From assembly GCF_000950575.1 (NCBI RefSeq), contig NZ_CP011005.1:3531719-3595718 (forward strand): a DNA stretch of 64,000 bases. Reading direction: 5' to 3'. Positions 1 through 64,000 of the stretch are shown in pieces (within the stretch, counting starts at the first letter, position 1; each line of letters opens with the position of its first letter). Made by a program: the position numbers and the translations under genes. The notes below the pieces were generated by a model. That model was given only the letters and a program-made list of their open reading frames with translations. It searched no databases and was not told the origin of the DNA. This DNA is from Psychromicrobium lacuslunae. Its GTDB lineage: Bacteria; Actinomycetota; Actinomycetes; Actinomycetales; Micrococcaceae.

Positions 1-1223
1 TGATTGTGCCGGTCGGTGCAGTTTACTTCTCAAACGGTTTTGGCAACCAGCCCTTCGACTCGGCGGCGCGGCTGGCCGGACAAGCCTGGCTGCTAGTGCA
101 TGGCGTGCCGCTGCAGATCAGCGTTGCGACCGGGGCATCCTCGGCCGAATTGCACAGCGGCCTGCTAAGTCTGATTCCTTTCGGTCTTACCTTGATCCCT
201 TTCTTCTTCGCTTGGCGGGCTGGCCGCCGACTTGCGCGGGCGTCCTACACCGATCAGCTCTGGCAGGCGCTTTGCGGGGCTTTGCTTATCTATGCCGCGC
301 TGGGCTTTGCCACCGGTTACATTTGCAGCGACCACAACGTCTCTGCGTCCCTGTTGATGGCGACTCTGGTGCCGTTGATTCCGGTCGCCCTGGGATTGGT
401 GATTGGTGCCCGCCGGGAGGCAGGTTCTTGGGGTCGACTGATCGGCGTTGACACGGTTGAGCGGATGGCTCGCTTCAGCCAGCGCTCACGCTGGGCGGGT
501 TCTTATCTTTGGTCAGTGGTCAAGGCCGGATTCCTGGCGGTTATCGTTCTGATGGGTATCTCAGCATTGATCTTTGCCGTCAATCTGGCCCTGCATTGGG
601 CCGATGTGGTTGCTGTCTATCAGGGATTGAAGACCGGCCCGGTGGGCGGTGCTGCGCTCACCATTGCCCAGCTCGGTTACTTTCCCAACCTTGCGGTCTG
701 GACGATGGCCTGGAGCTCTGGCTCCGGTTTCGCCGTAGGGATTGGCTCAAGCGTTGGCCCGCTCGGCACTTCGGTGGCGCCACTACCCGCCATCCCCTTG
801 CTGGGGGCGCTACCGGTGGGGCAGCTCAGCTGGGGTGTGCTTGCCTTAGCGGTGCCGGTGCTGGCTGGTTTACTCGCCGGTTGGTGGTTTCTTCGTGAAG
901 GCGAGAATCACTTCGACGAGTGGCTCTCCATCAAAGTGCCTCAGCGTTGGTTGAGTGCGAGCCTTTCGACGATTTCCTTGGCTCTACTGGTAGGGCTCGG
1001 TGCCGGAATTTTGGCCGCCGTATTGGCATGGCTCTCCGGAGGTTCGGCGGGCATTGGTAGGCTCTCCGAGGTTGGCCCGCAACCGTTAAACACTGCGTTC
1101 TGGGTGGCGTGCGAGGTCGCTTTGGGTGTGCTTATTGGCTCTCTGGTGGCTCCCTGGTTAGAGGGTGCACGGCAGCGGGCCGGGTTAGCTGAAGACTTTG
1201 AACCCTTTGAAGAAGCGGAGTGA
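1..1223 (+). CDS. PerM-like DUF6350 membrane protein (5' end cut by window)
   Basis: The reading frame is open from the window edge, so the true start probably lies upstream; the first GTG in view is at 6. The visible 405 residues form about nine hydrophobic membrane segments with short charged loops and end in an acidic tail (EDFEPFEEAE). The position directly before purN matches the conserved actinobacterial order in which the DUF6350 protein PerM (linked to cell division in mycobacteria) precedes purN and purH. The family assignment therefore comes from membrane topology plus context. The precise function is unknown. Confidence 0.75.
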   Translation, partial: IVPVGAVYFSNGFGNQPFDSAARLAGQAWLLVHGVPLQISVATGASSAELHSGLLSLIPFGLTLIPFFFAWRAGRRLARASYTDQLWQALCGALLIYAALGFATGYICSDHNVSASLLMATLVPLIPVALGLVIGARREAGSWGRLIGVDTVERMARFSQRSRWAGSYLWSVVKAGFLAVIVLMGISALIFAVNLALHWADVVAVYQGLKTGPVGGAALTIAQLGYFPNLAVWTMAWSSGSGFAVGIGSSVGPLGTSVAPLPAIPLLGALPVGQLSWGVLALAVPVLAGLLAGWWFLREGENHFDEWLSIKVPQRWLSASLSTISLALLVGLGAGILAAVLAWLSGGSAGIGRLSEVGPQPLNTAFWVACEVALGVLIGSLVAPWLEGARQRAGLAEDFEPFEEAE

Positions 1224-1229
1224 TGGCGG

Positions 1230-1787
1230 ATGCGCATTGTTGTTTTAGTCTCCGGAACAGGTTCTAATCTGCAGGCGGTGATTGATGCTATTGCGGCGGG
1301 TTCGCTTGATCTTTCGATCGCGGCGGTTGGCGCTGACCGGCACGGTAGCTATGGCGTTGAGCGGTCTGCGGCGGCTGGCCTGGATACCTTTGTGGTGGAT
1401 TTCAAAGCCTATGCCGAGCGGGCCGACTGGGATGCCGCGTTGCTCGATAAGGTGAGTTCTTATCGGCCGGACTATGTGATTTCTTCGGGGTTTATGAGAA
1501 TCGTCGGGCCACAGTTCATCGAGGCGTTCCCGCGGCGCTATCTCAACACTCATCCGGCCTTATTGCCGTCATTCCCGGGTGCGCATGGCGTCCGTGATGC
1601 GTTGGCCTATGGCGTCAAGATCACCGGATGCACTGTGATGTACGCCGACGCCGGGGTGGACACCGGGCCCATTATCGCGCAGCGTGCCGTCGAGGTGCTG
1701 GCAGACGATACCGAGGAGAGCCTGCACGAGCGCATTAAGGTCGCCGAGCGAGAGTTGCTCATCCAGGTGCTCCGAGAGCTAAGCTGA
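1230..1787 (+). CDS. purN: Phosphoribosylglycinamide formyltransferase PurN
   Basis: This is the folate-dependent GAR transformylase of purine synthesis, transferring the formyl group of 10-formyl-THF to GAR. At 185 residues it has normal family length. The N-terminal SGTGSNLQA loop binds substrate phosphate. The central NTHPALLPSFPGAHG stretch carries the catalytic Asn and His, and DAGVDTGPI supplies the conserved Asp. It begins 6 bp after the PerM-like gene, suggesting an operon. Its usual partner purH is not next but about 18.5 kb downstream. A long palindrome follows immediately. Confidence 0.96.
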   Translation: MRIVVLVSGTGSNLQAVIDAIAAGSLDLSIAAVGADRHGSYGVERSAAAGLDTFVVDFKAYAERADWDAALLDKVSSYRPDYVISSGFMRIVGPQFIEAFPRRYLNTHPALLPSFPGAHGVRDALAYGVKITGCTVMYADAGVDTGPIIAQRAVEVLADDTEESLHERIKVAERELLIQVLRELS

Positions 1788-1833
1788 GCGCTTTCGCTCA
1801 ACCCTCAATACCTCACCTTGCACCCTATTAACG

Positions 1834-1898
1834 CCGTCGAGTGTCGAGATCTGGGGCCTAAAACCTGATTTTAGGCCCCAGATCTCGACACTCGACGG
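1834..1898. terminator. Perfect 30-bp-arm palindrome after purN
   Basis: The 30-nt left arm 1834-1863 and right arm 1869-1898 are exact reverse complements around a 5-nt loop. They contain the core CGAGTGTCGAGATCTGGGG. It lies between the convergent purN and lysozyme genes and probably terminates both. A close relative at 20167-20227 lies directly before purH. Confidence 0.85.
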
Positions 1899-1917
1899 GT
1901 AGTGAAGTGCTTAGTGC

Positions 1918-2655
1918 TTAGGGATGGCCGTTGGCGTAGGCTAGCAGGCCAGCCGAGGTGCCGTTGAAGAGATCTTGATCGCCACCTGGCGGCAAGGGGC
2001 CGCTGTCGGCGTATTGCCAGAAGGTGGTGTAGCTCCAGCTCGCGGGGAGCGTCCCCGGCGTGCTTGCCCAGCTGGCGATGAAGAGGGCGCTTTCGCTGAA
2101 CTCATTGCTATTGCCGGTGCATTGGGTCCACCAGCTGGTTGCCGTGTAAATGGTGGGGTAGCGCCCGGTGCGAGCATGGATGGTGTTATTGAAGTCGTGC
2201 AGCCAAGCCACCATCTGAGACTGGCTGAGTCCATAGCACATAGCGCCATAGGGATTAGCCTCGATATCTAGCATTGGCGGCAAAGTCTTATTATCTGCCG
2301 ACCAACCACCGCCATGATCCACTAGATAATTCGCCTGGTTCGCTCCCGACGAGTCATTCGGGGTGGCAAAGGTATAGGCACCACGGATCAGGCCGGCGTT
2401 ATAGGCGCCGTTGTATTGCTGCGCGAAGTACGGGTTCTGGTAGTAATTGCCTTCGGTCGCCTTGACATAGGCCCACTGGACGCCGGCGGCCTTGACCGCG
2501 TTCCAGTCCACATTTCCTTGATGGCTGGCGACATCGATACCTGCCGGTCCGGTGGGGGCTGCCTGGGCGGGCAGCGAGGTTGCTGCCACCAAGCCCACGC
2601 TCAACGCCAACGGGGCGATCAGCGTTAGAGCTCTGAATCGTGAAAGTTTCAACAT
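1918..2655 (-). CDS. Secreted GH25 family lysozyme (muramidase)
   Basis: This is a 245-residue glycoside hydrolase family 25 enzyme expected to cut the MurNAc-GlcNAc bond of peptidoglycan outside the cell. The start at 2655 (MLKLSRF) is preferred over the longer frame because an AGAAAGG ribosome site precedes it and a clean signal peptide follows, ending at AQA-A near residue 32. Family landmarks are GIDVASHQG just after the signal peptide (catalytic Asp) and MLDIEAN in the middle (the DxE pair). It is the outward-facing enzyme of the muropeptide cluster and would generate the fragments imported and degraded by its neighbours. Confidence 0.93.
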   Translation of the reverse strand: MLKLSRFRALTLIAPLALSVGLVAATSLPAQAAPTGPAGIDVASHQGNVDWNAVKAAGVQWAYVKATEGNYYQNPYFAQQYNGAYNAGLIRGAYTFATPNDSSGANQANYLVDHGGGWSADNKTLPPMLDIEANPYGAMCYGLSQSQMVAWLHDFNNTIHARTGRYPTIYTATSWWTQCTGNSNEFSESALFIASWASTPGTLPASWSYTTFWQYADSGPLPPGGDQDLFNGTSAGLLAYANGHP

Positions 2656-2819
2656 ATCTTCGAACGCCTTTCTGACGGTTCTTGGACAGATGCAGTGAAA
2701 CCGTCCACACCAGTACACCCTGTGAACTTGCTGAGCGCCAGCTATTTTGGAAAAAATTTACCAAAAAATTCAAAATATGTTGCTAAGAACCATTAAGCTT
2801 CGGGAGCGACTGCTGCTGA

Positions 2820-3695
2820 TCAGGAGCTTGTGCGGCGGTTCTTCTTGAGCGGGGCCACTGAGTCGAAGGTCGCTTTGAGGGCCGCCACCGAGGAATCGTA
2901 ACTTCGTTCGGCGACTCCGGCGAAGATAAAGTCGACCATTGCCAATTGCGCGATTCGGCTGGCCATTGCACCGGCTCGGAAGGTAGTTTCACGCGCTGAA
3001 GTGAGCAGCAACTGGTCGGCCACCTTGGCGAGCTTAGAACTGCCAACATTGGTGATTCCGACCGTAAGTGCGCCGGTTGCCTTCGCCAATTTGAGGAACT
3101 CAACGGTTTCGTAGCTGTTCCCACTATGCGAGAAACCGATGGCGACATCGTCTGCGGTCATTAAGGAAGCCGAGGAGACCGCATCATGGGCGTCCGAAAA
3201 TTCCAGGGCGACGCGGCCGATGCGTTGTAGTTTCCGACGCAGATCCTGTGCGCCAAGATTGCTGGCGCCAATGCCGAAGAGCAGGGTTGACCGAGCGTTA
3301 TCTACGCTGTCGATCACTTTGGTCAGCGAGTCCATATCGAGGGTGCCAACGGTTTCCTCGATGCTCATCACCTCGGCGAAGGCGATGCGGGCCACCGTGT
3401 CAACCAAGGTATTGCCGGAATTCAGATCGGCGCCATGTCCTACTCCGGCGCTGAACTGGGCGGCTTCCCGGCCAATCTCGGTGGCTAGCTCGAAGCGCAG
3501 TTGCACGTATCCGGCAAGGCCGATGCCACGGCAAAAACGCACCACGGTGGTTTCCGAGGTGTCACAATATTGGGCAAGCTCGGTAATGGTTTTCTCTAGC
3601 ACGAGCCGCGGATTGGTCAGCACCGCATCGGCCACTCGGGTCATCGACGGGGAGAATGAACTCTTCGCTGCCAAAATCGTCGATTGGATACTCAA
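2820..3695 (-). CDS. RpiR/MurR-family transcriptional regulator
   Basis: This 291-residue protein has an N-terminal RpiR helix-turn-helix (about residues 1-75, with TITELAQYCDTSETTVVRFC) and a C-terminal SIS sugar-phosphate sensing domain (about 125-265, including GFSHSGNSYETVEF). The family often controls amino-sugar catabolism and responds to MurNAc-6-P or similar sugars. It is clearly paralogous to the regulator at 17770: both begin MSIQSTI and share the ATEIGRE and RAGAMASRIAQLA blocks. It sits between the lysozyme and C39-like genes, so local control of cell-wall hydrolases is a reasonable inference. Confidence 0.92.
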   Translation of the reverse strand: MSIQSTILAAKSSFSPSMTRVADAVLTNPRLVLEKTITELAQYCDTSETTVVRFCRGIGLAGYVQLRFELATEIGREAAQFSAGVGHGADLNSGNTLVDTVARIAFAEVMSIEETVGTLDMDSLTKVIDSVDNARSTLLFGIGASNLGAQDLRRKLQRIGRVALEFSDAHDAVSSASLMTADDVAIGFSHSGNSYETVEFLKLAKATGALTVGITNVGSSKLAKVADQLLLTSARETTFRAGAMASRIAQLAMVDFIFAGVAERSYDSSVAALKATFDSVAPLKKNRRTSS

Positions 3696-3938
3696 GTGCT
3701 TCCTTCCAGCGAATTTTCGTGACGAAAAGCTGCCACGGTTCCCCCTAAATGTACCTGGCCGGGACGGGTTTTAATATTGCTCGGGGCTAAGAGTTCCTCG
3801 GTGCGGCTTCAGCGTGACTAGACGTTGCCCTGTTTTCAGCCGTCTATGAAAATCATTGACCAATCTTGTAAGAAAAAGGTAGATTGGCAACACTCCGCTG
3901 TTTGGGATCACCTGAAGATCTAGTAGACGAGGAATAAG

Positions 3939-4565
3939 ATGACCATCAATCTCGATCGACGAACGCTGCTCAAGACCGGCGTTGGGTCCGCTCTTGCGGT
4001 AGCCGCCGGATCGGCTGCGGCGGTTGCTGCCGCGGCGCCGGCACAGGCTGCCAACTGGAAAGTACTTAACCACGAGTACCAGGCCCAGGCCACCGGCTAT
4101 TGGTGCGGACCGGCAGCCACCCGGATTGCGCTCTCCGCCAGAATAGCGCCACCGAGTCAGCAGACCCTGGCCAATGCCCTCGGCACCACGGTGAACGGCA
4201 CCGACTATATTGGTCAGGTGACCGGGGTGCTGAACAACTATCTGGGTACCGGCTGGTACGAGACCAAGAACATGCCGAACGATCCGCCCACCCAGGCTCA
4301 AAAGACCCTGCTCTGGAACGATATCGTGCTGGATATCAACAATAATTACCCGATTGTCGCAAACATCGTGGCCCCTCCCGGAAACCAGCCCCCCGGCTAC
4401 CCGTCCAACCAGACGATCTACCACTACTTCACGATCATCGGTTACAACCCCGATACCTGGCAGGTTTACATTGCCGATCCGGCTAATTTCGGCGGTAATA
4501 ATCACTACTGGCTGAGTTTCGATCAGCTCGCCAGCCTGATCCCACCGAAGGGGTACTCGGCATAG
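3939..4565 (+). CDS. Secreted C39-like papain-fold peptidase
   Basis: This is a 208-residue exported protein. A twin-arginine motif (DRRTLLKTG) and Ala-rich hydrophobic stretch form a Tat-type signal ending near AQA-A. The mature part has GYWCGPAAT (candidate nucleophile Cys), a His in YHYFTIIGY and an Asp in ADPANFGG, the Cys-His-Asp layout of peptidase C39-like proteins. An AGGAATAAG ribosome site precedes the ATG. Its place in a muropeptide cluster suggests cleavage of peptide or amide bonds in wall material. The substrate cannot be deduced. Confidence 0.82.
   Translation: MTINLDRRTLLKTGVGSALAVAAGSAAAVAAAAPAQAANWKVLNHEYQAQATGYWCGPAATRIALSARIAPPSQQTLANALGTTVNGTDYIGQVTGVLNNYLGTGWYETKNMPNDPPTQAQKTLLWNDIVLDINNNYPIVANIVAPPGNQPPGYPSNQTIYHYFTIIGYNPDTWQVYIADPANFGGNNHYWLSFDQLASLIPPKGYSA
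4547..4564 (+). promoter_or_regulatory. Candidate ribosome site and ATA start for the epimerase gene
   Basis: GAAGGGG (4547-4553) lies 8 nt before an in-frame ATA (4562-4564) that overlaps the C39 stop. From here the frame reads continuously into the conserved enolase-family N-terminus HRLRVPLANPF. I found no in-frame ATG, GTG or TTG in the region checked (about 4505-4669), so a non-canonical start here is possible. Confidence 0.35.
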
Positions 4566-4669
4566 TTTCATCAGCTTCCGCGCAGCTTTCCCTCAGCGCT
4601 CACCGGCTCAGGGTTCCTCTGGCGAACCCTTTTACCACCGCGGTACGCTCCGCGACCGAACTGGAAACC

Positions 4670-5656
4670 GTGCTAGTTCGGCTAATGGATGCGGAAGGCC
4701 GCAGCGCTTGGGGGGAAACTCCGGTCAGCAAAGTGACCGGAGTTTCAGCTGAGGCCAGTATCCGGGGTATTGAAGGCCCACTCCGCGAGCTGCTGCAGGC
4801 CGCGCCCAGCCTTGACGAAGCGCTGGTTGCGCTGCAGCTTAGCGAGCAGCCGGCTGCCATCAGGTCGGCGGTGGACTGTGCCCTGCACGACCTCCGAGCG
4901 CAGCAAGCGGGGGAACCTCTAGCCCGGCAGCTCGGTGCACAGAGCTTAAGGGTGCGCACCGATATGACGCTTTCTGTGGCTGAGGCGAGCGAATTGGTGC
5001 CGAAAGCGGTGGCTCTTATCGAACAGGGCTTCGGTTGCCTGAAGATTAAGATCGACGCTCAGCACGATGCTGTGACAGCTCTGCGTGAAGTGCGCCGGGC
5101 GGTTGGGCCGCGGCCGGTGCTCAGGGCGGATGCCAACCAGGCTTTCGAAGTCGCGGAGGCGATCAGGGTGATCCGCGAGTTGGAGGACAGCGAGGTTAAC
5201 TTGAGCCTGGTAGAGCAGCCGGTGGTGGCGGCTGATCTGCCAGGGCTCGCCGAGGTCAGCCGGGCGGTTGAGACCCCGGTGATGGCTGATGAGAGCATCT
5301 GGACAATGTCCGATCTGCTCGAGCTTTTGCGGCTTCGCGCGGCACCGATGGTCAATATCAAGCTGGCCAAGACCGGTGGCTTGAGCCAGGCGGTGGAGAT
5401 GCTGAACTATGCCCGGGCTGAGGGCCTTCGGGTGGTGATCGGCTGCATGCTGGAGAGTCACGTCGGTATTTCCGCCGCAGCCACGCTGGCCGCTTTGCTG
5501 CCGGAAGACGATCAAGACCTCGATGGCGGTTTGTGGCTGCGGGAGTCTCCGATTCTCGGTGGTGCTGAGTATCGGGGATCACAGATCCTGTTATCAGACG
5601 CTCCCGGGCTCGGTATTTCTGGAGTGCGCGGACTAACTAATCCGCTCGGCGAGTAA
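4670..5656 (+). CDS. Dipeptide epimerase (enolase superfamily, L-Ala-D/L-Glu type)
   Basis: This probably epimerises L-Ala-D-Glu released from murein peptides. The barrel shows the general base in CLKIKIDA (KxK), metal ligands LRADANQAF, VEQPV and MADESIW, and the second lysine in MVNIKLAKTGG. The listed GTG start gives 328 residues. However, the upstream in-frame sequence 4562-4669 encodes a convincing N-terminal capping segment (HRLRVPLANPF, TAVRSATELE), so the functional protein probably starts near 4562 without an ordinary start codon in view. It converges with and overlaps the 3' end of the next gene by 24 bp. Confidence 0.88.
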   Translation: MLVRLMDAEGRSAWGETPVSKVTGVSAEASIRGIEGPLRELLQAAPSLDEALVALQLSEQPAAIRSAVDCALHDLRAQQAGEPLARQLGAQSLRVRTDMTLSVAEASELVPKAVALIEQGFGCLKIKIDAQHDAVTALREVRRAVGPRPVLRADANQAFEVAEAIRVIRELEDSEVNLSLVEQPVVAADLPGLAEVSRAVETPVMADESIWTMSDLLELLRLRAAPMVNIKLAKTGGLSQAVEMLNYARAEGLRVVIGCMLESHVGISAAATLAALLPEDDQDLDGGLWLRESPILGGAEYRGSQILLSDAPGLGISGVRGLTNPLGE

Positions 5657-6439
5657 CGCCCTGCTGAGCGTCTGAATGGTTTCGGTGGCATCCGCTTCGG
5701 CGTAGGCCCGGGTGCAGACAGCCAGCAGATATCCTTCGCCGGGGGCGGCTGCTGCGGGCAGCACAAAAGCCACATCATGCTGAATGCCAGTCACCCAACC
5801 GGATTTGGAGCCCCAATCTGCGTCGCTGTCTAGCGCCGCTAGCTCGCGGCCGATCAGCGGAAACTGCTGGGCTCGAAGCCAGCCCAGCATGAGCTCGGTG
5901 TGTGTGGCATTGGCTACTTTCCCGGTCACGATGGCTTGCAAGATCTTGCACAAATCCCGGGCGGTGACTTCATGGCTCAGCCCCTGTTCGAGCGCCGCGA
6001 TATCACCGATTAGGCGTTCCATCTTGGAGTCTTCAGCGCCGCAACGCCGCAAAGCCGCCATTACGGCAGGAAAACCGAGCAGTTCGACCACCATATTGGT
6101 CGCCTCATTGGAGGAGACCGAAATCATCCGGCCGAGCACCTCAGCCAGGCTCATGCTCAGGCCTTCCGCAGCCATCCCAGCGTCGTATTCTTCCGGCTCA
6201 AAGGAAAAACTGCCGCCCACTTGACTGCTGAAGGTGTGACGGGAAACCAACCCTTGATCCAGGCTCAATTCACCGGCTTCTACCGCGGTAATGGCGGCTA
6301 CCAATACCGCCAGTTTGATAGTGCTTGCCGAGTAAAACTTTGTTGTCGCGTTCCGCTCGGCGAGCACCTCACCGTCGAGAGTAGTTAGGCAATAGGCGAG
6401 TCGGGGAACGCCGTCGCTGTAGTCAGAGCTGAGTGCCAT
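5633..6439 (-). CDS. Class A beta-lactamase-like serine hydrolase
   Basis: This 268-residue protein is a penicillin-binding-type hydrolase without an obvious signal peptide, so probably cytoplasmic. It carries the serine-lysine motif SASTIK, an SSN motif (SVSSNEAT) and KSG in WGSKSGWVTG, the class A layout. The start at 6439 (MALSSDYSDG) is chosen because the longer frame runs deep into the upstream gene; even so it overlaps that gene by 17 bp, implying translational coupling. As last gene of the peptide-import operon it more likely acts on wall peptides than on antibiotics, but lactamase activity is not excluded. Confidence 0.85.
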   Translation of the reverse strand: MALSSDYSDGVPRLAYCLTTLDGEVLAERNATTKFYSASTIKLAVLVAAITAVEAGELSLDQGLVSRHTFSSQVGGSFSFEPEEYDAGMAAEGLSMSLAEVLGRMISVSSNEATNMVVELLGFPAVMAALRRCGAEDSKMERLIGDIAALEQGLSHEVTARDLCKILQAIVTGKVANATHTELMLGWLRAQQFPLIGRELAALDSDADWGSKSGWVTGIQHDVAFVLPAAAAPGEGYLLAVCTRAYAEADATETIQTLSRALLAERIS

Positions 6440-7577
6440 AAGCTTCCTCGCTGATTGTGTTCGAGCGTGCCGAGTGCTGGTAACAGGCGTCCGAAATTGC
6501 GCGGCGAAGGGCTTGTACATCGCTGAGTTCGCGGCGCGGGTGAACCCGGTTAGTCAGTAGCACCACGCTGAGTCCGATGCTTTTATCCACTAGGAGGGAG
6601 GTGCCGGTGAAGCCGTTGTGACCACGGGCCTGTGGATGATCTCCGACCCAGCTGCGCTGCGCGATCCGCAGACCTAAGCCATGGCCAAAATCAATGCCGC
6701 TACTTGAAATCACCTCCGTTGACACCTGGGGTCGCCACATTTCCTCGGCTAGCTCGGGGGAGAGGATGCTGGCCAAACCGGTACGAAGCGCCTCGCCGAG
6801 GCTCAGCAGTGAACTGGCGTCGCCGAACATTCCGGCGTTGCCGCTCAAGCTGCTCGCGGTGCCGCCGCTCAGCGCCCAAGCCGCTTCGTCGTGCACAATC
6901 CCGCGGATCATGCCACGGCCCAGTTCCGGCTGGTACTCGGTTGCCGCGCATTGTTCCAAAACCGGGGCGCCGCTGAGCTGAGCTGCACTCAGCTGGTCCA
7001 GTACCCGCTCTTGAACCAGTTCTGCCCAGGCTTTACCGGTGATCAATTCGCAGAGCGCCATCACTGTGTTGAAGCCGGCGCAGGAATACTCGAAATGCTT
7101 GCCCGGTTCGTGCAGCAGTTCGAGCTCTAGCAGGTCGCCGATCAACGCCTCGCGGTCAAAGCCCCGCCCAGTTTCTAAGGCCTCCCGCCAGCCTTCCCAG
7201 AGCGCGGGCAGGCCCGAGGTATGCGTCAGTAAATGTCGCAGCGTGACTCTGCCCTTAGCGGCGCTGCGATATTGCGGGAGATGGCGGCCGAGGGGTTCGC
7301 TGAGTTGCAATAAGCCTTCGTCTACCAGACTGAGCGCGGTCAGAGTAGTAAAAATTTTAGTCACCGAAGCAAGGTCGTACTGCGTCTCGACAGTTGCTTT
7401 GATGCGAGACTCAACCGGCAATTCGGTGCCGTCCGCACCGTACCGCACCGCATCACCGACCACAACGGGTACCAGCACCTCGTTATCGAGGGCCACCGCA
7501 CAAACCGCGGAGGGGGTGACGCCGTCAGCGACTGCTGCTTGCAGGAGCGTTTCTATTGTTGAGCGCAGTGGATTCAT
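6423..7577 (-). CDS. Serine hydrolase, class C beta-lactamase / CubicO family
   Basis: This is a 384-residue member of the beta-lactamase/D-aminopeptidase family. The active-site motif SVTK (DLASVTKIFTT), the tyrosine motif YSCAG and the HNGFTG motif (KTG equivalent) are in normal order. No signal peptide is visible. Its start overlaps by one base the stop of the LD-carboxypeptidase gene upstream and its end overlaps the next hydrolase, so the genes are translationally coupled. The context suggests a cytoplasmic peptidase or esterase on imported muropeptides. Confidence 0.88.
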   Translation of the reverse strand: MNPLRSTIETLLQAAVADGVTPSAVCAVALDNEVLVPVVVGDAVRYGADGTELPVESRIKATVETQYDLASVTKIFTTLTALSLVDEGLLQLSEPLGRHLPQYRSAAKGRVTLRHLLTHTSGLPALWEGWREALETGRGFDREALIGDLLELELLHEPGKHFEYSCAGFNTVMALCELITGKAWAELVQERVLDQLSAAQLSGAPVLEQCAATEYQPELGRGMIRGIVHDEAAWALSGGTASSLSGNAGMFGDASSLLSLGEALRTGLASILSPELAEEMWRPQVSTEVISSSGIDFGHGLGLRIAQRSWVGDHPQARGHNGFTGTSLLVDKSIGLSVVLLTNRVHPRRELSDVQALRRAISDACYQHSARSNTISEEAYGTQL

Positions 7578-8485
7578 CAGCAGAGCACCAATCGGGGGTT
7601 GTCGTCGGCGATCAATTCCGCGGGAACGCCGAGCGGAATACTTTGCGCGGCCAGGCCGTGACCGAAGCCCAACTCCCAGATTATCGGCACACCCAGCGGC
7701 CCGAGTAATTCCTGGCAGAGCGCTTTGATGTCGCTTAGTTCCGAACAGTTTTTCCAGGAGCCCAGGGCAATGCCGCTGATGTCATCGAACCAGCCGGCGC
7801 GGAGCAGGTTTTGCAGGTAGCCATCAATTTTGTAGCTTTCCTCGGTGACGTCTTCTAGCAGGGCAATTTTCCCCTGGTTCGAGGGTTTTTGCTGACCGTG
7901 CGCACCCATTGTCATACAGAGCAGGCTGAGATTACCGCCGGTCAGGGTGCCTCGGGCGGTACCTGGAAGCAATGATTCGGCGCGTGGTGAACTGAAAACC
8001 CGACCGGTAGCGGGGACGAACACGGCTTGCCGAAGGCTTTCGACAGCGGCCGGGTCGTCGAGTAAATCGGCGGTCGCCACCATCGGCGTGAACCAGCTCG
8101 GGATACCCAGCTGATGCTCCCAGAATTCATGGATAGCTGTCACATCGGAGGAGCCGTAAAGTGGTTTGGGGGCGGCAGCTTTTAACGCCGGAACGTCAAG
8201 TAAATCAAGGACCCTGACGGCACCGTAGCCGCCACGAACCATGAAAATACCGGCGATTTCGGGGTCCTGCCAAGACTTTTGTAAATCCTCGGCACGACCT
8301 TGGTCAGGGCCAGCCAAGTAGCTAGCACGGGGATGCGGACTATGTAAATGTTCGCCCACCACCGGTCTGAGACCCCAGGATTCAATCAGCGCCAGCCCCC
8401 GGGTATAACTGTCCTGAGTGGGCGGTCCAGAAGCCGAAATCAGCGCAACCCGATCTCCGGGTGAGAGCGGCCCCAGAGGATTCAA
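7577..8485 (-). CDS. ldcA: Muramoyltetrapeptide (LD-) carboxypeptidase, family S66
   Basis: This 302-residue enzyme is expected to remove the terminal D-Ala from L-Lys/DAP-D-Ala in recycled murein peptides in the cytoplasm. GSSDVTA near residue 112 holds the nucleophilic Ser, and LLEDV and GFGHG supply the Glu and His of the S66 triad. It overlaps the transporter ATPase gene by 4 bp, so uptake and trimming are co-expressed. The gene symbol follows the family; activity on disaccharide-free peptides is inferred from context. Confidence 0.92.
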   Translation of the reverse strand: MNPLGPLSPGDRVALISASGPPTQDSYTRGLALIESWGLRPVVGEHLHSPHPRASYLAGPDQGRAEDLQKSWQDPEIAGIFMVRGGYGAVRVLDLLDVPALKAAAPKPLYGSSDVTAIHEFWEHQLGIPSWFTPMVATADLLDDPAAVESLRQAVFVPATGRVFSSPRAESLLPGTARGTLTGGNLSLLCMTMGAHGQQKPSNQGKIALLEDVTEESYKIDGYLQNLLRAGWFDDISGIALGSWKNCSELSDIKALCQELLGPLGVPIIWELGFGHGLAAQSIPLGVPAELIADDNPRLVLC

Positions 8486-10131
8486 CGCTGCACCGTATTA
8501 TTGGTCGGCACCACGCTGAGCAGCTTGCGGGTGTAGTCGTGCTGCGGGTTCAGCAGTACATCCTCAACCGCGCCTTCCTCGACGATCTCGCCTTGGTACA
8601 TCACCACTACCCGGTCGGCAATGTTCCAGGCCAAGCCGAGATCATGGGTGATCACCAAAGCACCGAGGCCCAGTTCGCAGCGCAATCGCAGCAGCAATGC
8701 CAGGATCTCGGCGCGCACCGAAGCGTCTAGGCTGGCTACCGGCTCATCGGCAACCAGAAATTCAGGGTCGAGCGCCAGCGCGCCGGCAATAACTACTCGT
8801 TGCCGCTGCCCGCCAGAAAGTTCTTGCGGGATCGCGGTCAGGAAACGCTCCGGGGGTGAAAGTTCGGCCTTGCGCAGCGCCTCGGCGACAATTTCTCGTT
8901 CGTCGCCGGGCAATCCGTGTAGACGTGGTCCCTCAGCTACTGCCTCGTAGACCGAATGCTTCGGGTTGAGGGCTGCGCTGGGATCTTGCAGTACGAACTG
9001 CACCGATTTTCGATAGGCCTTGAGCGCTTTGCGATGCTGATCGAGGGGCTGTCCACGGAAGAGGATTTCGCCGCTGCTTGGTTTTTGCAATCCCAGCATG
9101 GTCCGGGCCAGTGTGGTCTTACCGGAACCGGACTGCCCAACCAAGGCGACAATCTCGCCTTGCTTGCAGCTCAGATTGACGTTCCGTACCGCTCTGACCA
9201 GACCTTCTCGGCCGCCGAAGTTCACCGAGAGATCGCGGGCCTCTAAGACGGTAGCCCGCTCGGTGGCCGGGTCGATGGCTTCGCGCGGGGCGGTGTAGGT
9301 GGGTAACTGCTGCCGAGATGCCGGATCGCCGATCAGTGGGAAGGCCGAAGCCAACGCCTTGGTGTGTGGATGCTGCGGATCCTTCATCACTTGCGCAGAG
9401 GGACCATCTTCCACGATCTTGCCGTGTTGCATCACCACAATTCGTTCGCAGGTGGCCGCCAGCACTGAAAGATCGTGGCTAATCATCACCAAGGAGAGAT
9501 TCCTTGACGCGACAAGGTCTTTGAGCACGTTGAGAACTTGGGCCTGCACCACGACGTCGAGCGCGGTGGTCGGTTCATCGGCGATAATCAATTCCGGATC
9601 GCAGGCCAGTGCCATCGCGATCATGACGCGCTGCTTTTGACCGCCCGAAAGCTCATGCGGATAGCTGGCCCCCTTCACCGCTGGCAGATCGACGAGTTCC
9701 AGCAACTCCTTCACCCGGGCCTTCCGGGCCGGTTCCTCGCGATATTTGCTGCCCACTTCTTTGGCGTGAATCAGCAGCGGCTCGGCAATCTGATCAGCTA
9801 CTTTACGGACCGGATTGAGCGAGTGCATGGCCCCTTGGAAAACGATTGACGCCTCAGTCCAACGCACGGCACGCAGTTTGCCCCAACTCATCGCACCGAT
9901 TTCGTCCTCACCCAGCTTCACGGTGCCGGTGATCTTGGCGTTGCCGGGTAGCAGGCGCAGCACCGACATTGCCAAGGTGGACTTACCGCAGCCAGACTCG
10001 CCAGCCAACCCGACCGTGGAACCGGGCGCGATGTCCAGCGTCACGCCATCGACGGCGGTGATGTTGCCTGGACCGTCTTCGGTTTGGGTTCGGTAGTTGA
10101 CTGAGTAATCGGTGAAGCTTAGACCGAGCAT
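8482..10131 (-). CDS. Peptide ABC importer, fused double ATPase (DppD-DppF type)
   Basis: This 549-residue protein holds two nucleotide-binding domains in one chain. Domain 1 has Walker A GESGCGKST, signature LSGGQKQR and Walker B LIIADEPTTALD. Domain 2 has Walker A GQSGSGKTT, signature LSGGQRQR and Walker B FLVADEPVASLD. The tandem fusion replaces separate D and F subunits, as in many actinobacterial Opp/Dpp systems. It powers the permease pair upstream, whose gene it abuts at one base. Likely cargo, from neighbouring genes, is murein-derived peptides. Confidence 0.96.
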   Translation of the reverse strand: MLGLSFTDYSVNYRTQTEDGPGNITAVDGVTLDIAPGSTVGLAGESGCGKSTLAMSVLRLLPGNAKITGTVKLGEDEIGAMSWGKLRAVRWTEASIVFQGAMHSLNPVRKVADQIAEPLLIHAKEVGSKYREEPARKARVKELLELVDLPAVKGASYPHELSGGQKQRVMIAMALACDPELIIADEPTTALDVVVQAQVLNVLKDLVASRNLSLVMISHDLSVLAATCERIVVMQHGKIVEDGPSAQVMKDPQHPHTKALASAFPLIGDPASRQQLPTYTAPREAIDPATERATVLEARDLSVNFGGREGLVRAVRNVNLSCKQGEIVALVGQSGSGKTTLARTMLGLQKPSSGEILFRGQPLDQHRKALKAYRKSVQFVLQDPSAALNPKHSVYEAVAEGPRLHGLPGDEREIVAEALRKAELSPPERFLTAIPQELSGGQRQRVVIAGALALDPEFLVADEPVASLDASVRAEILALLLRLRCELGLGALVITHDLGLAWNIADRVVVMYQGEIVEEGAVEDVLLNPQHDYTRKLLSVVPTNNTVQR

Positions 10132-11027
10132 TAGCGACCTCGCAGGGTGGGATTAATGACTGACTCCAGCGCCCGGCCAACCAGGGTGAAACACAACACC
10201 ACCAGCACAATAGCGATACCCGGAGGCATGATGAACCACCAGAAGCCCGCGGTAGCCGCGCCAGTGTCCAAACCGGATTTCAGCATCGAGCCCCAAGAGA
10301 TGCTGCCCGGATCACCCAAGCCCAGGAAGGACAAGGTGGATTCGGCAATGATCGCAGAACCGACCGTCAGCGTGGTGTTCGCGAGCACCAGGGGCATCAC
10401 GGCGGGTAGCACGTGCTTGCCGATAATGTGCCAGTTTGAGGCGCCGAGCGCCCAGCTGCGTTCAATATAGGGCCGGGCTTCTACGGTGAGGGTTTGCGAG
10501 CGGACCAGCCGGGCGGTGCTCGCCCAGGAGGTGACCCCAATCGCGATAATGATGGTCAGTGCGCCCTGGCCCAACACCATGGAGAGCACAATGGCCAGGA
10601 TCAATCCCGGTAACACCAGGAAGAAGTCAATTACCCGCATGAAGACCGCCTGCACACCGCCGGAGAAGTGGCCCGCGGCCATTCCCATCAGGGTGCCAAT
10701 CACCATCGAGACCACGGTGGCGCAAAAGCCAACCAGGAGTGAGATCCGAGCACCCCAGATCAGCATTGCCAGCACCGAGCGCCCGGCCGGATCAGTACCC
10801 AGCGGATAAGCCCAGCTGGGTGGCTGATTCTGTGGCGCGCTGATCAGGGTGACGTCCAAGGTCTCGGCCGGAGCCAGCACCGGTGCGAGCAGCGCTATTA
10901 CCACGACGAGGATCAGGAAGATCAAGCCGATCAGTCCGCTGCGGGTGGCCGCGAACTCTTTCCAGACCTCTTTGGCCCGCTGCAGCCGTCGTGCGGCCGC
11001 CACATTGACGGTCTTGCTGGCGCTCAT
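10131..11027 (-). CDS. Peptide ABC importer permease (DppC type)
   Basis: This 298-residue inner-membrane subunit has an N-terminal OppC-type tail with one membrane helix, then a five-helix binding-protein-dependent permease domain. The EAA coupling loop appears as ERSWALGASNWHIIGKHVLP. It overlaps the DppB-type gene by 4 bp and the ATPase gene by one base, so the importer subunits are made in fixed order. Confidence 0.95.
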   Translation of the reverse strand: MSASKTVNVAAARRLQRAKEVWKEFAATRSGLIGLIFLILVVVIALLAPVLAPAETLDVTLISAPQNQPPSWAYPLGTDPAGRSVLAMLIWGARISLLVGFCATVVSMVIGTLMGMAAGHFSGGVQAVFMRVIDFFLVLPGLILAIVLSMVLGQGALTIIIAIGVTSWASTARLVRSQTLTVEARPYIERSWALGASNWHIIGKHVLPAVMPLVLANTTLTVGSAIIAESTLSFLGLGDPGSISWGSMLKSGLDTGAATAGFWWFIMPPGIAIVLVVLCFTLVGRALESVINPTLRGR

Positions 11028-12064
11028 CCGGCACGCAGCCGTGGATCGAGGAGCCGGTAGACAATGTCGGCAATAAAGTTCATCAAAATAACTATCGAAG
11101 AAAACACCACGAAGGTTCCTTGCAGCAGCGGTAGGTCAGGGGTGGAGAGGCCCTTGAAGGTCATCAGGCCAAGACCAGGCCAGGAAAACACGGTTTCCAC
11201 GGTGACTGCTCCGGCCGCCAGACCGCCCATGGTGAGGAAGATCAGCGTGACGGTCGGAAGTAGCGCGTTCGGCACCGCGTGCCGACGGCGAACCAGGTCT
11301 TCGCGGAGTCCCTTTGCCCGCGCGGTGACGAGGTAGTCAGCCGTCATCTCCTCAAGCAGCGAGGCGCGCATCACCATGAGGTACTGCGCATAGACCACTG
11401 CCACCATGGTCAGCACCGGCAACACCATATGCCGCAGGACATCCCAGATGTAGGCGAAACCGGTTAGATTGCTGCCGGCAGTGACCATGCCGCCCGAGGG
11501 GAACCAGTGCAGGCCACCGGAGAACAGCAGCAGGAGCAGCAAGCCCAGCCAGAAGGTGGGCACCGACCAGAAGATCAGCGCCAGACCGGTCTGTGTTTTA
11601 TCGAAGGCGCTATTGCGTTTCCAGGCTGCACGTTGGCCGAGCCAGAGCCCGAGCACGATGGAGAGTGCCGCGGCGGTTCCAGTAAGTAGCAGGGTCGGCC
11701 CGAGGCCTTCCCAGATCAGCGCGGAAACTGGCTTCGAGTAGTAATAGGAATCGCCGAGCTTGCCTTGCGCCAGATCGGTCAGATAGCGCCAGAATTGCCC
11801 CAGCAATGGCTGGTCCAGGCCATACTGCTTAATCAGGATCTGCCGTTGCTCCAGGGACACGTTACGGCCCTCGGTCAGACTCTTGATCGGGTCACCCAGA
11901 ATGCGGAAGGCGAAGAATCCCAGGATGACCACCAGCACCAAGGAGATCGCGGTGCCGCCAGCTTTTAGCCCGAGGTAGCGGAGCCAGGAAGAACCCCGAC
12001 GTGGTTCGTCGGTGTCCTTCCTGGACTCCTCGTTGGAGAGTTCCTCGATGAGCGGTAACGCCAC
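11024..12064 (-). CDS. Peptide ABC importer permease (DppB type)
   Basis: This 346-residue permease has an extended charged cytoplasmic N-terminus (about 30 residues) before the first membrane helix. The DppB/OppB periplasmic region follows, with EQRQILIKQYGLDQP, and the EAA loop is VTARAKGLREDLVRRRHAVP. It lies 3 bp after the binding-protein gene and pairs with the DppC-type subunit to form the channel. Confidence 0.95.
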   Translation of the reverse strand: MALPLIEELSNEESRKDTDEPRRGSSWLRYLGLKAGGTAISLVLVVILGFFAFRILGDPIKSLTEGRNVSLEQRQILIKQYGLDQPLLGQFWRYLTDLAQGKLGDSYYYSKPVSALIWEGLGPTLLLTGTAAALSIVLGLWLGQRAAWKRNSAFDKTQTGLALIFWSVPTFWLGLLLLLLFSGGLHWFPSGGMVTAGSNLTGFAYIWDVLRHMVLPVLTMVAVVYAQYLMVMRASLLEEMTADYLVTARAKGLREDLVRRRHAVPNALLPTVTLIFLTMGGLAAGAVTVETVFSWPGLGLMTFKGLSTPDLPLLQGTFVVFSSIVILMNFIADIVYRLLDPRLRAG

Positions 12065-12067
12065 TAA

Positions 12068-13867
12068 TTACTCCCGGTTATCGGCGCTAGCAGAACGGCG
12101 GCGCAGCAGGAAGAACGCCAGTGCGGCGAGCACCACGACGATTACCGGAATGACCACCCAAGCCCAGTTGAAGCCGCCGTCAGTAGTTGAACTGGCGCCG
12201 ATCGGAGTGGCACTGTAGTAGCCCCAGGGGCCGTTCTGACCGGTGATCACACCGCCCTTCTCTGGCTGAGTGGTGAACGGCTGGAAACGATCCGAGCGGT
12301 AGGCTTCCAGCGCATTGGCGTACCAGATCACGTCATTGACTGCGCTGTTGTAAATGATCTCCTGAGCCTGCTTGACTAACTCGCTGCGCTTAGCCTGATC
12401 CAGCTCGGCGTGCTGCTGCTTGTAGAGTGCATCGAACTTCGGATCGCAGAGCGCGTTCTCAGTGGTGTTGCCGGTGCCGTTGTCGTCCGGCAGTGAGGAG
12501 CACTGGTTGATCGAGAGCTGGTAGTCGGGGTCCGGTCCGATGCCCCAACCGGTGAAGTACAGGTCGAAGTTGCCCTTTGAAGAATCCTCATTGACCTGAC
12601 CACTTGACTTCATCGTGGTGGTGACATTGATGCCGATGTTCTTCAACCAGGGCTTAAGGTAATCGGCCATCTGCTGGTGGGTTGGATCGGTGTTACGTCC
12701 TAGTAGGCGCAAATTCAGTGGCTTGCCGCTCTTGTCGAGGCGAATGCCGTCCGCACCCTTGGTGTAGCCACTTTCATCGAGCAGCTTATTTGCTGCCTCC
12801 GGATTGAATTTGAGCGGCAGGTCTTTGGAGTCCCAGTGATAGAGCGGGTAGGCGGCGGGGATTTCGCCGGTAGCCTCATCGCCGAGGCCCTGCAGTACTT
12901 TCTCTAGCAGGGTCTTATTGTCGATCGCCATCACGATGGCCTTACGCAGATTGACATCCTGCAAGGCAGGGTTGCCGTCGCCGAGTACTTTCCCGGTTTT
13001 CGACTTGGTGCCCGGGTTAATGCCCAGCGCTGTATAGCGGCGGCCCTGACCAGCGTTGGTGGTGATATTCGGCTGCCCTTTGAGGGATTGGAACTGGGCC
13101 GGAGTCAAACCGCCGGCAATGTCGATCTCACCGTTTTTAAGTGCCTGCACGGCAGCGTCACTGTTCTGGTAGGGGGCCCAGATAATGCGATCGACCTTGG
13201 CCTTGCCCTTCCAGTAATTCGGGTTGGCCTTCATAGTCACGCCAGCGGCCTTATCGTAGCTGGAGATGATGAACGGGCCGGAACCAACTGTGTCTTTGTC
13301 GTTGGCGTAGGTGGTCGGATCCGCCTGCTTGGACCAGATGTGCTCGGGCATGATCGGCAGATCGCCGCCGGGGTTCGGAGCCTGCACTGTGTTCAGGGTC
13401 AGCACCAGGTTCTCCGGATCCTTGGCCACGATGCTCTTCACGTTTTCCACCAGGGCGCCATTGGCTTGCTTGAGCTTTTCGTTGCCCTTGATCGCGTTGA
13501 AGGTCCAGACCGCATCATTGGCGGTGATTGGCTCGCCATCGGACCACTTCCGATCGGCGGGCATGTGGAAGGTCCACTCTTTACCGTCGGAGGAGGTGGT
13601 CCACTTATCTGCGAGTCCTGGGACCGGTTCATTATTGGTACCCCAGGAGACCAGGTTCTGGTACTGCAGCACCAGAATATTAGTGCCCTGTGCAGTGATG
13701 GAGATAAAGGGGTTGAGCGAGTCGATATCGCCGATCAGAGCGAGCTTGAGTGTGCTTCCCGAGCTGTCTTCGGCGGTAGCCGCTGGTGCAATGACGGCCG
13801 CCGGAACGAGGGCTAATGCTGTCGCCAGCACCCCCGCAGTGAGGCGCCGTGTGGTGATCTTCTTCAT
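12068..13867 (-). CDS. Peptide ABC importer substrate-binding protein with C-terminal membrane anchor
   Basis: This 599-residue SBP_bac_5 protein starts the importer operon, with AAGGGG ribosome site before ATG. It has a Sec signal peptide (residues 1-32, ending ATA-E) but no lipobox cysteine. Instead the C-terminus has one hydrophobic helix (WAWVVIPVIVVVLAALAFFL) followed by RRR, so the binding domain would stay tethered by a C-terminal helix rather than a lipid. The family binds di- and oligopeptides. The operon suggests murein peptides or muropeptides as ligand. Confidence 0.93.
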   Translation of the reverse strand: MKKITTRRLTAGVLATALALVPAAVIAPAATAEDSSGSTLKLALIGDIDSLNPFISITAQGTNILVLQYQNLVSWGTNNEPVPGLADKWTTSSDGKEWTFHMPADRKWSDGEPITANDAVWTFNAIKGNEKLKQANGALVENVKSIVAKDPENLVLTLNTVQAPNPGGDLPIMPEHIWSKQADPTTYANDKDTVGSGPFIISSYDKAAGVTMKANPNYWKGKAKVDRIIWAPYQNSDAAVQALKNGEIDIAGGLTPAQFQSLKGQPNITTNAGQGRRYTALGINPGTKSKTGKVLGDGNPALQDVNLRKAIVMAIDNKTLLEKVLQGLGDEATGEIPAAYPLYHWDSKDLPLKFNPEAANKLLDESGYTKGADGIRLDKSGKPLNLRLLGRNTDPTHQQMADYLKPWLKNIGINVTTTMKSSGQVNEDSSKGNFDLYFTGWGIGPDPDYQLSINQCSSLPDDNGTGNTTENALCDPKFDALYKQQHAELDQAKRSELVKQAQEIIYNSAVNDVIWYANALEAYRSDRFQPFTTQPEKGGVITGQNGPWGYYSATPIGASSTTDGGFNWAWVVIPVIVVVLAALAFFLLRRRSASADNRE

Positions 13868-13924
13868 GCGCTGAACCCCTTGGATCCCTTAGTTTGACTG
13901 TGATGCGAGGTAAAACGAGCCTAA

Positions 13925-13939
13925 TGTAAATAAATTACA
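13925..13939. promoter_or_regulatory. Candidate RpiR/MurR operator
   Basis: TGTAAATAAATTACA has inverted TGTAA/TTACA arms and lies in the divergent promoter region between the peptide-importer operon and the M20 peptidase gene. Similar sites occur before murQ and the second RpiR gene (17724-17738, 17754-17767), pointing to one shared repressor. Confidence 0.55.
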
Positions 13940-13951
13940 AAGATGTTAACG

Positions 13952-13965
13952 GTGATGCAAATCAC
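13952..13965. promoter_or_regulatory. Candidate CRP/GlxR-type site
   Basis: GTGATGCAAATCAC fits the GTGA-N6-TCAC core of CRP-family operators. It lies between two divergent catabolic units next to the putative MurR site, as expected for combined catabolite and substrate control. The assignment is by motif only. Confidence 0.4.
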
Positions 13966-14017
13966 TTACAAGCACCATATAGTCTCAAGGAGTGGAAAAG
14001 AACCCCCGGAGGCAATT

Positions 14018-15331
14018 GTGACCGTGGACGCAGCGCAGCTCTGTGCCGAACTCATCCGTTTTGACACCAGTAATTTTGGCGAAGGCAAGAGCCATGGTGA
14101 GCGTCGACTCGCCGAGTTCATCGCAGAAAAATTACAATCAGTCGGTTTTCAGCCTATGCTATTGGGCCCGCAGCCGGAAAGGCTTTCGGTGGTGCTCAGG
14201 GTGCCAGGTCGTAATCGAGAACTCCCCGCTTTATTAGTGCAGGCGCACCTCGATGTGGTGCCCGCCGAAGCTGAACAATGGAGCTACGACCCGTTCAGTG
14301 GTTTGATTCAGGACGGCTACATCTACGGTCGAGGTGCCTGCGATATGAAAGATATGGTGGCGATGACCCTCGCCACCCTGCTGAACTGGGGCGCTACTGG
14401 GGAACGGCCGGAACGCGACATCCTGGTGATTTTCGTGGCCGATGAGGAGGATAAGGGTGAATACGGTGCGGCCTGGCTGGTCGCTGAGCACCCTGAACTT
14501 TTCGACGGCGTTGAGGCTGCCATCGGGGAGTCCGGTGCGGCCGCGAATCTGTTGCCTGCCGCCGACGGTTCCACGGTTCGGCTCTATCCGATTGCCACCG
14601 CGGAGCGCGGTACTTTGCATTTGCGAGTGCGTGCCGAAGGCGTTTCGGGGCATGGCTCGCGGCCTGTCCAGGTCAATGCGGTGAGCAATCTGCTCGACGG
14701 CTTACAACGAGTGGCGCACTATCGTTGGCCACTGCAGCTCACTCCGGTGGTGACCCAGTATCTGGAACAGACCACAGCAGCACTAGGGTTCAACGCTGAT
14801 TTGAGTAGCGAAGAAGGCGTGAAAGCGGCCATCGAGGCGATGGGGGAGGCCGGTGAAGTCGCGGCGGTGACGGTACGTTGTTCAGCAACCCCGACGGTAT
14901 TGCGAGCCGGCTACAAGGTCAATGTCATTCCCGGGGTGGCCGAGGCCGATATTGACGTTCGTTGCGTACCAGGAGCCGAACAGAGCACCCTGGAGACTCT
15001 CGATGAACTACTCGGTCCGCTGCTGAGTAGGAGCTTTATTGCCCACGAGTCGCCGACCAGCTCGCCCATCGACTCTCAATGGTTTGAAGCGATGAAAGCG
15101 AGCGTGCTGCGCTACGACGCGGAGGCGGTGGTGGTGCCGTATTGCATGGGTGGTGGCACTGACGCCAAGGCATTCAGCTCCCTGAGTATTCACTGCTATG
15201 GCTTCTCACCGCTTGGCGCCGATCCGGAGGGGCGACGCTACCAAGGTGTGCACGGCGTCGACGAGCGCATCCCGGTGGCCAGCGTGCGAAGCGGCCAATT
15301 GGTGCTACAGGATTTCTTGAGCAATGTCTGA
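14018..15331 (+). CDS. M20 family metallopeptidase
   Basis: This 437-residue zinc peptidase of the M20 (ArgE/DapE/CNDP) family has metal ligands in VQAHLDVVP, GRGACDMKD, ADEEDKGE and a C-terminal GVHGVDERIP. The GTG at 14018 is chosen as start because CCCCGGAGG precedes it; the longer frame would run through the operator region. It is divergently oriented from the peptide importer and shares its control region. It probably hydrolyses imported di- or tripeptides in the cytoplasm. Exact specificity is unknown. Confidence 0.92.
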   Translation: MTVDAAQLCAELIRFDTSNFGEGKSHGERRLAEFIAEKLQSVGFQPMLLGPQPERLSVVLRVPGRNRELPALLVQAHLDVVPAEAEQWSYDPFSGLIQDGYIYGRGACDMKDMVAMTLATLLNWGATGERPERDILVIFVADEEDKGEYGAAWLVAEHPELFDGVEAAIGESGAAANLLPAADGSTVRLYPIATAERGTLHLRVRAEGVSGHGSRPVQVNAVSNLLDGLQRVAHYRWPLQLTPVVTQYLEQTTAALGFNADLSSEEGVKAAIEAMGEAGEVAAVTVRCSATPTVLRAGYKVNVIPGVAEADIDVRCVPGAEQSTLETLDELLGPLLSRSFIAHESPTSSPIDSQWFEAMKASVLRYDAEAVVVPYCMGGGTDAKAFSSLSIHCYGFSPLGADPEGRRYQGVHGVDERIPVASVRSGQLVLQDFLSNV

Positions 15332-16787
15332 ATCGAACCCTGAATCGAAGAACCTGCAGCAGGTCATGCAACAGATCGTCGAGACGAGGGTGGCGAGGGC
15401 GGTCTCGCCCTCGCTCGCGGCGGCCTTCTGGCAGCGGGGGGAACTGCGAGCGAGTTGGTTGCTCGGTGATGCCGACGGCCAGGGCAGTGAACCTCAGCTG
15501 GATACCGCTTACCGGATTGCCTCCTGCACCAAGTCCTTTACCGCCGCGGCCGTACTGCTACTCAGAGAACGCGGCCAGCTGAACCTCGACCTTGGGCTGG
15601 CAGAACTGCTGCCGGAGCTGCGGATCGTCGGGACGGGTATGCCTACCGTGCGGATGCTGCTCAGCATGAGCGCTGGCCTGCCCACCGACAACCCCTGGGC
15701 TGACCGGCAAGAATCACTCGATCAGGACGGTATGCGGAAGCTAATGCTTGGCGGTATCAGGCTGGTCCGACTTCCCGACGAGGGCTATGAGTATTCAAAT
15801 TTGAGCTATGCCTTACTTGGTCAGCTGATTGAGCGGGTGTCCGGGGTTGAATACCGACGGTTCATTGAAACCGAGTTCCTCGCACCTTTGGGGATGAATT
15901 CCACGGGTTTTGACCAAACGGTCCCTGCCTCTGGCGGGCTGGCAGTCGGGTTTAGGTCGAGGGTTGGAGAACCGAGCAGTGCCGGCGAGGGTGAGCTTGC
16001 CTCGAGGTCGTTTTGGCAGCCCCAACCCTTCAGCTCGCCCGGCCAGTTTTCTGCCATTGGTGGCCTGTTTAGCACCCTGCGTGACCTGGCTCGTTGGGCC
16101 AGCTGGTTGAGTGACGCCTTCACGGAAGGACCTACACCTACACAGCAAGCCTCCGACGATGCCGTGCTGAGCCGGGCGGCACGCCGCGAAATGCAGCAAA
16201 TCCATACCTTGATCGGCAGCGACGACGGCGGATTAGCGACCGGATACGGCTTCGGACTGTTTGTGCAGCAACATCCGGAGCGTGGCAAAACGGTCTCGCA
16301 CTCCGGGGGCTATCCCGGTTTCAGCTCTCAGATGGTCTGGCATCCGGAGAGCTCAAGCGTGCTGATCGGCTTTGAGAATGCCAGCTATGCCAAGGTTGGT
16401 GAACTGCTAACTGCCTTGCTGGCCGAAATACTCGAAGGCACTCCCCGCCAGCAAGCCGAGCCGTGGCCGGAGGCTTTGAAAGCCAAGGCGGCTGTGGAGG
16501 CGCTGCTGTGGAACTGGGACGATAATCTGGCGCGCAGCATTTTCGCTGAGAATGTGGAGCTAGATAAGAGCTTCCCGGAGCGCCGGGCCGAACTCGGCAG
16601 CCTACTTGACCTCGTCGGACCGCTACAGCACAAGCCGGCTTCGGGCCCTACCGTGATCACCGCTGCGCAACTAGCCTGGAGCATGCCGACGGAACGCGGC
16701 GAGCTGTGCTGCAAGATTTCGCTCAGCCCGCTGGCTGAGCCACTGGTTCAAGAACTCGAACTCAGCGCGCTTCCTGAGTCTCGGTAA
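15324..16787 (+). CDS. Serine hydrolase, beta-lactamase family (487 aa)
   Basis: This class C beta-lactamase/PBP4*-type hydrolase has active-site SCTK (IASCTKSFTAA), YSNLSY and HSGGYPG motifs, plus an extra C-terminal domain of about 110 residues after the catalytic fold. There is no signal peptide. It overlaps the M20 peptidase gene by 8 bp, so the two are co-translated. Its 3' end overlaps murQ convergently by 26 bp. It probably has a role in muropeptide breakdown. Confidence 0.87.
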   Translation: MSESNPESKNLQQVMQQIVETRVARAVSPSLAAAFWQRGELRASWLLGDADGQGSEPQLDTAYRIASCTKSFTAAAVLLLRERGQLNLDLGLAELLPELRIVGTGMPTVRMLLSMSAGLPTDNPWADRQESLDQDGMRKLMLGGIRLVRLPDEGYEYSNLSYALLGQLIERVSGVEYRRFIETEFLAPLGMNSTGFDQTVPASGGLAVGFRSRVGEPSSAGEGELASRSFWQPQPFSSPGQFSAIGGLFSTLRDLARWASWLSDAFTEGPTPTQQASDDAVLSRAARREMQQIHTLIGSDDGGLATGYGFGLFVQQHPERGKTVSHSGGYPGFSSQMVWHPESSSVLIGFENASYAKVGELLTALLAEILEGTPRQQAEPWPEALKAKAAVEALLWNWDDNLARSIFAENVELDKSFPERRAELGSLLDLVGPLQHKPASGPTVITAAQLAWSMPTERGELCCKISLSPLAEPLVQELELSALPESR

Positions 16788-17694
16788 TCGCTGCCTGCAG
16801 GAAACCGTCCCGGCGCGCCAGTGTGTCGATTGCCTGCTCCGCGGGCAGGCCGGTGAGCAGTACCAGGATCGCCGCCTTGACTGAGCCGTCCACGGACTCC
16901 AGGGCGGCGGCTGCTTCAATGGCCGAAACCCCGGTAGCGCGCATCACGGTGCGTTCGCTGCGTGCCCGGAGCTTCTCATTATTGGCGCGCAGGTCAACCA
17001 TCAGATTGCGGTAGGTCTTGCCGAGCCGCACCATGGTCAGGGTGCTGATCATGTTCAGCACCAGCTTCTGGCAGGTGCCGGCCTTGAGTCGGGTGGAGCC
17101 GGTCAGGAATTCAGGGCCAACTTCAATTTCCAAAGCGATAGCTGCGGTAGCGCCAATGGGTGAGCCTTGGTTGCAGGCGAAGCCTACGGTGAGCGCGCCC
17201 ACCGCCTTTGCCGTCTCGAGAGCGCTCAGCACATAAGGAGTGCGACCGGAGGCGGAAATGCCGATCACGGTATCGTCGGCCGTCAAGCTGAGCGCTTGAA
17301 TGTCCGTCTGCCCTGCCGAGGCGCTGTCTTCGATATTTTCGGCGGCGCTCTTAATCGCGGAGTCGCCGCCGGCGATCACTCCAACCACCTGGCCCGGGTC
17401 GGTACCGAAGGTGGGTGGGCACTCACTGGCGTCCAAAACACCTAGTCGGCCGGGGGTGCCCGCGCCGATATAAATTAGCCGACCGCCACGCCGCATTCGG
17501 ACCGCCACCTGGTCAATGATCTCGGTAATGACCGGCAATGCTTTGGCAATCGCGAGCGGAACCTGAGTGTCCTCATGGTTCATTGCCGTCACCAAATCGA
17601 TGGTGGAGAGGCTGGCAAGGTCCTCCCAGGCCGGATTGGAGGATTCTGTGGTGAGAGTAGCCAACTCGTCGCGAAGGGCGGTGTATTTGTCCAT
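16762..17694 (-). CDS. murQ: N-acetylmuramic acid 6-phosphate etherase MurQ
   Basis: This 310-residue cytoplasmic SIS-domain enzyme cleaves the lactyl ether of MurNAc-6-P to give GlcNAc-6-P and D-lactate. The hallmark YIGAGTPGRLGVLDASE holds the catalytic Glu, and LTGSTRLKAGTCQK is the second conserved block. It is divergent from the RpiR regulator with two TGTAA-type palindromes between them. It is the diagnostic gene showing the cluster degrades MurNAc. No MurNAc kinase or PTS gene is visible here, so phosphorylation must be encoded elsewhere. Confidence 0.96.
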   Translation of the reverse strand: MDKYTALRDELATLTTESSNPAWEDLASLSTIDLVTAMNHEDTQVPLAIAKALPVITEIIDQVAVRMRRGGRLIYIGAGTPGRLGVLDASECPPTFGTDPGQVVGVIAGGDSAIKSAAENIEDSASAGQTDIQALSLTADDTVIGISASGRTPYVLSALETAKAVGALTVGFACNQGSPIGATAAIALEIEVGPEFLTGSTRLKAGTCQKLVLNMISTLTMVRLGKTYRNLMVDLRANNEKLRARSERTVMRATGVSAIEAAAALESVDGSVKAAILVLLTGLPAEQAIDTLARRDGFLQAAITETQEAR

Positions 17695-17723
17695 GCCGGT
17701 CCTTGAAGTTATTGCCGAGAGAA

Positions 17724-17738
17724 TGTAAATAATCTACA
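17724..17738. promoter_or_regulatory. Candidate MurR operator before murQ
   Basis: TGTAAATAATCTACA lies 30 bp before the murQ start. It resembles 13925-13939 and is one of two palindromes in the 75-bp murQ/rpiR divergent region. Confidence 0.5.
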
Positions 17739-17753
17739 CGGCTTTTAAATACG

Positions 17754-17767
17754 TTGTAAATTTACAA
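17754..17767. promoter_or_regulatory. Candidate MurR operator overlapping the rpiR leader
   Basis: TTGTAAATTTACAA is a perfect 14-bp palindrome ending 2 bp before the ATG of the RpiR-type gene. A bound repressor here would block its own expression. It gives the clearest statement of the motif, with TTGTAAAT half-sites. Confidence 0.6.
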
Positions 17768-17769
17768 AC

Positions 17770-18630
17770 ATGAGCATTCAGTCCACTATTTATTCGCTAC
17801 TGCCCAGCTTGCCGCCAGCGGCTCGCCGGATTGGCGAACTGATAGTCGCCGAACCTGCTGTGGTGCTGCAGAGTACGATCTCCGAGTTGGCAAAGCGCTG
17901 CCAGACCTCGGACCCCTCGGTCGTCCGGTTCTGTCGAACCCTCGGCTTCACCGGTTACGTCCAGTTACGACTGGCGCTCGCCACCGAGATCGGACGTGAG
18001 ATTGCTGCGGAGCCGAACGCGCCTCAATTCGGTGAAGATATCAGCCCGGCCGATTCGCTCGGTGACTCGGTGGAAAAGTTGCGATTCACCGAGGTGATGG
18101 CGATTGAGGAAACCCTTAAGGCTCTAGACCTCGAGCAGCTCAATACCGCAGCCGAACGAATCGACGGATCCAGTCGGGTGTTGCTCTATGGGGTGGGTGC
18201 CGGGGCCGTGGTGGCCGAGGACTTCGCCTATAAATTGTCCCGAATTGGACGGATTGCCCAGCGCTTCGCAGATTTACACGGGGCACTGATGGCGGCGGCG
18301 CTAGCTCGCCCGGGCGACGTCGCGGTGCTGTTTTCGCACTCCGGCCAAACCCCGGAGATCATGCAGTTTCTCCGAGCCGTGAAACAACGCGGAGTGAAAA
18401 CCATTGCGGTGAGCAATGTGCGGCAGTCGGCGCTTGCGAAAGAAGCCGACCACTGCCTGCTCACCATGGTGCGCGAGACCGAGTTCCGGGCGGGTGCGAT
18501 GGCCTCCAGAATTGCTCAACTGGCTATTGTCGACTGCCTCTTCGTCGCAGTGGCACAACGAAGCTACCAGCCGACGGTGACCGCGCTGGAACTCACCCGA
18601 CAAGCAATTGAGCAACAGCTCGCGCGGTGA
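17770..18630 (+). CDS. RpiR/MurR-family repressor next to murQ
   Basis: This 286-residue protein combines an RpiR helix-turn-helix (TISELAKRCQTSDPSVVRFC, residues about 35-57) with a SIS domain (FSHSGQTPEIMQF). Divergent pairing with murQ matches MurR of Enterobacteria, which senses MurNAc-6-P. It is a close paralogue of the regulator at 2820. Its last 38 bp overlap the convergent nagZ 3' end. It probably binds the TGTAA palindromes upstream and near 13.93 kb. Confidence 0.92.
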   Translation: MSIQSTIYSLLPSLPPAARRIGELIVAEPAVVLQSTISELAKRCQTSDPSVVRFCRTLGFTGYVQLRLALATEIGREIAAEPNAPQFGEDISPADSLGDSVEKLRFTEVMAIEETLKALDLEQLNTAAERIDGSSRVLLYGVGAGAVVAEDFAYKLSRIGRIAQRFADLHGALMAAALARPGDVAVLFSHSGQTPEIMQFLRAVKQRGVKTIAVSNVRQSALAKEADHCLLTMVRETEFRAGAMASRIAQLAIVDCLFVAVAQRSYQPTVTALELTRQAIEQQLAR

Positions 18631-20113
18631 CTCGCGATGAATCGAAGCAACTCAGGGTGGTGGGCACCGGGTCTTCCGAAGGTGCCAGGCCCGCGTTGAT
18701 GCACACTAACTCTGGAAGCTCAGCAGCCAGCTCGTTGAGCAGGCTCAGCTGGCTACCCCCTGCAATCAACGAATCCACCAGCACCACCACCGCTTGCTCG
18801 GCATTGGGTTGCTTCAGTGCTTTCAATTCTTCGAGGCTGCGCAGCCGCACCGGACGAAACTCGCTCAGTGCAGCAGAGAAAAAATTCCCCAGTTTGCCGG
18901 TGGCAAGATTATGTCCGCCACGCAGATCGCAGAACTGAACCTCGCCAGCAAGGAGTCGAGGAGTCTGATCGCGATTGCTCCGCAGCGCAGTGCTGACCCG
19001 GCTCGGCCAGTCGATCAAGCCCGAAGCCGACTGCTCAACGGTCGGCCGTTTGGCTTGTTGCCCTTCACTCCAGTCGAGAAACTCGCTAATCCTCCGCTGG
19101 GCGCGATAAAACAACTCAATCGGTAGTTCGCCCTCAGCCAGCGCAAGCAATAGTGACTGGAAAACTTCCTGATACTCCTGCTTATCGGATCGGCTGCCCG
19201 GATTGGCAGGATTGCCAAGGCAGAGCAGATCGGCGCCCGCGAGCATGGCGAGGACCGCGCCCCGGCCGCTGCCGACGGTAGCCTTGATGGCGGCCATATC
19301 GAGGGCGTCGGTGATCTGTAAGCCGTCAAAACCGAAGCTGCGTAGCAGCTCACCGGCGGCCGGGTTGAGCGTGGCGGGTGTCTCAGCCTCCTCGTCGCCG
19401 AGGCCAGGCACCACGATGTGCGCTGTCATCACTGCCCGGACCCCGCTCTCGACCGTGGCTCGCATCGGCGGGAGGTGCTGAGAGCTGAGTTCTTCGAAGC
19501 TCATCTCAAGGCGCGGCAGGGCAAGATGCGAGTCGGTCACCGTGTCGCCATGGCCGGGAAAATGCTTGGCGCAAGCACCCACGCCGAGTGATTGGATGCC
19601 GCGCAGCATCGCGCTGCTGTGCCTGCTGACCAAGTCGGTGTCTGAGCCGAAAGAACGGATGCCGATCACCGGATTCGCCGGATTGGTATTGACATCAGCC
19701 ACCGGCGCCAGATTGAGATTGATCCCGGCGTCCAGGCAGAGCTGGCCGAGATGGCGACCGGCGGCTTCAGTGAGTGCCAAGTCGTTGAGTTGGCCGAGGA
19801 CCGCAGCACCGGGTAATGAGGAACCGTTTTTGGCTTCCAGCCGGCTAACGCTGCCGCCTTCTTCGTCCACGCCGATAATAGCTCGCGGGTTGGCGGCGCG
19901 AATCTCGGCGGAGAGCGCGCTGAGTTGCTGCGGATCATCCGGGTCGACATTCTGCCGGAAGTAAACCACCCCGGCTAGGCCCTCCTGCAGCGCAGTGCGG
20001 AGCCAGTCAGGCAGTGTACGACCATTGAACCCGGGCCAAATCACCGAGTTGACTAATCGCTTGAGTTCTTCCGGAGTCGCCGATCCTGTCGTCGCGAGCT
20101 GTGTATCAACCAT
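18593..20113 (-). CDS. nagZ: Beta-N-acetylhexosaminidase NagZ (GH3)
   Basis: This 506-residue enzyme removes GlcNAc from GlcNAc-MurNAc (anhydro or reduced) muropeptides. The GH3 NagZ signature KHFPGHGDTVTDSH contains the family's Asp-His acid/base loop, and ITDALDM holds the nucleophile Asp. The start at 20113 (MVDTQLATTG) is preferred to a GTG 42 bp upstream that adds a low-quality extension. No signal peptide is seen. The C-terminal 150 residues form an extra domain typical of longer actinobacterial NagZ proteins. Confidence 0.93.
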   Translation of the reverse strand: MVDTQLATTGSATPEELKRLVNSVIWPGFNGRTLPDWLRTALQEGLAGVVYFRQNVDPDDPQQLSALSAEIRAANPRAIIGVDEEGGSVSRLEAKNGSSLPGAAVLGQLNDLALTEAAGRHLGQLCLDAGINLNLAPVADVNTNPANPVIGIRSFGSDTDLVSRHSSAMLRGIQSLGVGACAKHFPGHGDTVTDSHLALPRLEMSFEELSSQHLPPMRATVESGVRAVMTAHIVVPGLGDEEAETPATLNPAAGELLRSFGFDGLQITDALDMAAIKATVGSGRGAVLAMLAGADLLCLGNPANPGSRSDKQEYQEVFQSLLLALAEGELPIELFYRAQRRISEFLDWSEGQQAKRPTVEQSASGLIDWPSRVSTALRSNRDQTPRLLAGEVQFCDLRGGHNLATGKLGNFFSAALSEFRPVRLRSLEELKALKQPNAEQAVVVLVDSLIAGGSQLSLLNELAAELPELVCINAGLAPSEDPVPTTLSCFDSSRVTARAVAQLLVG

Positions 20114-20166
20114 GGCTTCAAGCCTAAAGCCCTCTGCAAGCCCACACCCTCCCACACCCTCCCAAT

Positions 20167-20227
20167 GTCGAGTGTCGAGATTTGGGGCTTAAAACACCTT
20201 TTTAACCCCCAGATCTCGACACTCGAC
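20167..20227. terminator. Long palindrome before purH, copy of the one after purN
   Basis: Arms GTCGAGTGTCGAGAT(T/C)TGGGG and their complement fold into a hairpin with two mismatches. The element is nearly identical to 1834-1898. The two copies bracket the muropeptide cluster exactly. Confidence 0.8.
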
Positions 20228-20266
20228 GGGGTGCTGATGGATATTCGGAGCGGCTAAACTTGTCGG

Positions 20267-21892
20267 GTGACCTCAGCTGAATTTGACCGTGTCCCGATCC
20301 GCCGCGCGCTGATCTCCGTCTATGACAAAACCGGAGTGGAGGAATTGGCCGCCGGTCTGCACGCCGCCGGTGTGACAATTGTTTCCACCGGCTCCACCGC
20401 CGCTCGGATCAAGAGCTCGGGGGTTCCGGTGACTTCGGTGGAGGAAGTAACCGGTTCGCCGGAGATGCTTGACGGTCGGGTGAAAACCCTGCATCCACGG
20501 ATTCACGCCGGCATCTTGGCGGATCGTCGGCTGGACGATCACGTGCAGCAGCTCTCTGACCACGAGATTGAAACCTTTGATTTGGTGGTAGTCAATCTTT
20601 ACCCCTTTGTGGACACCGTCCGCTCCGGTGCCGATCAGGACGCGGTGGTCGAGCAGATCGATATCGGTGGTCCTTCGATGGTGCGCGCCGCTGCTAAAAA
20701 CCACGCTTCGGTTTCGGTGGTAGTGGACCCGGCTCGGTATCCCGAAGTGGTGCGGGCGGCCCAGCAGGGTGGTTTCTTGCTGGCGGAACGGCAGCAACTG
20801 GCTGCCGCAGCGTTCGCCCACACCGCTAGTTATGACAATTCAGTGGCTTCTTGGACGGCTGCGCAATTTGGTGATGGCAGTGATCCGGAGAATAACTGGC
20901 CGCCTTACGCTGGTCTTTCACTGGAGCGTTCCGAGGTGCTGCGTTACGGCGAGAACCCGCATCAGGCAGCCGCGCTCTATGTCGATAAGGCGGCCACCCC
21001 CGGCATCGCCCAGGCCGACCAGCTGCACGGCAAGGCTATGAGCTATAACAATTTCGTCGATGCTGACGCCGCGTTGCGCGCTGCTTTCGACTTTGATGAG
21101 CCCGCCGTGGCCATCATTAAGCACGCTAACCCCTGCGGTATTGCGGTCGCCTCGCCGGACGCTGCCGACCCGGTTGCTGAGGCGCATGCCCGAGCGCATG
21201 CCTGTGACCCGATGAGCGCCTACGGCGGGGTGATCGCGGTGAATCGCCCGGTCACCGCCGGGCTGGCCGCGAACCTCAAGGGCGTGCTTACCGAAGTCAT
21301 TATTGCGCCGTCCTTCGAACCCGATGCTTTGGAGCGATTGCAGTTGCGTCAAGATATCCGGTTGCTGACCCTGCCCGAGGGCTATCGTCGCGATCCGGCC
21401 GAATACCGGCAGGTCTCCGGCGGTGTGTTGGTGCAGATGGGGGACACCATTGCCGCCGAGGGTGATGATCCGAGTAAATGGCAGTTGGTGGCAGGCGAGG
21501 CCGCAGATGAAAAGACGCTGGCGGATTTGGTCTTTGCCTGGCGAGCCATTCGGGCGGTCAAATCCAACGCAATCCTGCTCGCGCATGACGGCGCCGCAGT
21601 GGGTGTCGGGATGGGACAGGTTAATCGAGTTGACTCCTGCAAACTTGCGGTGGAACGAGCTAACTCACTGGCACTGGATGACGATGGCAACCCGATCGAA
21701 CGCGCTCGCGGTGCGGTGGCGGCCTCTGATGCTTTCTTCCCCTTCGCCGACGGCTTGCAGATTCTGCTCGACGCGGGGGTTCGGGCAGTAGTCCAGCCCG
21801 GCGGCTCCAAGCGGGACGAAGAAGTGATAGCTGCAGCGCAGGCGGCCGGCGTCACCATGTATCTGACCGGAGCGCGACACTTCTTCCACTAG
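20267..21892 (+). CDS. purH: Bifunctional AICAR transformylase / IMP cyclohydrolase PurH
   Basis: This 541-residue enzyme catalyses the last two steps of IMP synthesis. The N-terminal cyclohydrolase (MGS-like) domain covers about residues 10-200, with [16 protein letters not shown] and [15 protein letters not shown]. The AICAR transformylase domain has the Lys-His motif IIKHANPCG. It starts with GTG at 20267. It would normally follow purN but is separated here by the cell-wall cluster. A strong terminator follows at 21944. Confidence 0.97.
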
Positions 21893-21943
21893 AGATCTTC
21901 GATTCGGGTCGTCAAAAGGCGGCGTCGAGTCCATCAAGTGAGC

Positions 21944-21986
21944 AATGGGGTTTGCGGACAGTAACTGTCCGCAAACCCCATTTTTA
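21944..21986 (+). terminator. Rho-independent terminator of purH
   Basis: Arms of 19 bp (AATGGGGTTTGCGGACAGT and complement) are separated by one base and followed by a T run. It also lies just before the hydrolase gene at 22025. Confidence 0.9.
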
Positions 21987-22024
21987 CTCTGGTCTTCTGC
22001 TCGGTTGCAGCACAGGATGAAGTT

Positions 22025-22726
22025 ATGGACATTATTTTGGTTCCCGGTTTTTGGTTGCAAGGCAGCTCCTGGGACAACACAACGCCCGCACTCATTGACG
22101 CCGGACATACCGTGCATCCGGTGACGCCGCCCGGTCTGGAATCCATTGAGGCGAAGAGGGCAGGCATCGGACTGCGCGACCACGTTGACGCCGTGCTGCG
22201 CCTGCTTGATTCCTTGCCAGCCGGAGCCGTCCTGGTTGGGCATAGCGGGGGAGGGGCGGTCATTCACGCGGTCGCCGATGCCCGGCCGGAGAAGGTGATT
22301 CGCGGCATTTATGTGGATAGCGGTCCGCTCGGAGCTGGCGGCTCGATCAACGATGAGCTGCCGGTAGTCAATGGCGAGATTCCGCTGCCTGACTGGAGTG
22401 TTTTTGAGGAACCGGATTTGCGTGATCTGAATGATGAACTCAAGGCGCACTTCCGCCAAGTCTCGATTCCGGAGCCCGTGGGAGTGGCCCAGGACAAACA
22501 AGTGTTGCACGATGAGCGGCGTTATCAGGTGCCTAGCTCGGTGATCTGCTGCGAATTCAGCGCGGCGGATGCCCAGCGCTGGATGGACGGAGGCGAGCCA
22601 ATGATGGCGGAACTCGCCAAGATGACCGATCTGGAACTGCTCGATTTACCCACTGGGCATTGGCCGCAGTTGACCCGGCCCAAGGAACTGGGTGAGTTGT
22701 TATTGCAGCTGGTGGAGCGTCGATAA
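22025..22726 (+). CDS. Alpha/beta hydrolase
   Basis: This 233-residue alpha/beta-hydrolase fold protein starts with the oxyanion segment LVPGFWLQGSSWD, has nucleophile elbow GHSGGG and a C-terminal catalytic His in PTGHWPQL. These fit the EstC/salicylate-esterase-like branch. It is monocistronic between the purH terminator and the next gene. There is no signal peptide. Substrate unknown. Confidence 0.88.
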   Translation: MDIILVPGFWLQGSSWDNTTPALIDAGHTVHPVTPPGLESIEAKRAGIGLRDHVDAVLRLLDSLPAGAVLVGHSGGGAVIHAVADARPEKVIRGIYVDSGPLGAGGSINDELPVVNGEIPLPDWSVFEEPDLRDLNDELKAHFRQVSIPEPVGVAQDKQVLHDERRYQVPSSVICCEFSAADAQRWMDGGEPMMAELAKMTDLELLDLPTGHWPQLTRPKELGELLLQLVERR

Positions 22727-22900
22727 ACCGGCGCAGACGGGGCCGAGCCGATGTGGCAGTACTGCTGTGACTGCGCTGATCTGACTGCGCTGACACGACA
22801 GGGCAGAGGTTCTGCGTCATGGAAAGAAGTCCCCATGGTGTTGGTGCGGAAATCTCGCTAATGTTCTGCTGTATCACTTAATCACTCAAGGGGACTTTCC

Positions 22901-23515
22901 ATGCTTGCAGCTCTAGGCTCTTTGCCCATGCGGGGCACCATTGATGAAACCGGAGCCAGCTTAATGACTTGGGGCCTGATCATCGCCGGAATTTTGATGC
23001 TGGCCACGGCCTTCCTGCCCAGGTTGAAGACCGGGCAGCGAGTCACCGGAATTATTTTCGGGATCCTCTTCATCGGCTATGGAATCTACGTATCGCTGCC
23101 GTCAACACGCAGCGTCTACGTTGGCATCTACCTGTTCATTGTTCCGGTAGTAATGCTGATCACTAATATCTCCGCTTCGGTGAAGGGCAATAAAACCGTC
23201 GAGGTGCAAAACCACGGCCCGGCGGGTTACTACCCGCCGCAGGGACAGCAGCCCTACCAGGGGCAGAATCAGCAGTCGGCCGCTCAGGCACCGTATGGGC
23301 AGCAATACCCGGCGCAGCCTGGCCAGCCAACTGAGCCGAGCCAAACGGGGTACGGGCAGCCAGCCACCGCTCAGCCCTATCAAGCGCAGCCCTATCCGGC
23401 ACAGCCGGTTCAGCCCAATCAGCCGGCACAGCCGGTTCAGCCCAATCAGCCGGTTCAGCCCGGACAGCCGGCACAGCCCAATCAGTACCAACAGCCGACC
23501 GACCCCACCGCTTAG
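22901..23515 (+). CDS. Membrane protein with Pro/Gln-rich repeat tail
   Basis: This 204-residue protein is of unrecognised function. Residues about 20-95 form three hydrophobic helices, and the remainder is a low-complexity tail built from PYQGQ, QPYPAQP and QPVQPNQPAQP units. Similar small membrane proteins with P/Q/Y/G-rich tails are common in actinobacteria. An AAGGGGAC ribosome site supports the start. The tail could mediate interactions at the membrane, but this is speculation. Confidence 0.75.
   Translation: MLAALGSLPMRGTIDETGASLMTWGLIIAGILMLATAFLPRLKTGQRVTGIIFGILFIGYGIYVSLPSTRSVYVGIYLFIVPVVMLITNISASVKGNKTVEVQNHGPAGYYPPQGQQPYQGQNQQSAAQAPYGQQYPAQPGQPTEPSQTGYGQPATAQPYQAQPYPAQPVQPNQPAQPVQPNQPVQPGQPAQPNQYQQPTDPTA
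23400..23480 (+). repeat. In-frame tandem repeats encoding QPVQPNQPAQP
   Basis: Degenerate 15-30 bp units such as CAGCCGGTTCAGCCCAATCAG recur in the 3' part of the membrane-protein gene. Unit number may vary between strains because the repeats are in frame. Confidence 0.65.
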
Positions 23516-23541
23516 TAACCAGCTGAGCAACGCCAGTCACG

Positions 23542-23600
23542 AAACCGCCGCATTGCGCCAACGCTCGAAAATCAGTTCGGGGCGCGATGCGGCGGTTTTT
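23542..23600 (+). terminator. Terminator after the repeat-tail gene
   Basis: AAACCGCCGCATTGCGCC pairs with GGCGCGATGCGGCGGTTTTT across a 21-nt loop. The stem ends in a T run, about 120 bp before icd. Confidence 0.75.
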
Positions 23601-23717
23601 CGGTTCCCGGTTCGCGGCGCTGCCAAACCCGCAGGATTTAGCTGGAGTACGGCTGCCGTGGCATAGTTAGAACGAGGATTTGAAGAAAAATACCGAGGCC
23701 TTTCAAGGAGATTTGTA

Positions 23718-24947
23718 GTGGCTGAAGCAGCAAAAATCAAAGTAGTAGGACCCGTCGTCGAGCTCGACGGCGACGAGATGACCCGAATCATCTGGCAGTT
23801 CATTAAAGACCGTCTGATCCACCCCTATTTGGACATCGACCTGCGCTACTACGATCTGTCGATCCAGAACCGTGACGCCACCGATGATCAGGTGACCGTT
23901 GACGCCGCTAATGCGATCAAGGAACACCATGTTGGCGTCAAGTGCGCCACCATCACTCCGGACGAAGCCCGGGTTGAAGAGTTCGGCCTGAAGAAGATGT
24001 GGGTCTCCCCGAACGGCACCATCCGTAACATTCTCGGCGGTGTGGTCTTCCGCGAGCCGATCATCATCTCCAATATTCCCCGCCTGGTGCCCGGCTGGAA
24101 CAAGCCGATCATCATTGGCCGTCACGCTTTCGGCGACCAGTACCGCGCCACCAACTTCAAAGTTCCCGGCCCCGGCACGCTGACCCTGACCTTCACCCCG
24201 GCTGACGGCGGCGAAGAGATCAAGCAGCAGGTCGTCACCTATCCCGAAGAGGGTGGCGTGGCGATGGGTATGTACAACTTCAACGAGTCCATCAAGGACT
24301 TCGCCCGGGCTAGCTTTGCCTACGGTTTGCAGCGCAATTACCCGGTTTATCTCTCCACCAAGAACACCATCCTGAAGGCCTATGACGGCCAGTTCAAGGA
24401 TCTCTTCCAAGAGGTCTTCGACAATGAGTTCAAGGAGCAGTTCGACGCCGCTGGCCTGACCTACGAGCACCGGCTGATCGACGATATGGTCGCCTCCGCG
24501 ATGAAGTGGGAAGGCGGCTACGTCTGGGCTTGCAAGAACTATGACGGTGACGTGCAGTCCGATACCGTGGCGCAGGGCTTCGGCTCGCTCGGCTTGATGA
24601 CTTCGGTGCTGATGACCCCGGACGGTAAGACCGTTGAGGCTGAAGCGGCACACGGCACGGTGACCCGTCACTACCGTCAGCACCAGCAGGGCAAGCCCAC
24701 CTCGACCAACCCGATTGCCTCGATCTTCGCTTGGACCCGTGGCCTGATGCACCGCGGCAAGATCGATAACACCCCCGAGGTCGTGCAGTTCGCCGAGACC
24801 CTGGAAGATGTTGTCATCAAGACGGTTGAATCCGGCAAGATGACAAAGGACTTGGCGCTGCTGGTTAGCCCAGATCAGGCTTTCTTGACCACCGAGGATT
24901 TCCTGGCTGCGCTGGATGAGAATCTTTCGGCACGTTTGGCTGGCTAA
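23718..24947 (+). CDS. icd: NADP-dependent isocitrate dehydrogenase
   Basis: This 409-residue TCA-cycle enzyme makes 2-oxoglutarate from isocitrate with NADPH. It belongs to the homodimeric, eukaryote-like subfamily rather than the monomeric type, shown by length and by [14 protein letters not shown] at the N-terminus, [12 protein letters not shown] (substrate Ser/Asn) and [14 protein letters not shown]. The GTG start has an AAGGAG ribosome site 10 nt upstream. Strong codon bias and its own terminator indicate high expression. Confidence 0.96.
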
Positions 24948-25005
24948 AGCTACTGAACTAATTGCCTGGCTCGGCGACGAGCGCGCCGGCTGAGCTTCCA
25001 ATATT

Positions 25006-25050
25006 GAGCGATGGCGTCCCTTCTTCGGAAGGGGCGCCATCGCTCTTTTT
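25006..25050 (+). terminator. Terminator of icd
   Basis: GAGCGATGGCG...TTC...CGCCATCGCTC is a strong GC-rich hairpin followed by five T residues. It lies in the 333-bp gap before the Liv binding-protein gene. Confidence 0.9.
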
Positions 25051-25111
25051 AGTGAATTACTAACGTCCGAAAACCGCTAGGTTGCTGTTTCCCTTGGCTG
25101 GCCGACTATAC

Positions 25112-25127
25112 TGTGACCCGGCTCACA
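25112..25127. promoter_or_regulatory. Perfect CRP/GlxR consensus site upstream of the Liv operon
   Basis: TGTGACCCGGCTCACA is an exact TGTGA-N6-TCACA palindrome 153 bp before the binding-protein ATG. In actinobacteria such sites are bound by the cAMP-responsive CRP/GlxR family. Apart from the icd terminator, this is the only notable element in the 24948-25280 gap. Confidence 0.6.
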
Positions 25128-25280
25128 GTCGGTAACAAAGCTGACTCACAGTTGTTATCTGATCTTTGCCGCAAAATGTGTCCAAAAACACAAAATTGGC
25201 TGTAGTGTCAGAAAATGTATCCGGTCAGCCGCCAGGCCAACTCGCACGCCCGGCGCTGACCACCGTTGGAAGGGATCTCT

Positions 25281-26513
25281 ATGAATCGCAAGAAAATGCT
25301 TGCTGGCTTGGCTGTTGCTGCTACCGCTGGCTTGCTGATGACCTCCTGCGCCAATCAGGCCAGTAGCGGTGGAAGCAGCTCCGCTGGGGGCGGCAGCGGC
25401 GTTAATATCCCCGCAATCACCTCGGTTGATGTGCCGAAGGATGCGGTGTTGCCGAAGGGCGACGGCAAGGCTACCTGCCCGTCAACGACGACGATTGCCT
25501 TCGGCGGGGCCGAGACCGGCGCAAATGCTCAATTGGGTATTAACATCTACAACGGTGTGCAACTAGCCGTTAATCAGCACAACGAGGCGAACCCTGGCTG
25601 CCAGGTGCAGTTCAAGAAGTTCGACACCGAGGGCGACCCGAATAAGGCGACCGGCCCGGTCACCCAGATGGTTTCCGATCAGAATATCCTCGGCGTGGTG
25701 GGCTTGGCCTTCTCAGGCGAATCGAAGGCCACCGGCACCATCTTTGACGACAAGGGCTTGGTGCATATTACTCCTTCCGCAACCAACCCGGAGTTGACCA
25801 CCAAGGGCTGGAAGACCTTCTTCCGTGGTCTGGGCAATGATGCTGTACAGGGCCCGGCAGCCGCTAAATTCCTGACCGATAAGCTGCAGGCCAAGAAGAT
25901 CTACGTGGTGCAGGACGACTCCGATTACGGCATCGGTCTGGGCACCTCCACCTCGGGGGCACTCACTGGTGGCGTGTTGGCTGGCACCGAGAAAGTGACC
26001 ACCGGGCAGAAGGACTTCTCTGCGGTGATCTCTAAGATCATGAACGCTAAGGCAGATGCGGTGTTCTACGCTGGCTACTACGCCGAAGGTGCGCCCTTCG
26101 ACCAGCAGTTGGTCAGCAAGGGCTTCACCGGAACCTTCGTTGGTCCCGACGGTGTGAAGGATGATCAGTTCATCAAGGCGGCTGGCGATGCTTCATCGAT
26201 CGCCTACTTCACCTGCCCCTGCATCCCGGGTGAGCTGATTCCCAGCTTCCAGTCGGAATACAAGAAGCTGACAAATGCTGAGCCGGGTACCTACTCGATT
26301 GAAGGCTATGACGCGGCCACTGTCTTGCTGGCAGGCATTGATGCGGGCAAGCAGAACCGTGCGGATCTGCTCAGCTGGGTCAAGAGCTACGATAAGGACG
26401 GCCTGAGCAAGCACTACAAGTGGGACGATAAGGGCGAGCTGCAGGCCCCGACCGTCTACGGCTACAAGGTAGAAAACGGCAAGATTGTGCCGATTGGCGC
26501 GATCGGCAAGTAA
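25281..26513 (+). CDS. livK: Branched-chain amino acid ABC importer, binding lipoprotein
   Basis: This 410-residue periplasmic-binding-fold protein has a lipoprotein signal (LLMTSCANQ, lipid-modified Cys about residue 22) and a Ser/Gly linker. A Peripla_BP_6 domain follows, with FGGAETGANAQLG and GVVGLAFSGESKATGTI. The ATG at 25281 follows a GGAAGGG ribosome site. It heads the five-gene Liv cassette, with a terminator directly after it that probably makes it the most abundant product. Confidence 0.94.
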   Translation: MNRKKMLAGLAVAATAGLLMTSCANQASSGGSSSAGGGSGVNIPAITSVDVPKDAVLPKGDGKATCPSTTTIAFGGAETGANAQLGINIYNGVQLAVNQHNEANPGCQVQFKKFDTEGDPNKATGPVTQMVSDQNILGVVGLAFSGESKATGTIFDDKGLVHITPSATNPELTTKGWKTFFRGLGNDAVQGPAAAKFLTDKLQAKKIYVVQDDSDYGIGLGTSTSGALTGGVLAGTEKVTTGQKDFSAVISKIMNAKADAVFYAGYYAEGAPFDQQLVSKGFTGTFVGPDGVKDDQFIKAAGDASSIAYFTCPCIPGELIPSFQSEYKKLTNAEPGTYSIEGYDAATVLLAGIDAGKQNRADLLSWVKSYDKDGLSKHYKWDDKGELQAPTVYGYKVENGKIVPIGAIGK

Positions 26514-26524
26514 CCACTCATTTC

Positions 26525-26569
26525 ATATGCTGTGGGGTCCGCAGCCCGGACCCCACAGCATATTTTTTG
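26525..26569 (+). terminator. Hairpin between livK and livH
   Basis: ATATGCTGTGGGGTCC pairs perfectly with GGACCCCACAGCATAT, followed by a T run. Partial read-through here would give excess binding protein over membrane subunits. Confidence 0.85.
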
Positions 26570-26599
26570 CCAGCCTTTTATCGAGAGCCAGGAAACAAT

Positions 26600-27619
26600 A
26601 TGCTCGCATCCTTAGTTCATACTTTGCCGCAGCTGGTACCAGCTGATGGTGAGTGGATTAGCTTCGATGTCGTCTCACTGGGACAAAACTTTTGGAGCGC
26701 CACCTTTGATGGCCTCACTTTCGGTGCCATCTACGCACTCGTCGCGCTGGGCTACACCCTGGTGTACGGCGTGCTCAATCTCATTAACTTCGCTCACTCC
26801 GAGGTCTTTATCGTCGGCTGTTACGGTGTGATTTTTACCCTCACCGCCTTGGGCTTCGGTCCCTCGGCGCCCAATCTGGACATTTGGTCCATTGTGCTCA
26901 ACCTTCTTTTGGCCATGCTGGTCGGTATGGCGGCGTCAGCGTTGACGGCGTTCTTACTGGAGAGATTGGCCTATCGACCATTGCGCAAGAAAAACGCGCC
27001 CAGACTGGTCTTTCTGATCACCGCAATCGGTGCATCTTTCGTCATTCAGTACCTGTTCTATCTCTGGCGGACACCGAATCCGGAGCCCGCCGTGATTATG
27101 TTCAAACCGACGCCCATTTTCGATGTCTTTGGCACCATCATTGACTCGCAGCAGTTGGTGATCGTGATCGCCGCGGTAATCATGATGATCGTGGTGGACC
27201 AGTTCATCCGGCGCTCGCGTACCGGTCGTGGCATTCGAGCGGTGGCTCAGGATCCGGATACCGCCACCTTGATGGGGGTCAACAAGGAACGAATCATCGT
27301 GACCACCTTCGTGATCGGTGGCATTCTGGCCGGTGCGGCCGCGCTGTTCTACGTGATGAAGATCCCCTCCGGCGTGCAGTACAACGGCGGCTTCGTGCTC
27401 GGCATCAAGGCATTCGCAGCCGCTGTGCTGGGTGGCATCGGAAACGTGCGTGGCGCATTGCTCGGCGGTCTGCTGCTCGGTTTGATCGGTAACTACGGGC
27501 AGATTCTGCTCGGTAACTCTCAGTGGACCGACGTGGTCGCCTTCGTGGTACTGGTGCTGGTTCTCCTAGTCCGGCCGGAAGGCATCTTGGGTACGTCGCT
27601 GGCGAGGAGTAAAGCGTGA
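26600..27619 (+). CDS. livH: Branched-chain amino acid ABC importer permease LivH
   Basis: This 339-residue polytopic permease has the LivH landmark GAIYALVALGYTLVYGVLNLINFAH near residue 35 (split here as GYTLVYGVLNLINFAH) and AVAQDPDTATLMGV in the coupling region. The ATG at 26600 is preceded by CCAGGAAAC and gives the expected N-terminus. It overlaps livM by 4 bp. Confidence 0.95.
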   Translation: MLASLVHTLPQLVPADGEWISFDVVSLGQNFWSATFDGLTFGAIYALVALGYTLVYGVLNLINFAHSEVFIVGCYGVIFTLTALGFGPSAPNLDIWSIVLNLLLAMLVGMAASALTAFLLERLAYRPLRKKNAPRLVFLITAIGASFVIQYLFYLWRTPNPEPAVIMFKPTPIFDVFGTIIDSQQLVIVIAAVIMMIVVDQFIRRSRTGRGIRAVAQDPDTATLMGVNKERIIVTTFVIGGILAGAAALFYVMKIPSGVQYNGGFVLGIKAFAAAVLGGIGNVRGALLGGLLLGLIGNYGQILLGNSQWTDVVAFVVLVLVLLVRPEGILGTSLARSKA

Positions 27620-28731
27620 AAAATTTCTTTAGTAACTTGAGCGACAAATGGAACAGCCTGCCTCGTCCGCAACAGTGGGCTTTCCTGGCCATTATTGTGG
27701 TGCTGGCCTTCCTGCTTCCGGTGATCAACCCGCCGTTTATCACCACCGAACCTGGCACTAACTTCGCCATTACCTGTGCGCAAATGGCGGTCTACGCCTT
27801 GGTCGCAGTGGGCTTGAACATCGTGGTCGGCTACGCTGGTCTGCTCGATCTGGGCTACGTTGCCTTCTTCGCAGTCGGCTCCTATGTGGCAGCCATGCTG
27901 ACTAGCCCGGATTCGCCGTTCCTGAAGATCCCCTTCCTGTGGACGGTTCCGGTGGCGATGGCGGTGACGATGTTCTTCGGCGTCATTCTCGGCGTCCCGA
28001 CGCTGCGCTTACGCGGAGACTATCTGGCCATCGTGACCCTGGGTTTCGGCGAGATCATCCGGGTGCTGGCCACGATCATCCCCGCGATGCGGGGTCAGGT
28101 TGGCTTCCAAGACGTGGGCCGTCCGCCCGGTGTGGCTGAGGACGGATCACCGCTTTTTGCCAACTCCAATGGTCTGCCCTGGTACTGGCTGACCCTGGTG
28201 GTGATCATCATCGTGCTGCTGCTGGTGGGTAACCTGGAGCGCAGTCGAGTCGGACGGTCCTGGATCGCGATTCGCGAGGACGAGGACGCAGCCGAAATCA
28301 TGGGCGTTCCGGTCTTCAAATACAAGGTCTGGGCCTTCGCGCTCGGTGCCGCAGTGGGTGGCCTGGCCGGGGCATTGTTTGCCGGCCAGATCGGCTTCGT
28401 GAACAATCAAAAGTTCGACGTCGCTACCTCCGTTTTGTTCCTCGCAGCCGTGGTATTGGGCGGAGCGGGTAATAAGGTCGGCGCCATCATCGGTGGCGCA
28501 GTGGTGGCTTATATTCCACTGCGTTTCACCGAGATCGCTCCGTACAAATACCTGATCTTCGGCCTGGCACTGGTTCTGCTGATGATTTTCCGCACCCACG
28601 GCTTGTTAGCCGCTCGTCAACGGCTACTAGCTTACGGTCGAGCGGCCTACGCTCGGCTGCGCAAGAAGCCGGTCGACGGACCGGTGCCAACTGAACTCGG
28701 CGGAACTGAGAATAAGGGGGCAACGGCATGA
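27616..28731 (+). CDS. livM: Branched-chain amino acid ABC importer permease LivM
   Basis: This 371-residue permease has GLNIVVGYAGLLDLGYVAFF, typical of LivM, and the coupling segment SWIAIREDEDAAEIMGV. The C-terminal cytoplasmic tail of about 40 residues is rich in charged residues. The GTG start overlaps the livH stop, and its end overlaps livG by 4 bp, indicating coupled translation. Confidence 0.95.
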   Translation: MKNFFSNLSDKWNSLPRPQQWAFLAIIVVLAFLLPVINPPFITTEPGTNFAITCAQMAVYALVAVGLNIVVGYAGLLDLGYVAFFAVGSYVAAMLTSPDSPFLKIPFLWTVPVAMAVTMFFGVILGVPTLRLRGDYLAIVTLGFGEIIRVLATIIPAMRGQVGFQDVGRPPGVAEDGSPLFANSNGLPWYWLTLVVIIIVLLLVGNLERSRVGRSWIAIREDEDAAEIMGVPVFKYKVWAFALGAAVGGLAGALFAGQIGFVNNQKFDVATSVLFLAAVVLGGAGNKVGAIIGGAVVAYIPLRFTEIAPYKYLIFGLALVLLMIFRTHGLLAARQRLLAYGRAAYARLRKKPVDGPVPTELGGTENKGATA

Positions 28732-29606
28732 GCACCGACTCTGTTGATGAGGCAGCTCTGGCTGAGCAGGGTGTTGATTTGGAAGTTGCTGAAAAGGCTG
28801 CGCCGGATCGGGACTACAAAGTTCAGGTTGGCGATCCGTTGATTCAGGTCCAGAACCTGACCGTGAAGTTCGGCGGCTTGACCGCACTCGATAATGTCTC
28901 TTTCGATATTAAGCGAGGCGAGATTCTCGGCCTGATTGGCCCCAACGGTGCCGGTAAGACCACCTGCTTCAACGCGATGACCGGGGTCTATAAACCCAGC
29001 AGTGGCAAGGTGCTGCTGGAGGGTGGCTCAATTGGCGGCATGCGTCGTCACAAGATCACCCAGATCGGCCTGGCTAGAACCTTCCAAAACATTCGGCTGT
29101 TCCGCGAGATGACGGCACTGGAGAATGTTGTGGTGGGGCTGGATGCGCGGCATCGCACCAGCGTGCTGGGAGCGTTGGTTCGTTCACCACGGCATATCCG
29201 GGAAGAGAAGTCTTCGATTGAACGCGGCATTGCGCTGCTGGAGTTCGTGGGCATTGCTGATCACGGTGAGACGCTGGCGAAGAACCTACCTTACGGTTAT
29301 CAGCGTCGGCTGGAAATTGCCCGAGCGTTGGCCACCGACCCTAAGGTGCTCTGCCTCGACGAACCAGCTGCGGGATTCAACCCTGCAGAAAAAGAGGAAC
29401 TAATGGCCCTGATTCGCACCATTCGCGATGACGGCTACACGGTGCTGCTGATTGAGCACGATATGAAACTGGTGATGGGGGTGACCGACCGGATCGTGGT
29501 GCTGGAGTTCGGTAAGAAGATTGCCGATGGCTTGCCGCACGAGATCCGGGAAGATCCCGCAGTTATTGCTGCCTACTTGGGGGTGCCTGAAGATGACATT
29601 GCTTGA
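28728..29606 (+). CDS. livG: Branched-chain amino acid ABC importer ATPase LivG
   Basis: This 292-residue ATPase has Walker [10 protein letters not shown], a divergent signature in [15 protein letters not shown] and Walker [14 protein letters not shown], the LivG pattern. An acidic N-terminal extension of about 35 residues precedes the ATPase core, longer than in E. coli. It overlaps livF by 14 bp. Confidence 0.95.
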
Positions 29607-30306
29607 GCTCAAAAACGTCAATGTATTCTACGGTCGCATTCAAGCGATCAGGGATATGTCCTTCAGCGTGGAGGAAGGCGAAATAGTTTCGCTGATCGGC
29701 GCGAACGGCGCCGGCAAAACCACCACAATGAGGACCATCTCCGGTCTACTGAATCCTGGCTCCGGCTCGATCACCTTCCAGGGCGAGGAGATCACCAAGG
29801 TCAAAGCCCACAGTAGGGTGATTCGCGGAATTTCGCAGGCTCCCGAAGGGCGTGGCATCTTCCCCGGTATGACGGTGATGGAGAATCTCGATATGGGTGC
29901 CTTCGGCCGCTCGGATAAGAGCGGTCTGGCCGCCGATCTGGAGCGAGTCTTCGACCTGTTTCCGCGACTCAAAGAGCGGCAGAAGCAGTTTGGCGGCACT
30001 ATGTCAGGTGGTGAGCAGCAGATGCTGGCGATTGGCAGAGCGCTAATGTCCAGCCCAAAGCTGCTGCTGCTTGACGAGCCGTCAATGGGGCTTGCTCCGC
30101 AGTTTATTCGGCAGATCTTCAACATCATCACGGAGATCAATAAGCAGGGCACCACGATCTTGCTGGTTGAGCAAAATGCCAACCAGGCTTTGGCGAGAGC
30201 GCACCGGGCTTTCGTCTTAGAGACCGGTGAGATCACCCAGAGCGGCACTGGTAAAGAGCTGCTCGCGAACCCAGCGATTAAGGAAGCGTACCTGGGCGTC
30301 GCCTAG
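29593..30306 (+). CDS. livF: Branched-chain amino acid ABC importer ATPase LivF
   Basis: This 237-residue ATPase has Walker A GANGAGKTT, signature MSGGEQQMLAIGRAL and Walker B LLLLDEPSMGLAP. The ATG at 29593 lies inside the end of livG. The longer open frame beginning at 29521 is not homologous and is ignored. It completes the Liv cassette, and a long palindrome follows. Confidence 0.95.
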   Translation: MTLLELKNVNVFYGRIQAIRDMSFSVEEGEIVSLIGANGAGKTTTMRTISGLLNPGSGSITFQGEEITKVKAHSRVIRGISQAPEGRGIFPGMTVMENLDMGAFGRSDKSGLAADLERVFDLFPRLKERQKQFGGTMSGGEQQMLAIGRALMSSPKLLLLDEPSMGLAPQFIRQIFNIITEINKQGTTILLVEQNANQALARAHRAFVLETGEITQSGTGKELLANPAIKEAYLGVA

Positions 30307-30325
30307 CCGTTTCCGGGCAAGCCGC

Positions 30326-30382
30326 CGAGTTCGGAGATCTGCACACTAAACATCGCGTTTAGCGTGCAGATCTCCGAACTCG
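30326..30382. terminator. Bidirectional palindrome between livF and an oxidoreductase gene
   Basis: CGAGTTCGGAGATCTGCACACTAAAC pairs with its complement (one mismatch) around a 5-nt loop. It resembles the palindromes at 1834 and 20167, sharing CGAG...GAGATCTG. It sits between convergent genes. Confidence 0.8.
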
Positions 30383-30391
30383 ATGGGCTGT

Positions 30392-31498
30392 TTAGCGACG
30401 ATCGTTGGGGTAGCTCACGCCGAGCTGGGCCCGCACGCCGTCGAAGAGCCGCATAATTGCGAGTGAGTCTGCCCAGGGCATGGTCGGGCTTTGTTGCAAA
30501 CCCTGCTGAATGCAGCGGGTCACCTCACGCAGCTGATAGGTATAACCGCGGCCGACCGGACTAAAAGTCTCAATCCGTTCCTGCTCCCAGCCAGAGCCAT
30601 TCCAGCCGTAGCGGACGGCCAGTCCCTCTGGATTATGAATTGAGCCAACAGTGCTCAAGACACCGTCGGTGCCACCAAGGTCAGCTTGCCTAGGTCCCTG
30701 CGAGAGCAAGGAGCTCATCAGCTGAGCCTGACCGCCGCCTCGGTAGTCAAGGGTGATTGCGTTCTGTGCGTCAACGCCGAAATCGGTCAAGGTACCGCTG
30801 GCTTGCACCGCATCTGGAGCGCCAAAAACCGCCCAAGCCCAAAGTAAAGGGTAGACGGTCAGGTCCAGTAGTGCACCGCCGCCAGCCTCCGGAGCCCAGA
30901 TCCGCGAGTTCGGATCTTGCGGGGCCGGGAAGCCAACGTCGGCGCGGACCCAGTGAATCTCGCCGAACACCCCGCTACCGACCAATTCCAGTGCGCGCTG
31001 CACGCCTGGGGTAAAGCGAGCCCACATTGCCTCCATCAGGAACAAACCCTTGGACCCGGCCAATTCGATTAATTCCTCGGCCTCGCGGGCATTGATGGTT
31101 AGAGCCTTCTCGCACAGCACGTGCTTACCCGCTTCCAGTGCGGCCTTGGCTACCTCGTAGTGCTGGCCGTGCGGGGTAGCGACGTAGACTACATCCACCT
31201 GCGGGTCGTCGAACATCTGCTGGTAACCGGTGAGGCCCCGCTCGTCGAAGTAGCTGTTCGTCGCACCGAATTTCGCTGCGAAGTCCTCAGCGCTTCGCTG
31301 GCTGCGCGAGGAGGCAGCCTGGATAACAGCATCATCGAGTAAAGCGATATCACTGGTTACCGTGTTGGCAATGGAACCGGTGGAAACGATGCCCCAGCGT
31401 AATGCAGGACCGGTAGCCGCCAGCGGATCAGGGGTACCGTCATCGTACCAGTCGGGGCGGGCAATGTAGGTTGGAGTAGCCGCGTCGTCTGCGTTCAT
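30392..31498 (-). CDS. Gfo/Idh/MocA family NAD(P)-dependent oxidoreductase
   Basis: This 368-residue protein has a Rossmann domain (WGIVSTGSIANTV near residue 34) and the family CEKALTINAREAEELI motif, where the conserved lysine (EKP in most relatives) appears as EKA. The C-terminal alpha/beta domain follows. Likely substrate is a sugar, inositol or related polyol. It is monocistronic and convergent with livF. The specific reaction cannot be called. Confidence 0.9.
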   Translation of the reverse strand: MNADDAATPTYIARPDWYDDGTPDPLAATGPALRWGIVSTGSIANTVTSDIALLDDAVIQAASSRSQRSAEDFAAKFGATNSYFDERGLTGYQQMFDDPQVDVVYVATPHGQHYEVAKAALEAGKHVLCEKALTINAREAEELIELAGSKGLFLMEAMWARFTPGVQRALELVGSGVFGEIHWVRADVGFPAPQDPNSRIWAPEAGGGALLDLTVYPLLWAWAVFGAPDAVQASGTLTDFGVDAQNAITLDYRGGGQAQLMSSLLSQGPRQADLGGTDGVLSTVGSIHNPEGLAVRYGWNGSGWEQERIETFSPVGRGYTYQLREVTRCIQQGLQQSPTMPWADSLAIMRLFDGVRAQLGVSYPNDRR

Positions 31499-31574
31499 GC
31501 GTCCATTCTTTCACTCTGAAGGAAAAACGTTCGCTAGCTTTCCTTTTATCCGCCTGATGGGCAAGTATTGAGCC

Positions 31575-32756
31575 ATGACCGATCATGAAACACCGGCCAC
31601 TACGTCGGCCGAAGCCAAAGACGCCCCGGCGATTCCCTTTGCGCTACGCATTGGCTCTGAATGGGCCTGGAGGTTAGGGGCGATCCTAGTAGTGGCAGCA
31701 GGCCTGATTTGGTTGCTGCGTTTTGTCAGCTTCTTGATCATTCCGGTTCTGGTCGCAGCGCTGCTGGCTGGCCTGCTAATGCCGGTGGTCAGGTGGCTGG
31801 TGCGTCACAAAGTGCCTAGGGGTCTGGCGGTAGCGATTACCGAACTCGGCATGATTGCGGTGGTCGCGGGTGCACTCACCTTGGTGGGGCGGCAATTGGT
31901 TGTGGGGTTCCATGACCTCTGGTCTGAGGCTCTTGTCGGTGTGCAACGCGTGCAGGACTGGCTCTCCACCGGGCCCTTACATCTTTCAGCAACCCAGATT
32001 GACGGCTATCTGCAGCAAGCTGCGAAAGCGCTGGAGGGCAATAGCGACAGCATAGTAAGTGGCGCACTCTCTTTCGGCAGCACAGCCGGTCATTTCGGTA
32101 CCGGGCTGATTCTGGCGCTTTTCATCCTGATTTTCTTTTTGCTGGAAGGTGAGCGGATCTGGCTTTTCCTGGTCGGCCTGATGCCTCGGCGAGCCAGGGC
32201 CGCCACCAATGGTGCGGGTCGCAAGGGCTGGGCCTCAATGGTGAGCTATGTCAGGGTCCAGGTCTTTGTGGCTTTTGTCGATGCCGTTGGCATTGGCGTG
32301 GGGGCCGCGATTTTGCAAGTACCGCTCGCTTTACCGCTGGGCGTGCTAGTTTTCCTCGGTTCGTTTATCCCGATCGTTGGTGCGCTGGTCACCGGTGCTA
32401 TTGCGGTGTTGCTGGCGCTGGTGGCGAACGGTCCGGTGAATGCACTGATCATGCTGATCGTGGTGCTGGCGGTACAGCAATTGGAGAGCCATGTGCTGCA
32501 ACCACTGGTAATGGGTAAGGCGGTTTCGCTGCACCCGGTGGCGGTGATCCTGGCGGTCGCGGCTGGATCCTTCCTGGCTGGTATCCCGGGGGCGCTGTTC
32601 GCAGTGCCGACCCTCGCGGTGGCGAATTCGGCGATCAGATACATTGCCGCGCGCGGTTGGGAGCATGACCCGGCGCTGCACGCGAAGGAGCCTGAGGAAG
32701 ACACCCACGACGCTAAAACTCCCGAGGCGGAGAATCCAGTTACTTCGGCCCAGTAA
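31575..32756 (+). CDS. AI-2E family (UPF0118) transporter
   Basis: This 393-residue membrane protein has about eight helices, including the LGSFIPIVGALVTGAIAVLLAL region and PLVMGKAVSLHP typical of the AI-2E family, and an acidic hydrophilic C-terminus. Members include exporters of AI-2 and Na+/H+ antiporters; the substrate is not predictable. A convergent hairpin follows. Confidence 0.9.
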   Translation: MTDHETPATTSAEAKDAPAIPFALRIGSEWAWRLGAILVVAAGLIWLLRFVSFLIIPVLVAALLAGLLMPVVRWLVRHKVPRGLAVAITELGMIAVVAGALTLVGRQLVVGFHDLWSEALVGVQRVQDWLSTGPLHLSATQIDGYLQQAAKALEGNSDSIVSGALSFGSTAGHFGTGLILALFILIFFLLEGERIWLFLVGLMPRRARAATNGAGRKGWASMVSYVRVQVFVAFVDAVGIGVGAAILQVPLALPLGVLVFLGSFIPIVGALVTGAIAVLLALVANGPVNALIMLIVVLAVQQLESHVLQPLVMGKAVSLHPVAVILAVAAGSFLAGIPGALFAVPTLAVANSAIRYIAARGWEHDPALHAKEPEEDTHDAKTPEAENPVTSAQ

Positions 32757-32806
32757 GAGTTAGTGGGCCGGGTAGGCAGAATTTCGCCCAAGCTGTCATT
32801 GAGAAC

Positions 32807-32844
32807 GTTGAAGGCGGCCTCCCCGAGGGGAGACCGCCTTCAAC
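32807..32844. terminator. Bidirectional terminator
   Basis: GTTGAAGGCGG...CCCC/GGGG...CCGCCTTCAAC forms a hairpin between the AI-2E gene and the convergent sugar-binding-protein gene. Confidence 0.85.
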
Positions 32845-32865
32845 TGAGCTGGCGCGGAAGTGAGA

Positions 32866-33963
32866 TTACTTAGTCAGTGCTTCCAGCGTCGGGTTGTTCT
32901 TATAAGCCTCGGCAGCATTGGCCTTGGTGACGATGACCGGGTCGAGGTACTTGGTCGGAACGTCCTTGGTTCCGTTATTGTCCTTTGACGTGGTCTCCGG
33001 AGTCTTGCCTTCCTGCAGGGCCTTCACCATATCGATAGCGGCGGCGACCAGGTTACTGGTGTCCTTATTAATGGTGGAGTACTGCTCGCCAGCCATAATG
33101 GACTTGACCGACTCAACTTCGGAGTCCTGGCCGGTGACCACCGGGATCGGCTTGCCAGCCTGCTTCACCGAGTTAATGATGGCGCGGGCCAGAGTGTCGT
33201 TCGGGGAGAGCACGCCGTCGAGCGTGGCGCTGCTGTAGGAGCCGGAGAGCAGGGTATCCATCCGCTTCTGCGCATTCTCAGCCTTCCAGCCCGCGGTAGC
33301 GGCCTGGTTCTGAGTGTTCTGGCCGGAAACGATCTTCACCGTGCCGTCGTCGATCTTCGGCTTGAGTACGCTCATTGCTCCATCGAAGAATGGCTTAGAA
33401 TTGGCATCGTCATTGGAGCCGGCAAAGACCTCGATATTGTAGGGTCCGTTCGGCTTCTTTGCTTTCATACCATCGAGCAAAGCCTGGCCTTGCAGTTCGC
33501 CGACCTTGAAATTGTCGTAGGCCACGTAGTAGTCGACGTCGCTGGTGTTCTTCAGATTGCGGTCGTAAGCGATGATGGTCGCCCCGGCATCCTTAGCTTG
33601 CTTGACCTGAGTGCTCAACTGCGAGCCGTCAATCGCACCGACAATGATGACCTTGGCGCCATTGGTGATCATCGAACTGATCTGATTCTGCTGCTCGGTC
33701 ACGCCACCATTGGCGAACTGCACCTCAGGCTTGAAGCCAGCATCCTTCAAGCCGGTATTGAACAGGCCTTCGGCGAGCACCCAGTTTTCCGAGGTCTTCT
33801 GTGGCAGCGCGACGCCAATGGTGGCGTTCTTGTCGAAGCCGGCGGCTGCGCCTGAGCTACTGCCATTGCCGGAATCTCCTCGACCGCCACAGCCGGTCAG
33901 GGCCAGGGCTGAAATCGTCGCGAGAGCCGCAACCGACATTAGCGTCTTTGTTAGTTTCGCCAT
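32866..33963 (-). CDS. Sugar ABC importer, binding lipoprotein (xylose/multiple-sugar type)
   Basis: This 365-residue Peripla_BP_4 protein has a lipobox (LALTGCGG) with Cys about residue 25. IGVALPQKTSENW and IIAYDRNLKNTSDVDYY are typical of ChvE/XylF-like binding proteins for aldoses. It is last of three genes encoding a complete CUT2-type importer with a ROK regulator upstream. The cargo is probably a monosaccharide such as xylose, glucose or galactose. Confidence 0.93.
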   Translation of the reverse strand: MAKLTKTLMSVAALATISALALTGCGGRGDSGNGSSSGAAAGFDKNATIGVALPQKTSENWVLAEGLFNTGLKDAGFKPEVQFANGGVTEQQNQISSMITNGAKVIIVGAIDGSQLSTQVKQAKDAGATIIAYDRNLKNTSDVDYYVAYDNFKVGELQGQALLDGMKAKKPNGPYNIEVFAGSNDDANSKPFFDGAMSVLKPKIDDGTVKIVSGQNTQNQAATAGWKAENAQKRMDTLLSGSYSSATLDGVLSPNDTLARAIINSVKQAGKPIPVVTGQDSEVESVKSIMAGEQYSTINKDTSNLVAAAIDMVKALQEGKTPETTSKDNNGTKDVPTKYLDPVIVTKANAAEAYKNNPTLEALTK

Positions 33964-34000
33964 GATTTTCGCTTTCTTCTCATTAGGGGAACTGCGGGGA

Positions 34001-35281
34001 TTATTTAGCGGAGGTTTCCAACGGGACTTGCTCGTTGGAGGACTGTAGGCCGATTTGCTCCTTGCGGCCGAAGTTCTTCATCATGAGGCCGATCAACGAG
34101 GCACGGCCCTGGGACTTGTTGTAGACATCAATGGCTACTGCCAGCAACAGCACCAGACCCTTAATGATCTGAGTCATATCGGCGCCGACGCTGAGTAATT
34201 GCAGGCCATTGTTCAGCACCGCCATCACCAAGCCGCCGATCATTGAACCCATCACTGTGCCTACGCCGCCGCTGACAGCGGCACCGCCGATGAAGACCGC
34301 GGCAATAGCATCGAGCTCCCAGCCGGTACCGTCGAACGGTCCAGAGGCCGAGGATCGGCCAATGAAGACAATAGCGGCGACCGCCGCGAGCAGCGACATG
34401 TTCATCATCACCAGGAAGTTGACCTTACGACTCTTCACACCGGAAAGTTCTGCCGCGTTACGGTTGCCACCAACGGCATAAACGTGACGACCGAGAATGG
34501 TCTTCGAGGAGATGAAGCCGTAAATCAGCACCAGGATGCCCAGGATGACGCCTGACACCGGGAAAGAGGTTCCCGGTCGTCCGGTGCCAAAACCAATTGT
34601 CGCCAGAATGATCGCGGCGCTCATCAACAGGATACGGACGACGGTGACCCAGGCAGGCGGCACCTCGGCACCGATCTGGATTGACTTGCTCCGAGAGCGC
34701 AACTCACCAAAGATCACGGCTGCCAGTCCGAGCAGGCCAAGAAGCAAAGTTGAGTTATTGAAAAGAGTGTTAGGGCCCCACTCCGGCAGGAAGCCACCGC
34801 CAAGGTACTGGATCTCGGCGGGTACCGGAATAGAGTTCGAGTGCCCGACCCACTGGTTGAGCCCGCGGAACAGTAACATGCCAGCCAGCGTCACGATGAA
34901 TGCCGGGATGCCGACAATGGCCACCCAGAAGCCTTGCCAAGCACCAATTGCTGCGCCGAGCAGCAGCCCGAAGATCACCCCCGCCCACCAGGGGAAGCCC
35001 CAGTCCTGAATACTCAGTGCTACCGCGATGCCGACGAAGGCCGCTACCGAGCCCACTGAGAGGTCGATGTGGCCGGCGATGATCACCAGTACCATGCCGA
35101 TGGCCAGGATCAGCACGTAGGAGTTGCCGTTGATTAGATTCTGCAGATTGAAGGCGGTAAACACCTTGCCGCCAATCAGCCCTCCAGTCATGATCTGGAA
35201 TAGCAGCAACAGCACGATCAGCGCGCCGATCATGCCGAATTGGCGGAGATTGCCGCCGAAGATCTTCTTGAAGTCGTTCAT
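34001..35281 (-). CDS. Sugar ABC importer permease (XylH/MmsB type)
   Basis: This 426-residue CUT2 permease has about ten to twelve helices and the family stretches HIDLSVGSVAAFVG and YAVGGNRNAAELSGVKSRKV. The length over 400 residues fits the GguB/XylH subgroup. It lies 27 bp after the ATPase gene and 37 bp before the binding-protein gene. Confidence 0.94.
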   Translation of the reverse strand: MNDFKKIFGGNLRQFGMIGALIVLLLLFQIMTGGLIGGKVFTAFNLQNLINGNSYVLILAIGMVLVIIAGHIDLSVGSVAAFVGIAVALSIQDWGFPWWAGVIFGLLLGAAIGAWQGFWVAIVGIPAFIVTLAGMLLFRGLNQWVGHSNSIPVPAEIQYLGGGFLPEWGPNTLFNNSTLLLGLLGLAAVIFGELRSRSKSIQIGAEVPPAWVTVVRILLMSAAIILATIGFGTGRPGTSFPVSGVILGILVLIYGFISSKTILGRHVYAVGGNRNAAELSGVKSRKVNFLVMMNMSLLAAVAAIVFIGRSSASGPFDGTGWELDAIAAVFIGGAAVSGGVGTVMGSMIGGLVMAVLNNGLQLLSVGADMTQIIKGLVLLLAVAIDVYNKSQGRASLIGLMMKNFGRKEQIGLQSSNEQVPLETSAK

Positions 35282-35308
35282 CGTTGAGTCCGTTTCCTGG
35301 GGCTTCGC

Positions 35309-36865
35309 TTAGGCGGTCTTCTTAGCGGCGGTCATCAGCTTCATCAGGCTTTCCTGACTAGCATCGTCCTTGTCGAGCACGCCGGTAATGGCGCCCTCGA
35401 AAATGGTGTAAATCCGGTCCGAGAGGCCGAGTAACTCGGGCAATTCAGAGGAGATCACGATCACTCCCTTGCCCTGATCGGCGAGCTTCTGGATGATGCC
35501 GTAGATTTCGTACTTGGCACCAACATCGATGCCACGGGTTGGCTCGTCAAGGATTAGCAAATCGGGATCGGTGAACATCCATTTGGCCAGCACTACCTTT
35601 TGCTGGTTACCGCCGGAGAGCTTCGAGACACCTTCCTCGACGCTCGGCGTCTTGGTGCGCAACTGCTGACGATAATCTTCGGCGACCGAATATTCTTCGT
35701 CGTCGTTGACCACCATATTGTGGGTAATCTTCTTCAGCGCTGCTGCCACCGTGGTGGTCTTAATGTCATCGAGCAGATTCAAACCGAGGCTCTTGCGGTC
35801 TTCGGTCACGTAGCCCAGACCATGGTTGATCGCCTGGCTGACGTTGTGCAGCGTAATTTCCTTGCCGTCCTTGATGATGCTGCCGGAGAGGAAACGGCCA
35901 TAGGAGCGACCGAAGATGGAACGCGCCAATTCGGTGCGGCCGGCACCCATCAGGCCCGCAAAGCCCACGATCTCGCCACGGCGCACCGTGAATGATTCGT
36001 TCTTGCAAACCAGCCGGTCGGAGATCTGCGGATGAGCCACCGTCCAGTTCTTCACCTCGAAGAACACCTCGCCGATATTTGGAGTGTGGTCAGGGAAGCG
36101 AGATTCCAAGGTGCGTCCCACCATGCCACGGATAATCCGGTCCTCGTCCACGCCGTCGGCTTTGACATTGAGTGTCTCAATCGATTTGCCGTCACGAATA
36201 ATGGTGATCGAATCGGCGATGGCCTCAATCTCATTGAGTTTGTGGCTGATCATGATTGAGGCGATGCCCTTACCCTTGAGGCCACGGATCAGATCAAGCA
36301 AATGCTGTGAGTCAGATTCGTTTAGGGCCGCGGTTGGCTCATCCAGGATGAGAAGCTTCACCGATTTGTTCAGAGCCTTGGCGATTTCCACCAATTGCTG
36401 CTTGCCGACACCGATTTCCTTGATCGGGGTATCTGGATCGTCGTTGAGGCCTACCCGGGCCAGCAGGTCGATAGCTCGCCGACGAGCTTCGCCCCAGTTG
36501 ATCACCCCAAAACGAGTGGGCTCATTGCCCAGGAAGATGTTCTCGGTAATCGACAGTTCGGGGATCAGGGCGAGTTCCTGGTGAATAATCACGATGCCAG
36601 CGGCCTCGGAAGCCCGAATGTCCTTGAAGCGGCACTCTTCGGACTGAAAAATAATGTCGCCCTGATAGCTGCCATAGGGGTAGACCCCGGAGAGCACCTT
36701 CATCAGAGTGGATTTCCCGGCTCCGTTTTCGCCGCAGATGGCATGGATTTCACCGGCTCGCACGGTCAGTGAGACATCGGAGAGCGCTTTGACCCCGGGG
36801 AATTCCTTGGTGATTGAGCGCATCTCCAGAATCACTGGAGAAGCAGCAGAAGTGCTGGCTGACAT
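35309..36865 (-). CDS. Sugar ABC importer double ATPase (XylG/MmsA type)
   Basis: This 518-residue protein carries two ATPase domains, the usual CUT2 arrangement. Domain 1 has GENGAGKST and [15 protein letters not shown]. The second is degenerate in its Walker A (GLMGAGRTE) but keeps LSGGNQQKV and [14 protein letters not shown]. It is first gene of the importer operon. A 14-bp motif shared with the ROK gene lies 78 bp upstream. Confidence 0.95.
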
Positions 36866-36942
36866 GAAACATTCCTCCCAGTGGGATAAGCAGCGATGCT
36901 CTCCCCGTGTCTACGTCTGTCTGAAAGTAAACTAGGTCACAG

Positions 36943-36956
36943 TGCTTGTCGTCAAG
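36943..36956 (-). promoter_or_regulatory. Shared 14-bp upstream motif (sugar importer copy)
   Basis: Read on the minus strand, CTTGACGACAAGCA precedes the ATPase gene and recurs exactly at 38247-38260 before the ROK regulator. It contains TTGACG, so it may double as a -35 element overlapping an operator. Confidence 0.45.
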
Positions 36957-37027
36957 TCTTGAACACAACGAGCGTGTAACGGTTTGTTTTGGCAATGGCT
37001 ATTTGAGCTATTTGCCGAGGTGTTGCT

Positions 37028-38224
37028 TTAGGTTGTGGCGTGGATGCCTTGTTGCTGAAAGACCAACGCCGTGCCGCCCAGGGCTTCAGCGCGATTGCCC
37101 ATCGAAGACATCGCCAATTGCGTTGATTCACCAATCAGCGGCACCGAATGACGGATCAGGCCTCGCCTAATCGGTTCGAGCAGGATGTCGCCGAGTTCGG
37201 CAAGCGGTCCGCCAACCACGATCACTTCCGGATTGAGCAGATTGGCGACGTTCGCCATCGCCCGGCCAACTGCTTGGCCGGCGTCGTCGAGGACGCGCAG
37301 GGTGGCTGAATCCCCGCCGATGGCCAGCCGGACAATGTCTTCAGTGGTCACCGGTTTGGCCGCGCCGCGGGAGAGCAGCTCGATCATGATGGCCGTGGAA
37401 GCCACAGTTTCCAGGCAGCCGCGATTGCCGCAGCGGCAGATCAACCCCTGTTCAGAGATGGTGGCGTGGCCGATCTCGCCGGTCACCCCGATGTGTCCGT
37501 AATGTGAGCTACCACCGAGGATTAGGCCAGCCCCGATGCCGCTGCCGATCTTAATGAAAATCAGATCGTTGATTGAGCTGTGCGGCCCCCAGGTGACTTG
37601 CGCCAACGCGCCCAAGTTAGCATCGTTATCGATGTAAACCGGCACCTTGAGCGCACTCTCCAGCAGCTCGAGAATATTAATGCCCACCCATTCCGGCAGG
37701 ATTGCACCTTGCAGCACGGTATTGGTTCGGCTATCGATTGGCCCAGGTATGCCGACGCCTGCGCCGACCACGGCACTGTGTGACAGGCCGGTCTCCTGGA
37801 GTAGTTCCTCGAGCAGTTTGGCGGCAGCTTGGACGCCCTCAAGAGCGAGATGTCCGAGTGGTAGCGGCACCGATCGCTCGGCCAGAATCCGATAATCGAA
37901 GCTGGCAATAATTACCCGAACGTGAGTACGTCCGACATCGATGCCGACCGCGACTGCGCCATCCGAATTGAGGCTCACCGAGACTGCCCGGCGGCCTGAG
38001 CTGGTGGTGGGAGCGGTAGAAACCAGGCCGTCATCGGCCATGATCTTGACGATATTGGAGACGGTCGCGGTGGAGAGTCCGGTCTGTCTGGAGAGTTCGG
38101 CCTGAGTGAGTGAGCCGGCATTGAGCAGTGACTCCATAATGCGCTGCTGATTGCGCTGCCGGAGCGCCGACTGTGACCCAGGGTTGCGCGGGGCTCTGTG
38201 TAAAGAGCGCGGTTCGACCGACAT
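37028..38224 (-). CDS. ROK-family transcriptional regulator
   Basis: This is about a 398-residue regulator with an N-terminal MarR-like helix-turn-helix (LTQAELSRQTGLSTATVSNIV) and a ROK domain with VGIDVGRTHVRV, EIGHATI and the zinc motif CRCGNRGCLET. ROK repressors respond to sugars such as xylose, glucose or N-acetylglucosamine, and this one sits upstream of and parallel to a sugar importer. The start is uncertain: MSVEPRS at 38224 is used, with in-frame alternatives at 38239 and 38290. Confidence 0.9.
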   Translation of the reverse strand: MSVEPRSLHRAPRNPGSQSALRQRNQQRIMESLLNAGSLTQAELSRQTGLSTATVSNIVKIMADDGLVSTAPTTSSGRRAVSVSLNSDGAVAVGIDVGRTHVRVIIASFDYRILAERSVPLPLGHLALEGVQAAAKLLEELLQETGLSHSAVVGAGVGIPGPIDSRTNTVLQGAILPEWVGINILELLESALKVPVYIDNDANLGALAQVTWGPHSSINDLIFIKIGSGIGAGLILGGSSHYGHIGVTGEIGHATISEQGLICRCGNRGCLETVASTAIMIELLSRGAAKPVTTEDIVRLAIGGDSATLRVLDDAGQAVGRAMANVANLLNPEVIVVGGPLAELGDILLEPIRRGLIRHSVPLIGESTQLAMSSMGNRAEALGGTALVFQQQGIHATT

Positions 38225-38246
38225 ATAGGTAGCCTGCATCACTTTA

Positions 38247-38260
38247 TGCTTGTCGTCAAG
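38247..38260 (-). promoter_or_regulatory. Shared 14-bp upstream motif (ROK gene copy)
   Basis: This is an exact second copy of CTTGACGACAAGCA (minus strand), with GTTTACTT just upstream of it. It suggests autoregulation and control of the importer by the same ROK protein. Confidence 0.45.
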
Positions 38261-38346
38261 AAGTAAACGCAATAAAGCTACTTGATGCATTTTTAGAAAA
38301 CTTAATTAATGAAACTCTTTGCATGCCCATCCCACCTCATCCTCAT

Positions 38347-38420
38347 CGCTGAGTTCGCGGGTTTTTCTCGGGTTCGCCAGTAATTCCTAGCGAAACCGAG
38401 AGTTTTCAGCGAACTCAGCG
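38347..38420. terminator. Imperfect palindrome between ROK and sugar dehydrogenase genes
   Basis: CGCTGAGTTCGC at 38347 pairs with GCGAACTCAGCG ending at 38420, with inner CTCGG/CCGAG pairing. It probably terminates the dehydrogenase-side transcript region or is a relative of the intergenic palindromes. Confidence 0.55.
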
Positions 38421-38437
38421 GGAAGAGAGGTGGAGGA

Positions 38438-39556
38438 TTAGCGGAGCGCGGTGAGTGGCACGCGCAGAATACGATCATCTTGGGACCTCGGGCTGCCACG
38501 ACCGTCGGTATTGTTGGTCAGCAGCAACAGATTTCCTTGACTGATCAGGGCATCCCGCAAGCGACCGTATTGGCCCTGATAGAGCGGTGTTGAGCTGGCA
38601 GAGTTGCCGTCCGCCGCGAGGTCAATCCGCCACAGCCGCTCGCCCTTGAGCGCGGCCATATACAGGGTCAGGCCGCTCGCTGTCAGGCCGCTCGGACTGG
38701 CTTCCGAAGTTTTCCACTGCAGCGCCGGGTTAATAAAGCGGCTATCCGCGCCCTCACCCTCCACCTCCGGCCAACCGTAGTTGCCACCGGCCTTGATCAG
38801 ATTGAGTTCATCCCAAGTGTTCTGGCCAAATTCTGAAGCCCACAGTCGGCCCTTGGCGTCCCAGGCTAGGCCTTGCACATTGCGATGCCCTGAGCTGTAC
38901 ACCAGGCTGCCCGCTGTCGGATTATCGGCGGGCACGCTGCCATCCGGATTGAGTCTAAGGATCTTGCCATTCAGTGACGCTGGATCCTGGGCATGGGCGG
39001 TTGCGCCCGCATCGCCGGTGCCGACATACAGTTTGCCATCCGGTCCGAACGCGATTCTGCCGCCATTGTGGTTATTGGCCTTGGCCAGTCCGCTGAGCAC
39101 CGGTGTCGGCGGTCCGAGGCTAAAATCGCTTGCCGCGCCGTGCAAGGGGAACTTGACGATCCGATTGTCGGACTCTGCGCTGAAGTAGGCGTAGAGCGAT
39201 TGATCGGCCGGGCGGTAGGCCAGGCCCAGTAAGCCGCCTTCACCGGCGGCCGAGACGCCTGAGACTGTGCCCACCACGCGAAGGCCGCCGCTCTGTAGCA
39301 CTTCCATAATCCGACCGCTGTCGCGCTCGCTCACTAAAATTACTGTGCCGGGGACTTCGACCATGCTCCAAGGAGCACTCAAGCCGGAAATCTGGGTAAG
39401 GGGCGTCACCGAAGTGCTGCCGGAGACCTCAGCCGATGGCTGCGGGTCAATCGGTACTGACGGCACGCAAGCACCAAGTAGCAGCGAGACGATTGCCAGC
39501 GCAATGAGCGTGAACCAGGTCTTCCCGCGCTTTCTCAACTCCTCGCTGCTGGCCAT
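38438..39556 (-). CDS. PQQ-dependent sugar dehydrogenase-like lipoprotein (GSDH family)
   Basis: This 372-residue exported beta-propeller protein has a lipobox (LLLGACVPS). The glucose/sorbosone dehydrogenase motifs follow: GLLGLAYRP, NNHNGGRIAFGPDGKLYVGTGDAG, YSSGHRNVQGLAWD and FGQNTWDELNLI. The family oxidises aldoses with PQQ outside the membrane, though many bacterial members have untested activity. It is followed 5 bp away by the gamma carbonic anhydrase-like gene in the same orientation. Confidence 0.9.
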   Translation of the reverse strand: MASSEELRKRGKTWFTLIALAIVSLLLGACVPSVPIDPQPSAEVSGSTSVTPLTQISGLSAPWSMVEVPGTVILVSERDSGRIMEVLQSGGLRVVGTVSGVSAAGEGGLLGLAYRPADQSLYAYFSAESDNRIVKFPLHGAASDFSLGPPTPVLSGLAKANNHNGGRIAFGPDGKLYVGTGDAGATAHAQDPASLNGKILRLNPDGSVPADNPTAGSLVYSSGHRNVQGLAWDAKGRLWASEFGQNTWDELNLIKAGGNYGWPEVEGEGADSRFINPALQWKTSEASPSGLTASGLTLYMAALKGERLWRIDLAADGNSASSTPLYQGQYGRLRDALISQGNLLLLTNNTDGRGSPRSQDDRILRVPLTALR

Positions 39557-39561
39557 ATCGC

Positions 39562-40080
39562 CTACTCCTGCAGAGCTCGATGACTCTGTGCCAGCACGCG
39601 ATAATGTTCTGCATTGTGCTGGATGCCAGCAAATTCTTGATCGCTGATTTCGCGGCGCACCTTGGCTGGCACGCCGGCCACCAGGGATCGTGGTGGAATG
39701 ACGGTGCCCTCAAGGACCACGGCTCCTCCGGCCACCAGCGAACCTGCGCCGATCACTGCACCGTTCATCACGGTAGCGCCCATCCCGATCAGACAGTCAT
39801 CCTCGACCGTGCAGCCGTGAACCACCGCTCCGTGTCCAACGCTGACCCGGTCGCCAATCGTGGTCGGGAAGCCAGGATCAGCGTGCAGCACCACATTGTC
39901 CTGTAAATTACTGTGCTCGCCCACCGTGATTTGGGCGGTATCGCCTCGCAATACCGCGCCGTAGAAGGCGCTTGAAGCATTCCCTATGACAACCTTGCCG
40001 ATCACTGTGGCGTTGGCTGCAATAAAAGCGTCGGCGGCGATCAGAGGCGTCTCGCCAGCAAAGTCGTAGATAGGGCTCAT
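39562..40080 (-). CDS. Gamma carbonic anhydrase-like protein
   Basis: This 172-residue left-handed beta-helix protein is built of hexapeptide repeats. Metal-ligand histidines are visible in VVLHADPG, VSVGHGAVVHG. The family forms trimers with zinc between subunits. Many bacterial members have weak or no carbonic anhydrase activity, so the name describes fold only. Confidence 0.92.
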   Translation of the reverse strand: MSPIYDFAGETPLIAADAFIAANATVIGKVVIGNASSAFYGAVLRGDTAQITVGEHSNLQDNVVLHADPGFPTTIGDRVSVGHGAVVHGCTVEDDCLIGMGATVMNGAVIGAGSLVAGGAVVLEGTVIPPRSLVAGVPAKVRREISDQEFAGIQHNAEHYRVLAQSHRALQE

Positions 40081-40178
40081 AGAGTTACCGTACCCGAGGG
40101 GGCCGCTGCTCAGTAGTCCCGAGTTATGCCTGGTGGCCGGTAGGGTCTAGTACGATCGTGGGCGGTTTAGCCCTGCGG

Positions 40179-41042
40179 CTAGTCAAAAACGACGGTGCGG
40201 TGACCGTCCATTAACACCCGGTGCTCTGCGTGCCAGCGCACCGCCTGGCTCAGCGTTCGGGCCTCGACGGCGCGCCCCATTTGGGCCAGTCGTTCGGCAC
40301 TGTGCGCGTGGTCTACTCGGATCACTTCCTGCTCAATGATGGGTCCTTCGTCCAGCTCCCCGGTGACGTAATGAGCGGTAGCGCCGATCAGCTTAACGCC
40401 GCGGGCGTGGGCTTGCGCATAGGGCCTGGCACCTTTGAAGGAAGGCAGGAAAGAGTGGTGGATGTTGATGGCGCGACCGCTCAGCTCGCGGCACAGCTGA
40501 TCCGAGAGGATCTGCATATAACGGGCTAGCACCACCAGATCAATGTTTTGCTCGGCGATGATCTCGCGTAATCGAGCCTCCGCCTGTACCTTGTCGCTGA
40601 CCGGTACGTGATAGAAGGGCACGCCGTAAAAGGCGGCCAGTTCTGCGAGCTCGGGATGGTTTGAGACGATTGCTGGCACGACGATCGGCAGTGTTCCGGA
40701 GCGTTGCTGGAATAGCAATTCATTGAGGCAGTGGGCTTCCTTGGAGACCATCACCAAGGTACGCACCGCTGAATCAACCGGGTGCAGTTCCCATTCCATC
40801 GAAAATGTCTCGGCCACCGGCTCAAGAGCCCGCCGCAGCGCGTCGAACCCCGCTGTAGTTAAGACCTCGACCCGCATGAAGAAGCTGCCTGCGTTTCCTG
40901 CTGTTCTGGGGCTGCCGTACTGCTGAGACTCGGTGATATTTCCGCCAGCCTGCACCAGCGCTCCGCTGACCGCATGCACAATACCGGGTCGATCCGGGCA
41001 GGAAAGAGTCAAGGCGAAACTAACCTCGTCAATTGGGTTCAT
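40179..41042 (-). CDS. purU: Formyltetrahydrofolate deformylase PurU
   Basis: This 287-residue enzyme hydrolyses 10-formyl-THF to formate and THF, balancing one-carbon pools. An N-terminal ACT domain (CPDRPGIVHAVSGALVQAGGNI) is followed by a formyltransferase-like catalytic domain with INIHHSFLPSFKGARPY and GATAHYVTGELDEGPII. Its catalytic fold is related to PurN in this window. It lies 9 bp after the monooxygenase gene. Confidence 0.96.
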   Translation of the reverse strand: MNPIDEVSFALTLSCPDRPGIVHAVSGALVQAGGNITESQQYGSPRTAGNAGSFFMRVEVLTTAGFDALRRALEPVAETFSMEWELHPVDSAVRTLVMVSKEAHCLNELLFQQRSGTLPIVVPAIVSNHPELAELAAFYGVPFYHVPVSDKVQAEARLREIIAEQNIDLVVLARYMQILSDQLCRELSGRAINIHHSFLPSFKGARPYAQAHARGVKLIGATAHYVTGELDEGPIIEQEVIRVDHAHSAERLAQMGRAVEARTLSQAVRWHAEHRVLMDGHRTVVFD

Positions 41043-41051
41043 GGCTCCAAT

Positions 41052-42206
41052 CTAATCGAGCCTAACTCCGCTCAGTGCAAAAGTTTCGCCGGGTTCGGCA
41101 AGTGTTTCGAGGCGTTTGAGCGCTGCCAAAGCGGCGGCGCGGCCTGCCCTGGTTGCGCCGAGTGTGGAAGCCGAAGCGCCGTAGCCGACCAGGAAGAGCC
41201 GAGGTTCTTTGGCTACTCGAACGCCGTCCATCACGATGCCGCCACCCGGTTCACGCAGCTTCAAAGGCGCCAGATGGTCCAATGAGGCGCGAAAACCGGT
41301 AGCCCAGAGAATGGTGTCGATCTCTTCGACGCTGCCGTCGCGGAAGGTCACCGAATGCGGCCCGAAGGAGTCAATTGCTCCACGGGACCTCAATACCCCG
41401 GCGTCAATCCCAGCCTGATACATCGGCGTCATGGGCAAACCGGTCACGCCCACCACACTGATCGGCGGCAGCCCAGCCCGGGTCCGCTCGTTGACCGCTC
41501 TCTCCACGTCCCGTCCCCAGTCTGGGTTCTTCTCCAGAGAGCGGAACTCGGGTGGACGACGGGTGGACCACAGGGTTTCCGCACCGGCCTCGTCGAGTTG
41601 CAAGAGGAATTGGGCAGCCGAGGTGCCGCCGCCCACCACCAGCACTCGCTGGCTGGCGAAATCCTCAGCGCTGCGAAAGTCATGGGTATGCAGCTGCCGA
41701 CCAGAGAACTCGGAAGCTCCCGGATAGTACGGCCAGTAGGGCTTGTCCCACGTCCCGGTGCCGCTGATTAGCAAGCGAGTCTGGATCGAGCGAGTTTCCT
41801 GGTTTGGCAGCTCGAACTGCACAGTGAGCGGTCGTCTAACGGGTTCGTCTGGCGATGGGCTCAGCGAAGTGTCGGTGTGTTCCGGGCTATCACTGACCGA
41901 GGTGACTCGGGCGGGTCGAAGCACTTGAAGCTCGTGATGCGCTTCGAATCGTCCGTAATAGTCCGCAACTATTTCGGCGGCCGGGCGGCTGGGGTCCGGC
42001 TCGCCCAGCGGGAAATCTGGCAGGTCGTGAATGCCGTGTGCGGCGCCTAAGGTGAGGCTGGGCCAGCGATGTCGCCAGGCCCCACCGGGGCCCGGATTAG
42101 CATCCAAAACCAGGAAATCCTGCCCTGGAATCAGGCCCCTTCGCTTTAGGTGATAGGCCGCCGCGAGGCCAGCCTGGCCTGCGCCGATCACCACAACTTG
42201 ATACAT
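41052..42206 (-). CDS. FAD-dependent NAD(P)H monooxygenase-like protein
   Basis: This 384-residue flavoprotein has two dinucleotide-binding motifs, VIGAGQAGLAAAYHL at the N-terminus for FAD and VVGGGTSAAQFLLQL in the middle for NADPH, plus ATGFR near the end. The arrangement fits the YUC/CzcO-like flavin monooxygenases. The substrate is unknown, and the putative coupling to purU is only positional. Confidence 0.87.
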   Translation of the reverse strand: MYQVVVIGAGQAGLAAAYHLKRRGLIPGQDFLVLDANPGPGGAWRHRWPSLTLGAAHGIHDLPDFPLGEPDPSRPAAEIVADYYGRFEAHHELQVLRPARVTSVSDSPEHTDTSLSPSPDEPVRRPLTVQFELPNQETRSIQTRLLISGTGTWDKPYWPYYPGASEFSGRQLHTHDFRSAEDFASQRVLVVGGGTSAAQFLLQLDEAGAETLWSTRRPPEFRSLEKNPDWGRDVERAVNERTRAGLPPISVVGVTGLPMTPMYQAGIDAGVLRSRGAIDSFGPHSVTFRDGSVEEIDTILWATGFRASLDHLAPLKLREPGGGIVMDGVRVAKEPRLFLVGYGASASTLGATRAGRAAALAALKRLETLAEPGETFALSGVRLD

Positions 42207-42378
42207 GACAGGCTCAACGCCGTCACCGAGCCTCCAATTCCCCGGCTCTATAGTGGAGCCTTTTAGGAGCCTATCTGGAGGATGTTTCCAGTTTCATTTG
42301 TTTGCCTGGAAAGACCTTAACCGGATTAGCCAGCCAGGCTAACGCGGTTCAAAACATTCCTTTGAAGAAAGGTTCATC

Positions 42379-43125
42379 ATGAAATTAGCTCCCATCGTTA
42401 CCGCAATCGGAGCGGCAGCCGTGCTTTCGGTCACCGGTATTTCGGCCGCGAGCGCGAGCACCCTGGAGTCCGCTCCGGTGGCTAAGGCATCAGTTGTCGC
42501 GCCCCGGATTATCGACGGCAGCATCGCTGACTTCTCCAAGGCTCCCTTTGCCGCCCGCGAGTTCGTCAACGGCAGCTTCAACTGCTCAGCCTCGATCATC
42601 TCAGCGACTTGGGTGCTCACCGCGAAGCACTGCACCGAAGGACATAGTGCCAGCTCAATCACCTTCAAGCTTGGCAGCGCTGATTTGAACGGTGGTACTA
42701 CGGTCAAGGTCAAGCGGGTGGTCGAATGGTCGGAGGGCGATGTTGCCCTCGCCGAGCTGAGCACCGCGTACCAGGGAAGTTACGCGTCCCTGGGCGGTAG
42801 TACCCCGAGCGAAGGCACTGCGGCGAATATCTATGGTTGGGGACGGACCGCTGTTGGCGCGCCGGCCTCGTCGAAGCTGAAGACCGCGAAGGTCAGCATT
42901 GTGGGCACCGATGACCAGGGCTGGTCCGGCCCGTCAATCGTGGAAAAGACTGTTGACGGACAGGCCTATAAGGGCGACTCCGGTGGCCCCCTGGTGGCTA
43001 ACGGCAAGGTTGTCGGCGTCTGCTCCGGAACCAATGACTACAATGCGCCCGACGAAGTGGAATACGCCTCGGTACCGGCCTCGGCCGACTGGATCACCAG
43101 TGTCTCGGGTGTCTCGGTGAGCTAA
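42379..43125 (+). CDS. Secreted trypsin-like serine protease
   Basis: This 248-residue S1-family protease has a Sec signal peptide ending about residue 28 (SAASAS) and a short propeptide before RIIDGS, matching the trypsin activation site. The catalytic triad is visible: His in LTAKHCT, Asp in GDVALAEL, Ser in KGDSGGPLV. A GAAGAAAGG ribosome site precedes the ATG. It is monocistronic with a palindrome downstream. Confidence 0.93.
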   Translation: MKLAPIVTAIGAAAVLSVTGISAASASTLESAPVAKASVVAPRIIDGSIADFSKAPFAAREFVNGSFNCSASIISATWVLTAKHCTEGHSASSITFKLGSADLNGGTTVKVKRVVEWSEGDVALAELSTAYQGSYASLGGSTPSEGTAANIYGWGRTAVGAPASSKLKTAKVSIVGTDDQGWSGPSIVEKTVDGQAYKGDSGGPLVANGKVVGVCSGTNDYNAPDEVEYASVPASADWITSVSGVSVS

Positions 43126-43162
43126 GCGGCCGCAAAGCGGTTAGCAGCAGCTAAAGGTAGCT

Positions 43163-43209
43163 AAAATCGGTGAGATCTCGGCCTTTCCAGCGGGGATCTC
43201 ACCGATTTT
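43163..43209. terminator. Bidirectional terminator after the protease gene
   Basis: AAAATCGGTGAGATC and its exact complement form a hairpin with an A/T-rich base on each side. It overlaps the stop of the convergent monooxygenase gene. Confidence 0.8.
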
Positions 43210-43528
43210 GGTCTTCTCGCTGGCCTCTCAATCCCGCAATGGGGAGCCGATCACCTCGAATCGTTCCCCACTCATCTCGCCGGAGAGCAGGGGCATCGCC
43301 TTTGATCGTGACCTGAACAGAGGGCAACTGTGAGGAAGCCTGATGAGCTTCCTCCGATTCCCAGAGTTCAGAGACGAATACCTGGTCCGGGAAGTCCGGA
43401 TTGATTCCCACCTCATACAACAGGCAACCCGGCAGCGGATCACCAGTGTCGGAGCGAACCAGGATTGCTACCACTTCATCGCGTCGCCCGGGTTGAGTGC
43501 CTAACTTGCCAAAGTATGCGAAGGTCAT
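43199..43528 (-). pseudogene. Antibiotic biosynthesis monooxygenase (ABM) domain protein, apparent frameshift
   Basis: The open frame gives 109 residues starting MTFAYFGKLG, an ABM-fold quinol/heme-type monooxygenase with CLLYEVGINPD and VFVSELWESEEAHQAS. After VQVTIK the family-like ending AMPLLSGEMSGERF...PLRD lies in another frame, which stops at 43228. One extra G near 43306 therefore appears to have shifted the C-terminus. It could be a real mutation or a base-call error; the first 80 residues are unaffected. Confidence 0.7.
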
Positions 43529-43597
43529 GCTCCGAGCGTAAGACCGAGGAAAGACAAAATGCCGATGCTGACTCCGCGCTGAGCGTGAGCTAAACTG

Positions 43598-43697
43598 GCC
43601 AAGTCGCAACTGGCGTAAGGTGGTTCACCACCGGGGAGCGGCCGAGTCAACAGCGACTCATACGCAGACCATGGATCGAACGCCTGGGACCGAGGTC
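43598..43697 (+). ncRNA. ZTP (pfl) riboswitch upstream of glyA-folD
   Basis: The leader has the ZTP riboswitch layout: CAACTGGCG, a short hairpin GGTGG/CCACC followed by GGGGAGCGG, a variable linker, then CGCCTGGGACCG about 50 nt later forming the pseudoknot half. These riboswitches sense ZTP/ZMP, which accumulates when 10-formyl-THF is short, and typically control glyA and folD, the two genes downstream. Confidence 0.8.
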
Positions 43698-43771
43698 ATA
43701 TCTGCCGGTACAGTCACTAATAAGTACTGGTAGCTACGACCCATAGAACCTTCTTCCGCTCAGGAGTCACC

Positions 43772-45049
43772 ATGTCGAACGATCCCTCGAATACTTCTTT
43801 GGCCGAGCTAGACCCGGAAATCGCCCAAGTCCTGCAAGACGAACTGGGGCGACAACGCAACACCCTGGAAATGATCGCTTCCGAAAACTTCGCCCCCCGC
43901 GCGGTGCTGGAAGCTCAAGGTTCGGTGCTGACCAATAAATACGCCGAAGGCTACCCCGGACGGCGCTACTATGGCGGTTGCGAATACGTTGATATCGCCG
44001 AAAACCTGGCCATTGATCGGGTCAAGACGCTCTTTGGCGCCGAATACGCCAATGTGCAACCGCACTCAGGTGCACAGGCGAACGCTGCGGCGCTTGCCGC
44101 GATGATCAACCCGGGCGATAAGATCCTCGGCCTCTCGTTGGCGCACGGCGGCCACCTAACCCACGGCATGAAGTTGAATTTCTCCGGCAAGCTCTACGAG
44201 GTAGCTGCTTACCAAGTTGAGGAAGATACCTTCCGGATCGATATGGATAAGCTGCGGGAGCAGGCTAAGGCGGAAAAGCCGCAGGTCATTATCGCCGGCT
44301 GGTCTGCTTACCCTCGACACCTTGACTTTGCCGCCTTCCGCTCCATCGCCGACGAGGTCGGAGCCTTGCTCTGGACCGATATGGCGCACTTCGCTGGATT
44401 GGTCGCGGCCGGTTTGCACCCCTCGCCGGTGCCACATTCCGACGTCGTCACTTCCACCGTGCACAAAACGCTGGCTGGTCCGCGCTCGGGAGTGATCCTG
44501 GCTAAGCAGGAGTGGGCTAAGAAGCTCAACTCGGCGGTTTTCCCGGGCCAACAAGGCGGCCCGCTGATGCATGTGATCGCAGCGAAAGCGGTAGCCTTCA
44601 AGGTCGCTGGCTCGGACGAGTTCAAGGAACGTCAGGAGCGGGTGCTGGAAGGTGCCCGGATTTTGGCCGATCGGCTCAATCAGCCCGACGTCGCTGCAGC
44701 CGGTGTCTCGGTGCTCACCGGCGGTACTGACGTCCATCTGGTGCTGGTCGATCTGCGAAACTCGGACCTCGACGGCCAACAAGCCGAGGACCTGCTGCAT
44801 AGCGTTGGGATTACGGTCAACCGAAACGCGGTGCCTTTCGATCCGCGGCCACCGATGGTCACCTCGGGGTTGCGGATCGGCACCCCAGCGCTGGCCACCA
44901 GAGGGTTCGGCGCGGCCGAATTCACCGAGGTGGCCGAGATCATCGCCACCGCGCTGAAGGCAGGGGCCGCTGTCGACGCGGAGGCGCTTAAAGCCCGGGT
45001 GCATAAGCTTGCCGAAGATTTCCCGCTCTACCCAGGAATTGAGGGCTAG
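43772..45049 (+). CDS. glyA: Serine hydroxymethyltransferase
   Basis: This 425-residue PLP enzyme interconverts serine and glycine and charges THF. The lysine motif [16 protein letters not shown] carries the PLP-binding Lys, and [16 protein letters not shown] and [15 protein letters not shown] are SHMT signatures. It sits 75 bp after the ZTP riboswitch and 1 bp before folD, so both respond to one-carbon shortage. Confidence 0.98.
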
Positions 45050-45050
45050 C

Positions 45051-45938
45051 ATGACGGCGCAAATTTTAGACGGCGAAAAGGCCGCCACAGAGGTCAAATC
45101 TGAGCTGGTAGAACGTATCGCGGCGCTGAAGCGGCGCGGCATCACGCCTGGACTGGCAACCGTTCTAGTTGGCGAAGATCCGCCCAGCCACGCTTATGTT
45201 CGGATGAAGCACCGCGACGCCGCTGCCCTCGGCCTGGCTTCAGTCGAGCGGCAGCTACCAGCAGAAACCAGCCAGGAAGAACTGGACGCGGTGATTGACG
45301 AGCTCAATGCCAATCCAGAGGTGCACGGCATTTTGGTGCAGATTCCGTTGCCCAAGCATTTGGATGAGCAGGCCGTGCTGGAGCGGATCGACCCGGCCAA
45401 GGACGCCGATGGGCTGCATCCGGTGAATCTGGGCCGCCTGGTACTGAACGTCAATGGCCCGATTGACACCCCGCTGCCGTGCACCCCGGTCGGCGCCATC
45501 GAGTTGATGCTGCGCAACGATATCGACCTAAAGGGTAAGCACGTCGTGGTGCTGGGCCGTGGCATCACCGTCGGCCGGGCGCTCGGGCTGTTGCTGACTC
45601 GTCGGGCTATCAACGCTACCGTCACCTTGACCCACACCGGAACCGTTGACCTGCCGAGCCACTTGCGTCAAGCCGATGTGGTGATCTCCGCGGTTGGAGT
45701 GCCGCATTTGGTGAAAGCCGCTGACCTGAAACCCGGGGCCGTGGTGCTCGATGTCGGCGTCTCCCGCGAAATCAACGAGGAGACAGGTAAGCCGAAGCTG
45801 CTCGGCGATATTGACCCGGCCGCCGCCGAGGTTGCTTCGTGGATCTCGCCAAACCCCGGTGGGGTAGGCCCGATGACGCGGGCGATGCTGATGAGCAATG
45901 TAGTGGCCGCCGCTGAGCGGCAAAACCCTCCGCGCTGA
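45051..45938 (+). CDS. folD: Methylenetetrahydrofolate dehydrogenase/cyclohydrolase FolD
   Basis: This 295-residue bifunctional enzyme converts 5,10-methylene-THF to 10-formyl-THF. It has [13 protein letters not shown] (catalytic Lys), [19 protein letters not shown] and [13 protein letters not shown]. The latter reads GRGITVG where most relatives have GRSxxVG, a variant common in actinobacteria. The ATG at 45051 directly follows the glyA stop. A hairpin follows at 45955. Confidence 0.97.
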
Positions 45939-45954
45939 TAACAGTCAAGAAATC

Positions 45955-45990
45955 TGCTACCGGGTACTCCCCTCGGAGTATCCGGTAGCA
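45955..45990. terminator. Hairpin between folD and the sensor kinase gene
   Basis: TGCTACCGGGTACTCC pairs with GGAGTATCCGGTAGCA. It may terminate folD. Its loop-proximal part TACTCC-N4-GGAGTA also resembles an operator and is echoed at 47869-47888 after the response regulator gene. Confidence 0.6.
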
Positions 45991-46048
45991 GGAGCATTGC
46001 TGCTGACGGAGGCTGACGGCGGTGGCTTGCCGGGACTAGGCTCGAAAG

Positions 46049-47155
46049 GTGAGAACCAGGCGGCCCTATTTGCGCACAGCGGCAATTGTCGTGGTGCTGT
46101 TGCTCCTCGGCCTGGTAGGCACTAGGTTCGCCAGCAGATTCCAGGTCACCAGTACACCGCTCGACACCTGGGCCTATATCTGTCTCATTGCCGGCCCGCT
46201 GACGCTATTTTTGCGCCACCGCTTTCCGGCGGTGATGGTGGTGCTCTCAATGGGTTTCAGCGGCTGGTACTTATTCGCCGGCTATCCGGCCGGTCCACAA
46301 CCACTTTCTTTTGCCGTCGCGATTATTTTTGCGCTGATTGCCGGGCAGCAGGTAGTCACTTGGCTATGTATTGGGCTCAGCGTGCTCGGCGTGGTGCTTT
46401 ACAACGCCCTGATGGGCGGCGATACCTGGCCGATCAAAACAGCAGCGCTGAGTGCCTGGCTGCTCATCCTCGGACTGGTGGGGACCGGTATCAAGGCCAG
46501 AATTGAGCGAACTACCCTGCTTCGCCACCGGCGCCAAGAGCAGGCCGAGGCCGCCCGAAGCGCAGAACGGCTGGCTCTGGCCAGGGATATTCACGATGTG
46601 GTGGCGCACTCACTCTCCAGCATCAATGTGCGGGCATCGGTGGCGCTGCACCTAGCCGAAAAGGACCCGGCTCAGATGCAAGCTGCTCTGCAAGCAATCA
46701 AGAGCAGTAGCAAGGAGGCGCTGACCGAGGTGCGCGAGCTGCTCGGGGTGCTCCGGCAGGATACCCCGCTGAGCCCGGTGAGTCCGCTTTCGCGGCTACC
46801 CAAATTGATCGAAGAGGCGCAGGCCAGCGGCTTGCGAGTTGAGCAGCACCTTAACCTGGCGCATCCGTTGGCCGCCGAACAGGAGGCAGTGGTTTATCGG
46901 CTGGTTCAGGAGGCCTTGACTAATGTCGTTCGGCACGCCGCGGCCAGCCGCGCGCGCATCACGGTGAGCAGCGCGGAAGCTGAACTCAGCGTGCAGATTG
47001 ACGACGACGGCATCGGCCTAGTCGACAGCATTCCGGGTAATGGGATAGCAGGAATGCGCGAAAGGGTGGCGTCGCTGGCGGGGGAGCTGGAATTCGTCGA
47101 GAGGCACCCCGGGCTTTCGGTGCGTGCTCGGATTCCGCTTCAGAGCGCCCGATGA
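46049..47155 (+). CDS. Two-component sensor histidine kinase (LiaS/NarX-like, HisKA_3)
   Basis: This 368-residue kinase has five to six N-terminal helices (residues about 8-150) and no large extracellular domain. The dimerisation helix is LARDIHDVVAHSLSSI with the phosphoacceptor His, and the ATPase domain has the N-box VQEALTNVVRHA and G-box DDDGIGL. The topology fits intramembrane-sensing actinobacterial kinases. It starts GTG and lies 15 bp before its response regulator. The signal is unknown. Confidence 0.94.
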   Translation: MRTRRPYLRTAAIVVVLLLLGLVGTRFASRFQVTSTPLDTWAYICLIAGPLTLFLRHRFPAVMVVLSMGFSGWYLFAGYPAGPQPLSFAVAIIFALIAGQQVVTWLCIGLSVLGVVLYNALMGGDTWPIKTAALSAWLLILGLVGTGIKARIERTTLLRHRRQEQAEAARSAERLALARDIHDVVAHSLSSINVRASVALHLAEKDPAQMQAALQAIKSSSKEALTEVRELLGVLRQDTPLSPVSPLSRLPKLIEEAQASGLRVEQHLNLAHPLAAEQEAVVYRLVQEALTNVVRHAAASRARITVSSAEAELSVQIDDDGIGLVDSIPGNGIAGMRERVASLAGELEFVERHPGLSVRARIPLQSAR

Positions 47156-47170
47156 GCCAAGAGGAAGCTA

Positions 47171-47839
47171 ATGATTGAGATTCTGCTGGCCGACGATCAG
47201 AAGTTGATTCGTGCTGGCTTTGGTGCGCTAATCAACGCCGAGAACGATATGCGCGTGATTGCGGAGTGCGGGACCGGTGCGGAAGCGCTCCGGCTGGCCA
47301 AAGTACACCGACCCGAGATTATTTTGATGGATATTCGGATGCCTGACGGTGACGGGCTGACGGCGACCGCGAAGATCACCGCAGAGCCAGCGCTCGCGCA
47401 GAGCAAGGTGATCATCCTGACCACTTTTGAACTCGACGAATATATCTCCGAGGCGGTGCGCGCCGGGGCAGCCGGATTCCTGGTGAAAGACACCGAGCCA
47501 ACCGAACTGCTCCGCGCTATCCGGGTGGTTGCCGAGGGCGATGCCCTGCTCTCGCCCTCGGTGACGAAAAAGATGCTGGCACAATTTGCGCTGCAGGCAC
47601 ACCCACTGCGCGAACCCCAAGGTTTCAGCGACCTGACCGAGCGAGAGCTGGAAGTGCTCGCTGCAGTGGCCGAGGGACTGAACAATGCCGAGATCGCCGA
47701 ACGCCTCTTCATTGCCCCGCTCACCGCGAAGACTCATGTCTCGCGGATCATGACAAAGCTCTCCGCTCGCGATCGCGCTCAGTTGGTGGTGCTCGGCTAC
47801 GAATCAGGCTTGGTGAAACCGGGGCGAGCCGAGGGGTAG
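47171..47839 (+). CDS. LuxR/NarL-family response regulator
   Basis: This 222-residue regulator has a receiver domain (acidic pocket ADDQK, phosphoacceptor in ILMDIRMPDGDG, Lys in FLVKD) and a C-terminal LuxR helix-turn-helix (LTERELEVLAAVAEGLNNAEIA split as motif LNNAEIAERLFIAPLTAKTH). It is the partner of the kinase upstream. No transporter or effector gene adjoins the pair here, so the regulon is not apparent. Confidence 0.95.
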   Translation: MIEILLADDQKLIRAGFGALINAENDMRVIAECGTGAEALRLAKVHRPEIILMDIRMPDGDGLTATAKITAEPALAQSKVIILTTFELDEYISEAVRAGAAGFLVKDTEPTELLRAIRVVAEGDALLSPSVTKKMLAQFALQAHPLREPQGFSDLTERELEVLAAVAEGLNNAEIAERLFIAPLTAKTHVSRIMTKLSARDRAQLVVLGYESGLVKPGRAEG

Positions 47840-47868
47840 TTGTTTGAGCCTCGCGAGCCGACTGCTGC

Positions 47869-47888
47869 GATACCTCCGCCGGAGTATC
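47869..47888. promoter_or_regulatory. Palindrome downstream of the response regulator
   Basis: GATACCTCCGCCGGAGTATC is a quasi-palindrome resembling the TACTCC/GGAGTA site at 45964-45980. The pair flanks the two-component operon and might be response-regulator sites or a weak terminator. Confidence 0.35.
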
Positions 47889-48008
47889 CAGTCAGGTTAA
47901 GGTGACTCCGCTTAATTTTGCTCGAAAATGACGAGCTCCAGCGATCTAGATCGATCCACGTTGTTGAGGAACATTTGTATGTCGGTGCGAGTCAAAGAAT
48001 CACGTGAC

Positions 48009-48056
48009 GCTTCATCCTGCGACATGAAGCAAATTTGCCCAGAATGTGGCATTCTG
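48009..48056. promoter_or_regulatory. Two palindromes in the drmD leader
   Basis: GCTTCAT-N8-ATGAAGC (48009-48030) and CAGAATG-TGG-CATTCTG (48040-48056) lie within 65 bp of the drmD ATG. AAGAATGTAGCAT just before the ATG repeats half of the second one. This could be the operator/promoter region of the DISARM operon. The 47840-48072 gap holds nothing else obvious. Confidence 0.5.
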
Positions 48057-48072
48057 CGCAAGAATGTAGCAT

Positions 48073-48771
48073 ATGGCCGGAATAACACTGAACGGTAGAG
48101 AAGTTGCGCCGATAATGCCCGAGGCTGGGCAGGTCGTCGAGGTCCGCGGTTCAACTTGGGCAGTGTCCAACGTCCAGGTCCAGGGTCTCCCGCGCAGTCC
48201 CGCTGACGAATCGGTCGCACAGCTCAGCCATGTTGTCGACCTTCAGTCGCTCGATGAGGGTAGCCTCGGTGCTCAACTCAGCGTGGTGTGGGAACTTGAA
48301 GTCGGACAGACTGTCACCCCAGCGCAGGGGCTCCCCGATTTGATTCACGCGGATAGCTTCGACGAGCCGGAGACATTGGCCGGGTTCATCGACGCAATGC
48401 GGTGGGGCGCGGTAACGAGTGCCGATCCTAATCGTTATCAAGCCCCGTTCTGGTCGGGTGTGAACGTCGAGGCGTACCAGCTGGAGCCGCTCCGCCGGGC
48501 TCTCGGTGCGCCACGTGCCAATCTGTTACTTGCTGATGATGTCGGCCTAGGTAAGACGATCGAGGCCGGGCTGGTCATTCAGGAGTTGTTACTTCGTCAT
48601 CGCGCCAGGACCGCCGTAGTCGTCTGCCCACCGAGCCTGTCGCTGAAGTGGCGGGACGAGATGCGGGAGAAGTTCGGCCTGGAGTTCACCATAGTGAACT
48701 CCGAGCTGATGGCTGAGGTCCGCCGCACGCACGGACTCCAGGCAAATCCCTTCCAGATCTTCCCCGCGTGA
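48073..48771 (+). pseudogene. drmD: drmD fragment 1: N-terminus of DISARM SNF2-like helicase
   Basis: The first 232 residues of the class 1 DISARM SNF2-family protein DrmD are open. They include an N-terminal domain and ATPase motif I (LLADDVGLGKTIEAGLVIQE) plus motif Ia (VVVCPPSLSLKWRDEM). The frame stops at 48771 just after NPFQIFP. The homologous continuation RVIVSMAWLPQ lies in the next frame, explained by one missing C in the CCCC run at 48762-48765. DrmD is normally one chain of roughly a thousand residues and is required with DrmA-C for restriction of phage. Confidence 0.88.
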
Positions 48772-50174
48772 TCGTCAGTATGGCGTGGTTACCGCAGATG
48801 CGTGCCCAGCGTCTGCTGCGTGACGTATATTCACAGGCGAGTAACCCAAAAACGGGTAGCCGGTATGCTTTTGACATCCTGGTAGTCGACGAAGCACATC
48901 ACGTTGCACCGTCTAGCCCGTCGACCCTGGCGGGCGGTCGTGGCTATGCTGTTGATACGCAGCGAACCATCGCGGTGCGTCAGCTTGCTGAGAAGTGTGA
49001 GCATCGGCTCTTCCTGAGCGCGACTCCGCACAACGGGCACCCCGAATCGTTCACCGCGTTGCTGGAGATGATCGACCCGCGGCGCTTCGCTCGAGGCGCG
49101 CAGCTCGACTCCACTGCGTTGAAGGACGTGACCGTCCGTCGCCTGAAGACAGACTTGACGAACAAGGGCTTCAAGCGACGCAAGGTGAACACGATCTTGT
49201 TCGATCCGTCGAGCGACGAACAGCAGATGTTTGGCCTGCTTGACGCAATCGTCACCAAAAGCGCGAAGCTCAACGGTACGAAGCCCTCAGGTGACATCGT
49301 CACGCTGTTGCTGAAGAAGCGCTTCCTGTCCAGCCCGTACGCGTTCGGTGTGACGTTGCGCAACTACTTGTCGTCCAAGGCGGGACGCGGCCTATCAGAT
49401 GACGAATACGACGACATCTTCGGCGAGGGCCAAGCAGACGAAGAAGAGGGCCTTTGGGAGCAAGTGGAGTCAGAGCGGCTGCGTGAGTCGAAGAGCTCCG
49501 ACCCCCTCGTCGGTGCCGACCCTGGTCAGCTGGAAAAGCTGGCGAGCTGGGGCCTCGAATACGAGGGCCGCGCCGACTCTCGGGTTGAAAAGCTCATTGG
49601 CTTTCTTGATGCGATATGTCGCCCCGACCGTAAGAACTGGTTGAATGAGCGTGTCGTAGTCTTCACCGAGTACGCGGACACCGTCGAATGGCTCGCTCGT
49701 GTGCTGAGGCAGAAGGGCTATACCGATGATCGTCTTGCGGTAATCCAGGGCTCTACCACGCCAGAGGATCGCGAATTCATCCGATCGCAATTTACTGCTG
49801 ACCCATCGAAGGAGCCGGTGCGAGTTCTGCTCGCCACCGATGCGGCGGGCGAGGGCATTGACCTTCAGACCTACTGTCACCGCTTAGTGAACTTCGACAT
49901 TCCGTTCAACCCGTCGCGTCTGGAGCAACGCATTGGTCGGATCGACCGGTACGGGCAGACCGAGGAGCCTCAGGTCTATCATTTCGTACCCGATCGTGAC
50001 TCCTCTACCTATGGCTCAGATTTGCGGTTCATGGAGATCATCGCCCGCAAGATTTCCCAGGTGGAATATGACCTCGGATCGGCCAATCAAGTGGTGGGGA
50101 GGAAATCCAAAGGCACTTCGGCAAGAGCGCCAGTGCCACGCGTAAGTCGGCGGGAGTCGACACCAATGCGGTGA
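48768..50174 (+). pseudogene. drmD: drmD fragment 2: helicase core
   Basis: These 468 residues continue the SNF2 core: DEAH box (VVDEAHHVAP), motif III (LFLSATPHNGHPESF), then the C-terminal helicase lobe with VLLATDAAGEGIDLQT and LEQRIGRIDRYGQ. The GTGA overlap with fragment 1 looks like coupling, but conserved sequence crosses the junction in two frames, so it is a frameshift. The frame is lost again at the GGGG run 50096-50099: one added G restores VVGEEIQRHFGKSASATRK into fragment 3. Residues after 441 here are therefore out of frame. Confidence 0.88.
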
Positions 50175-51235
50175 TCAACCAGGCGCTCGCAGGTGGCATT
50201 GAACTCAACGCCCGACTTACGCAGTTGGAGCAGGGGTACGACGCCTCCCGGGCTGAATTGCATCTCGAAGCGGCAAACTTGCGTCGTGTCGTCGATACTG
50301 CGCTACGTATTAACCACCAGTCTCCGCTTGCGCCAAACTACGATTTTGCGCAGGATACCGAAGCCGAAGTGTTTGAGGTTCCGACTTTGACCGCAGGTTG
50401 GCGGGACACGCTGCGTGGCCTCGACACCCGCCTGAACCCGGGTGAGTTACGTCCAATCACGTTCGATCCGGATGCGGCAGATGGGCGTGCTGATCTCGTC
50501 TATGTGCACCTCGGGCACCCGATCGTGCAAAAGGCGCAGCGGCTGCTGCGCCGATCGTTGTGGAGCGTGGACTCGACGCTACGACGGGTGAGCGCCGTCG
50601 TAGTGGAAGATCTCGAAGAGTCGTTTGTTGCTGCTGTCACCCGGATGGTCCTCGTCGGTCGTGGCGGTGTCCGCCTGCACGAGGAAGTGTTTCTTGTCGG
50701 AGTGCGCCTGCGTGGCCGCCGAGCGATGGCGGAGGAACGCGCCGAGGAAGCGCTCGACATTGCCCTCGATGGTGAGAAACTCGTTCTCGCTGATGTGCGG
50801 GTGCGCGATCAGCTCGCCAATATCTGGAACGTCCCCGATGCCCCGCTTCGCCAGAGCCTCGAAACTGCGATGCGCGATCGGGCAGGGCGCAAGCAGACTC
50901 AAGTGACAGACCAGCTCCATCGTCGCGAGGCCGCCGATGTTCAGCGAGCACAAGAGATCTTCGCTGCGTTCCGCACGAACCTCCGTGATTCCCTAACCAG
51001 CCTCCGTGCTCAGGAAGCCGAAGCTCAGGGACAGCTCTTCACTGACCCAGATCAGGAACGCCAGCAGCGGCGTGACCGCGAGGCCATGCAACGCCGACTC
51101 GATGAACTCGACGATGAAGAAGCACGCGAGATCTCCGCCATCAAAGATAGGTACGCCGACGTGAAACCCCACACAACCGCCGCTGCCGTGGTCTTTGCAC
51201 TCACCCGTTCCGACGCAGATGGGTGGCGCGACTGA
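50171..51235 (+). pseudogene. drmD: drmD fragment 3: C-terminal region
   Basis: These 354 residues form the C-terminal part of DrmD, opening with VINQALAGGIELNARL. They end in a charged coiled-coil-like stretch (about residues 245-330, rich in Arg, Glu and Gln, with DRERQQRRDREAMQRRLDEL-type sequence). The true upstream frame extends to about 50100. The stop overlaps the drmMI start (TGATG), so the methylase may still be expressed from the same transcript, although ribosomes must re-initiate after the upstream frameshifts. Confidence 0.82.
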
Positions 51236-54200
51236 TGGCGCGCCGACCTGCCCGCAATCGCCCAGCACGGAGCGCCGCCGAGTTGCACCGTGCCTGGCTC
51301 GAACTCGTCGATACTGAGGGGCCGTTTCTGGCCATCCCGCCGCTCAAACGCGTCTGGCCGGAGGGCATGCCTCGGCTTGCTGACGCTCGTAAGGCCATCC
51401 TCGCCGATGCGCGCAAAGACTTTGAGCCTGCCTGGGAGCACTATGACCGAGGTTCTGACTCTGAATCCGTCCTTGACAGCTACCGAACGGCACGTGATAA
51501 GTGGGTAGAGACCGTTCTGCGGGACGTCGCAGGCTGGGCCGAATCACTTAGCTGGGGAGAGGTCTCTGGAGTCGCAGCCCAGTCGCCGAATCGAGCGGTC
51601 ACAGTCCAAGCACAGGCCACCGTCAGCCGAGACGATGAGATCGGCGCGATCGTGCATGTCATCGACCCGGTCGACTCACTGCGCGAGGTGCCGGGTGACC
51701 TGTGGGCCGCTACTCCTGTCGACCGCGTCGAGGCGATGCTGCGCGAGAGTAAGGTACCGATCGGCATCGTCACGGACGGTCGTTGGTGGGGGGTAGTACA
51801 CGCACGTGACGGAGTGATGGCCGCCTCCGGCATCGTCGATGCCCTCACTTGGACTGAAGAACATCGCACTCGTGATGCCTTTCTCGCCCTGATTGGGAGG
51901 CAATACCTGATCGGAGGCGACCCAGCCGAGCGCCTTCCGGTGTTATTCGAGGACTCGGTCGCCGCCGCCGAAGAGATTACTGAGGCGCTGGGTGCCCAGG
52001 TGCGCCGCGCGGTCGAGCTGCTCATCCAATCATTCTCCGAGTCCGCTGCCGAGGCGAAGCGCCGAAGCCTAGCCGTCCCGCTCCCGACTCGTTCGCATGA
52101 CAGTTACGAGGCCGCAGTCACCGTGATGATGCGCGCCGTGTTCCTGCTATTTGCCGAAGAGCGTGGACTGATGCCGCAGGGCGGACTGTTCGACCAGGGA
52201 TACGGGATCGCCGGCGAACTCGATCAGCTGACCGCCCGCGAGTCTGCGGAGAGCGAAGAAGCCCTCGACGCTACCTCGCTTAGCTGGCACCGCCTGCTGG
52301 CAACCAGCAATGCGTTGTACCGGGGTGCGACATTCGAGAATCTTCGGATTCCCGCCTATGGTGGCTCTCTCTTCGATCCGGCACGGTTTCCATTCCTCAC
52401 GGCCACGAACGAACTAGGCGTCCTTGGTTTGACCGTCTCTGATCGGGTCATGTTGCATGTGCTCCGCGCCGTGCAAGTCGCTGAGATCAAAGGCGAGGCG
52501 CGCCGCATCTCGTTCCGTGACATCGACGTCGAACAAATCGGCTACATGTACGAGGGGCTTCTCGGTTACACCGCGACGGTCGCGCCCGAGATGGTCCTCG
52601 GCATTACCGGTACCCGCGGTGATGAGCCTGAGATTCCGCTCGCTAAGCTGGAGGAACTCGCTGCGACTCACAGTGACAGCAAGCAGTTGGCCAGGGCGAT
52701 CCGTGCTTGGATCGAGACCGATCAGCCTTCAGCGAAGCCGTCCTCTGAGGCCGCTATAGCTAAGGCTGTCGGTGTAAACGTCGCGCCCAGCGTGGTGAGC
52801 GCCCTCGTCCAGGCCGTTGGCGGCGACCTCGAACTTGCTGAGCGTGTAAAGCCCTGGCTTGGTCTGGTGCGACTCGACCTGCGTAACCGACCCTTCGTCG
52901 TGCTCGAAGGTGCGTTGCTAGTCAAGGAAACTCCTTCCCGCAAGAACTCGGGGGCGCACTACACGCCGAAGTCGCTTGCCGAAGACGTGGTGAAGCACGC
53001 TCTCGAACCCCTCGTCTACGCACCCGGACCACATCAGACCGCGAACCGTGATGAGTGGAAACTCAAGTCGCCGGCCGACATCCTCAACCTCAAGGTCGCC
53101 GACATAGCTTGCGGTTCGGGTGCATTCCTGGTTGCTGCTGCGCGCTTCCTCGCAGACCGACTCGTCGAGGCATGGGTCACCGACAACCCGGCGTGGGGCG
53201 GCCGTAAGGACTTGCACACGCTCGCCATGCGTGAGGTCGTCGCTACCTGCCTGTACGGCGCAGATATCAATGAGATGGCGATCGAGATGTGCAAGCTCTC
53301 ACTCTGGCTCGTTTCCCTCGACCGTGACCTGCCGTTTTCCTTTGTCGATGACAAGGTCTTTGTCGGCAATTCGCTCCTCGGGCTCACCGACATCAAGCAG
53401 CTACGCGCCATGCACATCGACCCGACCAAGGAAAGTCGGCAGCAGGGCATGCTCGATGTCTTCGAGGTCGACGTTGATTCGATCATCAAACGTGCTGTCG
53501 AGCTGCGGGAGAGCCTCGCCTCCCCGGTCGAGTCGGACGATAGCCCAGCGCGCTCGGCTGCGGCCAAGCGGCGACAGCTCGCGCAGCTTCACAATGTCAC
53601 CGCGGATCTTCGCAAGCTTGCCGACGGAATTATCGCCACCGGGCTTTCGCTTGGCGGCAAACCCGGCCGTGCCCTCGATGCCGCCTATGAAGACCTGCGG
53701 GAGGCGGCTCGCAAGGCGTTTCCGGGTGCGCATGACGATGTAGCCGACTCGGCTTGGCTTGACTCGAAGATCAGCCTGGGGCTCACACCGACGGTCGACA
53801 CAGACTACGTGCAGTGGCAGCCGCTTCATTGGATCATCGAGGCGGCCGACGTGATGGCGGATCACGGTGGTTTCGACGCGATCATCGGCAATCCGCCATT
53901 CCTTGGGGGGCAAAAGCTCACCGGTGCAATGGGAACCAATATGCGCGATTGGTTCGTGAATGTGCTTGCGGATGGTCGACGCGGCAGCGCGGACCTTGTC
54001 GCCTACTTCTTCTTGCGTGCGACCTCACTTTTGCAGGCAAAGGGGACGCTTGGGTTGATTGCGACGAATACGGTCGCTCAGGGTGATTCTCGTGAGGTTG
54101 GTTTGGATTCGATGGTGTCTGACGGGTTCACGATTACGAGGGCTGTTCAGTCGCGTTCGTGGCCGGCGTCAAGTGCGAATTTAGAGTATGCCGCAGTCTG

Positions 54201-55284
54201 GGGCACTCGCGAGGTTGTCGAGGAAGATGTTCCGCGTATTGCCGACGATATTGCGGTCAGACGGATCAGCACACTGCTCGAAGCACAAGGACGTACAGCG
54301 GGAAACCCGTTTCGGCTGGCAGAGAATGCGGGCATCGCTTTCCAAGGCTGCATCGTTTTGGGGATGGGTTTCGTACTGGAGCCGGAAGAGGCGCAAGAGT
54401 GGATTGCCGCTGATACCCGCAACGCTGAGGTACTGTTTCCATACCTCAACGGCGAGGATCTAAATCAGCGTCCCGACAGCTCGGCATCGAGGTGGGTCAT
54501 CGACTTCAACGACCGAACCGAGGAACAGGCGCGCAAGTACCCACGGCCGTTCGAGCGAGTGTCCGAACTCGTGAGGCCCGAGCGGATGCACAACAGACGT
54601 AAGCCTCGACGCGATTACTGGTGGCAGTTCGCCGAACGAGCGGCCGGGATGAGAAAAGCGATCTCAGACTTGTCGGAGGTTTTGGTCCTCGCTCAAGTCA
54701 GCAATACTGCACAACCCATGTTCATTCCGAAAGGAATTGTGCCGAGCCACAAGATCGTAGTGTTCGCATCGGACAACCGTGGATTGATGGCGGTGTTGTC
54801 ATCATCCCTTCATTATTTCTGGGCTCGCAAGTATTCGGGGGCGATGAAGAATGATCTGAGCTACTCCCCATCTGACGTGTTTCTCACGTTCCCACGGCCC
54901 AAAATGACCAAGCGATTGCTCCAAGCAGGCTCTGCGCTTGATAGGGAACGTCGCGAAATCATGGCTCGCCGAAGTCTCGGGCTTACCAAGCTCTACAACC
55001 TTGTCAATACGCCCGAAGCGGGCAGCGACGTAGATGTATCCCGAGTCCGCGATCTTCACGTTGAGATCGACGAAGCGCTAATCGAGGCATATGGATGGGA
55101 TATCCACCCTCGCTATGGTTTCCACACCTACAGACGAGTTCTGCGGTGGAGTTTCGATGCCGCAAGTCGCGTTGATTTGCTCGACAAACTCCTCGAGGAG
55201 AATCGTACGAGAGCAGAGTCTTCGCCAGTGACTGGACACATAGAATCTATTTACGAGTTCGCCGAAGCCACATTGTTTGGATGA
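51235..55284 (+). CDS. drmMI: DISARM class 1 adenine-specific DNA methyltransferase DrmMI, expressed allele
   Basis: This 1349-residue type IIL/PglX-like methyltransferase marks host DNA for the DISARM system. Catalytic motif I is VADIACGSGAFLVAAARF near residue 620 and motif IV is FDAIIGNPPFLGG near 885, the NPPF form of N6-adenine enzymes. The ATG at 51235 overlaps the drmD stop; an in-frame GTG at 51223 would add four residues. Residues 1-925 are constant, 926-1015 are encoded by a 270-bp inverted repeat, and 1016-1349 form the target-recognition region that has an alternative copy on the opposite strand at 55302-56597. The frame is fully intact, unlike the restriction genes around it. Confidence 0.92.
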   Translation: MARRPARNRPARSAAELHRAWLELVDTEGPFLAIPPLKRVWPEGMPRLADARKAILADARKDFEPAWEHYDRGSDSESVLDSYRTARDKWVETVLRDVAGWAESLSWGEVSGVAAQSPNRAVTVQAQATVSRDDEIGAIVHVIDPVDSLREVPGDLWAATPVDRVEAMLRESKVPIGIVTDGRWWGVVHARDGVMAASGIVDALTWTEEHRTRDAFLALIGRQYLIGGDPAERLPVLFEDSVAAAEEITEALGAQVRRAVELLIQSFSESAAEAKRRSLAVPLPTRSHDSYEAAVTVMMRAVFLLFAEERGLMPQGGLFDQGYGIAGELDQLTARESAESEEALDATSLSWHRLLATSNALYRGATFENLRIPAYGGSLFDPARFPFLTATNELGVLGLTVSDRVMLHVLRAVQVAEIKGEARRISFRDIDVEQIGYMYEGLLGYTATVAPEMVLGITGTRGDEPEIPLAKLEELAATHSDSKQLARAIRAWIETDQPSAKPSSEAAIAKAVGVNVAPSVVSALVQAVGGDLELAERVKPWLGLVRLDLRNRPFVVLEGALLVKETPSRKNSGAHYTPKSLAEDVVKHALEPLVYAPGPHQTANRDEWKLKSPADILNLKVADIACGSGAFLVAAARFLADRLVEAWVTDNPAWGGRKDLHTLAMREVVATCLYGADINEMAIEMCKLSLWLVSLDRDLPFSFVDDKVFVGNSLLGLTDIKQLRAMHIDPTKESRQQGMLDVFEVDVDSIIKRAVELRESLASPVESDDSPARSAAAKRRQLAQLHNVTADLRKLADGIIATGLSLGGKPGRALDAAYEDLREAARKAFPGAHDDVADSAWLDSKISLGLTPTVDTDYVQWQPLHWIIEAADVMADHGGFDAIIGNPPFLGGQKLTGAMGTNMRDWFVNVLADGRRGSADLVAYFFLRATSLLQAKGTLGLIATNTVAQGDSREVGLDSMVSDGFTITRAVQSRSWPASSANLEYAAVWGTREVVEEDVPRIADDIAVRRISTLLEAQGRTAGNPFRLAENAGIAFQGCIVLGMGFVLEPEEAQEWIAADTRNAEVLFPYLNGEDLNQRPDSSASRWVIDFNDRTEEQARKYPRPFERVSELVRPERMHNRRKPRRDYWWQFAERAAGMRKAISDLSEVLVLAQVSNTAQPMFIPKGIVPSHKIVVFASDNRGLMAVLSSSLHYFWARKYSGAMKNDLSYSPSDVFLTFPRPKMTKRLLQAGSALDRERREIMARRSLGLTKLYNLVNTPEAGSDVDVSRVRDLHVEIDEALIEAYGWDIHPRYGFHTYRRVLRWSFDAASRVDLLDKLLEENRTRAESSPVTGHIESIYEFAEATLFG
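54012..54281 (+). repeat. Inverted repeat IR1-left, inside drmMI
   Basis: This 270-bp segment is identical, base for base, to the reverse complement of 56329-56598. It begins CTTGCGTGCGACCTCACTTT and ends ACACTGCTCGA. It encodes the junction between the catalytic part and target-recognition region of DrmMI. Third-position usage (many GGT, GAT, TCT, TTG) is unlike the C-ending flanking codons. Confidence 0.97.
54028..54043. other. Quasi-palindrome in IR1-left, candidate crossover site
   Basis: CTTTTGC-AG-GCAAAGG has near-symmetric 7-bp arms around a central AG dinucleotide, the style of serine recombinase cores. The mirror copy is at 56567-56582 in IR1-right. This is suggestive only; any point in the 270-bp repeat could be the crossover. 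Confidence 0.25.
54359..54530 (+). repeat. Second inverted repeat IR2-left in the target-recognition region
   Basis: This segment of 172 bp matches the reverse complement of 56080-56251 with a single difference (GCT versus TCT, Ala to Ser). It lies 77 bp beyond IR1, as does its partner, so recombination here would also keep frame. Confidence 0.93.
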
Positions 55285-55301
55285 GCGATCGAGAAGATTG
55301 A

Positions 55302-56597
55302 TCAGCCAAGTGGCATTGCTTCAGCATCGGCTGTCCCGCTGAGCGTGCTGGCGGGCGCCAGTTGATTTTGCATGCGTCGATGGTTCTCTTCAAGAAGTAA
55401 ATCCAGCAGCTCAACTCGGTTGGAAGCACCGACTGTCCAGCGTTGCATTTTTCGCACGGTGTAAAAGCTGTGGTCGAGTTCTATGCCTCGCCAGCCAAAT
55501 GCTTCGAGTACCGCCGCGTCGACTTCAACGTGGAGGTTTCTAAGGTGACCCACGTCCTCCGCACCCGTGACTGCAGGATCAGCAACGAGGTTGTAGACGT
55601 CGGTCAAGCCGATGCCACGACGCGCCATCAACTCTCGCTGTCCGTTTTCCAACGCACGACCGGCAGCCTCAAGACGCTCTGTCCGCTGGGGCAAAGGAAA
55701 CGTTAGGAACGCATCGGACGGTGAGTAGTTCACCCGAGTTTCGAGCGTCGAACTGTAAGTGATTGCCCAGAGCCAGTGCAGCGACGACGAGAGGACGGCC
55801 TGATCCGCAAACGAATCCGTGGCGTAAACGCCTAACCGATGGCTGAAGACCTGGTTCGTTGACACCCTTAGCGGCATGACGCTCTTACTGACAAGAGCGA
55901 TGACCAACACCTCCGACAAGTCTGCGATCGCTTTACGCATAGCTGGGCGTTTTTCGCCGTACTGCCACCACCGCTCAGGTAAAGGCTTTCGGAGAGCGTA
56001 TTCACCGTTCGACTTCCGACGCTGCCTTTCAGGCTTCACCCGTTCGACCAAGCGGTGGTAAGGCAATTTGTAGGTAGCAGCCTGTTCCTCGGTTCGGTCG
56101 TTGAAGTCGATGACCCACCTCGATGCCGAGCTGTCGGGACGCTGATTTAGATCCTCGCCGTTGAGGTATGGAAACAGTACCTCAGCGTTGCGGGTATCAG
56201 AGGCAATCCACTCTTGCGCCTCTTCCGGCTCCAGTACGAAACCCATCCCCAGGACGTAACATCCAATGAAAGCCAAACCAGAGTTCTCGGCCAGTCGGGC
56301 AGGCATTCCATCGACTCGACCGGCTGGCTCGAGCAGTGTGCTGATCCGTCTGACCGCAATATCGTCGGCAATACGCGGAACATCTTCCTCGACAACCTCG
56401 CGAGTGCCCCAGACTGCGGCATACTCTAAATTCGCACTTGACGCCGGCCACGAACGCGACTGAACAGCCCTCGTAATCGTGAACCCGTCAGACACCATCG
56501 AATCCAAACCAACCTCACGAGAATCACCCTGAGCGACCGTATTCGTCGCAATCAACCCAAGCGTCCCCTTTGCCTGCAAAAGTGAGGTCGCACGCAA
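55302..56597 (-). CDS. Silent alternative C-terminal cassette of DrmMI
   Basis: This 431-codon open frame on the minus strand corresponds to residues 926 to the end of DrmMI. It lacks the catalytic domain, a normal start (first usable codon is TTG at 56597) and any upstream promoter, so it is a storage copy rather than a gene. After the shared repeat it diverges (AGRVDGMPARLAENSG versus AQGRTAGNPFRLAENAG), is again near-identical across IR2, then differs through the recognition part. The ends remain homologous (ELMARRGIGLTDVYNLV versus EIMARRSLGLTKLYNLV). It stops 17 bp from the expressed allele's stop, tail to tail. No frameshifts, implying selection on the silent copy. Confidence 0.88.
   Translation of the reverse strand: MRATSLLQAKGTLGLIATNTVAQGDSREVGLDSMVSDGFTITRAVQSRSWPASSANLEYAAVWGTREVVEEDVPRIADDIAVRRISTLLEPAGRVDGMPARLAENSGLAFIGCYVLGMGFVLEPEEAQEWIASDTRNAEVLFPYLNGEDLNQRPDSSASRWVIDFNDRTEEQAATYKLPYHRLVERVKPERQRRKSNGEYALRKPLPERWWQYGEKRPAMRKAIADLSEVLVIALVSKSVMPLRVSTNQVFSHRLGVYATDSFADQAVLSSSLHWLWAITYSSTLETRVNYSPSDAFLTFPLPQRTERLEAAGRALENGQRELMARRGIGLTDVYNLVADPAVTGAEDVGHLRNLHVEVDAAVLEAFGWRGIELDHSFYTVRKMQRWTVGASNRVELLDLLLEENHRRMQNQLAPASTLSGTADAEAMPLG
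56080..56251 (-). repeat. Second inverted repeat IR2-right in the silent cassette
   Basis: This is the partner of 54359-54530, 171 of 172 positions identical in inverted orientation. The high identity inside otherwise diverged cassettes points to gene conversion or past crossover. Confidence 0.93.
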
Positions 56598-56598
56598 G
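56329..56598 (-). repeat. Inverted repeat IR1-right, start of the silent cassette
   Basis: This is the exact inverted copy of 54012-54281. Its outer end lies 24 bp before the recombinase ATG. Any promoter for the recombinase is therefore likely to lie within this repeat or in the invertible segment. Confidence 0.97.
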
Positions 56599-56622
56599 CT
56601 AAAAAACCGCTGAACTATAACG

Positions 56623-57900
56623 ATGAATCCTAAACAAGTACGTCAATGTGTCCTTTACGCCCGCCTCAGTGTTACCAAAGAAGAGTCAGTTTCCATCGCG
56701 CGGCAGCTTCAGTCTTGCCGCAGATACGCCGAGGCGAGGGGCTGGGAAGTTGTCGGTGAATTCATCGACGACGGTGTTTCTGCCACCGCAAACCGTCCCG
56801 AGGAACGTCGTGGTTGGAGGTCGCTAATTGAAGCGCGGGATTTCGATGCCGTCATCATTTGGAAAGTAGATCGCCTTGCCCGGCGGGTTCTTGACTTCCT
56901 CCACGCCGACGAGACGCTACAGCAACGAGGAGCTGGTCTTGTCGCTGTTGAGGATCCCATCGATATGACCAGCCCCCAAGGTCGTGCGTTCGCGGTGATG
57001 CTTGCGGTGTTCGGTGAGATGGAGGCTGAGGCGATCCGCGCTCGGGTCAGAGCAGCACGGGCTCAGATTCTCAAAGATGGTCGTTGGCCGGGAGGCGGAA
57101 TCCCCTACGGATATAGGTCAATATCGAATGTAAGGGGCCCGGGTAGGGTTCTTGTGCAGGAGGAAGAACGGATCGAATGGCTCAAGGAGATCGTCGCTAG
57201 GGCCGCTCGCGGTCAGACAGTAAACGCAATCGCCAGATGGCTCACTGAGACAGGAGCACCGCTCCCAATACGTCGGATTGAACGGACCTCCGGCAGCACA
57301 AACTGGAACCGACAGACAGTGGACGGTCTATTGCGCAACCCCGTGATAGCCGGAATGACACCACGAAACCCTGGACGCGCAAAGAGCGCAAAACGTGCCG
57401 ACCCCTTTGCAGTTCTTCGGGACGAGAACGGCGATCCGGTCATCAATGAGAGTCTTGCTATCGTCGGCGTCGAAGAGTTCACGGAGCTGCAACGACTCCT
57501 CGACGCTCGTGCTGTGCCGCAGGCTCGAAAGCTGGGCGAACGGCAGGCGACAAGCCCCTTCCTGTCTCGCGTGGCCCGGTGCCACGAGTGCTCGGTATAC
57601 CTCTGCCGCGGAACAAATCAGAAACGCCCAATGCTCTACTGCCCGAAATGCCGCCAGACGATTGGGCGCACCGCGCTCGACGCCTATCTCATTGATCGAC
57701 TTCTTGCGGAACGTACCGAAGAGAAAGTAGGCGAACTTACCGTCGCGGAAGCCTGGTTGCGTGCCGGTCATGACGATAAGGCGCGCCGGGCAGTGCTGCT
57801 CTCCCAGCTTGGCGCGCTCGTTATTCGTCGTGGCATTGTCGGACGCTACTTTGACGAGGAGCGAGTGCTGCTGACCTGGTCACCGTCAGAGCGCTTTTGA
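56623..57900 (+). CDS. Large serine recombinase, probable DrmMI invertase
   Basis: This 425-residue recombinase has an N-terminal resolvase domain (residues about 8-150) with the catalytic serine in YARLSVTKEESVSI, and IIWKVDRLARR and GEMEAEAIRARV helices. A Recombinase domain follows (about 160-285, GGGIPYGYR and LLRNPVIAGM), then a zinc ribbon with CHEC (about 320) and CPKC (about 340). It is somewhat short for phage integrases of this class, lacking a long coiled-coil. It sits within a DISARM operon, without phage genes, next to a 270-bp inverted repeat; its most economical role is inversion of the drmMI cassette. No good ribosome site precedes the ATG. Confidence 0.9.
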   Translation: MNPKQVRQCVLYARLSVTKEESVSIARQLQSCRRYAEARGWEVVGEFIDDGVSATANRPEERRGWRSLIEARDFDAVIIWKVDRLARRVLDFLHADETLQQRGAGLVAVEDPIDMTSPQGRAFAVMLAVFGEMEAEAIRARVRAARAQILKDGRWPGGGIPYGYRSISNVRGPGRVLVQEEERIEWLKEIVARAARGQTVNAIARWLTETGAPLPIRRIERTSGSTNWNRQTVDGLLRNPVIAGMTPRNPGRAKSAKRADPFAVLRDENGDPVINESLAIVGVEEFTELQRLLDARAVPQARKLGERQATSPFLSRVARCHECSVYLCRGTNQKRPMLYCPKCRQTIGRTALDAYLIDRLLAERTEEKVGELTVAEAWLRAGHDDKARRAVLLSQLGALVIRRGIVGRYFDEERVLLTWSPSERF

Positions 57901-57946
57901 CGTACCCTAACCGTCAATCAAGGTGTTGTGCGGCAGAATAGTGGCT

Positions 57947-60856
57947 ATGTCAGAGAAGATGGACGCGGCAGCGCCAGCGGAGCCGGGATATCCACTCGAT
58001 TTCCCACTGGATGGCACCTCTTTCAGTGTGCGCGAGAACCTAGCCGACATTCTGGAGCGTGAACTTCTCGGACCGATCTATGGGGAGAACGAGTTACTAT
58101 CAATCAGCCCGAAGCAGCTGTATCTCGTCGGCTTGATTGCGCCGGTGAAACTTACTGACACAAAATCATCCACGCTCGATCAGGATGAGGCGGGCGACTT
58201 GGATGAGGTTCGCCTCGACGAGGATGGCGTCGCCGAGGGCCGCGGCGTTCCCGCGGTTGCCGCAGACGAGAGCGAAGCTGATGCCGAGGAAGACGATGGT
58301 GAGGATCGCGCGCCCAAGCAGGGGCTGATGATCCCAGCGTCGATGGGCCTGCGCTTCCAGGTGTCAGAGGATCTTCCGTCGTTCGAAGTCACGGCGTCGT
58401 GGGGCAGCTACGAGACGGTTGAAACAGGCGAAATGAAACCGAATGGCCGGCCGGAACGGAAATATCGGCGCACTCCGGTGGAGGAGACCCGAACCATAGC
58501 GATAGCGTCGCTGAAACCGGGGCACACCGAGACAATCGTGCTGCGCGATGCCATTTGTCTGCGGATTGACCGCTACGACGACCACGAATACGGGCGCGTC
58601 CTCGTGGAGATCGCACTTTGTAATGACCGCGAGACGCCACTGCCGATCCCGACCAGTATGTGGATGTTTCAGACGAAGCTGCTGATTGACTCGGGTGGCG
58701 ACGAGGTGTTCCTCCCGGTGCGCGATGTCCTGGAGCAAGACTGGGCTGAGCATGATGACGAGGTTCGCCGGCTCGATCTGCAGTACAAAGATCGGCTGGA
58801 ATTTGCCATCGGTCGTACCTGCTCTGCTGATTGGGTTGTGCGGAAAGGATCGCGTCGGGCAACCTCGGTATCCACGAGCTGGCTGCCATATGCGGAGACG
58901 CCTCAGACCCGGGCTGGCGTCGTGGAGGGCGCGACTTTATCGATGAAGGAGCTCGCATCAGCCTCCGCCGAGGAGCTGCGGGATGGTCTCACGCCACTGA
59001 TCTCCGGTTATGGTGCGTGGCTCGAACGACAGCGAGGCAATGCAGCGGAGCTCCCCGCACACCTACGTGAGACCGCCGATGATGCGTTGTGGGAGGCACA
59101 GCGGGCGTATCAACGGCTGGTCGACGGTCTAGAGTTCGTGGCGACGGATGCGACCGCTCTGCAGTGCTTCCAGTTCATGAACCGCGTGATGCGCGATCAG
59201 CGTCTCGCTTCCCAAGTCGCCGAGGTGCGCAAGTCTGACTCATCGTTGTCGATTATCCAGGCGTGGAAGGACCTTGAGGCCGCCGAGCTGGACGGAGAAC
59301 CGGTCGCATCTTGGCGGCCATTCCAGTTAGCTTTCATCCTTATGCAGCTCCGCGCGCTCACCAACCCGACAGATCCATTGCGAAGCGCGGACCTCAAGGC
59401 TGGCGTAGAGCTGCTTTTCTTCCCGACTGGCGGTGGCAAGACTGAGGCATACCTCGGCCTTGCCGCATACACCTTCGCGATTCGTCGGCGTCAGGCTGTC
59501 GTGCAATCCCAAGACGGCGCGTTGAACGGTGGCGATGGCGTCTCGGTGCTGATGCGCTATACGCTGCGGCTACTCACCGCGCAGCAGTTCCAGCGCGCCA
59601 CCACACTCGTGTGCGCCGCTGAACTGGCGCGCCTTGAAGACGAGGCAACGTGGGGTGTGGAACCTTTCCGGATTGGTCTGTGGGTCGGTACCGATGTCAG
59701 CCCGAAGCGATTCGAAGAGGCGGATGAACAGCTCAAGAAAGTCAACGATGGAGCTTCGCACCGACTTACCGTGCTTCAGATTCAGCGTTGCCCATGGTGT
59801 GGTACCGAGATTAGTCCGGCGAACGTTAAGGGCGACGTCACGAGTCGCCGCGTGTTGGTGCACTGTGGTGACGAATTGGGTCGCTGCCCGTTCTCTAAAG
59901 GTGGCGGTGTACCCGAAGGGCTCCCGGTGCTCACTGTCGATGAAGAGATCTATCGGCTCGCCCCGGCATTCGTTATCGCGACCGTTGATAAGTTCGCTCG
60001 GCTCGCGCGCGAAGGCGAGGCCGCGTCGCTGTTCGGCTACGTTAGTAAGCGGTGCGGTCGGCACGGCTACATCCATCCCGACTACACGAACTGCGATGTC
60101 CAGGCGCATCCTGCGAACGGTGGGCACCCAGCGGCCACCGTGGTGCCGGTTGACCGACTGCGTCCACCGGATCTGATCATTCAAGATGAGCTGCACCTGA
60201 TCACTGGCGCACTGGGTACCGCCGTCGGACTGTTTGAGGTCGCCCTCGAAACGCTGTGTTCATGGGAAACTCCAGCGGGTGAGGCGATCAAGCCGCTAAT
60301 TGTCGCCTCCACTGCGACCGTGCGGAACGCCGTGGATCAGGTGCGGCAGCTGTACGGTCGCAAAGTCGAGGTCTTCCCGCCACAGGTGCTCGACGTGGCA
60401 GATACCTTCTTCTCCCGCGAGGTCGAGGTTTCTCAACAGAATCCTGGCCGTCGCTACCTCGGGGTGAGCGCGCCCGGTGTGCGTTTGTCTAGCGCCGAGA
60501 TTCGCCTCACCGAGATCCTGCTGCTAGCGGGGCAACTGCTGTTCGACCGCACCGGTATCGAGGCCGACCCTTATATGACACTTGTCGGCTATTTCAATGC
60601 CACCCGTGAATTGGCAGGTATGCGCCGCTACGTAGATGACGACGTAACCAGCCGAGTACGCAGCCCCCGTCCGAAGTCCGGATTTCCGAGAAGGTTCGGC
60701 ACCAACTTCGGTCTCAACGTTGCTGAACTGACTTCTCGTATTTCAGGTGCTGATATTGGCAGGACCCTCGACAAGCTCGGGATTGAGTTTGACCCTGACT
60801 TCGATGTCACCACGGCGATCAATGCCCGGGGGCTGCTGCCAAGGCTAAGGAGGTAG
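57947..60856 (+). pseudogene. drmA: drmA 5' part: DISARM helicase DrmA
   Basis: These 969 residues form most of DrmA, a core DISARM helicase-like protein. They include an acidic linker (about 75-125), Walker A LFFPTGGGKTEAYLG near 500, a CPWCGTEI zinc-type knuckle and the DEXH box IIQDELHLITG near 745 followed by VASTATVRNAV. The ATG at 57947 is used although an in-frame GTG lies 24 bp upstream. The frame ends prematurely after TTAINARG. One missing G in the GGGGG run at 60828-60832 accounts for it, since the other frame continues AAAKAKEVVPKRDGDEPFD. Confidence 0.9.
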
Positions 60857-61658
60857 TGCCGAAGCGTGACGGAGACGAGCCGTTCGACGTGGTGCTCGCG
60901 ACTTCGATGCTCCAGGTTGGTGTCGATGTGCAGCGACTTGGATTGATGCTTGTGGTGGGACAACCGAAGAACACCGCCGAGTACATCCAGGCATCCTCTC
61001 GCGTCGGCCGCGATAGGAACCGACCCGGGCTAGTCGTCTCTCTAGGCAATTGGGCCCGTCCGCGTGACCTTGCCCACTATGAACAGTTCCGGCACTACCA
61101 TGAGACGTTTTACAAACAAGTCGAGGCTTTGTCTGTCACGCCGTTCTCGCCGACTTCATTGGAACGTGGCATCGACGGATTGCTCGTTAGCGCGGTTCGT
61201 GTTGTCCAAGCGGCGAGAACGGACAGTCTTTCGCCGAGAAGCAGGCAGGGAAGATAGAGGCAGAGTACTCGGCCGTCACCGCGTTGGTGGAGCGGTTGAA
61301 TGCGCGCATTCTCGCCGCATCACCGGATGAGAGTCGAGCCAAGGAGGCCCGTGACAATTTCAAAAATCGAGTGGATAAGTGGTGTCGCCGCGTCAAACAA
61401 GCCGCTGGACTGCAGAAAATATTGGTCTATGAGCGTACCCGGGATGATAAGAGATATTTACCGTTGATCGTCAGCCCAGAAAATTACCAAGCACAAGCCG
61501 GTAGCCCGGTAGAGGCTCCGTTCAGGATCGCGAACTCAATGCGGGAGGTACAGCCGGAAATCAACATTCTGGTGTCGCCGATCGAGGAGAGGCTTTATGC
61601 GAGCCCGAGGGCGGACATCGAAGGCTGGGCACTACCCCTTGGGGAGGACGAAGAATGA
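60857..61658 (+). pseudogene. drmA: drmA 3' part: C-terminal helicase lobe, twice frameshifted
   Basis: This continues DrmA in two open pieces. The first (to 61257) has the helicase motifs VVLATSMLQVGVDVQRLGLM and QASSRVGRDRNRPGLVVSLG. At GG 61212-61213 a single missing base shifts the frame; correction gives NGQSFAEKQAGKIEAEYS, leading into the second piece (61284-61658, NARILAASPDESRAKEARDN). That piece ends in an acidic tail whose stop overlaps the drmB ATG (61655). Reading the whole as one gene, DrmA would be about 1235 residues. Confidence 0.85.
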
Positions 61659-62845
61659 CCGACCAAGTCACCGGGGTGTTACCGAGCGCAACGGATTCTC
61701 TTGACCCACTTGGCGATGTCGAGAAAGGCAAATCGAAGAATCGTGCCAAGGTCGGATCGGCTCGGCCGTCTTCATTGTTGTATACCTACGGCCCTGGTTC
61801 GATTATGGACTTGCCGAGCTTTTCAGTGATGCCAGCTGGGCTCGATGATTGGGAGTCGATCTGGAAACGCCGTGAAGAAATCGATCGGATATTCGAACCA
61901 CGACTGCTGAACGTCGTTCGTAAATATCGCGGTAATCAAGTCAGAGAGTTACGACCTTTCCCTTGGCAGCCGAAGAAAGGCCCGACATCGACGGAAGGAT
62001 CCGACCTCGGGGTCCCTGCGCGAGTGTTTCCGCAGTGGCTGCGCTGTACCCACTGCCATTACCTTGGCCCATTGTCGCGCTTCGATTACAAGAACACCCA
62101 TCCGTTTCGACCCGACCTCGCGCAGTTCACCCACAAGTGTGCGGCCAGCGGTAAAAGGGGCGGCTGGCCAGCAGTGCCGGCTCAGCACTTGCTCACCTGC
62201 ACCAATGGGCACCTTGACGAATTCCCTTACACGCTGTGGGTGCACCGTGGGAAGAAATGCCCAAATACTGAGCGCGAACCGGACTTGAAGATGTTTGATG
62301 CCAACGTCGGCAAAAGCGTTGGGTCCAGCATCAAATGCCAAGCCTGTGATGCTCGCCGCGGCATGGCGGAGGCGATGGGAGCAGCCGGACGAGAAAAAGA
62401 TCCCGCAAGTCTGTCGCGGGCGTCATCCGCATCTGGGCGAGTTCTTCCAGGGTGCGAAGCGAAACCTGCGCTGATCATGATGGGTGCCTCAAACCTTTGG
62501 TTTCCGGTAACCCAGAGCATTATCGTCATGCCGAGATCGGATGCGGAGCAGAAGGAAGTGCTTGCCGACCGACTACGTGTCGAACTCAATGTCGATGACC
62601 TAAGGACGTTTGGTGATCAGATCCCGGTTATCCGTGCGCTCGCCGGAGCACGCAACATCGACGTCACCGAGCTTGACGACGAGGATATTGCGACGATTGT
62701 TGCGAAGGCCCTCGTCCCTCCAACTGCCGAAGAAGCCTCGGAAGATAGCCATGCGGGCCGGGACCCGATCGAGTTGCTGGTCCTGAGTGGTTATATCTCC
62801 AGCAGCCCATTTCATTTCCCGAGCAGCAGGACAGCGCAGGATTGA
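61655..62845 (+). pseudogene. drmB: drmB 5' part: DUF1998-type DISARM protein DrmB
   Basis: DrmB is the second core DISARM protein, which acts with DrmA. The 396-residue frame begins with RPSSLLYTYGPGSIMDLP and contains zinc-type cysteines (WLRCTHCHYLG, LLTCTNGHLDEFPY, IKCQACDAR) and the conserved GASNLWFPVTQS. Two local shifts cancel: an extra A in 62394-62398 and a lost G near 62450 replace about 18 residues, including IPQVCRGRHPHLGEFF, with unrelated sequence. A lost C at 62782-62783 then ends the frame early; the correct continuation is VPEWLYLQQPISFPEQQ. Confidence 0.85.
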
Positions 62846-63679
62846 TGGTCACAGAGATGCCACGCGGAAGGGAATTGAATCCCCTGATTAACCGCGTCGT
62901 CGGCGTGAATAAGATGAAGAAGGCCAATGCTGTTCTCGGCTTCACTCGCCTCGACGAGATGGACCGCATTAGCGATCTCCCTCGCGCGTCGTACCTCTTA
63001 CCCGCAGTAACAGGCCAACCTGGGTGCCGGCCACGGAAGACCGAGGCGAGGGCATTTTTCTGGCAACTCGACCTCGACGCCGTCGACGAATGGGAACGCA
63101 GAATCGACGATCAGCCCATATCGCTCTGGACAGCGCATAAAGAAGCGCATCGCCGCAACTTTGCGCGCCGCTTCTCCGAGACCGCCGCCGAGATAGAGCC
63201 GATGACCGGCTGCCTGATCCGCGGTATTGGCTGCTTCATACCTTTTCGCACATCCTGATTCGAGAGATGGCGATGCGCTCGGGCTATGGTGCCGCCAGTC
63301 TGACCGAACGTATTTACGCCTGGAAGGCTACTCCGGAACGCGAGGCAGCTGCTGGCCTGCTGATCTGCACGACTGCATCGGATAGCGATGGAACGCTCGG
63401 CGGTCTCGTTGCGCTCTCCGAGCCGGATAAGCTTCAAGGTATCGTCCGCGCCGCGTTACGCAGAGCCGCAAGATGTTCCTCAGACCCGATGTGCGCACAA
63501 CGCACGCCGTCGGACCCGGAGGATTTCCTCCCGGTGCGGCGTGCCACACTTGCTGCTTCGTCTCAGAGACTTCGTGTGAGAAGGCTAATCGGTTCCTCGA
63601 CCGCCGCTTTATCCTCGACCTTCCGGCCCAGAACCGTTTCACTGCGCCCGGGTTCTTCGGAAGCATCTATGGCCACTGA
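62842..63679 (+). pseudogene. drmB: drmB 3' part, twice more frameshifted
   Basis: The C-terminal half of DrmB begins in frame 62842-63258 with MPRGRELNPLINRVVGVNKM. It should continue PRYWLLHTFSHILIREMAMR, but a missing G at 63208-63209 shifts the frame. The next open piece (from 63267, SGYGAASLTERIYAW) holds the DUF1998 region with CSSDPMCAQ. Another lost base near 63530-63534 separates it from GAACHTCCFVSETSCE, the terminal cysteine cluster, which ends at the stop 63677-63679. The stop overlaps the drmC start. Confidence 0.82.
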
Positions 63680-64000
63680 CTCCGATCCGTTTGTTGAACT
63701 CGGCAGCTTCCTAAACGCGCGACCGAGGCGGCACGCCTTGCCCTGCAGTTCGAGATAGGCGCGCCACTCAGTGTCGCCATACGTGAGATAGCGAGTGCTC
63801 GTCGCGAGCAGGCAAAGTTGCTACTAATAGCAGCGGGTCTCACACCTCGGGATTGTGGGCGGGCCGTCAGTGTGCTGCGCGCGTTGCTGGAGCGAAGTCC
63901 GTGCTCCGAGACGTGACTCCCGTATGGACGATGCCCGGCCACGAGGCGAACACGGGTCGACTCACCGCAGAGTTTCATCGGATCGTCGGAGAAGCACGCC
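63669..64000 (+). pseudogene. drmC: drmC (phospholipase D-like DISARM protein), 5' part, cut by window end
   Basis: The ATG at 63669 overlaps the drmB stop, the expected place for drmC. MATDSDPFVELGSFL is followed, after a lost base around 63712-63720, by ATEAARLALQFEIGAPL in another frame. A second lost base near 63892 precedes AKSVLRDVTPVWTMPGHE. The catalytic HKD motifs would lie beyond the window, so the PLD assignment rests on operon position and N-terminal resemblance. Confidence 0.68.

Follow-up and report, generated by a model that had tools for sequence, protein, structure and literature searches.

Does the methyltransferase of a bacterial DISARM system exchange its recognition domain by inversion within its own gene, and which enzyme would carry this out? 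Inversion is known to switch DNA specificity in the hsdS shufflons of type I systems, and inversion of pglX is suspected to do so in BREX. The question is raised by a stretch of 64,000 nt from Psychromicrobium lacuslunae of the Micrococcaceae (hereafter the window; GCF_000950575.1, contig NZ_CP011005.1, positions 3,531,719-3,595,718 of the forward strand), in which a class 1 DISARM operon shows the order drmD, drmMI (expressed), silent cassette, recombinase, drmA, drmB and drmC (table 1). A preliminary description of the locus had claimed an exactly identical 270-bp inverted repeat, a silent tail-to-tail homologous cassette with a diverged recognition region, a serine recombinase gene beside the right repeat and a frame-preserving inversion (1357 vs 1349 residues). 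These features are all present: the repeat is exact, the minus-strand cassette carries an MmeI-type target-recognition domain (TRD), the recombinase gene adjoins the repeat, and both protein lengths, counted from ATG, are correct. The expressed drmMI encodes 1349 aa from the ATG at 51235, or 1353 aa from the GTG at 51223.

Table 1. Features of the DISARM locus and its invertible cassette (positions of the window)
Feature	Position	Strand	Basis and remarks
drmD (SNF2-like helicase)	48073..51235	+	PADLOC DrmD 7e-108, 5e-172, 3e-87 for three pieces
drmMI, expressed allele	51223..55284	+	PADLOC DrmMI E=0, 1619 bits; Pfam MmeI_Mtase, Eco57I, MmeI_TRD
Outer inverted repeat, exact 270 bp	54012..54281 / 56329..56598	+ / -	Sequence comparison
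Site 0, candidate outer site, GCGTGCGACCTC	54015..54026 / 56584-56595 (right copy)	+ (left copy)	Codon-conservation peak 54022-54039
Diverged patch 1	54282..54358 / 56252..56328	+ / -	Unmoved in the inversion seen
Crossover tract, exact 50 bp	54359..54408 / 56202..56251	+ / -	Last unflipped mismatch 54358, first flipped 54409
Site A, probable recombinase core, GCGCAAGAGTGGATTGCC	54391..54408 / 56202..56219	+ / -	Strongest codon-conservation peak, recombinase-bearing loci
Site B, candidate inner site, TTGGTCATCGCNCNTGTCAGCAA	54682..54704 / 55885-55907 (right copy)	+ (left copy)	Codon-conservation peak 54685-54702
Silent drmMI 3' cassette, alternative TRD	55302..56597	-	ORF calling, PADLOC, Pfam
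Serine recombinase, 425 aa	56623..57900	+	Pfam PF00239 5e-34, PF07508 1e-10 (Resolvase and Recombinase domains)
drmA (helicase)	57923..61658	+	PADLOC DrmA; indels near 60828 and 61234 break the window copy
drmB	61655..63679	+	NCBIfam DrmB_fam; broken by indels in the window
drmC start (PLD-type)	63669..64000	+	Contig end cuts the gene; other copy (L048) complete

In the window, drmD is split over three frames, with single-base indels near 48762 and 50096. The other assembled copy of the operon contains intact ORFs for drmD (1054 aa; NCBIfam DISARM_DrmD 1238 bits, cut-off 610), drmA (1245 aa; DISARM_DrmAS 1373 bits, cut-off 950) and drmB (675 aa; DrmB_fam exceeding its cut-off on each half), and drmC is recognized by DISARM_DrmC_I (147 bits, cut-off 133) and by PADLOC DrmC (8e-91). 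The core proteins DrmA, DrmB and DrmC thus all exceed the curated NCBIfam cut-offs in the intact copy, DrmMI and DrmD are also present, and, as judged from these profile matches, the operon has every component of class 1 DISARM in one assembled copy. Because the other copy is without them, the frame breaks of drmD, drmA and drmB in the window are best read as sequence errors of a contig end. Decay of the system to a lone methyltransferase, as the breaks might imply, is ruled out by the intact ORFs of the overlapping copy. DrmMI reaches 35 bits against NCBIfam BREX_1_MTaseX (cut-off 500) and is not a PglX/BrxX protein.

The inversion, which had earlier been inferred, is now seen directly, because the ends of a single assembly overlap and differ in the orientation of the cassette. 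The window forms the end of its contig, and the two contig ends overlap by 21.2 kb (C1:1-21202 vs window 42796-64000) with 99.8-99.9% identity, the cassette being inverted in the C1 copy. Flipping the window segment at the inner repeat gives exactly the 2,587 bp of that copy (0/2587 differences), and the drmMI frame is open in each orientation. The cassette is present both ways round in one assembly, whose contig ends carry elevated indels, and this could reflect one rare event.

The pair of arms totals 570 bp and is 90% complementary, the exact 270 bp being a part thereof. The preliminary description implied that the segment inverts across this outer repeat. The inversion itself stands, but its crossover is mapped to the inner 50-bp tract, because the diverged patch at 54282-54358 stayed unflipped. 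Inversion at the outer repeat would also yield a protein 10 positions off the assembled alternative form. The outer repeat is thus ruled out as the crossover of the event seen, and it may still serve at site 0. Inward of the 50-bp tract, a single mismatch at 54409 is followed by an exact match of 121 bp (54410-54530 / 56080-56200) and then by divergence. The unflipped patch lies around the two residues that correspond in the alignment to MmeI 642/645, the contacts for position 2, and both residues are identical between the arms.

The best solved match of DrmMI, by sequence and by fold, is MmeI. Both the expressed and the silent halves are MmeI-like TRDs, with the domain and the fold present; the predicted structure used is based on 78 rows (mean pLDDT 86.5), and a first model (23 rows, 61.2) was set aside. 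The residue pair 806/808, which sets one base in MmeI, is K-D in one allele and E-R in the other, and a changed methylation target is predicted from this difference. Following the MmeI rule, carried over about 16-18% identity, the base read by 806/808 is predicted to change between the orientations, G vs C. The pairs 751/773 and 806/808 co-vary as expected, the base specificity itself being a prediction here. Similarly to the MmeI-family type IIL enzymes, DrmMI has the TRD fold, the determinant positions and the co-varying residue pairs. On the other hand, MmeI is a single-chain restriction-modification enzyme of 919 aa in the solved entry, whereas DrmMI is longer and stands beside DrmABCD. 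We know of no inversion cassette in MmeI.

The flipped segment is bounded by the exact 50-bp inverted tract with a conserved 18-bp core, site A. In its own genome, this 18-mer is found only on the two arms and their overlap copies. Its codons are almost frozen in the recombinase-bearing related operons and not so in the recombinase-less ones, conservation being tested against codon shuffles, which ignore relatedness. When the expressed genes only were scanned, site A ranked 7-8 of 1247 windows, the top one being 51724-51747. Two further sites probably belong to the element, which would then have up to three (0, A and B). Candidate site 0 marks where the silent arm ends on the side of the recombinase, both in the window and in six relatives. 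The cassette ends at site B in L004, L006 and L069, the last of which is without site A; in the window, site B is degenerate (2 mismatches in the left copy, 1 in the right). A candidate at TTGTCATC (about 54790-54807) was weak in the scan (excess 0.178) and was dropped for B at 54685-54702. Of the 14 loci with the recombinase, 12 have cassette ends at these shared short sites; L005 is gapped there, and L060, with a silent arm that begins between site 0 and site A, is a misfit. Inversion at site A leaves the exactness of the outer 270 bp unexplained; this calls for another site, for conversion or for homologous recombination.

The best solved matches of the recombinase by sequence are serine integrases, and it is the likely enzyme that flips the neighbouring cassette. 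An inverted partial drmMI occurs in 9/9 recombinase-bearing relatives vs 0/12 recombinase-less ones of one genome collection, as well as in all four recombinase-bearing loci found later, so the proposed association of drmMI, inverted partial drmMI and serine recombinase at DISARM loci holds. The relatives show the same architecture with diverged arms. Recombinase-less class 1 DISARM loci (e.g. Streptomyces L011, L019 and L024; the Nocardioides JS614 plasmid) share the order drmD, drmMI, drmA, drmB, but have no such recombinase beside drmMI, no inverted drmMI piece and no site A core.

Homologues of the recombinase were found in 2/395 genomes of the family (at E 1e-80), 3/396 of the order, 4/394 of the class and 1/396 of the phylum sample (at E 1e-100), the own genome being counted in each case. 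The family's other homologue is 45% identical with no DISARM match within its 4-kb locus; of the order's others, one is 71% identical with DISARM and one is 51% identical without a DISARM match in its 4-kb locus. The wider recombinase family is not tied to DISARM, because its more distant relatives (45-67% identical; L050, L054-L057 and L059) are without a DISARM gene in the regions examined. A phage or virus link was rejected: four relatives on viral contigs have no DISARM match in the stretches examined and no exact inverted repeats of at least 16 bp within 5 kb, and two viral contigs with the 18-mer carry no related gene. Among plasmids, comparison at the DNA level yielded a single record, which does not carry the recombinase.

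It is very probable that the in-operon cassette, which occurs in both orientations, exchanges the predicted TRD half of DrmMI, with the adjoining serine recombinase as the likely enzyme acting at short sites in the coding sequence. The recombinase would bring site A in drmMI together with its inverted counterpart in the silent cassette and flip about 1.8 kb, so that the common methyltransferase body would carry one or the other of two MmeI-type recognition domains. The DNA sequences marked as self would then differ between sister cells. With the base change predicted at the 806/808 pair, a clone would contain cells that differ in their self-marks, and phages escaping with the modification of one cell type would meet sister cells for which this mark is foreign. 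In relatives, the extra sites 0 and B would permit the re-assorting of parts of the recognition domain.

Alternatively, the repeats might recombine through ordinary RecA-dependent homologous recombination, or undergo gene conversion, with the recombinase as an unrelated passenger. Long exact repeats are available for this (270 and 121 bp), and the outer 270 bp are the same in either orientation, which conversion would produce. This is nevertheless improbable: the crossover lies in the shortest of three exact tracts (50/441 bp, 11% by chance), the exact match at site A is as short as 41 bp in L002 and 46 bp in L015, and both the linkage of recombinase and inverted cassette and the shared short sites at the cassette ends speak against it. 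It is very improbable that the second orientation arose as an artefact of assembly, or that the region truly exists twice, in place of an inversion within the population. The evidence is indeed an assembly, with both copies at indel-rich contig ends, but the overlap of C1:1-21202 with the last 21,205 bases is flush with both ends, which fits an untrimmed circle and is unexpected for a duplication. Had a repeat been collapsed, the longest one would be the expected place of the switch, whereas the switch lies at the 50-bp tract; the flipped segment is free of differences, and the architecture recurs in relatives with diverged arms. The assembly duplication considered in the preliminary description is not borne out, because the overlap meets both contig ends exactly and the segment flips elsewhere than at the longest repeat.

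As to its use, the switch may serve mainly the control of host genes (a phasevarion) or lower autoimmunity, rather than varied phage protection. A changed methyltransferase target would re-mark the whole genome, and DISARM can reportedly restrict phages without its methylation target sequences, according to the accessible part of PMC9142583. This reading is rather unlikely, since the methyltransferase is not alone but within an intact defence operon; the two uses are compatible.

A predicted specificity switch through a probably recombinase-driven TRD exchange places the locus among known systems: it is a real, new DISARM form of the specificity-switching inversion systems. The likeness to type I hsdS is that in Streptococcus pneumoniae inversion among specificity genes alters DNA methylation (PMC4948785, accessible part). 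In hsdS, the recognition domain is on the separate HsdS subunit, whereas in the present locus it forms the C-terminal part of the single-chain drmMI product and is exchanged at in-gene sites. Type 1 BREX that carries an additional, partial pglX together with a recombinase is a different defence system with other effector genes; the accessible parts of two sources mention duplication or phase variation of pglX (PMC11842806) and put phase variation down to a homopolymeric tract (PMC6326788), whereas here two orientations in one assembly and a mapped crossover tract are available. No invertible DISARM was found in searches of open-licence PubMed Central, including the accessible parts of PMC9142583, PMC7365801, PMC9716671, PMC12707154, PMC11842806 and PMC12926258, as well as PMC11868660. 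The earlier statement that no equivalent is described in DISARM agrees with this literature; the founding DISARM and BREX papers may hold an earlier mention.

The system would extend specificity switching, known in type I and suspected in BREX, to a further, different defence system. A natural strain that swaps the recognition domain of DrmMI in an otherwise constant operon would be a ready experiment on self and non-self in DISARM and on the role of its methyltransferase. Recombination sites hidden within coding sequence would be missed by gene annotation.

The chances are about even that actinobacterial DISARM contains a dedicated in-gene shufflon, in which one serine recombinase subfamily acts at up to three sites (0, A and B) set into the drmMI frame where base-reading modules join. 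If so, inversion at any one of these sites would exchange nested parts, and the two gene halves would yield as many as eight combinations of the recognition domain. In MmeI numbering, the part between 0 and A would carry the position-2 contact loop, the part between A and B the position-1 contacts, and the end beyond B positions 3, 4 and 6, the most variable ones. Out-of-frame OFF forms would also arise, as in L009, and a clone would meet phages with a spread of self-marks.

The two ends of the Psychromicrobium lacuslunae assembly carry the recognition cassette of the DISARM methyltransferase DrmMI in opposite orientations. A search of the organism's own genome with DrmMI returned four places, not two. 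The window is the final 64,000 bases of contig C1 (3,595,718 bp), and C1:1-21202 matches window 42796-64000 at 99.8-99.9%, running exactly to both contig ends, which is the overlap that an untrimmed circular chromosome would give. The genes in window 42796-64000 are present twice in the assembly, as a repeat of the contig's opening 21,202 bases. The cassette in the C1:1-21202 copy is inverted relative to the window copy, and thus the inversion proposed in the preliminary description is found at the overlapping contig end. The window flipped at a 50-bp tract reproduces the other copy, and the two ends are therefore interpreted as consensuses of the same DNA in its two opposite states.

Beyond the cassette, one substitution and a number of small indels separate the copies. 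The single-base indels of the window copy (48762, 50096, 60828, 61234, 62394, 62447, 62782 and some past 62790) fall in drmD, drmA and drmB, whose frames are broken by indels in this copy only; they look like contig-end consensus errors. C1:1-1700 carries a separate set of indels of its own.

The locus is a class 1 DISARM operon in the order drmD, drmMI, the inverted silent drmMI 3′ cassette, the serine recombinase gene, drmA, drmB and drmC. Sequence comparison located the exact 270-bp inverted repeat as previously described. The arms match exactly in three tracts (270, 50, and 121 bp), of which this repeat lies furthest out; a diverged patch and a single mismatch separate the tracts. In the comparison of the copies, the patch remained with the expressed gene, whereas the mismatch at 54409 changed sides. 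This places the crossover between the two, within the exact 50-bp repeat and not in the outer one. Flipping the window in silico at the 50-bp repeat gives the other copy with 0/2587 differences and an identical 1357-aa protein. An outer-repeat flip was rejected as the event seen, its predicted protein having ten residue differences from the other copy.

Features of the drmMI region in the window, and the point at which the silent cassette ends on its recombinase side, compared across 14 recombinase-bearing loci (the window and relatives' loci with L handles)
Feature	Position in the window	Loci whose cassette ends there
Expressed drmMI	51223..55284 (+)	
Silent drmMI 3′ cassette	55302-56597 (-)	
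Serine recombinase	56623-57900 (+)	
Outer inverted repeat	54012-54281 / 56329-56598	
Diverged patch	54282-54358	
Exact 50-bp repeat	54359-54408 / 56202-56251	
Candidate site 0	~54015-54026	7: window, L001, L003, L009, L012, L068, L070
Site A (probable recombinase core)	54391-54408	2: L002, L015
Candidate site B	~54682-54704	L004
A-left/B-right junction		L006
0-left/B-right junction		L069
Not at 0, A or B (between 0 and A)		L060
Hidden by assembly gap		L005

Synonymous-codon sharing was scanned in 22 rows (expressed and silent copies of 11 recombinase-bearing loci) against 200 codon shuffles. The strongest window, GCG CAA GAG TGG ATT GCC (site A), falls within the 50-bp crossover tract, with sharing of 0.96 vs 0.48 expected and an excess of 0.481 vs 0.249 for the best window of the shuffles. 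Other peaks above every shuffle are 54412-54429, adjoining site A, 54685-54702 (site B) and 54022-54039 (site 0). In recombinase-less genes, windows around site A rank 702-983 of 1135. Counting against site A, a scan restricted to the expressed genes puts it at rank 7-8 of 1247, with higher scores for other windows.

The 18-mer is exact in nine of the 12 expressed genes covering it (window, L001-L006, L012, and L070); it differs by one base in L015, survives as a 12-base core in L060 and is absent from L069. Among the silent arms covering it, it is exact in 8/9, the L060 arm holding the core, and the core occurs in 0/13 recombinase-less loci. In the own genome, the 18-mer lies solely on the two arms, doubled by the contig overlap.

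The mixed-site junctions of the table would be expected leftovers of crossing between unlike sites. Another is found in L009, a Pseudoclavibacter metagenome bin, in which the expressed drmMI has a 0-left/B-right junction (L009:12790-12815) and is out of frame, and a full silent half is retained beside it; this is possibly an OFF state.

By its domains, the recombinase appears to be a large-serine-type enzyme. It probably brings together the two oppositely oriented copies of site A and inverts the segment, by which the constant part of DrmMI, to approximately residue 1058, would be fused to either recognition half. The expected outcome is a cell population mixed in self-marks, and the switch may act in phage defence, in gene control or in both. 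Published reports describe invertible specificity for hsdS (PMC4948785), and for pglX mention phase variation (PMC11842806), in one case via a homopolymeric tract (PMC6326788), as well as full and partial PglX flanking an integrase in L. rhamnosus (PMC7513527). An invertible DISARM was not found in the open-licence literature searched, a scope that leaves the founding DISARM and BREX papers outside.

The association of the recombinase with inverted partial drmMI was examined in 25 loci from the genome_contigs collection: the recombinase is present in nine, all with the inverted piece (9/9), and both are missing from 12 readable loci. The remaining four (L007, L014, L020, and L025) are truncated or too distant to classify. 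In L007 and L014 the contig runs out in or at the outer repeat, cutting the drmMI match short at residues 973 and 932, respectively, which is the pattern expected of contigs broken by a repeat. On the tree of the constant part of DrmMI, the recombinase label needs four changes, at least three forced by supported branches, and therefore the element was gained or lost several times.

Of 7995 candidates scored, 808 belong to the recombinase family at E 1e-60. Per genome, the own included, it is rare (family 2/395, order 3/396, class 4/394, phylum 1/396). All four matches at 71-75% identity lie inside DISARM operons that also contain a piece of drmMI in inverted orientation. For the matches at 45% and 51%, the 4-kb loci show no DISARM gene, and viral contigs with recombinases 65-67% identical (L054-L057) show neither DISARM matches nor exact inverted repeats nearby.

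Two recombinase-less loci (L010:7846-11607 and L023:13934-18647) have drmMI and drmA several kilobases apart, with other sequence between. In the Nocardioides JS614 conjugative plasmid (L043), which carries class 1 DISARM without the recombinase, an annotated IS1380 transposase (18140-19549) is flanked by two pieces of drmD.
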